From assembly GCA_022414725.1 (NCBI GenBank), contig CM039463.1, forward strand, positions 89,852,484 through 89,916,483: 64,000 nt of DNA, written 5' to 3'. Within the stretch, counting starts at the first letter, position 1; every line of letters begins with the position of its first letter. The position numbers were made by a program, and so were the translations under genes. Under the pieces are notes generated by a model. That model did no database searches. It was not told the DNA's origin and saw only the letters and a list, made by a program, of their open reading frames with translations. Below, piece after piece: positions 1-64,000 of the stretch. The stretch is from Microglena sp. YARC. Taxonomy: Eukaryota > Chlorophyta > Chlorophyceae > Chlamydomonadales > Chlamydomonadaceae.

Positions 1-42
1 GGTGTCCGAGAGATAATGGGCCATATCTGGCCATATCAATGT

Positions 43-238
43 TTTTAGCTTCAGCAAAGAGCAGCAGCTTCTAGCTACCTACCCGAGACAGCCATTAGGC
101 AAAGCCCACAAATGTCAGCAACTCTAGAAAAGTGATTTTGCCGGGTTCCAGGAGCATTAGCCTTCTTCTTTGGGTTAGGCTAATTAGCTAGGAATCTGAT
201 CTAACTATAAACTGGTGCTCGTAGCTGAAAATAAAAGC
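43..238. mobile_element. MITE family A, copy 1
   Basis: Family A is a short (about 190 bp) element with long inverted ends. One end reads TTTTCAGCTACGAGCAGCAG then CTTCTAGGCAGCTCC, the other is its inverse ending GTAGCTGAAAA. A second form has TTTCTTTTTGGGCTACGCAT at the ends. At least eleven copies or pieces are in this window. No coding sequence. This copy is diverged. Confidence 0.55.
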
Positions 239-401
239 TCTGGTCCGTGTAGTATAAAATACAAACAATACATCATCTCCAACACAGTCATTAGTAGAAA
301 GGGCACAAACATCATTATACTGATGAGTCGGGAGCGTGGTGAAGTAGTGTTTATGCTACCCATGTTTAATCCGCCAGTTAGACCATATAAAGCAATGATT
401 T

Positions 402-573
402 CCCGAGTGGTGTACGGGTTAGACTGGCCACCACAACCGGAGGAGTCCCCGATTCGAACCTGCACTCCGAAATTCCTTGTTTCCGTGGCTCACACGGGGG
501 GTAATTGTTGGCTGCAATGCGCAAACGGTGAGACGCCATACCTGGTGTATAGAACCTTGTAACAACTATTAAC
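402..573. mobile_element. Possible short insertion flanked by a 12-bp direct repeat
   Basis: AAAGCAATGATT is found at 390-401 and again at 574-585 around a 172-bp segment that holds a B-box-like GGTTCGAATC on the minus strand. It may be another SINE with its target duplication. The A-box is not clear. Confidence 0.4.
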
Positions 574-582
574 AAAGCAATG

Positions 583-700
583 ATTACACCTGGTGGCGCG
601 TGGTATTACGGGAGCCCCGCCTTACGGCAGTAGGGAACGAGCTGCTACTTAACCTGGCATGGCTACCTTGGCGGGTGACAGCGACCGCGAACACTAAAGC
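583..700 (-). mobile_element. SINE body fragment without the tRNA head
   Basis: It matches the body of the SINE at 2044-2216 (GGGAGCCCCGCCTTACGGCA, CCGCGAACACTAAAG) but stops before the box region. Confidence 0.6.
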
Positions 701-840
701 CAGTTAGACCATGTAATCAAAACAATAAAACAATAATAGAACAACTGATGAATCTGGTAGTAGGCCTCGTAATAAACATTACGATGTCCTAGACAGGCCA
801 TAGTTAACCCAAGACAATTCCTGTCCGCAACATCCAGGGG

Positions 841-848
<8 letters not shown>

Positions 849-888
<40 letters not shown>

Positions 889-900
889 GGGGGGGGGGGG
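849..900. repeat. (GT)n followed by poly-G
   Basis: A GT dinucleotide run is followed directly by about 30 G. The mirror structure, poly-C then (CA)n, is at 4337-4392 and 58949-58985. Confidence 0.95.
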
Positions 901-944
901 ATACAATGATACAAGCCTCAGCTCTCTTCACTTCATGGGCTATA

Positions 945-2030
945 ATTCAGCGACAGACGGCGTAGCATGCCTCTCGTAAGACTAGCAGCTCCTTTGCATG
1001 AAGCTCTACTAGTCTACTCAACTGTTAGGCTTACCTGGTTGTGCAACACTGTTGCACTACTAGGTGTGTAACACCGTTGTAAGACTAGTCGTGCAACACT
1101 GTAGAACGACTACTCGTGTAACACTGTTGTACTACTAGTCGAGTAACACCATTCACCAGGTTCTACTAGCAAGTCATTCGTAGCTTCCTAGAAAAAGAAT
1201 CCAGAGGAAGAAGAAGAATTAGCCCCCTAGAAGAGATCCTAGAAGAAGAATTCAGCGACATACGGCGTAGCATGCCTCTAATGACACTCGCAGCTCCCTC
1301 GCATGAAGCTCTACCAGTCTACTCAGCTGTTAGGCTCGACTGGTTGTGTAACACCGTTGCACTACTATTTATGTAACCCCGTTGTACAACTAGTTGTGTA
1401 ACACCGCTCATCAGGCTTTACTACCGGGTCATCCATAGCTTCCTAGAAGAAGAATTCAGAAGCAGAGGAAGAAATAGCCTCCTAGAAGAGATCCTAGGAG
1501 TACAATTCAGCTACAGTCGGCGTAGCATGCTTCTAATGACACTCGCAGCTCCTTCGCATGAAGCTGTACTAGTCTACTCAACTGGTGTACTTCACTAATT
1601 GTGTAACTACACTACTAGTTGTGTAACACCGTTCACCAGGCTCTACTGGCAGGGCGCCCATAGCTTCCACAGAAGCATTCATCAACTGAAAGCGTAGCAT
1701 GCCTCTAATGACACTCACAGATCCTTCGCATGGGGGTGCACTAGTCTACTCATTGTTAGACTCCAATGGCTGTGTAACCCTCTTCTACTTCTAGTTGTTT
1801 AACACCGTCCAACAGGCTCTACTGGCAGGGCGCCCATAGCTTCCACAGAAGCATTCATCAACTGACATTGTAGCGTGCCTCTCATGACACTCGCAGCTCC
1901 TTTGCATGAAGCTCTACTGTTATACTCAACTGTTAGACTCTACTGGCTGTGTGACCCTGTTCTACTTCTAGTTGTTTAACACCCTTCACCAGACTCAAAT
2001 GGCAGAGTATCCATCGCTTCCACAGGCATG
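945..2030. repeat. Degenerate tandem repeat, about 5 copies of 170-300 bp
   Basis: Units start near 950, 1250, 1505, 1685 and 1862 and share GCGTAGCATGCCTCT, CTCGCAGCTCCTTCGCATG and TGTGTAACACCGTT motifs. The last shows up two to four times inside a unit. No coding frame is seen. It lies beyond the 3' end of the amidohydrolase gene. Confidence 0.8.
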
Positions 2031-2043
2031 GTGCTAAATAATG

Positions 2044-2216
2044 ATAACGCCTGGTAAGGGAGCCCCATCTTATGGCGGTAGGGAACGGGCTGCTCCTTTA
2101 CCTGGACAAAGCTACCATGGCGGCTGACAGTGACCACGAACACTAAGGCGCACCCGTTCAGATTCGAACCCGGCACCTTTGTCGGTCACGGAGCTCAGCC
2201 ATTGAGCCATTCGTTG
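2044..2216 (-). mobile_element. tRNA-derived SINE
   Basis: Minus-strand reading gives an A-box-like TGGCTCAATGG (2209-2199) and a B-box GGTTCGAATCT (2170-2160) in tRNA-like spacing, followed by a body with GCCATGGTAGCTTTGTCCAG. The body is shared with 7703-7870 and 583-700. Both promoter boxes are internal, as in RNA polymerase III-driven SINEs. Confidence 0.75.
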
Positions 2217-2562
2217 AACGGGGATTCATGGTGCTACCAGGGTTGGAAATGCTGGTCAGGAACATAGCACGGTGGTGCTGAAGACTGGGGGTACTGAAGA
2301 CAGCCCAAGAGGGCTCTTAAGTAGCACCCCCAAAGCACAAAAATCCCTTTCGCAGTACTAGTGCTATAAGTAGCACCTTCACATATCCCCCATTCCACAG
2401 AAGAAGCATCCCAATTGCTAGGCAGGGGGAAGCTGGCCAGCACTTCTTTTCCTTAACTACCTAAGCCCTAAACCACCAAAACCTTAACCACTGAAACCCT
2501 AGTGCTGACCAGGTAGGTGCTGACCAGCTTCCCCTACATCCTTGCTATCCATGGTTGATTGA

Positions 2563-2617
2563 GATGGAACTCCATTGCCTTTCTACAAGGAGTTAGTGGC
2601 CAAGGCTTCATTGGAAT
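2563..2617 (-). pseudogene. Decayed copy of the last-exon tail
   Basis: About 55 bp resemble 2711-2765 ([10 protein letters not shown] region and the final TCTCAATC) with substitutions, including an in-frame TAG. It is separated from the real exon end by the MITE fragment 2618-2710. It suggests how the sequence read before the MITE insertion. Confidence 0.7.
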
Positions 2618-2710
2618 GCCTATTATGTCAGCTATTGAGGCTTGGGGCTTAGGCTAGTGGCTGGCTCAGGGAGCTGCCTAGAAGCTGCTGCTCGTAGCTG
2701 AAAAGAAAAA
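2618..2710. mobile_element. MITE family A, truncated, joined to the amidohydrolase stop codon
   Basis: Only one inverted end and the start of the body are present. The end (GTAGCTGAAAAGAAAAA) meets the TAG stop codon at 2711-2713 directly. Confidence 0.75.
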
Positions 2711-2896
2711 CTAGGATTGAGATGTAACTTCAGTGCCTTTCTCCAAGAAGTCGGTGGCCAAGGCTGCGAGGTACTTAGAGCCCAACATCAAAGCATCTTC
2801 ATCAACTTTGAAAAGAGGGGAATGCAAGCCGTGGATGGCACCGATGGCCTCATTGCGCACTCCCAAAAATGCAAAGCAGCATGGGACAGCTTGGGC
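2711..2896 (-). CDS. Amidohydrolase last exon (C-terminus, metal ligand HSPLF)
   Basis: This 186-nt exon enters in phase 0 after CTTCACCAG and ends at TAG 2713-2711. It codes for 61 residues, [14 protein letters not shown] then [17 protein letters not shown], equal to the plant C-terminal block with its last metal His (His391). The TAG sits at the junction with a MITE fragment (2618-2710), and a decayed copy of the exon tail follows at 2563-2617. The present C-terminus may therefore have been set by that insertion. Confidence 0.92.
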   Translation of the reverse strand, partial: AQAVPCCFAFLGVRNEAIGAIHGLHSPLFKVDEDALMLGSKYLAALATDFLEKGTEVTSQS

Positions 2897-4334
2897 CTGG
2901 TGAAGGGGAGAGAGGAAGTTGGGAACAGCAATCGATTCAGATATTTTGTGAAAGGATGTTTTTGCAGTATGCTGGACCCCTTGTTGCGCACTCCCAATAA
3001 TGCAAAGCAGTGTGGAACAGCTTGGGTATGGTGAAGGAGAGAGAGGCAGTTGAGAACTTCAGTCGATTTATAAGTTTTGCGATAGGATTTCCACGCCAGG
3101 ATGCTTAACCCCTCCTTACGCACTCCCAATAATGCAGAGCAGCATGGAACAGCTTGGGCCTTAAGAAGGGGAGAGAGGCAGTTGGGAACAGCAGTCGATT
3201 TATATATTTACTGATAGGATTTTCTTGCCAGGATGCTGGACCCCTCCTTACGCACTCCCAATAATGTGAATCAGCGTGGGACAGCTTGGGCAAGGTGAAG
3301 GGGAGAGAGGCAGTTGAGAGCATCAGTCAATTTAGATATTAAGCAAAAGGATTTTCTTGCCAGGATGCTGGACCCCTCCTTGCGCACTCCCAAAAATGCA
3401 GAGCAGCATGGAACAGCTTGGGCAGGGTGAAGGGGAGGGAGGCAGTTGGAAACAGCCCTCGATTCAGATATTTTGTGATAGGATTTTCTCACCCAAAGGC
3501 TTGCACCCGTGCAGTTTTTATTGTATTAGATATTTATGTAGGCCAGGTTGAGTAAGTACTTGGCCTGCTCAAGCCTGATTTCAGGATTGTTGCCTTGCCG
3601 TCGCATGGCGGAGGGGAAGCGCGGATCCCGGGGGGGTTCATGCGTCGCTATGCAAAACAAAAGTGACCCCATGCACAAACCAGCGACCCAGATGATGAAT
3701 AGTGAGGAGTGTTGAAGTAGATGCAGCAGCAGTAGCAGTAGCAGTAGCAAAAGAAAGGAATCCAGCTTTCCAGATATACCTAGGGAACAGCAATATGATA
3801 TCATGCCATCATATGATACCGGCAGTCGGACTAGGCTGAAGTGACCATTTATATACAAAATCATACGATGCAGTTTCACCTTTGGTCATCATCATATGAT
3901 ATGCCGGTCCCTAGATATACCACACAATTTCATGACTCATCCAACTATTCTTAGTGATGGACCCCATGAGCACCATCACCATCATCTAACACACTCCTGT
4001 GCCCCAACCCCAGTGCGTCTCACCATGAACGCTAAGTCCTCACTGCCCATCGTCAGTTCAGCTGCTTCAACTCCCCCCCCCCCCCCCTCCCCCCTCCCCC
4101 CCCAAAAAAACCAGCAGCAGCAGCAGCAGTGACTTCATCTAACACCCGCCAGTGTCCCAACACCAGTGCAACTCACAATGGACACTAAATCCTCACTGCC
4201 CATCATTAGTTCAGCTACTTCAACTTATTTCTCCCCAACAAAGCAGCAGCACCATCACCATCATTAAACACACTCCTGTGCCCCAGTGCATCTCACCATG
4301 TACGCTAAGTCCTCACTGCCCATCGTCAGTTCAG

Positions 4335-4386
<52 letters not shown>

Positions 4387-7300
4387 ACACACCCTCCCCC
4401 CAAAAAAACCAGCAGCAGCAGCAGCAGCAGTGACTTATCTAACACCCGCCAGTGTCCCAACACCAGTGCAACTCACCATAGACGCAAGTCCTCACTTCCC
4501 ATTGTTAGTTCAGCTGCTTCAACTTATTTCTCCCAAACAAAGCAGCAGCACCATCACCATCATCTAACACACTCCTGTGCCCCAAAACCAGTGCAACTCA
4601 CCATGAACGCTAAGTCCTCACTGCTCATCATTAGTTCAGCTTCTTAAACTTATTTCCCCCCAACAAAAGCAGCAGCAGCAGCAGCAATGAAGTCATTAGA
4701 CACCCTCCTATGCCCCATTGATCACCCTCCTGTGCTTTAACACCAAGTGCAACTCACCATAAACGCAAAGTCCTCACTGGCCATTGTCGGTTCAGCTTCT
4801 TCAACATTCTTCTCCCCAAACACTTTTTCAGCTACGCCCACTGCAAATTTGACTGCTCTTGCATCATTGACAAGAGGAGGGTAGTAGGGTTCCTGATCCT
4901 CCCTGAAATTAACACGTCCTGTGCATCCATGGATTGACGATTGTGACTCCACAATCTCCACGAGTCGGATTCGCAAGTGCTTCATAGTCTCATCTGAAAA
5001 AGCCCTACATGCAAGGAGCAGCATCTCATATGATGTTGACCAAAGGCGAGTATATGATATGATATGATATCATACAAATTGCATCATAGAATATTATATA
5101 TAAATGGTAACTTTAGCCCAGTCAGACTGCCGGCATCATATGATTTCATATGATGACATGATATCATATTGCCGTTCCCTACCTACATGTGACATTGTGA
5201 CAATCAGGTTAGGTAAGAAGAGCATCACCTCCAGGTAGCTATACACTCTCTAGTGTTTATGTTTTCAGCTGCACATAGCAGCTTCCTGTCAGCTCCATCA
5301 GCCAGCCACTGGGCCATTCCCAAAGCTTTCAACTGCATTCGAATGCCCTTTATGTCAGCTTTCAGGCACACTAGCTAGCTACAGGTTTGCTCCAAGGACA
5401 GGAACAGGGAGCTGCCTATAAGCTGTTAAGTGTAGACCCAAAAAGAAACAGTGACACTCTCATGCCTGTGTGCATGTTTCAGGCCAGGGGAGCATCCATG
5501 TACCGACGATCTTGTCTCCACAATCACTTTTTGTTGGTAGACCCCCAACCCCCTTGGGACGGGAGCCCCCCCAGGGTCAACCCGTTGTCCATTTGTCCAA
5601 CCACGCTAAGCCACAAAGCCATATGTCTCAAGTAACTGTCCCGTGACTTGATTCTGATGCCACCTGTCGTTCCGATAGCCAACACTCTCTGCCAATTTCC
5701 CTAGGACTTGTTTCTTTCAAGGACGCGTCGTCACAGCGTCGCCATTCCGTCGTTGCATGGCGACACGTGACCCCCCCAACCCCCCCGTGCGATGGCTTTG
5801 CAACAATGATAAAATCAGGCTTGAGTAGCCCCAGTAGCTACTCAACCTGGCCTACATAAATACGAAATAAACAAACATTGTCCACAATCTCGTCTAGTCT
5901 GATTCGCAAGTGCTTCATGGTTTCATCTGTAAATCCCTACATAGGATATTGTCACAATGGCCCTAAAAAGCTTTAAAAGCTATAAAAAACACTAAAACGC
6001 TGTCCCTGCAGGAGGCCTCCAACCATCAAGCTAGAGAAAACCCACTTTCAGATTTGTAAAGAGCCTGATATTCCGGGGCGCAGGTTAAGAAGAATATAAG
6101 AACATCACCTACAGGTACTTAGATACTCTCATTGTAGAATTAAATCATCACTGAAGCACGAGCTCAGGGCCTCCGTCAGTTAAACGATTGTTTGGGGCTC
6201 AGTTCATCAGTTCTTCTTCTTTTTAAGCCCTTCCTATACGGTTGGGCAAGTCCCTTTAGCCTATTTGGCCTACCCCTGGACTGTAACATACATACATAGA
6301 TACTCTCATGCTTGTATGCATGCTTCAGTCCAGGGGTAGCCCAACAGGCTAAGTGTTGAGCAAGGAATGAAAAAATTCTATGCAGCGTTGCAAGGGACGT
6401 TAAAAATTGGCAAAGAGGTGCGACTGAGTGACAGGTGGCAACGGAAGCGAGTTAGTTACGAGACCGTTGGCTGACGTGTCAGGTTTCATCTCAGTCAGAC
6501 GGCCAGTTGGTCGGTTGGTTGGTCAGTTGGATGGACAAATGGGTAACCCAGGGGGCTCCCACCCCCTTGAAGAGGGGGCTCTGCCAAAAAAGATCATCAC
6601 CGCCACATAGCTAGACACTCTCATGCTTGTATGTGCATAAATATGCACCCTTTCAGACAGCACCCTATCAAACATCACCCTTTCAAGCAAATTAAAAGAA
6701 TACCGATGACCCCCCCCAAATTTGCAGTATGTGCATACTAGAACCCAGGGGTAGCCAAATAGACTGAAGGGGCCCAACTTAAAACATTGAAGGTGAACGC
6801 TAGACTACCAGGAGGGGCTAATTGAGAAAAAAAACTTGATGAACTGGTCCATGAGTGCAGGGAATCGGTAAGCTTATCGCGTGGTAGTTGGGTTGCATCT
6901 TGGCATAGGCCTATACCTTGGCATTTACGTTGTGCATGTTGTTGTTACCTTTACCTGTCTTCCTGTAGTTTTATCATCATTAATAATTCAGGGGATGATT
7001 TGGGACTCGAACGAGGGGGGGTAGTGGGGTGGGGTGGGGTGGGATGGGGCAGTGGGGGTGGGTGCACTTGTCACTAGCTTCCTCAAAGCGCACCTGATTG
7101 TCCCCCCAAACGTGATGGAATCAGGCACCACATTGAACGCATCTCCCCCACTTATGTTACATATATTCACCAGGGCAGGAATACGAGGGGACGTAGTGTG
7201 TGTGTGGGGGGTGTGGGGTGCACACGTGAGGGGGCGTAGTGTGTGTGTGTGGTGTGTGGGGTGGGGGTGGGAGCACTTGTCACTAGCTGTTGCAATGCGT

Positions 7301-10300
7301 ACCCGATTGTTCCCCCAAACGTAATGGAATCAGGCACCACATTGAACGCATCTCCCCCACTTATTTTACAGATATTCACCATGACAGCCTCATTGGGGGC
7401 GTAGTGGGTGGGTGGGGTGCACTTGTCACTAGCTTCCTCAAAGCGCACCTGATTGTTCCCCCAAACGTGATGGAATCAGGCACCACATTGAACGCATCTC
7501 CCCCGCTTATGTTACATATATTCACCACCACAGGCTCATGGGGTGGGAGTGCACTAGTCATTAGCGGCTTCAGATTGGAAACTATAGAAGCCCCCGCGAC
7601 GACAGGGTTGGTTGTCAGATGTGGCATCGCAGCGTGACCACCCTGCAGAGGATGGGAGCAGGGCAGCAGCATTTTTAGCTATGTGGTTACAGTCATCCTG
7701 TTCCGACGAATGGCTCAATGGTACAGCTCATTGAAATCAGAAGGTGTGGGGTTTGAATCCCTACGGGTGCGCTTTAGTGGTTGCGGTACCGCCATGGTAG
7801 CTTTGTCCAGGTAAAGTAGCAGCCCATCCCCTAATGCCGTAAGACGGGGTTCCCTTAATACCACACCCCCCCAGGCATTATCATTACTTTGGTTACAGTC
7901 CAGGGGTAGCCAAAATAGGCTACAGGAACTCCCTCCAAGCCCCTCAAATAATCAAGACGACTCTGGACTACCAGGAGGGGCTATCAAAACAAGCACTCTA
8001 TGACCTGGTCCAGTGGTCACCAAACAATTGCGCCTTTGTGACCTGAGACAAAGTCCTGTTTGGATAATATGGATAATATGGATAATAAGAGGTTGATGGT
8101 AGGTTGGGCTGCTTGCCTCTTTGGCAATAGGCTGCAACTTCTGCACAGCCTCTTTAGACGGCCATTCAACTAAGCTAAAAGGTTTCAGTAGTTCTGGGCC
8201 ACTTTGTTTTGTTTCCAAAGACGTGTTGCCACTGCATCGCCATTCCGTAGTAGCATGGCGGCATATGAACCCCCGTACCCCCCCACCCCACACCCGGTTC
8301 TGCGCTTCGCACTCCGCCATGTCATGGCAACACATCAATCCTGAAACCAGGCTTGAGCAGCCTAAGCAGCGACTCAACCTGGCTTACAGAAATATAAAAT
8401 AAAAATTTCTGTTCTGGACAGCAGATGCTGATAGCTTGCTGGAAGCTTACAGGTGCACAACCTTGCTCAAGATTCGGGTGAATGGAAAAACGACAAGCCC
8501 ACTTTGCCCAGGATATATCACTCACTAAATAAGCAAATAACAGGTGGAACAGCCATTGTAATTTACAATGTAAATGTTAACTTTGTAATTTACAATGTTA
8601 TGATATGTTTTGTAGTTATCTAAAGTAATGCGTTATTCCCAGTATCACTTAGATGTAACACCCACCTAGCCAGATATACATAAATCCAGAAATGACAAGT
8701 GCAATGTGTAACTGGAAAGGCATAGTTCGATCAAGACATGACGATTCCAACATCCACCTGTCAAGGTATAGTTCGATCAATACATGACGATTCCAACATC
8801 CACCTGTCAAGGTATAGTTCGATCATAATTGAAAAGTGCAACAACCACCTTGCAAGATATAGTTTTATCAATAAATGGCAAGTGCAACACACACCTGGCC
8901 GGATATAGTAACTTCAAACGAAATGACACCTGCCATGATGGGGCCAGGTCGAGTTGCGATGGTGCCAGCTGGCAGGGCGGGCCACACATGAAGAGCAAAT
9001 GCCATGTCAGCATCCTGCAGGGTACAGCCACATTTGTTTAGGCCAGGGAGACAAAAGGCAGGCAGGCAAAAGAAGCACTGACAGAGGGGAGTGATGGTGC
9101 CAGCTGGCAGAGAGCGCAACACATGAAGAGCAAACGCCATGTCAGCATCCTGCATGGCATAGCCACATTTTTGCAGTTTTACTTGGCTTGATTAGAGATC
9201 GAGATATAGAGATAAACGTCTCTTAATTATTGCTGTCGTGAGTCTACCTGGGTTACCTACATTACATTTGTTTTCATTACTTCCATTAAGTAGGATCATT
9301 ACTAAGGCTTTCATAACCTCCATTAAGTAGGATCAGTGCTAAGGCTTTCATTACCTCCATTAAGTAGGATCATTACTAAGGCTTTCATAACCTCCATTAA
9401 GTAGGATCATTACTAAGGCTTTCATTACCTCCATTAAGTAGGTTCATCACTAAGGCTTTTATTTTCTCCATTAAGTAGGTTCATTACTAAGGCTCTCATT
9501 ACCTCCATTAAGTAGGTTTGTTACTAAGGCTTTCATTACCTTCATTGAGTAGGTTTATTACTAAGGCTTCCATTACCTCCATTAATTAAGTTCATTACTA
9601 AGGCTTTCATTTTCTCCATTAAGTAAGTTCATTACTAAGGCTTTCATTACGTCCATTAAGTAAGATCATTACTAAGGCTTTCATTTTGTCCATTAAGTAA
9701 GATCATTACCAAGGCTTTCATTTCTGACACGTTGTTGGTCTATTAGCCTTCCTGCTGCTCTCAGTCTGCGAGCAGAGTACACATGGATAGCAATAATGCT
9801 ACTACACCACACTCTGGAGTACAGAATGCGATCACAGATATGTTGACAGTTTCAAGGCATGTCTAGGTCAATAATTTTGTGGGTAGAGGAAACAGCATGG
9901 AGGCAGGCAGTTGCTTTTGTAGACAAGGCAAAAGATGCTCTGGCGGAAAGTAGGCAGTTTTTATATTGGCAGGGGAAAAGATACACTGGCGGAAGGTAGG
10001 CAGGTGTTTTGTAGGCAGGGCAAAAGAAGCAATGGCAGAAGGTGAGCAGTTGTTTTAGGCAGGGGAAAAGATGTACTGGCAGAGGAATACAATTGCAAAT
10101 ACACTTACCTCATATATCGTCATATAAAATCATACACCATCACATACCAATCATACGCATACTTCACATACCAATCATACACCTACACCTACATCATCAC
10201 ATACCAATCATACACATACACCATCACATACAAGTCATACGCCTAAACATACATCATCACATACAAATCATACACAAACATCACCAAATACAAATCACAC

Positions 10301-13300
10301 ACATACTTCATCACATACAAATCATACACCTACATCATCACATACCAATCATACACATACACCATCACATACAAATCATACACAAACATCACCAAATATA
10401 AATCACACACATACTTCATCACATACAAATCATACACCTACATCATCACATACCAATCATACACATACACCATCACATACAAATCATACACAAACATCAC
10501 CAAATACAAATCACACACATACTTCATCACATACAAATCATACACCTACATCATCACATACCAATCATACACATACACCACCAAATACAAATCACACACA
10601 TACTTCATCACATACAAATCATACACCTACATCATCACATACCAATCATACACATACACCATCACATACAAATCATACACAAACATCACCAAATATAAAT
10701 CACACACATACTTCATCACATACAAATCATACACCTACATCATCACATACCAATCATACACATACACCATCACATACAAATCATACACAAACATCACCAA
10801 ATACAAATCACACACATACTTCATCACATACAAATCATACACCTACATCATCACATACAAATCATACACCTCCACTTACATCACCACATACCAATCATAT
10901 ACATACATCATCACATACAAGTCATACGCCTTCACATACATCATCACATACACATACACATACATCATAACATACAAATCATACACCTGCATGATCACAT
11001 GGAAATCATACACCCTCACATAACTCATAACATACAAATCATACACATACATCATCACATACAAATCATACATCTACATAATCACATACAAATCATAAAC
11101 ATGCACATACAAATCATTAACATGCACATACATCATAAACATACAAATCCCCCCCCCCCCCCCCCCCCCCCCTTCCACAAACACACACCCCACTGGACAC
11201 CCACCCTACCCACTGCTTCTTTGGGGGGCGACGCATAGCAGCTTCTAGGCAGCTCCATTCCCCCGCCCTCGGTCCAAACCTGAAGCTAGCAACTGTATTT
11301 CAAGGCTGACCGGACGGGCATTCTTATGCAGCTGAGAGCTGTTGGCTTGACCCAGTGGCTGGCTAATGGAGCTGGTTGGGAGCCCCCATGCGTAGCCAAA
11401 AAAAGAAACACTGATTCTACCCCCCACCCCAAACATACCGAGAGGACTCCCTGCTGGACCATGACCTTGCCCCCGCCATGAGCCTCCTCCGCCGGTTGGA
11501 ATATGAGTCTGACTGTCCCTTGCAGCTCACCATGCTCCATCTCCACTTGCTTGAGTAGCCGCGCAGCACCCAGCAGCATGGCGGAGTGACAGTCGTGACC
11601 TGTATAGGATTGGGAACTTGAACTTGAACTTCACACAGCACCCAGCAGCATGGCGCAGTGACAGTCATGACCTGTAGTAGACTGGGAACTTGAATGTGAA
11701 CTTGAACTTCACACAGCACCCAGCAGCATGGTGCAGTGACAGTCGTGACCTGTAGTAGATTGGGAACTTGAATTTGAACTTAAATTTCACACAGCACCCA
11801 GCAGCATGGCGCAGTGACAGTCGTGACCTGTACATGATTGATAGCTTGAATTTTAACTTTGATTTGAACAGCGCTCCATCTCCACTTGTTTGAGTAACCG
11901 CACAGCACCCAGCAGCATGGCGCAGTGACAGGCGTGACCTACACAGGATTGAGAATAAATAAATAGTCCGCCTTATGACGATGCACGAGGTTGTGAGGGC
12001 CAGCCTGTTTTCTTGCACTGGGGCCAACCATAGTCATGACCTGAACAGGATTGAGAACTTGAACTTGGAATTTAATTTGAACATGAACTTGAACTTCCAG
12101 AGGCCTATCTGGGGCTAGAACTTGAACTTGAACTTGGTTACATGGCTCTAGCCTGATAAGGATGCTCACCATCTTTAGCTGTCATCTTCAAGATGCCCTA
12201 GGATCAGGTTTGGCTGACTAGCCAGTCTTGGGAGCTGCCTAGAAGCTGCGATTTGTAACTAAAAAATAAAAGCACAGCCTTCAACCTGCCCGTCCCTAAA
12301 GTGCCAGCAGCAGCGCCAGAACAGAACTCCCCACATGCATCATTAGGGTATCAGCAAATCAGCAGGAACAACAGGTTTATCGAGAGTTCCATCGGCACTG
12401 CACATACCTCTGTATACATAATGCTTATGAATGCATTATGTGTAAACATATAAAATGATGTAAACACATATATAATAATGTATACACATACCCGTATACA
12501 ATTATGCACATATGCATACATAGTAATTGTGCACGCACAATGTATGTCCGCATGGGTATGCATAATGTATACACATATAATAATGTACTAACACATATAT
12601 AATTATGCATACCCATGAGTATACATAGTTCATGTGTATGCATGATGGAGAATCCTTGTGAAAGCAAATGGCATTAAAAGCAAGATATAACTCACCACAT
12701 GCATGCATGCAGCCTTCATGATTGCTGCAGTATGGTAAGTCCGTCAATTCAGTAATGGGGAGTGCGTCCTGCATATGAAAGGCCACAAAGTCACAACAAT
12801 AGCGAGTTTTAACATTTACACATGTGGCCCAAGTGAGCACGTAACTTGGTGACAGGCGATAACCACTGTTCTTGCATGGCACGTTAAGCTGCTGGCATGT
12901 CTGGTTAATGTCTAAGGGTTGGAAGGGCTACACATTCACAACGACCAGTTAGAGCAACCGTTTTTTTGCGGGGTGGGGGGGGGGGGGGATACGCATAGCA
13001 GCTTCTAGAAAGCTCCAGCTCCAGCTCCAGCTCTTTTCCATGTCCTTTGGCCAAACCTGAAGCTAGCTAGTGTGCCTGAAGCTGACGTGGCAGGAATTCC
13101 AACGCTGCTGAAAGCATTGGGCTTCACCCAAGGGCTACTAATGGAGCTGACCGGAAGCTGCCATGTGTAGCCCCCAAAAGAAACAGTGGCTGTATCCATT
13201 ACCATATCTGCTCTCAAAGCGATGACTGGCCCCTTCCCATTGCCAAGCTGGGCCACAACTCCTGTATTGGCCACGGGGTACTGGTACTCGATGCCAAGGG

Positions 13301-16300
13301 AATCCAAGGTCTGTGTAGGAGGGGGTTATGAGGATAAGGATAAGGATGAGGAGGATGAGGAGGTGGATGACGGTGAGGGGGATGACGATGAGGAGGATGA
13401 GGAGGTGGATGAGGGTGAGGGGGATGACGATGAGGAGGATGAGGAAGTGGATGAGGGTGAGGGAGATGACGATGAGGAGGATGAGGAGGTGGATGAGGGT
13501 GAGGGGGATGACGATGAGGAGGATGAGGATGTGGATGAGGGTGAGGGGGATGACGATGAGGAGGATGAGGAGGTGGATGAGGTTGAGGGGGATGATGATG
13601 AGGAGGATGAGGATGAGGAGGATGAGGAGGTGGATGAGGGTGAGGGGGATGACGATGAGGAGGATCAGGATGTGGATGAGGGTGAGGAGGATGACGATGA
13701 GGAGGATGAGGAGGTGGATGAGGGTGAGGGGGATGACGATGAGGAGGATGAGGAGGTGGATGAGGGTGAGGGGGATGACGATGAGGAGGATGAGGATGTG
13801 GATGAGGTTGAGGGGGATGACGATGAGGAGGATGAGGAGGTGGATGAGGGTGAGGTGGATGACGATGAGGAGGATGAGGAGGTGGAGGATGAGGAGGTGG
13901 ATAAGGGTGAGGGGGATGACGATGAGCAGGATGAGGAGGTGGATGAGGGTGAGTGGGATGACGATGAGGAGGATGAGGAGGTGGATGAGGGTGAGGGGGA
14001 TGACGATAAGGAGGATGAGGAGGTGGATGAGGGTGAGGTGGATGAGGGTGAGGGGGATGACGATGAGGAGGATGAGGAGGTGGGAGGTGATGACGAGGGT
14101 GACGATGATGGATGAGGAGGTGGATTGACGATGACGATGAGGAGGTGGATGAGGGTGAGGGGATGACGGATGACGGGGATGACGATGAGGAGGATGAGGA
14201 GGTGGATGAGGGTGAGGGGGATGACAGGAGGATGAGGAGATGAGGATGACGATAGGATGAGGAGGTGGATGAGGGTGAGGGGGATGAACGATGAGGAGGA
14301 TGAGGAGATGAGGGTGAGGGGGATGACGATGATGAGGAGGTGGATGAGGGTGAGGGATGACGGATGACGATGAGGAGGATGAGGAGGTGGATGAGGGTGA
14401 GGGGGATGACGATGAGGAGGATGAGGAGGTGGATGAGGGTGAGGGGGATGAATGAGGAGGATGAGGAGGTGGATGAGGGTGAGGGGGATGACGATGAGGA
14501 GGTGGATGAGGGTGAGGGGGATGACGATGAGGAGGATGAGGAGGTGGATGAGGGTTGATGACGATGAGGAGGATGAGGAGGTGGATGAGGGTGAGGGGGA
14601 TGACGATGAGGAGGATGAGGAGGTGGGAGATGAGGGTGAGGGGGATGACGATGAGGAGGATGAGGAGGTGGATGAGGGTGAGGGGGATGACGATGAGGAG
14701 GATGAGGAGGTGGATGAGGGTGAGGGGGATGACGATGAGGAGGATGAGGAGGTGGATGAGGGTGAGGGGGATGACGATGAGGAGGATGAGGAGGTGGATG
14801 AGGGTGAGGGGGGATGACGATGAGGAGGATGAGGAGGTGGATGAGGGTGAGGGGGATGACGATGAGGAGGATGAGGAGGTGGATGAGGGTGAGGGGGATG
14901 ACGATGAGGAGGATGAGGAGGTGGATGAGGGTGAGGGGGATGACGATGAGGAGGATGAGGAGGTGGATGAGGGTGAGGGGATGACGATGAGGAGGATGAG
15001 GAGGTGGATGAGGGTGAGGGGGATGACGATGAGGAGGATGAGGAGGTGGATGAGGGTGAGGGGGATGACGATGAGGAGGATGAGGAGGTGGATGAGGGTG
15101 AGGGGGATGACGATGAGGAGGATGAGGAGGTGGATGAGGGTGAGGGGGATGACGATGAGGAGGATGAGGAGGTGGATGAGGGTGAGGGGGATGACGATGA
15201 GGAGGATGAGGAGGTGGATGAGGGTGAGGGGGATGACGATGAGGAGGATGAGGAGGTGGATGAGGGTGAGGGGGATGACGATGAGGAGGATGAGGAGGTG
15301 AGGAGGATGAGGGTGAGGGGGATGACGATGAGGAGGATGAGGAGGTGGATGAGGGTGAGGGGGATGACGATGAGGAGGATGAGGAGGTGGATGAGGGTGA
15401 GGGGGATGACGATGAGATGAGGAGGATGAGGAGGATGAGGAGGTGGATGAGGGTGAGGGGGATGACGATGAGGAGGATGAGGAGGTGGATGAGGGTGAGG
15501 GGGATGACGATGAGGAGGATGAGGAGGTGGATGAGGGTGAGGGGGATGACGATGAGGAGGATGAGGAGGTGGATGAGGGTGAGGGGGATGACGATGAGGA
15601 GGATGAGGAGGTGGATGAGGGTGAGGGGGATGACGATGAGGAGGATGAGGAGGTGGATGAGGGTGAGGGGGATGACGATGAGGAGGATGAGGAGGTGGAT
15701 GAGGGTGAGGGGGATGACGATGAGGAGGATGAGGAGGTGGATGAGGGTGAGGGGGATGACGATGAGGAGGATGAGGAGGTGGATGAGGGGTGAGGGGGAT
15801 GACGATGAGGAGGATGAGGAGGTGGATGAGGGTGAGGGGGATGACGATGAGGAGGATGAGGAGGTGGATGAGGGTGAGGGGGATGACGATGAGGAGGATG
15901 AGGAGGTGGATGAGGGTGAGGGGGGGATGACGATGAGGAGGATGAGGAGGTGGATGAGGGTGAGGGGGATGACGATGAGGAGGATGAGGAGGTGGGATGA
16001 GGGTGAGGGGGATGACGATGAGGAGGATGAGGAGGTGGATGAGGGTGAGGGGGATGACGATGAGGAGGATGAGGAGGTGGATGAGGGTGAGGGGGATGAC
16101 GGATGAGGAGGATGAGGAGGTGGATGAGGGTGAGGGGGATGACGATGAGGAGGATGAGGAGGTGGATGAGGGATGAGGGGGATGACGATGAGGAGGATGA
16201 GGAGGTGGATGAGGGTGAGGGGATGACGATGAGGAGGATGAGGAGGTGGATGAGGGTGAGGGGGATGACGATGAGGAGGATGAGGAGGTGGATGAGGGTG

Positions 16301-19300
16301 AGGGGGATGACGATGAGGAGGATGAGGAGGTGGATGAGGGTGAGGGGGATGACGATGAGGAGGATGAGGAGGTGGATGAGGGTGAGGGGGATGACGATGA
16401 GGAGGATGAGGAGGTGGATGAGGGTGAGGGATGACGATGAGGAGGATGAGGAGGTGGATGAGGGTGAGGGGGATGACGATGAGGAGGATGAGGAGGATGA
16501 GGGTGAGGGGGATGACGATGATGAGGATGACGATGAGGATGAGGTGGATGAGGGTGAGGGGATGACGATGAGGAGGATGAGGAGGTGGATGAGGGTGAGG
16601 GGGATGACGATGAGGAGGATGAGGAGGTGGATGAGGGTGAGGGGGATGACGATGAGGAGGATGAGGAGGTGGATGAGGGTGAGGGGGATGACGATGAGGA
16701 GGATGAGGAGGTGGATGAGGGTGAGGGGGATGACGATGAGGAGGATGAGGAGGTGGATGAGGGTGAGGGGGATGACGATGAGGAGGATGAGGAGGTGGAT
16801 GAGGGTGAGGGGGATGACGATGAGGAGGATGAGGAGGTGGATGAGGGTGAGGGGGATGACGATGAGGAGGATGAGGAGGTGGATGAGGGTGAGGGGGATG
16901 ACATGAGGAGGATGAGGAGGTGGATGAGGGTGAGGGGGATGACGATGAGGAGGATGAGGAGGTGGATGAGGGTGAGGGGGATGACGATGAGATGAGGATG
17001 AGGAGGTGGATGAGGGTGAGGGGGATGACGATGAGGAGGATGAGGAGGTGGAATGAGGGTGAGGGGGATGACGATGAGGAGGATGAGGAGGTGGATGAGG
17101 GTGAGGGGGATGACGATGAGGAGGATGAGGAGGTGGATGAGGGTGAGGGGGATGACGATGAGGAGGATGAGGGAGGTGGATGAGGGTGAGGGGGATGACG
17201 ATGAGGAGGATGAGGAGGTGGATGAGGGTGAGGGGGATGACGATGAGGAGGATGAGGAGGTGAGGAGGATGAGGGTGAGGGGAGGACGATGAGGAGGATG
17301 AGGAGGTGGATGAGGGTGAGGGGGATGACGATGAGGAGGGATGAGGAGGTGGATGAGGGTGAGGGGATGACGATGAGGGAGGGATGAGGAGGTGGATGAG
17401 GGTGAGGGGGATGACGATGAGGAGGATGAGGAGGTGGATGAGGGTGAGGGGGATGACGATGAGGAGGATGACGAGGTGGATGAGGGTGAGGGGGATGACG
17501 ATGAGGAGGATGAGGAGGTGGATGAGGGTGAGGGGATGAGGATGAGGAGGATGAGGAGGTGGATGAGGGTGAGGGGGATGACGATGAGGAGGATGAGGAG
17601 GTGGATGAGGGTGAGGGGGATGACGATGAGGAGGATGAGGAGGTGGATGAGGGTGAGGGGGATGACGATGAGGAGGTTGAGGAGGTGGATGAGGGTGAGG
17701 GGGATGACGATGAGGAGGATGAGGATGAGGAAGATGAGGAGGCGGATAAGGGTGAGGGGGATTACGATGAGGAGGATGAGGAGGTGGATGAGGGTGAGGG
17801 TGAGGACGATGAGGAGGATGAGGAGGTGGATGAGGGTGAGGGGGATGACGATGAGGAGGATGAGGAGGTGGATGAGGGTGAGGGGGATGAGGATGTGGAG
17901 GATGAGGAGGTGGATGAGGGTCAGGGGGATGACGATGATGAGGATGAGGAGGTGGATGAGGGTGAGGGGGATGACGATGAGGAGGATGAGGAGGTGGATG
18001 AGGGTGAGGGGGATGACGATGAGGAGGATGAGGAGGTGGATGAGGGTGAGGGGAATGACGATGTGGAGGATGACGATGAGGAGGATGAGGAGGTGGATTA
18101 GGGTGAGGGGGATGACGATGAGGAGGATGAGGAGGTGGATGAGGGTGAGGGGGATGACGATTAGGAGGATGAGGATGTGGATGAGGGTGAGGGGGATGAC
18201 GATGAGGAGGATGAGGAGGTGGATGAGGGTGAGGGGGATGAGGATGAGGAGGATGAGGAGGTGGATGAGGTTGAGGGGGATGACGATGATGAGGATGAGG
18301 AGGTGGATGAGGGTAAGGGGGAGGACGATGAGGAGGATGAGGGTGAGGGGGAGGATGATGAGGAGGATGAGGAGGTGGATGAGGGTGAGGGGGATGATGA
18401 TGAGGAGGATGAGGAGGTGGATGAGGGTGAGGGGGATGACGATGTGGAGGATGACGATGAGGAGGATGAGGAGGTGGATGAGGGTGAGGGGGATGACGAT
18501 GAGGAGGATGAGGAGGTGGATGAGGGTGAGGGGGATGACGATGAGGAGGATGAGGAGGTGGATGAGGGTGAGGGGGAAGACGATGAGAAGGATGAGGATG
18601 TGGATGAGGGTGAGGGGGATGAGGATGTGGAGGATGAGGAGGTGGATGAGGACGAGGGGGATGACGATGAGGAGGATGAGGAGGTGGATGAGGGTGAGGG
18701 GGATGACGATGAGGAGGATGAGGAGGTGGATGAGGGTGAGGGGGATGACGATGAGGAGGTTAAGGAGGTGGATGAGGGTGAGGGGGATGACGATGAGGAG
18801 GATGAGGATGAGGAAGATGAGGAGGTGGATGAGGGTGAGAGGGATGACGATGAGGAGGATGAGGAGGTGGATGAGGTTGAGAGGGATGACAATGAGGAGG
18901 ATGACGATGAGGAGGATGAGGAGGTGGATGAGGGTGAGGGGGATGACGATGAGGAGGATGAGGAGGTGGATGAGGGTGAGGGGGATGACGATGAGGAGGT
19001 TGAGGAGGTGGATGAGGGTGAGGGGGATGACGATGAGCAGGATGAGGAGGTGGATGAGGGTGAGGGGGAGGACGATGAGGAGGATGAGGAGGTGGATGAG
19101 GGTGAGGGGGATGACGATGAGGAGGTTAAGGAGGTGGATGAGGGTGAGGGGGATGACGATGAGGAGGATGAGGATGAGGAAGATGAGGAGGTGGATGAGG
19201 GTGAGAGGGATGACGATGAGGAGGATGAGGAGGTGGATGAGGTTGAGAGGGATGACAATGAGGAGGATGACAATGAGGAGGATGAGGAGGTGGATAAGGG

Positions 19301-22300
19301 TGAGGGGGATGACGATGAGGAGGATGAGGAGGTGGATGAGGGTGAGGGGGATGACGATGAGGAGGATGAGGAGGTGGATGAGGGTGAGGGGGATGACGAT
19401 GAGGAGGATGAGGAGGTGAATGAGGGTGAGGGGGATGACGATGAGGAGGATGAGGATGTGCATGAGGGTGAGGGGGATGACGATGAGGAGGATGAGGAGG
19501 TGGATGAGGGTTAGGGGGATGACGATGAGGAGGACGAGGAGGTGGATGAGGGTGAGGGGGATGACGATGAGGAGGATGAGGAGGTGGATGAGGGTGGGAT
19601 GACGATATGTAGGATGAGGAGGTGGATGAGGGTGAGGGGGATGACGATGAGGAGGATGAGGAGGTGGATGAGGGTGAGGGGGATGACGATGAGGAGGATG
19701 AGGAGGTGGATGAGGGTGAGGGGGATGACGATGAGGAGGATGAGGAGGTGGATGAGGGTGAGGGGGATGACGATGAGGAGGATGAGGATGAGGAAGATGA
19801 GGAGGTGGATGAGGGTTAGGGGGATTACGATGAGGAGGATGAGGAGGTGGATGAGGTTGAGAGGGATGACGATGAGGAGGATGAGGATGTGGATGAGGGT
19901 GAGGGGGATGACGATGAGGAGGATGAGGAGGTGGATGAGGGTGAGGGGGATGAGGATGAGGAGGATGAGGAGGTGGATGAGGGTGAGGGGGATGACGATG
20001 AGGAGGATGAGGAGGTGGATGAGGGTGAGGGGGATGACGATGAGGAGGATGAGGAGGTGGATGAGGGTGAGGGGGATGACGATGAGGAGGTTGAGGAGGT
20101 GGATGAGGGTGAGGGGGATGACGATGAGGAGGATGAGGATGAGGAAGATGAGGAGGTGGATGAGGGTGAGGGGGATTACGATGAGGAGGATGAGGAGGTG
20201 GATGAGGGTGAGGGTGAGGACGATGAGGAGGATGAGGAGGTGGATGAGGGTGAGGGGGATGACGATGAGGAGGATGAGGAGGTGGATGATGGGTGAGGGG
20301 GATGAGGATGAGGAGGATGAGGAGGTGGATGAGGTGAGGGATGACGATGAGAGGATGAGGAGGTGGATGAGGGTGAGGGGGATGACGATGAGGAGGATGA
20401 GGAGGTGGATGAGGGTGAGGGGGATGACGATGAGGAGGATGAGGAGGTGGATGAGGGTGAGGGGACGATGGAGGATGACGATGAGGAGGATGGAGGTGGA
20501 TGAGGGTGAGGGGGATGACGATGAGGAGGATGAGGAGGTGGATGAGGGTGAGGGGGATGACGATTGTGGAGGATGAGGATGTGGATGAGGGTGAGGGGAT
20601 GACGATGAGGAGGGATGAGGAGGTGGATGAGGGGTGAGGGGGATGAGGAGACGATGAGGACGGATGAGGAGGTGGATGAGGGTGAGGGGGATGACGAGGA
20701 GATGAGGAGGTGGATGAGGATGAGGGGGAGGACGATGAGGAGGATGAGGAGGTGGATGAGGGTGAGGGGGATGACGATGAGGAGGATGAGGAGGTGGATG
20801 AGGGTGAGGGGGATGACGATGGGAGGATGACGATGAGAGAGGATGAGGAGGTGGATGAGGGTGAGGGGGATGACGATGAGGAGGATGAGGAGGTGGATGA
20901 GGGTGAGGGGGATGACGATGAGGAGGATGAGGAGGATGGACATGAGAGGTGAGGGGGAAGACGATGAGGAGGATGAGGAGGTGGATGAGGGTGGAGGGGA
21001 TGACGATGAGGAGGATGAGGAGGTGGATGAGGACGGGTGAGGGGGATGACGATGAGGAGGATGAGGAGGTGGATGAGGGTGAGGGGGATGACGATGAGGA
21101 GGATGAGGAGGTGGATGGGTGAGGGGGAATGACGATGAGGAGGATGAGGAGGTGGATGAGGGTGAGGGGGATGACGATGAGGAGGATGAGGAGGTGGATG
21201 AGGGTGAGGGGGATGACGATGAGGAGGATGAGGAGGTGGATGAGGGTGAGGGGGATGACGATGAGGAGGATGAGGAGGTGGATGAGGGTGAGGGGGATGA
21301 GGATGAGGAGGATGAGGAGGTGGATGAGGGTGAGGGGGATGACGATGAGGAGGATGAGGAGGTGGATGAGGGTGAGGGGGGATGACGATGAGGAGGATGA
21401 GGAGGTGGATGAGGGTGAGGGGGATGAGGTGATGAGGAGGATGAGGAGGTGGATGAGGGTGAGGGGGATGACGATGAGGAGGATGAGGAGGTGGATGAGG
21501 GTGAGGGGGATGACGATGAGGAGGATGAGGAGGTGGATGAGGGTGAGGGGGAGGACGATGAGGAGGATGAGGAGGTGGATGAGGTTGAGGGGGATGACGA
21601 TGAGGAGGTTGAGGAGGTGGATGAGGGTGAGGGGGATGACGATGAGGAGGATGAGGATGAGGAAGATGAGGAGGTGGATGAGGGTTAGGGGGATTACAAT
21701 GAGGAGGATGAGGATGAGGAGGATGAGGTTGAGAGGGATGACAATAAGGAGGATGACGATGTGGAGGATGAGGGTGAGGGGGATGACGATGAGGAGGATG
21801 AGGAGGTGGATGTGGGTGAGGGGGATGACGATGAGCAGGATGAGGAGGTGGATGAGGGTGAGGGGGAGAACGATGAGGCGGATGAGAAGGTGGATGAGGG
21901 TGAGGGGGATGACGATGAGGAGGTTGAGGAGGTGGATGAGGGTGAGGGGGATGACGATGAGGAGGATGAGGATGAGGAAGATGAGGAGGTGGATGAGGGT
22001 GAGGGGGTGGATGAGGAGGATGAGGGAGGTGGATGAGGTTGAGAGGGATGACAATGAGGAGGATGGACGATGAGGAGGATGTGGAGGTGGATGAGGGTGA
22101 GGGGATGACGATGAGGAGGATGAGGAGTGGATGAGGGTGAGGGGGATGACGATGAGAGGATGAGGAGGTGGATGAGGGTGGATGACGATGTGGAGGATGA
22201 GGAGGTGAATGAGGGTGAGGGGGATGACAATGAGGAGGATGAGGTTGTGCTGATGAGGGTGAGGGGGATGACGATGAGGAGGATGGAGGTGGATGAGTAT

Positions 22301-25300
22301 GAGGGGGATGACGGATGAGGAGGACGAGAGGTGGATGAGGGTGAGGGGGATGACGATGTGTAGGATGAGGAGGTGGATGAGGGTGAGGGGGATGACGATG
22401 AGGAGGATGAGGAGGTGGATGAGGGTAAGCCGGGGGATGACGATTGAGGAGGATGAGGAGGTGGGATGAGGGTGAGGGGGATGACGATACGGAGGACGAG
22501 GAGATGGATGAGAGTGAGGGGGATGACGATGAGGAGGATGAGGATGAAGGGTGAGGGGGATGACGATGAGGAGGATGAGGATGAGGAAGATGAGGAGGTG
22601 GATGAGGGTGAGGGGGATTACAATGAGGAGGATGAGGAGGTGGATGAGGTTGAGAGGGATGACAATAAGGAGGATGACGATGAGGAGGATGAGGGTGAGG
22701 GGGATGACGATGAGGAGGATGAGGAGGTGGATGAGGGTGAGGGGGATGACGATGAGCAGGATGAGGAGGTGGATGAGGGTGAGGGGGAGAACGATGAGGA
22801 GGATGAGAAGGTGTATGAGGGTGAGGGGGATGACGATGAGGAGGTTGTGGAGGTGGATGAGGGTGAGGGGGATGACGATGAGGAGGATGAGGATGAGGAA
22901 GATGAGGAGGTGGATGAGGGTGAGGGGGATGACGATGAGGAGGATGAGGAGGTGGATGAGGTTGAGAGGGATGACAATGAGGAGGATGACGATGAGGAGG
23001 ATGAGGAGGTGGATGAGGGGAAGGGGGATGACGATGAGTGAAGGGTATGAAGTGGGTGGAATGATGAGGATGAGGATGAGGAGGAGGTGGATGAGGGTGA
23101 GGGGGATGAGGAATGAGGAGGATGAGGAGGTGGATGAGGGTGAGGGGGGATGACGATGAGGAGGATGAGGATGGTGAATGAGGGTGGAGGGGGATGACGA
23201 TGAGGAGGGATGAGGTTGTGCATGAGGGTGAAGGGGGGATGACGATGAGGAGGATGCGGAGGTGTATGAGGTATGGGGGGGATGACGATGAGGAGGATGA
23301 GGAGGGTGGATGAGGGTGAGGGGGGATGACGATGAGTAGGATGAGGAGGTGGATGAGGTGAGGGGGATGACGATGAGGAGGATGAGGAGGTGGATGAGGG
23401 TGAGGGGGATGACGATGAGCAGAGCAGGATGAGGAGGTGGATGAGGGTGAGGGGGAGAACGATGAGGAGGATGAGAAGGTGGATGAGGGTGAGGGGGATG
23501 ACGATGAGGCGGTTGTGGAGGTGGATGAGGGTGAGGGGGATAACGATGAGGAGGATGAGGATGAGGAGGATGAGGAGGTGGATGAGGGTGAGGGGGATGA
23601 CGATGAGGAGGATGAGGAGGTGGATGAGGTTGAGAGGGATGACGATGAGGAGGATGACGATGAGGAGGATGAGGATGGGGATGAGGGATGAGGGGGATGA
23701 CGATGAGGAGGAAGAGGAGGTGGATGAGGGTGAGGGGGATGAGGATGAGGAGGATGGACGAGGAGGTGGATGAGGGTGAGGGGGATGACGATGAGGAGGA
23801 TGAGGAGGTGAATGAGGGTGAGGGGGATGACGATGAGGAATGAGGTTGTGCATGAGGGGTGAGGGGGAATGACGATGAGGAGGATGAGGAGGTGGATGAG
23901 TATGGGGGGGATGACGATGAAGGAGGAGAGGAGGTGGATGAGGGAGGGGGATGACGATGAGCGAGGATGAGGAGGTGGATGAGGGTGAGGGGGATGACGA
24001 TGAGGAGGATGAGGAGGTGGATGAGGGTGAGGGGGATGACGATGAGGAGGATGAGGAGGTGGATGAGGGTGAGGATGACGATGATTGAGGAGGATGAGGA
24101 GGATGAGGAGGTGGATGAGGGTGAGGGGGATGAATGAGGAGGATGAGGAGGATGAGGGTGAGGTGAGGATGAGGAGGGATGAGGGGGATGACGATGAGGA
24201 GGATGAGGAGGTGGAATGAGGGTGAGGGGGATGACGATGAGGATGAGGTGAGGAGGTGGATGAGGTGAGGGGGAGTTACGATGAGGAGGATAAGGAGGTG
24301 GATGAGGGTGAGGGGGATGACGGATGAGGAGGATGAGGAGGTGGATGAGGGTGAGGGGGATGAATGATGAGGAGGATGAGGAGGTGGATGAGGGTGAGGG
24401 GGATGACGATGAGGAGGATGAGGAGGTGGATGAGGGTGAGGGGGAGGACGATGAGGAGGATGAGGAGGTGGATGAGGTGAGGGGGATGACGATGATGAGG
24501 ATGAGGAGGTATGAGGGTGAGGGGATGAGGAGGGAGGATGAGAAGATGAGGAGGATGAGAGGGATGGATGAGGAGGTGATGAGGTGAGAGGATGACAATG
24601 ACGATGAGGAGGATGAGGGTGAGATGAGGATGAGGAGGATGAGGAGGTGGATGAGGGTGAGGATGAGGAGGTGGATGAGGGATGAGAGGGATGACGATGA
24701 GAGGATGAGGAGGATGAGGAGAGATTGATGAGGATTGGATGAGGAGGATGAAGGAGGTGGATTGACGATGGATGAGGAGAATGATGAGGATTGATGAGGA
24801 GGGATGAGGATGAGGGAGGATGGAGGTGAGGATGAGGGGGATGAGGAGGATGACGATGAGGAGGATGGGGAGGTGATGATGAGGGGAGATGACGAGAGGA
24901 TGTGGATGGATGAGGGTGAGGGGGATGACGATGAGGAGGATGAGGAGGATGAGGGTGAGGGGATGACGATGAGGATGTGGGGATGAGGAGGTGGATGAGG
25001 GGGTGAGGGGGGATGAGGACGATGAGGGGAGGATGAGGAGATGAGGGTGAGGGGGATGACGATGAGGAGGATGAGGAGGTGGATGAGGGTGAGGGGGATG
25101 ACGATGAGGAGGATGAGGAGGATGAGGGGAGATGAGGGCGGGTGAGGGGGATGAGGATGAGGGAGGAGGGTGAGGAGGTGACGATAAGGATGAGGGTGAG
25201 GGGGATGACGATGAGGAGGATGAGGAGTGAGGAGGATGAGGATGATGAGATGACGATGAGGAGGATGAGGAGGTGGATGAGGGTGAGGGGGATGACAATG

Positions 25301-28300
25301 AGGAGGATGAGGAGCGTGGATGAGGGTGAGGGGGATGAGATGAGGATGAGGATGAGGATGAGGGTGAGGGGGATGACGATGAGGAGGATGAGGAGGTGGA
25401 TGAGGGTGAGGGGGATGACGATGAGGAGGATGAGGAGGTGGATGAGGGTGAGGGGGATGAGCGCATGAGGAGGATGAGGAGGTGGATGAGGGTGAGGGGG
25501 ATGACGATGAGGAGGATGAGGAGGTGGATGAGGGGGGGATGACGATGAGGAGGATGAGATGAGGAGGAGGATGAGGAGGATGGATGAGGGTGAGATGACG
25601 ATGAGGGAGGATGAGGAGGTGATGAGGGTGAGGGGGGATGACGATGAGGAGGATGAGGAGGTGGATGAGGGTGAGGGGGATGACATGAGGAGGATGAGGA
25701 GGTGGATGAGGGTGAGGGGGATGACGTGAGGAGGATGAGGAGGTGATGATGAGGGGGATGAGGATGAGGAGGTGGAGATGAGGGGATGAGGAGGATGAGG
25801 AGGGTGGATTGAGGGGGATGACGATGATTGAGGATTGAGGAGGATGAGGAGGAGGGTGAGGGGGATGAGGATGAGGAGGATGAGGAGGTGGATGAGGGTG
25901 AGGATGGATGAGGATGAGGAGGTGGATGAGGGTGAGATGACGATGAGGAGACGATGAGGAGAGGATGAGGGTGAGGGGGATGAGGATGAGGAGGATGAGG
26001 GGAATGGATTGAGGGGGATGGGAGGAGACGATGATGAGGAGGTGGATGAGGGTGAGGGGATGACGATGAGGAGGATGAGGAGGTGGATGAGGGTGAGGGG
26101 GGATGACGATGTGGAGGATGAGGAGGTGGATGAGGGTGATGGGGATGACGATGAGGGAGGATGACGATGAGGATGAGGAGGTGGATGAGGTGAGGGGATG
26201 AGGAGGATGAGGAGGATACGTAGATGAGGTGGATGAGGGTGAGGGGGATGACGATGAGGAGGATGAGATGAGGGAGGTGGATGAGGGTGAGGGGGATGAC
26301 GATGAGGAGGATGAGGAGGTGGATGAGGGTGAGGGGGGATGAGGACGATGAGGAGGATGAGGAGAGGGTGAGGGGGACGATGAGATGAGGATGAGGAGGT
26401 GGATGAGGGTGAGGGGGATGAGGATGAGGAGGATGAGGAGGTGGATGAGGGTGAGGGGGATGAGATGAGGAGGATGAGGAGGTGGGAGGGTGAGGGAGAG
26501 GAGGATGAGGAGGTGAGGATGAGGATGAGGGGGGATGACGATGAGATGAGGATGAGGGGTGGATGAGGGGTGAGGGGGATGACGATGAGGAGGATGAGGA
26601 GGTGGATGAGGGTGAGGGGGATGACGATGAGGAGGATGAGGAGGTGGATGAGGGTGAGGGGGATGGATGAGGAGGATGAGGAGGATGAGGAGGTGGATGA
26701 GGGTGAGGGGGATGACGATGAGGAGGATGAGGAGGATGAGGAGGTGGATGAGGGTTGAGGGGGATGACAATGATGAGGAGGATGAGGAGGTGGATGAGGG
26801 TGAGGGGGATGACGATGAGCGAGGATGAGGAGGTGGGATGAGGGATGAGGGGGATGACGATGAGGAGGATGAGGAGGTGGATGAGGGTGAGGGGGATGAG
26901 GATGATGGAGGATGAGGAGGTGGATGAGGGTGAGGGGGATGACGGAGGAGGTGGATGAGGGTGATGGGGGGGAGACGATGAGGAGGATGAGGAGGTGGAT
27001 GAGGGTGAGGGGGATGGATGAGGAGGATGAGGAGATGAGGGGGATGAATGGATGAGGAGGGTGAGGAGGATGATGAGAGGATGAGAGGATGAGGGTGAGG
27101 GGGGATGACGATGAGGAGGATGAGGAGGTGGATGAGGGTGAGGGGGATGACGATGAGGAGGATGAGGAGGTGGATGAGAGGTGAGGGGGATGACGATGAG
27201 GGAGGAGGATGAGGATGAGGGTGGATGAGGGTGAGGGGGATGACGATGAGGAGGATGAGGATGGTGGATGAGGGTGAGAGGGGATGACGATGAGGAGGAT
27301 GAGGAGGATTGAGGATGGAGGATGAGGGTGAGGGGGATGACGATGAGGAGGATGAGGAGGTGGATGAGGTGAGGGGGATGACGATGAGGAGGATGAGGAG
27401 GTGGATGAGGGTGAGGGGGATGACGATGAGGAGTGGAGGATGAGGAGGTGGATGAGGGTGAGGGGGATGACGATGAGGAGGATGAGGAGGTGGATGAGGG
27501 TGAGGGGGATGACGATGAGGAGGAATGAGGAGGTGGATGGAGGGTGAGGGGGATGACGATGAGGAGGATGAGGAGGTGGATGAGGGTGAGGGTGGGGGAT
27601 GACGATGAGGAGGATGAGGAGGTGGATATGAGGGGTGAGGGGGATGACGATGAGGAGATGATGAGGATGAGGAGGTGGATGATGAGGTGAGGGGGATGAC
27701 TGAGGAGGATGAGGAGGATGAGGGAGGTGGATGAGGGTGAGGGGGGATGAGGGGATGAGATGAGGAGGATGAGGATGAGGGATGAGGAATGGTGGATGAG
27801 GAGGGTGAGGGGGATGACGATGAGGAGGATGAGGAGGTGGATGAGGGTGAGGGGGATGAGGATGAGGAGGATGAGGAGGTGGATGAGGGTGGGGGATGAC
27901 GATGAGGAGGATGAGGAGGTGGATGAGGGTGAGGGGGATGACGATGAGGGAGGATGAGGAGGTGGATGAGGGGTGAGGGAGGATGACGATGAGGAGGATG
28001 AGGAGGTGGATGAGGGTGAGGGGATGACGATGAGGAGGATGAGGAGGTGGATGAGGGTGAGGGGGATGACGATGAGGAGGATGAGGAGGTGGATGAGGGT
28101 GAGGGGGATGACGATGAGGAGGATGAGGAGGTGGATGAGGGTGAGGGGGATGACGATGAGGAGGATGAGGAGGGGATGAGGGTGAGGGGGATGACAGGAG
28201 GATGGGGATTGAGGGGGGAGGATGAGGGAGGGATGAGGAGAGTGAGGGATGACGATGAGGAGGATGAGGAGGTGGATGAGGGTGATGGGATGATGGAGGA

Positions 28301-31300
28301 TGAGGGATGAGGACAATGAGGATGAGGATGACGATGAGGAGGATGAGGAGGTGGATGAGGTGAGGGGGATGACGATGAGGAATGAGGAGGTGGATGAGGG
28401 TGAGGGGGGATGACGATGAGGAGGAGGATGAGGATGGATGAGGGATGAGGATGACGATGAGGAGGATCGAGGAGGTGGATGAGGATGAGATGGATGAGGA
28501 GGAGGATGAGGTGAGGGGGGATGAGGAGAGGATGAGGAGGATTGAGGATGACGATGAGAGGATGAGGAGGTGGCTGAGGGGAGGGGATGACGATGAGGAG
28601 GAGGAGGAGGAGGGTGAGGGGAGGGAGGAGGAGGGATGAGGAGGTGGGATGAGGAGATGAGGAGGATGAGGGGGATGAGATGAGGATGGGAGGATGACGG
28701 AGGGGGAGGATGAGGAGGTGTGATGAGATGAGGTGGATGAGGGTGAGGGGGATGACGATGAGAGGATGAGGATGAGGAGGATGAGGTGGAGGGTGAGGGG
28801 GATGAGGATGAGGAGGATGAGGGATGGATGAGGGGTGAGGGGGATGAGATGAGGAGGATGAGGAGGATGATGAGGATGGATGAGGGTGAGGGGGATGACG
28901 ATGAGGAGGAGGATGTGGATGAGGGTGAGGGGGATGACGATGAGGAGGTGGATGAGGGTGAGATGGGGATGAGATGAGGAGGATGAGGAGGTGGATGAGG
29001 GTGAGGGGGATGACGATGAGGAGGATGAGGAGGTGGATGAGGGTGAGGGGGATGACGATGAGGAGGATGAGGAGGTGGATGAGGATGAGGGGATGACGAT
29101 GAGGAGGATGAGGAGGAATGAGGATGAGGGTGAGGGGGATGACGATGAGGAGGATGAGGATGAGATGAGGGATGAGGGGGATGAGGTGGATGATATAGGA
29201 TGAGGATGAGGATGAGGTGAGGATGAGGGTGAGGGGGATGACGATGAGGGAGGATGAGGAGGTGGATGAGGGTGAGGGGGATGAGGATGTGGGAGGATGA
29301 GGAGGTGGATGAGGGTGAGGGGGGATGACGATGAGGAGGATGAGGAGGTGGATGAGGGTGAGGGGGATGACGATGAGGAGGATGAGGAGGTGGATGAGGG
29401 TGAGGGGGATGACGATGAGGAGGATGAGGAGGTGGATGAGGGTGAGGGGGAGTGACGATGAGGAGATGATGAGGTGGGAGAGGATGGGATGATGAGGGGG
29501 GAGATGATGGATGAGGAAATTGAGGAGGTGGATGAGGGTGAGGGGGATGACGATGAGGAGGTGGGATGAGGAGGTGAGGAGGATGAGGAGGGTGAGGGGG
29601 ATTGACGATGAGGAGGATGAGGAGGTGAGATGAGGGATGAGGGGGATGACGGATGAGGAGGGGATGAGGAGGATTGAGGAGGATGAGGGTGAGGGGGATG
29701 ACGATGAGGAGGGAAGGTGAGGAGGTGGATGAGGGATGAGGATGGATGAAGGATGAGGAGGATGAGGAGGTGGATGAGGGTGAGGGGGATGACGATGAGG
29801 AGGATGAGGAGGTGGATGAGGGTGAGGGATGACGATGAGGAGGGGATGGATGAGGGGGAGGATGAGGAGGTGGATGAGGGTGAGGGGGATGACGATGAGG
29901 AGGAGGATGAGGAGGTGGATGAGGGTGAGGGGGATGACGATGAGGAGGATGAGGAGGTGGATGAGGGTGAGGGGGATGACGATGAGGATGAGGATGAGGA
30001 GGTGGATGAGGGTGAGGGGGGAGCGTGAGAGGGTGAGGAGGATGAGGAGGTGGATGAGGAGGTGGGATGAGGTGGTGAGGGGGGATGACGATGAGGAGGT
30101 GGGAGGGTGAGGGGGAGGAGGAGGTGGACGAGGGATGAGAGATGGATGAGGGTGACGATGAGGAGGATGAGGAGGTGGATGAGGGTGAGGGGATGACGAT
30201 GAGGAGGATGAGGATGTGGATGAGGGTGAGGGGGATGACGATGAGGAGGATGAGGGAGTGGATGAGGTGGTGAGAGGGGGATGAGGGTGGGGGGATGTGG
30301 AGGATGAGGAGGTGGGTGATGAGGGATGAGGGGAGGATGAAGGACGATGAGATGAGGATGAGGAGTGGATGAGGGTGAGGGGGATGACGATGAGGAGGAT
30401 GAGGAGGTGGATGAGGGTGAGGGGGATGATCGGAGGATGAGAGATGAGGAGGATGAGGAGGTGGATGAGGGTGAGGGGGATGACGATGAGGAGGATGAGG
30501 AGATGAGGTGGATGAGGGATGAGGGGTGGATGAGGGGGGATGATGAGGAGGATAGGGAGGTGGATGAGGGTGAGGGAGGGGGATGATGAGGATGAGGGGT
30601 GGATGAGGGATGAGGGTGAGGGGATGAGGAATGAGGAGGATGAGGAGGTGGATGAGGGTGAGGGGGATGACGATGAGATGAGGGGGATGAGGAGGATGAG
30701 GAGGAATGAGGGAGTGAGGGGGATGACGATGAGGAGGATGAGGAGGATGAGAGGGGATGAGGGGTGAGGGATGGATGAGGAGGATGAGGAGGTGGATGAG
30801 GGTGAGGGGGATGAGGATGAGGATGTGGAGGATGAGGGAGGGTGAGGGGTTGGGATGAGGGATGAGGGATGAGGAGGTGGGATGAGGGATAGAGGGGATG
30901 AGGAATGAGGATGAGGAGGGGTGGATTGAGGGGGTGAGGGGATGACGAGGAGGATGAGGAGGTGGATGAGGGTGAGGGGGATGAGGAGGATGAAGGGGTG
31001 AGGGGGAATGAGGATGACGATAGGAGGATGAGGATGGATGAGGTGAGGGGGATGAGGATGATGGAGGATGAGGAGGTGGATGGAGGGTGAGGGGAGGAGA
31101 CGATGAGGAGGATGAGGAGGTGGATGAGGGTGAGGGGGATAAGGACGATGAGGAGGATGAGGAGGTGGATGAGGGTGAGGGGGATGACGATGAGGAGGAT
31201 GAGGAGGTGGATGAGGGTGAGGGGGATGAGGAATGAGGGATCGGAGGGAGGATGAGGGGTGGATGAGTGGATGAGGGAGGGGGATGGAAGGATGAGGAGG

Positions 31301-34300
31301 ATGAGGAGGTGAGGGGGATGAATGAGATGAGGATGAGGAGGATGAGGAGTGAGGATGAGGATGAGGGGGGATGACGATGAGGAGGATGAGGGGGGATGAC
31401 GATGAGGATGACAGATGAGGAGGTGGATGAGGGTGAGGGGGATGACGATGAAGGAGGAGAGGAGGTGGATGAGGTGAGTGGGGAGGATGAGGAGGTGGAT
31501 GAGGGTGAGGGGGAGTGGACGATGAAGACGATGTGGAAGGATGACGAGCGGTGAGGATGGGGATTGAGGAGGTGGATGAGGGTGAGGGGGATGACGATGA
31601 GGTAGATGAGGAGGTTTGGGATGAGGGGGGAGGTGGATGAGGGATGAGGAGGAGAGGGGGATGACGATGAGGAGGATGGGAGGATGAGGATGGATGAGGA
31701 GGAGAGGGGTGAGGTGGATGAGGGATGTGAGGGGGATGAGGAGGTGGGAGGGAGACGATGTGAGGGGGAGATAACGATGAGGTGGATGATGGAGGTTGGA
31801 TGGAGGGTTTGAGGGGATGACGATGGAGGATGAGGATGTTGTGTGGATGAGACGATTAGGAGGATGAGGAGTGGTTGAGGGTGGATGAGGGAATGACGAT
31901 GAGGGAGGATGAGGAGGGGTGAGAGGGGATGAGGGATGAGTGGGATGAGGGAGGATGAGGAGGGTGGACGATGAGGATGGATGAGAGGTGGATGAAAGGG
32001 TGAGGGGGATGACGATGAGGAGGATGAGGAGGTTTGGATGATGAGGAGGGGTGATGATGAGGGGGAGGATGAGGAGGACGAGGAGGGGTGGATGAGGGTG
32101 AGGGGGATGACGATGAGGGACAAGGATGAGGGAAGGAAAAGATGAGGAGGAAGGATGAGGAGGTTGGATGAGGGGGGATGATGAGGGGGAGGTTGGGTGG
32201 ATTGATGAGGGAGGTGGGATGAGGGGTGTGGGGATGAAGGAGGATGGAGGTGAGATGAGGGTAGAGGGGAATGAGGATGGATTGAGGAGGACAAGGAGGG
32301 TGGATGAGGGTGAGGGGGATGAGGATGAGGATGACGAGGATGAGGATGAGGATGAGGATGAGGATGAGGAATGAGGATGAGGATGAGGATGAGGATGAGG
32401 TAAGATGAGGATGGGGGGATAAAGGATTGAGGATGAGGAGGTGGATGAGGGTGAGGGGGATGACGATGAGGAGGATGAGGATGGTGGATGAGGGTTGAGG
32501 GGATGATTAGGAGGATGAGGAGGATTTGGATGAGGATGAGGATGAGGATGACGGATGAAAGAGGTGAGGATGAGGAATGAGAGGATTGAGGGATGAGGAG
32601 GGTGAGGATGAAGATGAGAGGATGAGGATGGGATGAGGGAGGATGAGGATGAGAAATGAGAATGAGGATGAGGATGAGGATGAGGTGGATGATGAGGAAT
32701 GTGGAGGATGAGGAGGAGGAGGAGGAGGAGGAGGAGGAGGAGGAGGAGGGAGGAGAGAGGAGGAGGTGAAGATGGAGGGGGAGATTGGATGGGATAAGGA
32801 TACGGACCTGTGTGCATGTTGAGTGTGTTGAGGAAAGAGATAAGGAATGAGGGGATGAGGATGAAGGAGGATATTGAGATGACGAATGGGGATGAGGATT
32901 GAGGATGAGGATGAGGAGGATGATGAGGTGTGGATGAGGGTGAGGGGGATGTGATGAGGATGAGGATGAGGATGAGGATGAGGAGAGGATGATGTGTATG
33001 AGGATAGGATGAGGAATGAGGATGAGGATGGAGGATGAGGATAGGATGAGGATGAGGATGAGGATGAGGAATGAGGATGAGGAGAGATGAGGATGAGGAT
33101 TAGGATGAGATGAGGATGAGGATGAGGATGAGGATGGGATGGGGATGGGATGAGATGAGGATGATGAGGAGGTGGATGAGGGTTTGAGGGGATGACCGAT
33201 GAGGAATGAGGAGTTTGAGGATGGGTGATGAGGGTGAGGGGGATGAGATGAGGAGGATGAGGGATGAGGATGAAGGAGGATGAGGGGGATGATGCGGAAT
33301 GAGGAATGAAGATGAGGATGAAGATGAGGATGAGGGATGAGGATGAGGATGAGGATGAGATGAGGATGAGGATGAGGAGCGAGGACTGAGGATGAGGAAG
33401 GAGGATGAGGGTGACGATGAGGAGAGATGAGGGGAGGTGGGAATGAGGGGTAATGGGGGGGATGAGGCAGGGTGGATGATGAGGAGACGATGAGGAGGAT
33501 GAAGGAGGTGGATGATGAGTGAGATGTGGAGATGATGAGGTGGGATGGGATGACGAGGGAGGATGACTGATGAGGGAGCCCCGATGAGGAGGTGGAATGA
33601 GGGTGAGGGAAGGATGACGATGAGGAGGATGAGGAGGTGAGTGAGGGATGAGTGGGGAGAGATGAGGATTGTGGAGGTGAGATGAGGGTGAGGGGATGAC
33701 GAATGAAGGGAGGGATGAGGAGAGGGATGAGGATGAGATGAGAGGTGAGGATGAGGATGAGGAGGATGAGGAGGAGGATGATGAGGAGGATGAGATGAGG
33801 GATGAGGAGGTGGATGAGCGAGGTGGATGAAGGAGTGGAGGGGGATGACGATGAGGAGGATGAGGAGGTGGATGAGGGTGAGGGGGATGACGGATGAAAT
33901 GAGGAGGATGAGGAGGATGATTGGAGGTGGCATGAGGGTGAGGGGGATGAAGGATGAGGAGGATGAGGAGGTGGATGAGGGTGAGGGGGATGACGGATGA
34001 GGAGGATGAGATGAGGGTGGATGAGGGTGAGGGGGATGACGATGAGGAGGATGAGGAGGTGGATGAGGATGAAGGGGGATGACGATGAGGAGGATGAGGA
34101 GTGGATGAGGGTGAGGGATGACGATGAGGAGGATGAGGAGGGATGAGGGTGAGGGGGATGACGAGGTGGATGAGGGAGGGGATGAGGGTGGATGAGGGTG
34201 AGGGGGATGACGATGAGGAGGATGAGGAGGTGGATGAGGGTGAGGGGGATGACGATGAGGAGGATGAGGAGGTGGAATGAGGGATGAGGGAGGATGAGGA

Positions 34301-37300
34301 GGGGATGATGTAGTATGAAGGATAACGGATGAAGGTGTGGATGAGGGTGAGGGGATGACGATGAGGAGGAAGGAGGTGGATGAGGGTGAGGGGGATGAAC
34401 GATGAGGATGGATGAGGGAGGTGGTATGAGGTGATGATGAGGAGGATGAGATGGTGGATGAGGGTGAGGGGGACTGACGATGAGGAGATGAGGATAGGAT
34501 GAGGGAGGAATAGGCGGATTGAGGGATGAGGTGGATGAGTGAGATGACGATGATGGAGGATGAGGGAGGTGGATGAGGGTGAGGATGACAATGAGGATGA
34601 TTGGGATGATGACAGGATGAGGGAGGATGAGGAGGTGGATGAGGATGAGGGTGGATGAGGATGAGGAGGATGAGGAGGTGGATGAGGGTGAGGGGGATGA
34701 CGATGAGGAGGATGAGGAGTGTGGATGAGGGTGAGGGGGATTGACGATGAGGAGATGAGGAGGTGGATGAGGGTGAGGGGGATGACGATGAGGAGGATGA
34801 GGAGGTGGATGAGGGTGAGGGGGATGAGATGAGGAGGATGAGGAGGTGGATGAGGGTGAGGGGGATGACGATGAGATGAGGATGAGGAGGTGGATGAGGG
34901 TGAGGGGGATGACGATGAGGAGGATGAGGAGGTGGATGAGGGTGAGGATGAGGATGAGGATGAGGATGAGGATGAGGGAGGATGAGGATGAGGAGGATGA
35001 GGAGGTGAGGATGAGGGAGGATGAATGAGTGAGGTGAGATGAAGGATGCGTGGGAGATGATGATGAGGATGACGAGGGAGGAGGTGGATTGAGGAGGCGG
35101 GATGACGAGGAGGATGAGGAGGTGGATGAGGGTGAGGGGGATGACGATGAGGAGGATGAGGAGGTGGAATGAGGGTGAGGGGGATGACGATGAAGGATGA
35201 GGATGGGATGAGGAGGGGTGAGGGGGAGGGATGACGATGAGGAGGATGAGGAGGTGGGATGAGGGATGAGGATGGGGATGGATGATGAGATGAGGAGGAT
35301 GAGGAGGTGGATGAGGGTGAGGGGATGACGATGAGGGAGGATGAGGAGGTGGATGAGGGTGAGGGGATGACGATGAGGAGGATGAGGAGGTGGATGAGGG
35401 TGAGGGGGATGAGGATGATGAGGAGGTGGATGAGGGATGAGGATGAGGATGAGGATGAGGATGAGGTGAGGGGGATGACGATGAGGAGGATGAGGAGGTG
35501 GATGAGGGCGGAGGGAGGATGACGATGAGGAGGATGAGGAGAGGATGAGGTGAGATGGATGAGGGGGATGAGGAGGGGATGATGATGGAGGGGGATGAGG
35601 AGGATGGATGAGGGGAGGGGGATGACGATTGAGGAGGATGAGGTGAGGGGATGAATGAGGATGAGGAGGTGATGTTGAGAGAGGATGAGGAGGAGGATGA
35701 GGATGAGGAGGGGGGACGATGAGGAGGGTGAGGAGGTGGATGAGGTGAGATGACGATGAGGAGAGATGATGAGGATGAGGATGAGTGAGCGATGAGGATG
35801 AGGAATGAGGAGAGGATGAGGAATGAGGAGTGAGGGGGTATGACGATGACGGAGGATGAGGGGATGAGGGTGGATGAGAGGGGGATGAGGACGGAGAGGA
35901 TTGGGGTGAGGTGGATGTGGGTGGGGGGATGACGCATGAGGAGGATGAGGACACACCTGATACTTCCCTTCCTGATCTGATGATAAATGGGTGCTTTTGG
36001 AGGGGGGAGGTCAGAGGTTGAGCAGGGGGAACGAGGACAGTATTAATTTTCAGTTGCTGCGTGGGGGGGAACATCCTGACTGAGTGAGTACATGGAAGGT
36101 GGTGGTGGTGGAACGGGGGGTGGCTGGGGTTTTGGGGGGAGGGGAATAAGATGTCTGCTGCTGTAGATGAAGAAAGACCGAAGAACGCTGAAACGGCTTG
36201 ATTATTCTGTTCCACAGATGTTTTTTGATGTGGGATGGATTTGTGCTTGTGTGTGATTGATGTGATTCTCACCCCAAGGCGATAGTTGTAGCAATAAGCT
36301 AATCAGCTAGCTAATCTTTTAGGCTAACAAATCCCCATCCCACATGAAAACATATACATGCATATATATAAAAACATCTACATGTATGATGCTCCTGCAC
36401 ATCTGGGACTGTGGTACCGCATTCATCTCTAACAACTGTTTCTTTTTGGGGCTGCTAGTAGCAGCTTCAAGGCAACCGTTTTGGCCCCCGTCCTTGGAAC
36501 AAAAAGGTTAAAAAAACCAAAACCCTTCCTACAGAAGTAAGAAGTTCACGTTGGAAAGGCGGAGCATGCCGGATCACTACCGATCGAGAGACGGGCCCCA
36601 CTGCCCCTGGCAACCTGGACAGATAAACCCCCTGTTCAGGTATGTAGAGGCGGAGGCAAGGAGACATAACAACTTCCCATACATATGGAATGAGTGCTGA
36701 TCATAATGCTTGCTTGCCGCAATCTTGCTTGCTGCAATGCCTTTCTTTTTCTGAGGATTTGTTAGAAGACCCCTCCTGGAGGCTGTGGAGAGGGCTTGTC
36801 TTGGGCCAGCAATGGCTCGTTGATGACAATGTAATGTAATGCAACGCAATGTAATGAAATACGGTGCCTTGAGACACCTCGAGACATCTCGAGGTGCACG
36901 AGATTCGCCACCTTGTTTTGAGACATGGGTGGCCATCATAAGTGCGAAGCGCTATCATGCTATCACTCACTCGTCGGATGATTGCGCTGGTCTTATTCTC
37001 CTGCATGAGGGCACACAAATGAGTAGGGTTGTCAATATCGCCATGTTTCCAAGAGTATGGGGCAATATATTATTAGGGTTGGGAAGCTAACATACATTTT
37101 TATTTTTTCAAGCCCTATAAACATATAAACATATGAACGTATAAATGTATGCATACAAACGTATGTAATTTTTTCACACTTGTGGAGTAAATACTTTTAC
37201 ATGGGTTTAAAGGTATTGCCGCGTTGCTAATTTCATTGGCAATCACAAATCAAACTCTCAGACAAAAATATCTGGCAAGTTAAGGTTGTCCAACACCCAG

Positions 37301-38343
37301 AAAAGGAAATTACAACAAGAAAGCGCGTCGACCAAGAAGTGTGGTGCCAATCTAAGGTAGCCATTATGTTGCAATATTGTCCATGTTCAAATCATAACAC
37401 ATCACACATGTTCGCTTTCAAGACATGGTCCTTCAGCCTGCATTTTACTCACCGTCTCCGAGCAGAGCACACGTATCGCACAACCCTGGTATGGAATAAT
37501 CTTGAATGTTTAAGGTTGGGCAAATCCATTTAGCCTAATTCGCTACCCCCAAGGTGCTCGTATCAGCAAGGCCTGTTTTTGTTCTCTGCAGATATAGGGT
37601 ACCGGTTCACAACAGCCTGGGTGGATAACACACGTACATGCAGAAGCCCTACTACACCACATCCTTCTGTATCCCGGCCTGGGTGACATGGTGATGATTC
37701 GACGCCGGAGTCGACGTCTAGGCGTCTGGGCACCCAACTTCGGTCGCCGCCCTGCCCCGTACGTAGTAGACCCGCCCATCCATGCATGAACCTGGACAAT
37801 ACTTTAAATTCTCTAATCCGCTTAGTATGCTCCCTGGTTTTCCTTGGATAGGTATCTCAGAGGAGGAATTGGAATTGGAAGACGGTGAGAAGCCCAGAGT
37901 TGCCTGCAAAACCATGTTACAATCCAATCCAACCCATCCACGCATGGGTTCGAATCCTGTTGGGTACACTCCACCAGACGACGAAGGTTTCCATGGGCGA
38001 TGGGTTTGATTGGGGGTTTTCATGAGCGTGAGTTCTTTTCTGCAGACGGTTAGAGCCCGAAGGCGTGTATAACAACCCCCCGACGGAGGTCCTCCGTCTT
38101 CTGGCCTGTCCATGCCCCCCCGCTCTCCACACTCTACTTTATTTTTACCTTGAATGAGAGTTCTGGGTTCTGGTGCAGTAGCCGACGAGTGGAGATGATC
38201 CAGTCCTCCATTTCATCGTTGTTCAGCGACAGCATGGGCGTGTGCTTTCTCGACCCATCGATACCCCGAAACTTGGGCTGGAGAGCTTTGCATGTGGTCA
38301 GCCTACTTGCTCCACTATGCTTCGATGCGGAGAGAGATCGCAT
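2711..38343 (-). CDS. M20D amidohydrolase (IAA-amino acid hydrolase ILR1-like), split gene with eight placed exons
   Basis: Exons in gene order: 38149-38343, 13203-13310, 12696-12768, 11439-11599, 8895-9014, 7449-7642, 4758-5004, 2711-2896. All introns have GT-AG ends and the phases join without a shift. The concept is 427 residues without one short missing exon after exon 1; the family is usually about 430-450. M20D enzymes cleave amide bonds of N-acyl amino acids, in plants auxin-amino acid conjugates, with a two-metal centre. All five expected metal ligands are visible: Cys125 and His127 in HACGHD, Glu164 in QPAEE, His188 in ALHVWP and His391 in [13 protein letters not shown] and [14 protein letters not shown] mark the lid/dimerisation domain. 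The substrate in this organism is unknown. The first 36 residues are rich in Ser, Arg and Lys with no acidic residue before position 29, like an organelle transit peptide (inference). ATG 38343 follows an in-frame TAA directly; Met37 is an alternative start with a better context. Confidence 0.9.
2983..3510 (-). repeat. Four tandem copies of the 5' edge of the last amidohydrolase exon
   Basis: A unit of about 131 bp is repeated with starts near 2983, 3115, 3247 and 3377; the real exon edge (about 2850-2910) is the fifth member. Each copy holds the polypyrimidine-AG-like stretch, the AVPCC-like codons and about 25 bp of exon, then unrelated sequence. Most have lost the exact acceptor and the reading frame. 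They lie in the intron just upstream (sense) of exon 2711-2896. Confidence 0.85.
3535..3665 (-). repeat. Dispersed repeat family B, inverted copy
   Basis: The reverse complement carries the CTTGAGCAGGCC...CTCAACCTGGCCTAC end of the family and the GCGACGCATGAAC-type block. Confidence 0.5.
4004..4650 (-). repeat. Five tandem copies of the donor edge of exon 4758-5004
   Basis: Copies of about 60 bp lie near 4004-4071, 4160-4231, 4281-4338, 4460-4522 and 4587-4649. Each resembles the last 55 bp of the exon ([13 protein letters not shown] region) together with its GTGAG donor; most keep TGGTGAG or a close variant. Between them are CAG, CCATCA and poly-C microsatellites. They fill the intron directly downstream (sense) of the exon. 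Confidence 0.85.
4337..4392. repeat. Poly-C followed by (CA)n
   Basis: About 34 C followed by about 20 nt of CA repeat, inside the intron that holds the donor-edge copies. Other poly-C runs are at 4073-4100, 11149-11172 and, as poly-G, 12970-12988. Confidence 0.95.
4758..5004 (-). CDS. Amidohydrolase exon (RAFSDETMK to SEDFAFM)
   Basis: This 247-nt exon enters in phase 2 after GCATGTAG, giving [12 protein letters not shown] across the junction, and leaves in phase 0 at ATG|GTGAGT. It ends with the conserved [10 protein letters not shown] block that returns the chain to the catalytic domain. About 60 bp of its 3' end with the donor recur five times in the next intron (4004-4650). Confidence 0.92.
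5258..5451. mobile_element. MITE family A, copy
   Basis: Both ends are recognisable: TTTTCAGCTGCACATAGCAG on the left and GTAGACCCAAAAAGAAACA on the right. It lies in the intron upstream (sense) of exon 4758-5004. Confidence 0.75.
5705..5880 (+). repeat. Dispersed repeat family B, copy
   Basis: Same order of blocks as 8213-8405, ending in CTACATAAATACGAAATAAA. Confidence 0.55.
5890..6980. other. Intron sequence with repeat pieces only
   Basis: This part of the intron between exons 7449-7642 and 4758-5004 holds pieces of families C and D and no coding sequence that I can support. Confidence 0.5.
7094..7172 (-). pseudogene. Partial copy of amidohydrolase exon 7449-7642 (second copy)
   Basis: It repeats the last 80 or so bases of the exon ([19 protein letters not shown] region) almost unchanged, with the same GTGCGC donor. 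The spacers between the copies share a G/T-rich stretch ending in a CACTTGTCACTAGC-like motif, so the duplicated unit is roughly 145-210 bp and spans exon end, donor and intron start. Confidence 0.85.
7304..7390 (-). pseudogene. Partial copy of amidohydrolase exon 7449-7642 (first copy)
   Basis: It repeats the last 85 or so bases of the exon ([23 protein letters not shown]) with an intact frame and a GTACGC donor. No acceptor half is present. It could act as an alternative donor only if the sequence between is retained. Confidence 0.85.
7449..7642 (-). CDS. Amidohydrolase exon (GGHAAMPH to FGGTI)
   Basis: This 194-nt exon enters in phase 0 after CCTCTGCAG and leaves in phase 2 at ATCAG|GTGCGC. 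It codes for the lid/dimerisation domain motifs [18 protein letters not shown] and [18 protein letters not shown]. Its 3' half occurs twice more downstream in the following intron, each copy still followed by a GT donor. Confidence 0.93.
7703..7870 (+). mobile_element. tRNA-derived SINE
   Basis: A-box TGGCTCAATGG at 7711-7721 and B-box GGTTTGAATCC at 7750-7760 are followed by the same body as the copy at 2044-2216 (CCATGGTAGCTTTGTCCAGG, CCGTAAGACGGGGTTCCC). It lies in the intron upstream (sense) of exon 7449-7642, opposite to the gene. Confidence 0.8.
7896..8010 (+). repeat. Dispersed repeat family C (about 120 bp)
   Basis: CAGTCCAGGGGTAGCCAAA at one end and CTACCAGGAGGGGCTA further in are shared with 6735-6860 and, inverted, 61430-61510. 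Shorter pieces occur at 6225-6290, 6325-6360, 37508-37556 and 59855-59890. Confidence 0.55.
8213..8405 (+). repeat. Dispersed repeat family B
   Basis: It shares a CATCGCCATTCCGTAGTAGC block and CAGGCTTGAGCAGCCTAAGC-type 3' part with 5705-5880 (plus) and, inverted, 3535-3665. All end in CTGGCYTACA-AAAT followed by an A-rich tail, so a SINE-like retroposon is likely. No pol III boxes were recognised. Confidence 0.55.
8655..8870 (-). repeat. Ladder of five donor-edge copies of exon 8895-9014
   Basis: The junction ATATC(C/T)-CAG|GTG-TGTTG recurs about every 46 bp, with donor positions near 8848, 8804, 8757, 8711 and 8664 after the true one at 8894. Four of the five keep GT; the one near 8711 has lost it. 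Each unit is exon end plus about 35 bp of intron. Confidence 0.85.
8895..9014 (-). CDS. Amidohydrolase exon ([12 protein letters not shown] to TISGQ)
   Basis: This exon has 40 codons, phase 0 at both ends, acceptor CCCTGCAG and donor GGCCAG|GTGTGT. It carries metal ligand His188 in ALHVWP and the [10 protein letters not shown] turn that links the catalytic and lid domains. Both edges are duplicated nearby: a 5' copy at 9091-9149 and a ladder of donor-edge copies at 8655-8870. Confidence 0.93.
9091..9149 (-). pseudogene. Decayed copy of the 5' half of exon 8895-9014
   Basis: It matches the first 59 bases of the exon ([16 protein letters not shown]) with a CAG acceptor just upstream in sense at 9151-9150. 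It diverges at about half-exon length and has no donor. Use of this acceptor would give [19 protein letters not shown]. Confidence 0.85.
9271..9727. repeat. 37-bp tandem repeat, about 12 copies
   Basis: The unit reads TCCATTAAGTAGGATCATTA followed by CTAAGGCTTTCATTACC, with substitutions between copies. It is intronic in the amidohydrolase gene and shows no coding sign. Confidence 0.93.
9895..10088. repeat. About 53-bp tandem repeat, 4 copies
   Basis: Units contain GGCAGGGCAAAAGA, TGGCGGAAGGTAGGCAG and a TTTTGTAGG-like stretch. A related sequence is next to the decayed exon copy at 9040-9090. Confidence 0.75.
10100..11148. repeat. About 30-bp minisatellite, 1 kb
   Basis: Units of the form CATCACATACAAATCATACA with CCTACAT or CATACAC spacers are repeated over 1 kb and end in poly-C at 11149. 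A higher-order pattern with CAAACATCACCAAATA recurs about every 120-160 bp. It lies in the intron between exons 11439-11599 and 8895-9014. Confidence 0.93.
11222..11409. mobile_element. MITE family A, copy next to a splice donor
   Basis: Ends GCATAGCAGCTTCTAGGCAG and its inverse are visible. Its right edge lies about 30 nt downstream (sense) of the donor of exon 11439-11599. Confidence 0.8.
11439..11599 (-). CDS. Amidohydrolase exon ([13 protein letters not shown] to QQGVLS)
   Basis: This 161-nt exon completes the HACGHD motif (His127) and carries QPAEE with Glu163 and Glu164, the general base and a metal ligand in this family. The acceptor is CCTATACAG and the donor TCG|GTATGT; exit is in phase 0. 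Its first 40 or so bases recur as four decayed copies in the intron just upstream (sense), at 11634-11950. Confidence 0.93.
11634..11950 (-). repeat. Four tandem acceptor-edge copies of exon 11439-11599
   Basis: The exon start (GTCACGACTGTCAC, MLLGA region) recurs at about 11634-11680, 11714-11760, 11792-11840 and 11872-11950, roughly every 80 bp, each with a CTGTAG- or TACACAG-like acceptor before it and 35-60 bp of exon after it. A further remnant is near 12030-12060. Between copies lie TTGAACTTGAA hexamer runs. Confidence 0.85.
12168..12270. mobile_element. MITE family A, half copy
   Basis: Right end with GGGAGCTGCCTAGAAGCTGC and an AACTAAAAAATAAAAG border; the left half is mostly missing or diverged. 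Confidence 0.6.
12300..12660. other. A/T-rich intron with ATGTATACACATA-like repeats
   Basis: Between exons 12696-12768 and 11439-11599 this part holds degenerate TATACACATA/ATGCATAC repeats. No gene is seen. Confidence 0.6.
12696..12768 (-). CDS. Amidohydrolase exon (DALPITEL to MHAC)
   Basis: This 73-nt exon enters in phase 0 after a CATATGCAG acceptor and leaves in phase 1 at TGTG|GTGAGT. It codes for 24 residues from DALPI to MHAC, including metal ligand Cys125 of the HACGHD motif. The motif is completed across the splice junction by the next exon. Confidence 0.93.
12982..13185. mobile_element. MITE family A, copy next to a splice donor
   Basis: Ends GCATAGCAGCTTCTAGAAAG and GGAAGCTGCCATGTGTAGCC with AAAAGAAACA border. 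It begins about 18 nt after the donor of exon 13203-13310 (sense). A short CCAGCT run is expanded near the left end. Confidence 0.8.
13203..13310 (-). CDS. Amidohydrolase exon (TLDSLGIEY to LRADM)
   Basis: This exon has 36 codons, phase 0 at both ends, an acceptor ending CTACACAG and the donor ATG|GTAATGG. It codes for the LGIEYQYPV strand and the [10 protein letters not shown] segment that leads into the metal-binding DALP motif of the next exon. The acceptor lies only about 18 nt downstream (sense) of the end of the 22.6-kb minisatellite. A MITE begins about 18 nt after the donor. Confidence 0.92.
13329..35953. repeat. 22.6-kb minisatellite, 42-bp unit, inside intron 1
   Basis: The array has about 540 copies of a 42-bp unit that on the plus strand reads as 14 codons ([14 protein letters not shown]). 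It is almost free of C on the plus strand, so the sense (minus) strand of the host gene is C/T-rich, with long stop-free frames in that direction from composition alone. Parts at 13.3-14.1, 17.4-20.3 and 21.1-22.0 kb keep the 42-bp frame and contain substitution variants. From about 22 to 36 kb single-base insertions and deletions become very frequent, and the last 3-4 kb also hold runs of a GAGGAT hexamer. I see no coding evidence in it. It fills intron 1 and ends next to the acceptor of exon 13203-13310. Confidence 0.97.
35954..38148. other. 5' part of amidohydrolase intron 1
   Basis: This is unique-looking sequence with a MITE end at 36434-36500, an ATGTAATGTAATGCAACGCA run near 36828-36860 like the tail of the LINE at 63.3-64.0 kb, and LINE 3'-end-like sequence around 36560-36700. 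The short missing amidohydrolase exon (about 12-14 codons) should be in this intron but I could not find it. Confidence 0.5.
36434..36500. mobile_element. MITE family A, end fragment
   Basis: Only the end TGTTTCTTTTTGGGGCTGCT and AGCAGCTTCAAGGCA is left, in the 5' part of intron 1. Confidence 0.55.
38149..38343 (-). CDS. Amidohydrolase exon 1 (N-terminus)
   Basis: This exon codes for 65 residues ending in HQNPELSFK, the conserved start of the M20D catalytic domain (plant homologues read HENPELAFEE). The donor is AAG|GTAAAA after position 38149, phase 0. An in-frame TAA touches the ATG on its 5' side, so the reading frame starts here or at the internal Met37. The next conserved stretch, usually EEFETSxLIR, is not in this exon nor in the next placed one. 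Confidence 0.8.
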
Positions 38344-38983
38344 TTATATTGTGGGCAGGTGGGGAAGCTTAACCGCGCGCTCTATGAGCCAACCAAGCTA
38401 GCAGGGAAATGGAATATTGCGTGTGTTGGTCTGTCCCCCAACTAAAGCGAGGCAACTTTCCCAAGTTAGGAAATATAAAGCGGCACGTTATGTGGGCGAC
38501 ATGCTGCTGCTTGATTCGCTGTGTTTGGTGAGTCTACAACGGCCCGAGACCATATTTTGCTTTGTTCGTCAGAGGCGACTGGAGTACAGCCAGAGCCAGA
38601 AGAAGCACGCTTTCGGGCGAAGCCCCCGGGCGAAGCCCTCTGAGGAGCTCAGACCTCAAATGGGAGACGTTTGCCGGAGACGATAGGTATGCTAATAATG
38701 AGCAGCGTCCGTAACCTTCCAGTGTGATGCGGGTCAGGGGTGCGGATGCTATAATTGTTGTGGCCTGGCCGATTGAAGGCCGGCTTGAAGGCCGATTAGA
38801 AATCAAGGTATGTAAGCAGACTGCGATGAGACAAGATATATGGAAGCGAGTCTTCCCTTGGACAGATATTTTACAATGAGGACGTGCACCCTGAGTGACT
38901 GCGCCTGCTGTCAGGGAAGCTGAAGGTGCGTTTTGCGAGGTTTACGGTGTGCATCTTGGCTGCATGTGGCTCCACAAACCATA

Positions 38984-39175
38984 GTTTTTATTTTCAGTTA
39001 CAAGCAGCAGCTACTAGGCATTTCCTGAGGCAGTCTGGCAGTCACTGGGCTAAGCACCAAGACAATTCTGGACAGGGGAAACTGTCAGCTTACAGACACA
39101 CCAAGTTGCATTAGCTTTGGCTGACTTCTGAGTCAGGGGAGCTACCTAGAAGCTGCTGCTTTAGCTGAAAAGAAA
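38984..39175. mobile_element. MITE family A, copy
   Basis: Both inverted ends are present (TTTTCAGTTACAAGCAGCAG; GCTGCTGCTTTAGCTGAAAA). It is intergenic, about 650 bp upstream of the amidohydrolase start. Confidence 0.85.
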
Positions 39176-40305
39176 CTCACTGCCACAACCATGCGAATCA
39201 GGCTCCATGATCAGAAGGTTGCTACTGTGCAAGGGTGCGTTTTAAAGTCTGCCTCAAATCTGGTTACATTGCAAACCCTTTTAAATAGGCATATTTATTT
39301 CAGAATCCCAGGATGGTTAGTGATGATTAAAAGGTGGTTTTAAAACTACCACCTGTACAGCCTGGATGAAAAGCTTCAAAGAGAAATAGGCAAAAAAAAC
39401 TCTTACAGCCGCTGCATACTTTTCTGCACCCCTACTGCATTCTTGCCACCCATACTGCACCCATTCAAGCAAAATAAGAGGGTGCCCAAGACCCCCCCAA
39501 TTAGCAGTGAACAGCTTGCTGAATAACTAACGAGGGAGGTGTTAGTTCATTGCACATAATCTGGATGTTGAACTTAATATAAATATTTAATGCATGGGTC
39601 CGAGGTGTATGTTTCCAAATCCAATATATTATGTAGGATTTGTAATATGTGACATGATAGCTAAAACCTATGCAACGCATGCATTTTTTCTTGTGCTTTA
39701 TGTGAATACGTGTAACTTGTGGCTGGATGAGGGGCAGGGTGTGTTGGGGTTCAAGTAAAGTTTTGAGTTGGGGTGTGCCAAAACTTAGATGAACCCCATA
39801 GAAGTAGCTTGCTTTCTCTTGATCCGTTAGTCACCACAACCTCTTGTTCCCTTGATCCGTTAGTCACCACAACCTTGGCATGTGAGGCCTGTATTAAATG
39901 CATAATACCAACTATCTTGTAATATTGGCATTAAATGATCTCAATGTCCACCCATGTCTCAGGCTACCTTATTAGACTCGACGCATGAAACGGTTTGTAA
40001 CGAGCTGAACAACACATCCTAGTTGTGGAAAGTTCTTGGTCGCCATCATTGGAAAGCCCTGCCCCACAACTACTAAGGACTGATGTCTTGTTTGACGGAC
40101 GTTGGAATGCCATGGCAAACTGAGGCCTGCTACAAGCTCGGCCCTTGTGGAGATTGTTTGTACCGGTGTAAGTACCAGGGGATGAACATCTGCACGCGAC
40201 CATTCAAAGACCCTCATTTACAGACCAGTGAGAGATTGGCTTTGTGGTTTGATGTCTTTTCCTACAATGGCAGCTGAGGCAGCAGAGTGGAGAACGTGTC
40301 AGACA
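39176..40305. other. Intergenic, no gene seen
   Basis: A short direct repeat (TCCGTTAGTCACCACAACCT, twice near 39822-39872) is the only structure I noticed. No coding frame with family resemblance. Confidence 0.5.
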
Positions 40306-40510
40306 CAAAACATTTTTTCTTTTCAGCTACGAGTAGAAGCTTCTAGGCAGCTCCCTGAGCCAGCCACTGGGCTAAGCCCCAAGATTTCATCATATCTGGA
40401 CAGCAGATTCTGTCAGCTTCCAGACACACAAGGTTGCATTAGCTTTGGCTGAATGGCCAGTCAGGGGAGCTGCCTGGAAGTAAGCTGCTGCTTTTAGCTG
40501 AAAATAAAAG
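40306..40510. mobile_element. MITE family A, copy
   Basis: This is one of the best-preserved copies, with TTTTCAGCTACGAGTAGAAG on the left and GCTGCTTTTAGCTGAAAATA on the right. The body shares GGTTGCATTAGCTTTGGCTG with the copy at 38984-39175. Confidence 0.85.
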
Positions 40511-40574
40511 ATACCAGCCTCCTTGTGCTTGGGTACATTCAGTCCATTGGGTTGTCACCTTTCAGTGTCACGTG

Positions 40575-40835
40575 CAGGGTAGTGCAGGACGCAGCGTCCT
40601 GCGTTACAGGACGCAACATGGGGAGGGTCCGTTGCGTCCCAGGCGCAGGTTCAGGATGTTGGTTCATTGGTTGCGTCTCACCCATCAGTTGATTGGCCCA
40701 CCACCCCTCCATTTCCGTGGGCTACGGGTTCTGTTGATAGTAGGACGCAGCCTAAAGAGTGTGTCCCAGGACGCAACCTACCGAATTAGGGTGCGTCCCA
40801 GGACGCAACCCCTGAGGTCCATTTGAAGTACCCTG
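40575..40835. mobile_element. hAT-type MITE, copy 1
   Basis: The element is 261 bp with terminal inverted repeat CAGGGTA/TACCCTG and a perfect 8-bp target duplication GTCACGTG at 40567-40574 and 40836-40843. An 8-bp duplication with CAGGG-type ends is characteristic of the hAT superfamily. It has no coding capacity. Internally GGACGCA and TGCGTCC motifs recur in both orientations. Confidence 0.92.
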
Positions 40836-40891
40836 GTCACGTGTCACTCACACCAACAACTGCTGTTAGCAGTGCTTTGCTTGAAGCTGAT

Positions 40892-41233
40892 TATCAGCAT
40901 GAATAGCGGTGCTCTCGCTTGTTTTATGTCTTGGTGACTCCTTATGTACTCCCTTACAACTATCGGTCCTGACAGTACTATGTCAGCTTCCCGTAGACTG
41001 TGTCATTCTTCATGACACTGTGACGACTTCCTGTTGACTGTGTCATCGGTTCTTCTGACACGCGCTGTCTAGCCTGTACCCTGATCATGTTCCAGACTAC
41101 CGCCCCTTTCCTCCGCTGGTGTCCCTTTTATGGTTCCCCAGTCTTTTTGTAATATTATTCTCGTCTCCGCATTTATAGATTGGCGTGCTGCACACACAAA
41201 GTTCCACTCTCCGGAGTGTTATCCAAGCTGATA
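40892..41233 (+). repeat. 5' LTR
   Basis: 342 bp, starts TATCAGCATGAATAGCGGTG and ends CCAAGCTGATA. It is nearly identical to 44906-45244. It contains several TGTGTCAT and TGACAC motifs. Confidence 0.93.
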
Positions 41234-44200
41234 GGTTATGCGGCCCTTCATTTACTACCACTGCTTTGCGATGCAACTTCCGCGAGGACCTCCCGCCATT
41301 TTTGAGAAACTCCATGACATGGATGGTCTTTCCTGGACGCGCGGGATGCGCAGTATCATTCTCAGCGATGGCTGCGACCAATCCTTCCAACGGAGGAACG
41401 GCTCCTCTTGATGATTGGCTAGACGTTTGTGCACCAGCTGCCTCTGCTAGCGGTCATGAGAGTCCTTCCGCCATCGTGGAAGTAACCCCCCGGTCATTCC
41501 TCCATCTTCTCTTCCTTTTCCTCCCTGCCGTCTGTCGCCTCCTCCGTCTGTCGTAGATGACTGTGACGTGCAGACTCAAGTCGGCGACTAGCCTGGACAT
41601 CGGTGGAGATACCCCGTCTTCGTCTGCTCGCGTCCTTGACGTCGCTAACCTTTCTCCGGTGTTTGAGGCTCTGCCTGCATACCGGAGGTTGCCAAGCCGA
41701 CCAAGCTCCCTGCTGATGTCTACGTCGTCTTTGCCCCTTTGCTCTGCCCAGCCGACGGTCGGCTACTGGCATGAGCTTGCGCTCTAGTGGCTCTGTGCTA
41801 CCTTCTGGAGAATTTTTTCGATCAAGCTGGCGGATCGCCGGCACTGCCGTAGGGTTCGCCAGAGGAGGACGACCTACGCGTCTGGACCTGGAGATTCTGG
41901 AGGTGGTAGGAGGCAGGGGGGTATGGTCAGCACCACTACGGGTGCTGCTCCCTCTACCCCCAACCGGGTGAGTCGAGCGATAGAGGGGGGGACTTGGGAT
42001 TGACTGATCATCGACGGCGGGATATTAGGACCTTTACATGCCTCGGCTCTGCTCTTCGCATCCTAAGCGATTAATGTTCGAATTCTGCCCTTGCGATTTG
42101 CGATTTTCTGCCATTGGTGCGATTTTCTGCACCAGGTGCGACTTGCTGCACTGTCATTCTCGTCTCCTTTTTCCCATACCTCAAATCTCGACTTCAACCT
42201 AACGCTTCCCCACCTTCTGTGATCCCAGGTCTCGCAGCGCCGGACTTCGCCCATGCTACAGGCCGAAGTGGATGCCGTCCTGGCCCTAGTCCAGCGGCCG
42301 TGGAGGATCCTTGGCATGATATCTTGGTGGATATTTTTCTCTCTTAGGCTCCTTGTGACCCCTGGGTGCGTTCCGTGGTTCGTCAGAGGTTACTACTTTG
42401 TCTTCCCGTGCCCCTGGTTCCCCCCTTAGGTGTATGCCTTTGCTACGTGAGTTTGAGTTCAAGTGTTTGAGTTCTGATAGGGCTTAGGAATTTTTTAGTT
42501 AAGTGTTATAGAGGCATGGTTGATCTCGATTAGTTGGGGCATGCATGAGTTGTTGATGATGACACTGCTCAGCATGGTGCTAGTGTGTTATCTTTGCAAT
42601 CGCGTGTTCATCTAGGGAGACAAGACTCCTTCGGAGCTCTTCTTTGGGGTTGCACCTGATGTGTCGTTGTTGCGTTTGTTTGGTTGCCCTTGCTATGTAA
42701 TCTTAGTATTGGGCAGTCACGCAACAAGCTAGTTAGAAAGGCATTATTTGGTAGACTGGTTGGGTATTCCCTGGTGAGTAAGGGTTATTATATTTGGGTT
42801 TCCAATGTTGCGCCAGTTAGTAGTGAGTAGTGATGTACTCTCTATCTCCAGTTCAGTTCTAAACTGTCTTCCTGGGTTCTCCTTTAGTATGGGTCCCCGT
42901 GCCCGCTTGCATCCCTCCTGTCATCAAACGGTGATATGTTATGTGTTACCGGTTATTCCCTACGCCCTTTAAAAACCCAATTGTTGTTGGCTGGCCTGGC
43001 TGGATGTATCATTGTTGCATTCTAGACCAGGGCCTGATCTTGCTGTATTGTGTGTGAAGTTTTAGGGCGGGGGGGGAGTTGGATATCCAACTATAATCTT
43101 AGCCGAATCTCAGGGGGTCGCCAGGCCCTCCTCTGTGCCACGTTTTAGCGGTGAAGCTTTAGGATTTAGACAGCCTTCGATCATAGTGGTACCTGGATCA
43201 GGTCCATTGACTAATAGTCGCCAACCTCCGACCACCTCGGATGGCTCGCGGGGTGTCGATAATTCCGACGCCTCCTGTCGTCCCTGGTGGATTACTCGGG
43301 TCAAGCCCATGTGATGATGTAGCCGTTGCCGAATGGGTAAGTGATGATCTTGAACACTGGTCTAGCTTGATACTGCGTATGGCTGGGGTGTTACAGTCAA
43401 CCCAGGATTCATTGTTTTAGGTGCTGCTGGTTCTCATACGTAGGTTAACATGGCCCTATGTGTGAGTGCCTATTCCTCAGCACCTCCTAGACTGACTTAT
43501 AGGGTAGTCTAGATTGGTGGAGCGTTACGACGCTTTGTTTAGGCAGCTTCCTTTCAGCTGTCTTTTCTTGGTTTTGGTGGAAGGTGGTACTTAATTCAGA
43601 CCACCGTTATAGCGTCTTGATGGTTTCTGACTCTTAGTTCCATAGGCAGATGGTTCGTTCGGTGGAGCTCATCATAGATTAGCTATTTCTTTTTACTCCA
43701 CACTGTTTTTAGATCACCAGCCCCTCATGTGATTGGAACTTTTTGTGGAGTGTAGTAGTTGTTTCCCTTCGGATTTTACTGTGAATTGGTGGGCTGGGTA
43801 ATCTTGCAGTTGTACTTGCAGATGTACCGCCGCTCACCTCTTTCTTGTTTTCCGAGTATATTTCAAGCGCCCTTTCAGTCCATCCTTTGCAGTAAATTCT
43901 TTGAAGTCCTTTTTATGCGTTTACTATTTTTTCAGGTGGACAATAGGTTTTATGTACTATGGTTGTACGTCTACCCTTCTATTGTTCATTGAACTGTGTT
44001 TCCTTTGTTGGTTACAAGTTTCTTAAAAAATTTAACTTCGCATCCTTTGGATTTTTTCAGTTGCTGCAGGTTTGGTTTGCTTTAGTTAGGCGCTTGGTTT
44101 GTCTTGAGTGCACGAGTTCTTTGCGGTGCGATACCCACCTCTTAGACTGTTTTTCGTTAGAGCCGTAGCTGGGGATTTATGATAATTAACTTTCATAAAT

Positions 44201-44905
44201 CTTCTTACTTCCATCTTTGAGTAAGAAACCAGTTCATCATGGTTTTTTCATCCCAACCTAGTCATGAATTCTATGCTAAGAATAGTTTTTACGGTAGTGG
44301 ATTTTTCCATCGACTTTTTTTTTTCCATCGTAGTCTTTAGTGTCCTCTTGTCTGCGTCCTTTAGGCTTTGATTCTCTCGTGTGCTGCTCTCACACGATAT
44401 TTCAATCCGTCTCTTTGGTTATCATTGATTGGCGTTAGGTTCCTATTCCCGGATCGGGTTTTCTATACCGTTGTTCCCCAACTTTGATATACAATTTTTT
44501 TCAGTCTTCTCTTTAGGTTAAGTTCTCGGTTCTTTCAGTCACCGTTGTTCCCCTTCCTTTGGTATTAGGATTGATTTCTGTTTGGCCTCCCTGTGATTTT
44601 CTGGTTTGGTGCCTACTATTCTGGATGAATAGTATTTTTGCGCTTACCATGGATGGTTACATTTCCATTTTGGTCTCAGCACAGCTCGGTATGACCCAAG
44701 TTTTTTACTGCTACATTTTCGGAGTACTACAGTGGTTTTTGGTTCATCCTTTCTCATCCTTTTATTTTAGACAAGGCTTTCTTCTGGTTTCCTGTTTTTT
44801 CCGCCGTTCCTTAATAATTTTTGTTTGCTACCAAGTTATGGTTCTATGTCCCCAGTGCCATAGGTGGAGTACTAGTATTGTATGTCACCTGCGTCATAGG
44901 TGGAG
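41234..44905 (+). other. Interior of the LTR element
   Basis: Apart from the integrase remnant, 3.7 kb with only short open frames. The 3' third is T-rich. GGTTATGCGGCC follows the 5' LTR where a primer-binding site would be; I cannot assign it to a tRNA. A duplicated GTCATAGGTGGAG-type purine stretch is next to the 3' LTR. Confidence 0.5.
42616..42805 (+). pseudogene. Remnant of copia integrase C-terminal part
   Basis: DKTPSELFFGVAPDVSLLRL then FGCPCYV matches the Ty1/copia integrase signature (TPYELW...P.VSHLRVFGC.AYV). After a stop in the frame, KALFGRLVGYSLVSKGYYIW matches the following FVGYS..SKGY region. The frame is broken. The rest of the interior (41234-44905) shows no gag, protease or reverse transcriptase that I can recognise. 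Confidence 0.75.
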
Positions 44906-45244
44906 TATCAGCATGAATAGCGGTGCTCTCGCTTGTTTTATGTCTTGGTGACTCCTTATGTACTCCCTTACAACTATCGGTCCTGACAGTACTATGTCAG
45001 CTTCCCGTAGACTGTGTCATTCTTCATGACACTGTGACGACTTCCTGTTGACTGTGTCATCGGTTCTTCTGACACGCGCTGTCTAGCCTGTACCCTGATC
45101 AGGTTCCAGGCTACCGCCCCTTTCCTCCGCTGGTGTCCCTTTATGGTTCCCCAGTCTTTTGTAATATTATTCTCGTCTCCGCATTTATAGATTGGCGTGC
45201 TGCACACACAAAGTCCACTCTCCGGAGTGTTATCCAAGCTGATA
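44906..45244 (+). repeat. 3' LTR
   Basis: 339 bp, nearly identical to 40892-41233, followed by the CTGAT target duplication. Confidence 0.93.
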
Positions 45245-45249
45245 CTGAT

Positions 45250-46166
45250 CAAACACAACGAATGCGCCGTGTGCATTGCTGGCATTAAATCTTGTCCCTG
45301 GATTCAAAGAGATCATGCGGCGAGCAGAATCGGGCGAAAAGTTAAAAAGCACTGGAATCAAAAATAGCGGGGTGCCCTGGTAGATAGGCGTATAAGCTTA
45401 TCCAACGTCATTTTTACCTGAGGCCACCGAAGTAGCCCAAGGTGACTCCATGGGGACTAGGATCCCTGGGTCCACCTGTCGTGCAGTTTTCCAGAAGAGA
45501 TGCTACATCCGGGAAAGACACAAAGAAGCTAATACAAGCTGTCTGTCAGCGTATACTACTAGGACACGAGTGCCATACAGGCATCTGATCAGATGGGGAG
45601 GAACGAACCCCCCCGTTTTCCTCCCGAGTCAGGCATTATTGTCAGCGTATACTACTAGGACACGAGTGCCATACAGGCATCTGATCAGATGCCTGTATGG
45701 CACTCGTGTCCTAGTAGTATACGCTGACACTGTCAAGAAAGAACGCTGCGCGTTTTACAGCTGTCAAAGCGGCACTACTGGGCATTAAAAATTCACTGTC
45801 AAATTGAGCTGCTCAAACTGCCACTTCGAAGGTTCGGGCATTGCAGGGCTTTGCTGTTGCCGAAAATAAGTGTACAGCAGCGGTCCCCCCTGGCGTCCCC
45901 CCTGGGCTTCCCCCCCCACCCCCCACCCATCCGAAAAAATAGTAGGGGGCCCTGGCAGGTCCCCTGGAGGTCGGCCCAGGGGATGGTGTAATTCAAGCAG
46001 CAGTGGCAGCCTCCTTGGTGAAAGATGCGCAAGCAGATGCTTACTTTTCCACGGTTCTACACGGATGTAACAATTTCAATTTCAATGTCTTACTTATCCA
46101 AACAATCTAATATTGGGGGTCAAGATTTAATATAGCATGGCATGGCATTATTATTCAACTTGGTTG
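45250..46166. other. Intergenic between LTR element and hAT MITE
   Basis: Holds the palindrome described separately and a C-rich stretch (45885-45930). No gene seen. Confidence 0.5.
45640..45729. repeat. Perfect 90-bp palindrome
   Basis: Two 45-nt arms (TGTCAGCGTATACTACTAGG...) meet at TGATCA with no loop. One arm plus the centre (about 50 bp) is also present at 45546-45595. Between the two lies a smaller imperfect hairpin (GGGAGGAACG and CGTTTTCCTCCC). Confidence 0.95.
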
Positions 46167-46174
46167 CCTGCAAG

Positions 46175-46493
46175 CAGGGTAGTGCAGGACGCAGCGTCCT
46201 GCGTCGCAGGACGCAACATGGGAGGGTCCGTTGCGTCCCGGACGCAGGTTCAGGATGTTGGTTGCGTCCCGGACGGAGGTTCGGGATGTTGGTTGCGTCT
46301 CACCCACCAGTTGATTGGCCCACCACCACTCCATTGCCTTGAGCTATGGGTTCTGTTTATACTAAGACGCAGCCTGAGGGGTCGTGTGCGTCCCAGGACG
46401 CAACCTACCGCACTGGGTGCGTCCCAGGACGCAACCTACCGAATTAGGGTGCGTCCCAGGACGCAACCCCTGGAGTCCGTTTGAAGTACCCTG
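46175..46493. mobile_element. hAT-type MITE, copy 2
   Basis: The element is 319 bp with the same CAGGGTA/TACCCTG ends. Target duplication CCTGCAAG (46167-46174) and CCTGTAAG (46494-46501) has one mismatch. It is longer than copy 1 because of extra GGACGCAACCTACCG-type and TTCRGGATGTTGGTTGCGTC-type repeats. Confidence 0.92.
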
Positions 46494-46929
46494 CCTGTAA
46501 GGCTAATGAACTTAATAGCTCACTGACTACCCGTAGTTCCATGAAGGCAGGAGCAGCAACTCCCGAGGCTACAGTTGCTACTGGGCAACCTGCAGGAACT
46601 AGTGCGAAACAGCAGATGTCCTTGTCAAGCACAATGCGCTGATGCAATGAGCTGCGAGAGGCACGGAGATGCGAATTTGCCAAGGGGAAATCGTAGACAT
46701 GCTCCAGGTCCCTAGTTTGAGTCCACAGGACAGGAGGGAAACGACAAATGAAAACACCGCTTCCACAGTCTGCAACCCTGAGATCCGTACGCGAAAAAGG
46801 GAGGCAGGGAGCTCCAGGTAATCCGCCCCCGACGGGAATCGAACATAAGTTGCGTGGATGTAATTATAACCGGCAAGTTTGACCGTTTTTTTGTCCAACT
46901 GTGACGATGAGGAGATCGCAAGTATCGCC

Positions 46930-49900
46930 TGTACTTGTAGTTAAGGCTTTGGCGGCAGGAGTTCGAGCTCCGCTTGGGGCCTTCCACCTCCTCAGGTGGC
47001 TCTCTGTCGGTGGCGATGTTTGAGGGCTTGTTTGAGTGCCGCAAAGCCCTCAAACAGTCACCCCCTGGCAAGTCACCTGGCCCGGATGGGATCCCTGAAG
47101 AGTTGTACCGCACTTTTGCAGACATCTTTACCCCGTTGCTCTGTCGGTTGTTCACAGCCATGGGGACAAGGGAGACCCTTCCTCATAATTTCTTGGAGGG
47201 GCTGCTCATCATTCGCCGTTAAGGCGGGGATCATCTGAACCCTGGCAATTACATACCTATCACTCTTTTGAATTCTGATTACAAACTGTTGGCTAAGGTC
47301 TTGGCCAACCGGCTTGGGCCAGTCCTTCCCCAAATCATACCATCAGACCAATCAGCCTTCCTCCCCCGAAGGCAGATTGGTCATTCTATTCTGTTTCTTC
47401 AGCTATTACCGGAATTGTTCAAAGCTCAAGAAAAATCTGGAGTGCTTGCTTTCCTGGATTTTCGTAAAGCTTATGACACTGTGGATCGCTCTTTCCTTTT
47501 TCAGTGCCTGGAGACCGCAGGGCTAGGTGGTGGTTTCCTCACCTAGGTACGCCTCCTCCTTTCCTCCACCGACACTCGAGCTATGGTAAACGGCTTTCGT
47601 TCTAGAGCGTTTGAGTTCCTATCAGGTGTCCGACATGGCGACCCGCTTTCCCCACTCCTCTTCCTCTTTCCTATGCAAGCCCTCCAGCACTGGTTACTGC
47701 ACCAGAATATCGGGCTAGACATAAAACCTGGCATCCGATGTACGGGATGTAAGTATGCGGATGATACTATTGTCTTGTTGCGCTCCCTTGATCCAGCCCA
47801 CGTTCAGGATCTCCTGACGTGTATGTCTGTTTTTGGTGCGGCTTCTGGTCTCCATCTCAACCACCACAAGAGCCAGCTACTCCCCATTGGGGTGCCGGTA
47901 ATAGGTCCTCTTCCAGACCAGGTTCTTGGTGTCCCAGTTGTAGAGTCGGCCACTATCCTTGGTATCACTTTTGCCAATGGACACCAAACTACCTGCCCCC
48001 CCTATGACCACCCAATGGTTGGACAAGCTCGATCATGTGCAGCAGTGCTACTCACGCCTTGCCAAACTGCCTCTATCTATATTTGGTCGTGGCCTCTCCT
48101 CCTCGGCCTACGGCATTAGCAAGTTGCTCTACCATGCCGAGTTTGAAGGCATCCCTTTAGACGTGGTAGAACAACTGTCATGCCTCACCACTAAGCTGGT
48201 GGACCGGGGTCTGGCCCCAGAATCCACGGCCCTAAAACTTCCAGGTGTTCCATCTGCTCTCCTTCCTGGCTCCCCGAAGCTGGGCGGGTTTGGAATTTTG
48301 GATGTATTCCTTGGCAACACCACATCACCAGTCGCCATGCAGTTTGGGGAGTACGCCTCTTCCGTGGCCTTGCGAGGGGGATCCATGACCGGTCCCCGCC
48401 CTGGCTCATTGTAGCCCATGAGCTTCTCCTCACGCTCATGCCCCCTCATATGGCCTCTCAACCCCCAGCGTTAGGATTTCTCCATGCTTATAGGGACACA
48501 ACCCGCTTCCAAACCTCGGCCTGTGGCCAAGGCCTCCCCCATGGTCCTCTCCGCCGCATGGCGCTTGGAATAGCCGCCCTCTCCACTGCTGCTGGGCCAT
48601 TGCGGGATGTCTCACATTGCCCACTAGAACTGGGTCCTTGGTGTCTTGCATCACCGCTGTGGGGTAACCCCCTTTTGCCAGCCCCACCCCACCGCCCCAA
48701 GATGCTACTCATAATGCCCCTTTGAGTGGTATCCCAGGCACTTTTCTAGATGATGTGTTCTATCCTTTGATGCAAATTCCTTCCCTAGTCTGTGTCTCGG
48801 ATGCCGTCCGCATCTCAGCCTCCCTCTCTGCCGCCCTTAGAGTGTGCTCCCGACTTGTATGGACTGGTGATGTTCGGCGGAACTTCTGCCGCCGCCACGT
48901 TTGGCAGCATGAAGTTACCCGCACTGGACTCATGCACATGCCTCTTACCATGTCTACGTTTGTAGAGGACCCCCTCCATGTGCAGGGGCTGCTGAGCTCT
49001 TTGCTTGATAGCATCCCCCAAAATTGGCGGTCACCTCCTCCTCCTCCCCCCTCACCCCCTCCTCCTCATCCCTCCAACCTGACACATGCCCAGCCTGATA
49101 TCCCGGCCGCTATCAGTGGGCAGTTGCCTTCTCCTCCAGCCCCCCCCCCATGTATCCCTCTTGCACCTCCTCAGCCCACGGCTAGGATGGGTCCTCCCCG
49201 CTCGCCCGTCACCCCTCCCCACTCCACAGGGTTCCCTGTCACTCTAACCAAACTCAAGATTAAGCATGGCACCGCCTTGCAGAGTGTAGCAACAAAGGGC
49301 CTCCAATCTGAGGCACGGGCTACGTACGTGAGCCTTGCCTTGGGTCCACCTTACTGCCCACGGTATCTCTCTGCCCGGACACGGGCGTTTACTAGGCTGC
49401 TTCCTACACTCTGGTCCCTTCCTTGGGAAAACAGCCAAAAGGACATTTTGTGGCGCCTTATGGCCGATGGCGTTCCAGGGGCCTCCTCCCGGATACAGTT
49501 CCGCTGCCCGTGTTGCCCTGATGTGCCTTCTGACTGCGACCCCCGCCTCCACTGCTTTTGGACGTGCCCCGTTGCTTTAGCGGTCCGTGAGGCTCTCCAG
49601 GTTCCCTTGGCCACCCTTTCTGCCTGCCCCATCCAGAGAGCTAGCCTCTGGGTGTGCAACCCCCGCCCCTCCTCAGCCATGGATACCGATGTGTGGGGAA
49701 TTGTTTGCCTTGCGGCCCTGTCAGCTATGGATCATGGCCGCCGGCAATTGTGGAGGTTGGCCTCCTCTGTCCGTGGTGAGGCCACTTCCTGCCCTCGCCA
49801 GGCCACTCTGTATGAGTTATGGGGCCTTCCACCTCCTCAGGTGCCAGCTGTTCGCCCCCTCTCAGAGCGGGCTGGAGCACTTGCTGTGGCTGATTTCTGG

Positions 49901-50137
49901 GCTCGCATTGCTGATTTTGTCGCTACAGAAGAGCCCCCTCCTGAGTGGGAGGACACGGTGGGAGATGATCACCCCTTCATCAGCCATGGTGGGTCCCGTG
50001 TTAATATGGGAGTTCCCAACCCTCCACATATGTCAGTGGCGGATCCTCCGATGGCCCAGGACCATTCCCCCGACAATTTGCTTCTCTCCCAGAATGAGCT
50101 TCTTCCCCTGATCCTCCCTGACAGCCTGGATTACTAG
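46930..50137 (+). pseudogene. Broken non-LTR retrotransposon (LINE) reverse transcriptase ORF
   Basis: Conserved RT blocks occur in order on the plus strand: KSPGPDGIPEELYR (about 47070), NSDYKLLAKVLANRL (about 47270), PSDQSAFLPRRQIGHSI, FLDFRKAYDTVDR (about 47455), GVRHGDPLSPLLF (about 47625) and YADDTIVLL (about 47754), the catalytic box. The distal part has a cysteine-rich CPCC...H-C..C motif (about 49505-49570), as at the C-terminus of many LINE proteins. In-frame stops (near 47221 and 47545) and frame changes near 47980, 48410 and 48720 break it; only 48722-50137 is a long open frame (471 codons). No endonuclease part is seen, so it is probably 5'-truncated near 46.9 kb. A Pro-rich tract lies at about 49035-49160. 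Confidence 0.88.
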
Positions 50138-50960
50138 CTTGGATTTGTTCTTGTCCCTTTGTAGCGACCGTCTTGTTTGTGGCGGTGTAGGTGATGGGGG
50201 GTAGCTTCTGTTTTCACTTCTCGAGTCTCCGTTTGACTCTTGACCTGTTTGACTGCTCTCCTGTGCCCTCTCTCCGTCCTTTAGCTTGGTGGTTTCTTGA
50301 CAGATAGGCTATGGACTCTCTTAGCTTTTCCCCGCTGGTCTTGGTCTTTCGCTTTCCCTCACGCTTTTTATCGTGTTAGTAGTTCTGCTTAGGTTGTTAA
50401 GTGTCCTCTCTTAGCTGTGCTTTTCCTTGTGGCGTTTTGGCTGACGGCTTGGCCTTGTGTTTGCCTTTAGATAGGGAGTGTGAAGGCCGCCTTTTTAGAG
50501 CTCAATGCCTCTCTCCTTGTTTGTTTGGTGTTTTTCCTGTGCCTTTTGTCCTTTACGTCTTCTTGTAGAATCTCGCTTTTTAGGCCGGCAACTCTCAGCC
50601 CTTCTACAATATACACTTAATTCGCTAGTTTCTCTATGCCTGGGTAGTTCGCTTTGCTTGTTGTCAAGCCTTTTAATTTGCTCTTTCGTACGCTTTTTTG
50701 GAGGTCACCTCCTAGACTAGGATCTGAGGGGTATGTTGCCCAAACCCTCACTGTTATAAAACTGTCCAGCTGCCCCGGCGCTGTTCAGTCTCGGCATTGA
50801 TTTTTGCTGAGTATGTAACTATATCCTCTCTCTCCCCGCTGCCGGAAGACGGAGGGTGGTTTCTCGAGTCCGACTTTAGTGCGGTGTTGTTTCACTGCTA
50901 GGACATGAGCCCCTTGAAATATTTATAATCTTTCTTTCTATCGCATATGCATAGGTCTGT
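50138..50960. other. T-rich sequence after the LINE ORF, probably its 3' UTR
   Basis: A pyrimidine-rich stretch follows the LINE stop codon. No poly-A or simple tail marks a clear end, so the limit is uncertain. Confidence 0.4.
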
Positions 50961-50984
50961 CCCCCCTAGGGGGCCGACCAACGA

Positions 50985-51410
50985 AGCCTGACACGTCAGC
51001 CAACTGTCTCATAATTAACTGGCTCATAATCAACTGTCTCATAATTAACTGGCTTCGGCTCCAGTCCGTTGCCACCTGTCGTTCCGTTGCCAGAACTCTC
51101 CGCTATTTTTTGGCGGAGCCGCGGAGCCCCCCCTCCTGGAGGGCGGGAGCCCCCAGATTCACCACATTGTCCGTTTGCCCCGGTTTGCCTCCTCTGGTTT
51201 GTCCGTTCGACCCCTCTGCGTTCGACCGACCGCGACCGACCGCGACCCACCGCGACCGACCGCGACCAGCGACCGACAGAATAAACGAAGCCTGACACGT
51301 CAGCCAACTGTCTCATAAGTCATAACTAACTGGCTTCGGTCAGCTCCAGTCCGCAGTCTGTTGCCACCTGTCGTTCCGTTCCAACACTCCGCCAATTTCC
51401 CGCGTCGCTT
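50985..51410. repeat. Dispersed repeat family D, two tandem copies
   Basis: CCTGACACGTCAGCCAACTG, ACTGGCTTCGG and GTTGCCACCTGTCGTTCCGT occur twice here, with a CGACCGACCGCGACC microsatellite between. Pieces are also at 5648-5700 and, inverted, 6430-6545. It lies 280-700 bp upstream of the PAS gene start. Confidence 0.6.
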
Positions 51411-51690
51411 GCGATGCTGCATAGGACTTGTCTATGTACCTAAGCCTGACCTAAGCTGCCCTCGACTCCACTTCTCTATCGGGCAGTTTCGCCGATTTAC
51501 TGCTAAGTACCGTCTCAAGTTTCTATCACAAAAAAAACTGTATCTATTCTCCCGGAAGTTTTTGAAAGCAAATGCACTCTTCGCCTGAACTCTTTGTTTT
51601 GTTCATGGCGCCGAGCCTTTGGCTGCTACATATATATAGAAAATATACTAGTATTCAGCGTAGTTCGACGTGCGACTAGACATCGCGAGG

Positions 51691-62866
<11,176 letters not shown>

Positions 62867-62899
62867 GTGCGAGTCCTGCATTTATACAGTCTAGTGCAG

Positions 62900-63310
62900 T
62901 GTATTATAGTAGAGTGTTGTATTGGGTAGTGTACTTTCGTATATAGTGGAGTGGAGTGTTGTATATGGTAGGGTACTTTGGAATATAGTGGAGTGGACTG
63001 TTGTATAGGGCAGGGTTCGGTAACTTCGTATACAGTGGATTGGAATGTTGTATAGGGTAGGGTGCTTTCGTATATTGTGGAATGATTGAATGAAGGGTAG
63101 GGTAGGGTACTTTTGTATATAAAGAAGTAGAGTATAGAGTAGGGAAGGGGACTTCAGTATATAGTGGAGTATTGTGGATTGTAGGAAAGAGTAGGGTTGT
63201 GTACTTCTGAATAAAGTGGAGTATAGTGGAGTGGAGTTTTGTATAGGGTAGGTTACTTATGTATACTAGTGGAGTGGAGTATTTTATATGGTAGGGTTGT
63301 GTACTATAGT
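62900..63310. repeat. Degenerate 50-60-bp tandem repeats after exon 10
   Basis: GTATATAGTGGAGTGGAGTG and TTGTATAGGGTAGGGTACTT recur about seven times. Confidence 0.8.
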
Positions 63311-63320
63311 ATATTATAGT

Positions 63321-63471
63321 ATTACATTACATTACATTACATTACATTACATTACATTACATTACATTACATTACATTACATTACATTACATTACATTAC
63401 ATTACATTACATTACATTACATTACATTACATTACATTACATTACATTACATTACATTACATTACATTACA
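63321..63471. repeat. (ATTAC)n, about 30 units
   Basis: A nearly perfect pentanucleotide array. On the minus strand it follows the LINE fragment and its presumed 3' UTR, so it is probably the expanded 3' tail of that retroposon. Confidence 0.95.
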
Positions 63472-63730
63472 TGTTAAAGTCTACTTGACACCGCGAGGGT
63501 GTATGAGACTCTGTGCTTTAAACAAAAAGAAAAAGCACCCACAAAGCAAAAAACCCCATTACATCAGGGGGGTGTCGAGGACAAACAAACCAAGCTCCCA
63601 ACCACCGTTTTGGTGGCGTAGGTATTAAACCCCCTAGAGCCGGACCCATATCTCAACCACTTACAGTGGCGGAGGTAAGAAGCTAACAAATGAGAAGTCA
63701 CAAGAAGAAAAGAAAAAAAGGGATAATAAA

Positions 63731-63979
63731 TTACGGTGCCACTAAGCAGTCCAGGGCTTCCTGTCTTGCTCTTCTACAAGTAGAAAGATAGTCGGCTAGG
63801 TTGCTCCAGAAAGTCTTAGTGCCATTTCCATTCATAAAGGTTCTGAATGTGGAATCGCAGAATTCCACATTCCATACGGTTAAGTCGGTATCCTCATGGA
63901 CATGCCAATAAATATCTGTAAACAGCTTCTGGTAGCGGAGGCGAATATCATAATAAAAAGGGCACTCAAACATATGCAT
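63731..63979 (-). pseudogene. LINE C-terminal fragment, continuing past the window
   Basis: Minus-strand frame MHMFECPFYYDIRLRYQKLF then FTDIYWHVHE... matches the HxxxxC end of the LINE zinc knuckle and the following region; it ends at a stop at 63731. 63472-63730 looks like its 3' UTR and 63321-63471 its simple-repeat tail. Related to but not the same as the fragment at 60150-60770. Confidence 0.7.
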
Positions 63980-64000
63980 TTCATCCTCAGGTTTTTGGAA

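What the first reader, a model, noticed from the sequence alone, without database searches (positions are those of the whole stretch)
2563..12060. Introns built from tandem copies of the exon-intron junctions they border
At five amidohydrolase exons, pieces made of an exon edge plus its splice site are tandemly copied into the neighbouring intron: acceptor edges upstream of exons 2711-2896 (x4), 8895-9014 (x1) and 11439-11599 (x4), donor edges downstream of exons 4758-5004 (x5), 7449-7642 (x2) and 8895-9014 (x5). Periods differ (46, 80, 131, about 150 bp), so they are independent events with one direction rule: the true exon keeps the position that preserves the protein and the copies lengthen the intron. 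I know of no described process that produces this at exon after exon; splice-site tandem duplication as a route of intron growth would fit.
Basis: partly seen in the sequence, partly recalled or inferred. Interest (0 to 1): 0.87.

Follow-up and report, generated by a model that had tools for sequence, protein, structure and literature searches.

The report
Introns lengthened by junction-spanning tandem copies
In this large algal genome, pieces of DNA that straddle the border between a gene's coding and spliced-out parts have been copied head to tail into the spliced-out part, lengthening it and leaving look-alike splice sites behind; this seems to reflect a general habit of tandem copying rather than a process aimed at splice sites.

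Summary
The gene is an intact M20/ILR1-like amidohydrolase in a 568-Mb assembly whose nearest named relatives are green algae. Six junctions carry local tandem copies of "exon edge + splice site", a seventh a more distant one; the 19 junction-spanning copies scored all lie on the intron side. The pattern recurs: in chaperonin genes chosen without regard to repeats, 19 of 48 junctions lie inside tandem arrays, and the 54 copies scored are all intronward. One 1.8-kb TCP1-family intron is array throughout: 7 donor edges, then 3 acceptor edges. Four compact HSP70 genes: 0 of 20.

A junction-specific process is not supported. Junctions are copied about as often as, or less often than, ordinary intron positions: 6/13 vs 44.7%, 19/48 vs 48.9%, 0/20 vs 29.5%. 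The direction rule fits purifying selection on the exon. Best explanation: frequent, position-blind tandem duplication, filtered by selection, which lengthens introns and leaves decoy sites. Tandem duplication across an intron-exon boundary is published; the scale here is the new part. An excess of arrays at edges (21 of 40 vs 13.9 expected) stays open.

The parts
2711..2896 (-). Exon 7 (last exon, ends in TAG) of the M20 amidohydrolase; acceptor edge amplified
   Evidence: splicing gives intact ORF; Pfam and PDB matches of the product
2897..3489 (-). Acceptor-edge array of exon 7: 4 copies, period 131-132, each with up to 49 bp of exon; AG kept in 1 of 4
2557..2607 (-). Copy of the end of the coding sequence of exon 7, 3' of the gene; 86% over 51 bp; no splice site involved
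4758..5004 (-). Exon 6; both edges copied
3990..4757 (-). Donor-edge array of exon 6: 5 copies of the edge around TTTATG|gtgagttgc, GT kept in 5 of 5
5881..5942 (-). Single acceptor-edge copy of exon 6 (57 bp exon + 6 bp intron); exon bases 49-80 recur at 5494-5525, apparently split by an inserted element
7449..7642 (-). Exon 5; donor edge copied twice
7046..7381 (-). Two donor-edge copies of exon 5 (79 bp exon + 43-53 bp intron, 95 and 89% identity), GT kept in both
8895..9014 (-). Exon 4; both edges copied
8652..8894 (-). Donor-edge array of exon 4: 5 copies of about 46 bp with about 15 recognisable exon bases; GT kept in 4 of 5 (BLAST finds 2 of the 5)
9093..9170 (-). Acceptor-edge copy of exon 4 (57 bp exon + 21 bp intron, 90%)
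11439..11599 (-). Exon 3; acceptor edge amplified
11600..12067 (-). Acceptor-edge array of exon 3: 4 copies and one partial; AG kept in 5 of 5
12696..12768 (-). Exon 2, no junction-spanning copy found
13203..13310 (-). Exon 1 (of the main block), no junction-spanning copy found
36971..37000 (-). Upstream exon [10 protein letters not shown], no copy of its edges found
38149..38214 (-). Upstream exon [22 protein letters not shown] (its 5' end lies further upstream), no copy of its donor edge found
58987..59178 (+). Exon of a second gene whose donor edge is also copied (borders read by eye)
59424..59600 (+). Two donor-edge copies of that exon (about 46 bp of exon + GTAAT)

Best explanation
The genome of this green alga undergoes very frequent local tandem duplication with units of roughly 45-300 bp, blind to gene structure. 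A new duplication wholly inside an exon, or containing a whole exon, changes the protein and is removed by selection. One that straddles a single exon edge, or lies inside an intron, changes nothing as long as the exon-proximal splice site is still used, so it persists. Later rounds amplify the copies into arrays and the intron grows. Each copy carries a fossil splice site that then decays without clear sign of being kept or purged. The 'direction rule' is the trace of this filter. Shown here: the copies, their side, the genome background, the distance profile from the edge, and the state of the copied sites. Inferred: the mutational step (slippage, unequal exchange or repair synthesis), the selection, and the use of the exon-proximal site.
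For: (1) Junction positions are not enriched: 6 of 13 vs 44.7% of intron positions; 19 of 48 vs 48.9% (two-sided binomial p 0.25), 21 of 48 vs 53.4% with offsets to 600 bp; 0 of 20 vs 29.5%.
(2) Local tandem copies cover on average 31% (median 30%) of 20 ten-kb stretches taken at round-number positions on contigs C1-C5, so tandem copying is a general habit of the genome.
(3) In this gene exon sequence is copied mainly near edges: 52-56% of positions within 40 bp of an edge, then 33, 19 and 5%, and 0 of 9 beyond 100 bp; introns show no peak at the edge. Each of the 7 arrays that touch an exon end touches exactly one.
(4) The end of the coding sequence is copied too, without any splice site.
(5) 54 of 54 chaperonin copies and 19 of 19 here are intronward.
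(6) Splice dinucleotides are kept in 55 of 73 copies, against 1,209 of 1,930 intron-side and 1,811 of 2,427 exon-side dinucleotides of the same alignments (sums).
(7) Collapsing each array to one unit shortens 24 chaperonin introns from 28,213 to 16,667 bp.
(8) Two TCP1 paralogues (L025, L026) carry junction arrays at opposite edges of the same intron, 855 vs 2,973 bp.
Against: Counting arrays instead of positions, more touch an exon end than a birth-by-one-unit model predicts: 21 of 40 vs 13.9 +- 2.7 in chaperonin genes, still 20 of 39 vs 13.5 +- 2.7 when exon letters are masked, and 6 of 10 vs 2.1 +- 1.3 in the gene given (7 of 11 vs 3.0-3.8 under random placement). In the chaperonin set edge-touching arrays are also longer on average (21 arrays, 9,715 intron bp) than inner ones (19 arrays, 6,586 bp). 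HSP70 genes go the other way (0 of 6 vs 2.0). The expectation depends on crude estimates of unit and ancestral intron length. Chaperonin acceptors keep AG more often (21 of 26) than other intron dinucleotides (369 of 697), though not clearly more than exon-side ones (648 of 909). In two of six arrays with more than one copy, exon-derived parts vary less among the copies themselves than intron-derived parts (E3 p = 1.7e-4; gene B, where the intron parts may not be homologous), with the same tendency in E7 (p 0.08) and E5 (p 0.10) but not clearly in E6 or E4 donor; simple neutral decay does not predict that.
Confidence: 0.8

Rival explanations
1. Splice junctions themselves seed duplication (for example through co-transcriptional breaks or secondary structure at splice sites), so introns grow from their edges.
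For: More arrays touch edges than the one-unit birth model expects in chaperonin genes (21 of 40 vs 13.9; 20 of 39 vs 13.5 with exons masked) and in this gene (6 of 10 vs 2.1; 7 of 11 vs 3.0-3.8 under random placement). Edge-touching chaperonin arrays are longer on average than inner ones. One TCP1-family intron consists of edge arrays throughout.
Against: At the level of positions junctions are not enriched. None of 6 HSP70 arrays touches an edge. The end of the coding sequence is copied too. The expectation rests on rough unit and intron-length estimates.
Confidence: 0.12
2. The copies are functional: alternative donor or acceptor sites, or partial alternative exons kept by selection.
For: Many copies keep GT or AG (55 of 73 over both sets; chaperonin acceptors 21 of 26 vs 369 of 697 other intron dinucleotides), and in E3, with a tendency in E5 and E7, the exon-derived parts vary less than the intron-derived parts.
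Against: Overall retention (75%) equals that of exon-side dinucleotides of the same alignments (1,811 of 2,427) and chaperonin donors are kept no better than intron controls (18 of 28 vs 484 of 712). Offsets show no clear frame preference: 20 of 54 chaperonin offsets and 9 of 19 here are multiples of 3. Use of the in-frame E3 copies would run into TGA (read by eye).
Confidence: 0.05
3. Templated repair of double-strand breaks copied nearby exon edges into the introns one at a time (synthesis-dependent strand annealing), as described for primates.
For: PMC2671141 (passages) reports local duplications up to 619 bp that include splice sites. The single E6-acceptor copy lies about 0.9 kb from its source.
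Against: Most copies in this gene are head to tail with regular periods. That paper itself removes copies within 50 bp of their source as tandem duplications typically formed otherwise. Its Table 2 lists 4 partial exon/intron donors; it analyses 824 duplications.
Confidence: 0.15
4. Assembly artefact.
For: Repeat-rich, partly N-containing assembly (L006, L019 and L022 hold runs of N).
Against: Copies differ from their sources by about 5-31% here and by similar amounts in other genes; the coding frame is intact.
Confidence: 0.02

Closest known systems
Tandem genomic duplication crossing an intron-exon boundary (potato RdRp gene, PMC4974935; abstract and passages seen)
   Same: A head-to-tail duplicated segment that contains part of an intron, the splice site and part of the exon.
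   Different: There the duplication created a new intron and an added exonic segment; here an existing intron gets longer, the spliced frame is intact, there are up to 6 copies per edge (L026), and several genes are affected.
[quoted passage not shown] seen only as cited in passages of PMC4974935 and PMC3443670)
   Same: Tandem duplication plus splicing keeps the protein intact.
   Different: In that model the source lies inside an exon and supplies both splice sites of a new intron. Here one edge is copied into an intron.
Repair-mediated local duplication by strand annealing (PMC2671141; passages seen)
   Same: Local copies of up to a few hundred bp that can include splice sites.
   Different: Dispersed copies; the tandem ones were excluded from that study.
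Intronic minisatellites (general knowledge)
   Same: Arrays of short units in introns that grow by further rounds.
   Different: Here the unit reaches into the coding exon.

Membership tests
Tandem genomic duplication (general) | Head-to-tail copies of one segment | tested here: met
Tandem genomic duplication across an intron-exon boundary | Unit contains both exon and intron sequence with the splice site | tested here: met
Intron gain by tandem duplication | A new intron arises that is absent in relatives, with source sequence in the exon | tested here: inconclusive
   No genome of a relative was available. In L026 the intron starts with copies of the upstream junction, not of the downstream exon as the AGGT model would have it. 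That intron is absent in its paralogue L025, but gain and loss cannot be told apart.
Tandem exon duplication / mutually exclusive exons | Whole exon with both splice sites copied | tested here: not met
   in this gene each of the 7 arrays that touch an exon end touches only one; not counted in the other genes
Introners | The same element in many unrelated introns | tested here: inconclusive
   junction-spanning hits of this gene are all near their own edge; a separate dispersed family matched beside E1, E3 and E7. Arrays were not compared between genes
Strand-annealing repair duplication | Breakpoint microhomology or filler, dispersed donor and acceptor | not tested
   breakpoints were not analysed; most copies in this gene are tandem

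The most novel reading that the evidence does not exclude
Splice junctions are preferred birthplaces of tandem duplications in this lineage, so introns grow outward from their two edges. Some end up built wholly of donor-edge and acceptor-edge copies, like the TCP1-family intron of L026 with 7 donor edges (6 with GT) and 3 acceptor edges. The spliceosome must then pick the exon-proximal one of many near-identical sites by exon definition.
Probability: 0.12. Interest if true: 0.85.

Novelty: new variant of a known kind. Interest (0 to 1): 0.5.

Why it matters
In two gene families about a quarter of the sampled splice junctions (19 of 68: 19 of 48 chaperonin, 0 of 20 HSP70) stand next to tandem copies of themselves, most copies keeping GT or AG. 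That makes this alga a natural test of how the spliceosome chooses between near-identical sites: exon definition predicts the exon-proximal one, 5'-to-3' scanning from a branch point would predict the first acceptor copy. It also gives a measured route of intron growth without transposons: copies beyond the first unit make up about 11.5 of 28.2 kb of chaperonin intron sequence. And it warns gene annotators: the public model P0003 of this gene departs from the homology-supported frame before E4 and inside the last exon.

Tried and rejected
Rejected: chance similarity (three shuffled versions 0-0.04%; resampled control 0 of 48 junctions and 2.3% coverage). Assembly error (divergent copies). Whole-exon duplication in this gene. 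Selection for reading frame of the copies. A junction hot spot at the level of positions. Detection bias towards exon-linked arrays as the sole cause of the event-level excess: 20 of 21 edge arrays are still found with exon letters masked, so the excess stays open.

Paralogue comparison to date the arrays failed: compared exons of the TCP1 pair (L025, L026) and the Cpn60 pair (L030, L031) are 75-84% identical, and of five intron comparisons three gave no match and two only short weak ones. Pfam gave no usable domain for two of three pieces of the second gene; the repeat-rich third piece hit ELH weakly (2.8e-7) and I did not follow it. Eight literature searches listed no paper that by title or abstract reports junction-spanning arrays as a genome-wide feature; the library lacks most subscription papers. 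The species was not identified.

Rows dropped: of the 64 chaperonin matches, 44 lie in the 9 stretches and were used as exon cores; one more match inside L026 (322-374, downstream of a core that covers the same profile part) was left out, and four cores were trimmed by hand. Of 35 adjacent exon pairs 24 introns in 8 genes were kept; 11 were left out for a profile gap over 14 positions, no intron between them, or poor splice scores; L028 gave none. In L023 the second-best donor was taken for one intron because the protein continues there (judgement). No RNA supports any junction. Copies are BLAST pieces with at least 8 bp on each side of the junction, 12-1500 bp away. Of HSP70 (75 matches) only 4 compact genes could be used (15 matches; 10 of 11 exon pairs), which favours short introns; another HSP70 gene does show two acceptor-edge copies.
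Full report
WHAT IS THERE. The region holds a minus-strand gene for an M20 amidohydrolase of the IAA-amino-acid hydrolase type. Seven exons splice with GT-AG borders into an open frame of 362 aa ending in TAG, matching Pfam PF01546 and PF07687, Arabidopsis ILL2 and, apart from the organism's own model P0003, homologues at up to 69% identity. Two further exons lie upstream at 37000-36971 and ending at 38149, so the intron before 13310 is 23.7 kb long. The window lies on contig C2 of a 568,105,699-base assembly of 2,390 contigs.

THE COPIES. With the three upstream junctions, where nothing was found, this is 7 of 16 junctions. Alignments show units of different length, exon share and divergence. 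A copy of the end of the coding sequence lies 3' of the gene. A second gene on the other strand has a donor edge copied twice. Three block-shuffled versions of the region have almost no such matches.

ARE JUNCTIONS SPECIAL? In this gene 6 of 13 junctions are inside local copies (offset up to 300 bp) against 44.7% of 9,439 intron positions; with offsets up to 1500 bp, 7 of 13 against 49.2%. With 160-bp queries 58% of intron positions are spanned, the intron profile shows no peak near edges, and exon positions are copied less with distance from the edge: 52-56% within 40 bp, 0 of 9 beyond 100 bp. Placing the 11 local arrays at random gives 3.8 arrays touching an exon end (3.0 if whole-exon and intra-exon placements are forbidden, 1.1 for single birth units) against 7 seen; P(>=7) is 0.008, 0.003 and 0 of 50,000 runs. 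The gene was picked because of the pattern, so this cannot stand alone.

THE REST OF THE GENOME. Twenty 10-kb stretches at round-number positions on five contigs have on average 31% of their bases in local tandem copies, range 0-100%. For a test not selected for repeats I located chaperonin exons by PF00118 (64 matches), fetched 9 gene stretches and derived 24 introns in 8 genes from splice signals, phase and profile continuity. Nineteen of 48 junctions lie in local tandem copies, against 48.9% of 27,637 intron positions; 21 of 48 against 53.4% with offsets to 600 bp. A locally resampled control gives 0 of 48 and 2.3% coverage. All 54 junction-spanning copies scored, at 19 junctions, lie on the intron side. 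Sixteen of 24 introns have at least one junction-touching array and 5 have both; such arrays make up 9,715 of 28,213 intron bases, inner arrays 6,586. Counting arrays, 21 of 40 touch an edge against 13.9 +- 2.7 expected, and 20 of 39 against 13.5 +- 2.7 among those detectable with exon letters masked. Edge-touching arrays are on average longer than inner ones. In four compact HSP70 genes 0 of 20 junctions and 0 of 6 arrays touch an edge, with 29.5% of 8,496 intron positions in copies. Pooled, 19 of 68 junctions are copied, fewer than the 44.3% of intron positions (binomial p 0.007). One longer HSP70 gene has an acceptor edge copied twice.

THE CLEAREST CASE. In L026 (TCP1 family; CCT-alpha by resemblance, that name is recalled) the intron 7396-9203 is covered by arrays throughout: the true donor followed by copies at +206, +439, +624, +784, +976 and +1203 (87-93% identical over the aligned part, GT kept in 5 of 6), then acceptor copies at -414 and -207 before the true acceptor (90 and 92.5%, AG kept in both). 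Its paralogue L025 has no intron at that place, and at another shared intron the two genes carry junction arrays at opposite edges, with lengths of 855 and 2,973 bp. This suggests that the arrays arose separately in each gene.

DO THE COPIES DO ANYTHING? Splice dinucleotides in copies are kept in 18 of 28 donors and 21 of 26 acceptors in chaperonin genes, and 9 of 9 and 7 of 10 here. Intron-side dinucleotides of the same alignments are kept in 484/712, 369/697, 159/264 and 197/257, exon-side ones in 693/921, 648/909, 201/274 and 269/323. Summed, 55 of 73 splice dinucleotides, 63% of intron-side and 75% of exon-side dinucleotides are kept: no sign of purging, and at most weak signs of retention. 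Copies share ancestry, so these are not independent. Offsets are not multiples of three more than expected in the chaperonin set (20 of 54; 9 of 19 here). Exon-derived parts vary less among copies than intron-derived parts in E3 (p 1.7e-4) and in gene B (where the intron parts may not be homologous), with the same tendency in E7 and E5 but not clearly in E6 or E4 donor. Gene conversion from the exon, or composition, could explain that; I did not resolve it.

INTERPRETATION. A tandem duplication across one exon edge leaves the protein unchanged if the exon-proximal site is still used. One inside an exon, or around a whole exon, does not. Frequent, position-blind duplication plus this filter explains the side of the copies, the fall-off inside exons, the mixture with purely intronic arrays and the lack of enrichment of positions. 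It does not by itself explain the excess of arrays at edges in two of three gene samples. That the exon-proximal site is used is inferred from the intact frame and homology; no RNA was available.

KNOWN OR NEW. A duplication across an intron-exon boundary is published for potato, where it created an intron (PMC4974935, abstract and passages). The review PMC3443670 (passages) treats tandem duplication as a mechanism of intron gain. PMC2671141 (passages) describes local repair copies including splice sites. PMC8226300 (passages) gives median intron lengths of 198-343 bp in six core-Reinhardtinia algae, against a median of 1,029 bp in the 24 chaperonin introns here. Passages of PMC11228838 gave background on related algal genomes only. 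Eight searches listed no report of junction-spanning arrays at this frequency. I rate it a new variant of a known kind.

Noticed in passing
window 13338-35900: A 22.5-kb minisatellite (42-bp unit around GGATGAGG) fills nearly all of a 23.7-kb intron of the same gene and starts about 28 bp from the acceptor of exon 13203-13310.
   Followed up: partly
window about 5526-5893: The E6-acceptor copy is interrupted by about 0.36 kb flanked by the 8-bp repeat CCACAATC, which looks like an insertion with target-site duplication (read by eye; part of it recurs at 8311-8403).
   Followed up: no
window 5408-5453, 11347-11413, 12230-12271, 13138-13188: A dispersed short repeat family lies beside several exons of the gene.
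   Followed up: no
window 47547-48119: An open frame resembling a retroelement reverse transcriptase (by eye; not searched).
   Followed up: no
window 56314-58401: A long open frame made of 14-aa repeats (MKAAFDKSELDGAD-like), coded by in-frame 42-bp tandem units; weak Pfam hit to ELH.
   Followed up: no
L004 (G000:C1:20000001-20010000): All of this 10-kb stretch is in local tandem copies; coverage in 20 stretches ranges from 0 to 100%.
   Followed up: no
L025 about 5818 and L026 7396-9203 (0-based): Of two TCP1 paralogues one lacks the intron that in the other consists wholly of junction arrays; gain or loss could not be told.
   Followed up: partly
P0003 against the window: The public gene model of this amidohydrolase departs from the homology-supported frame before E4 and within the last exon.
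   Followed up: partly
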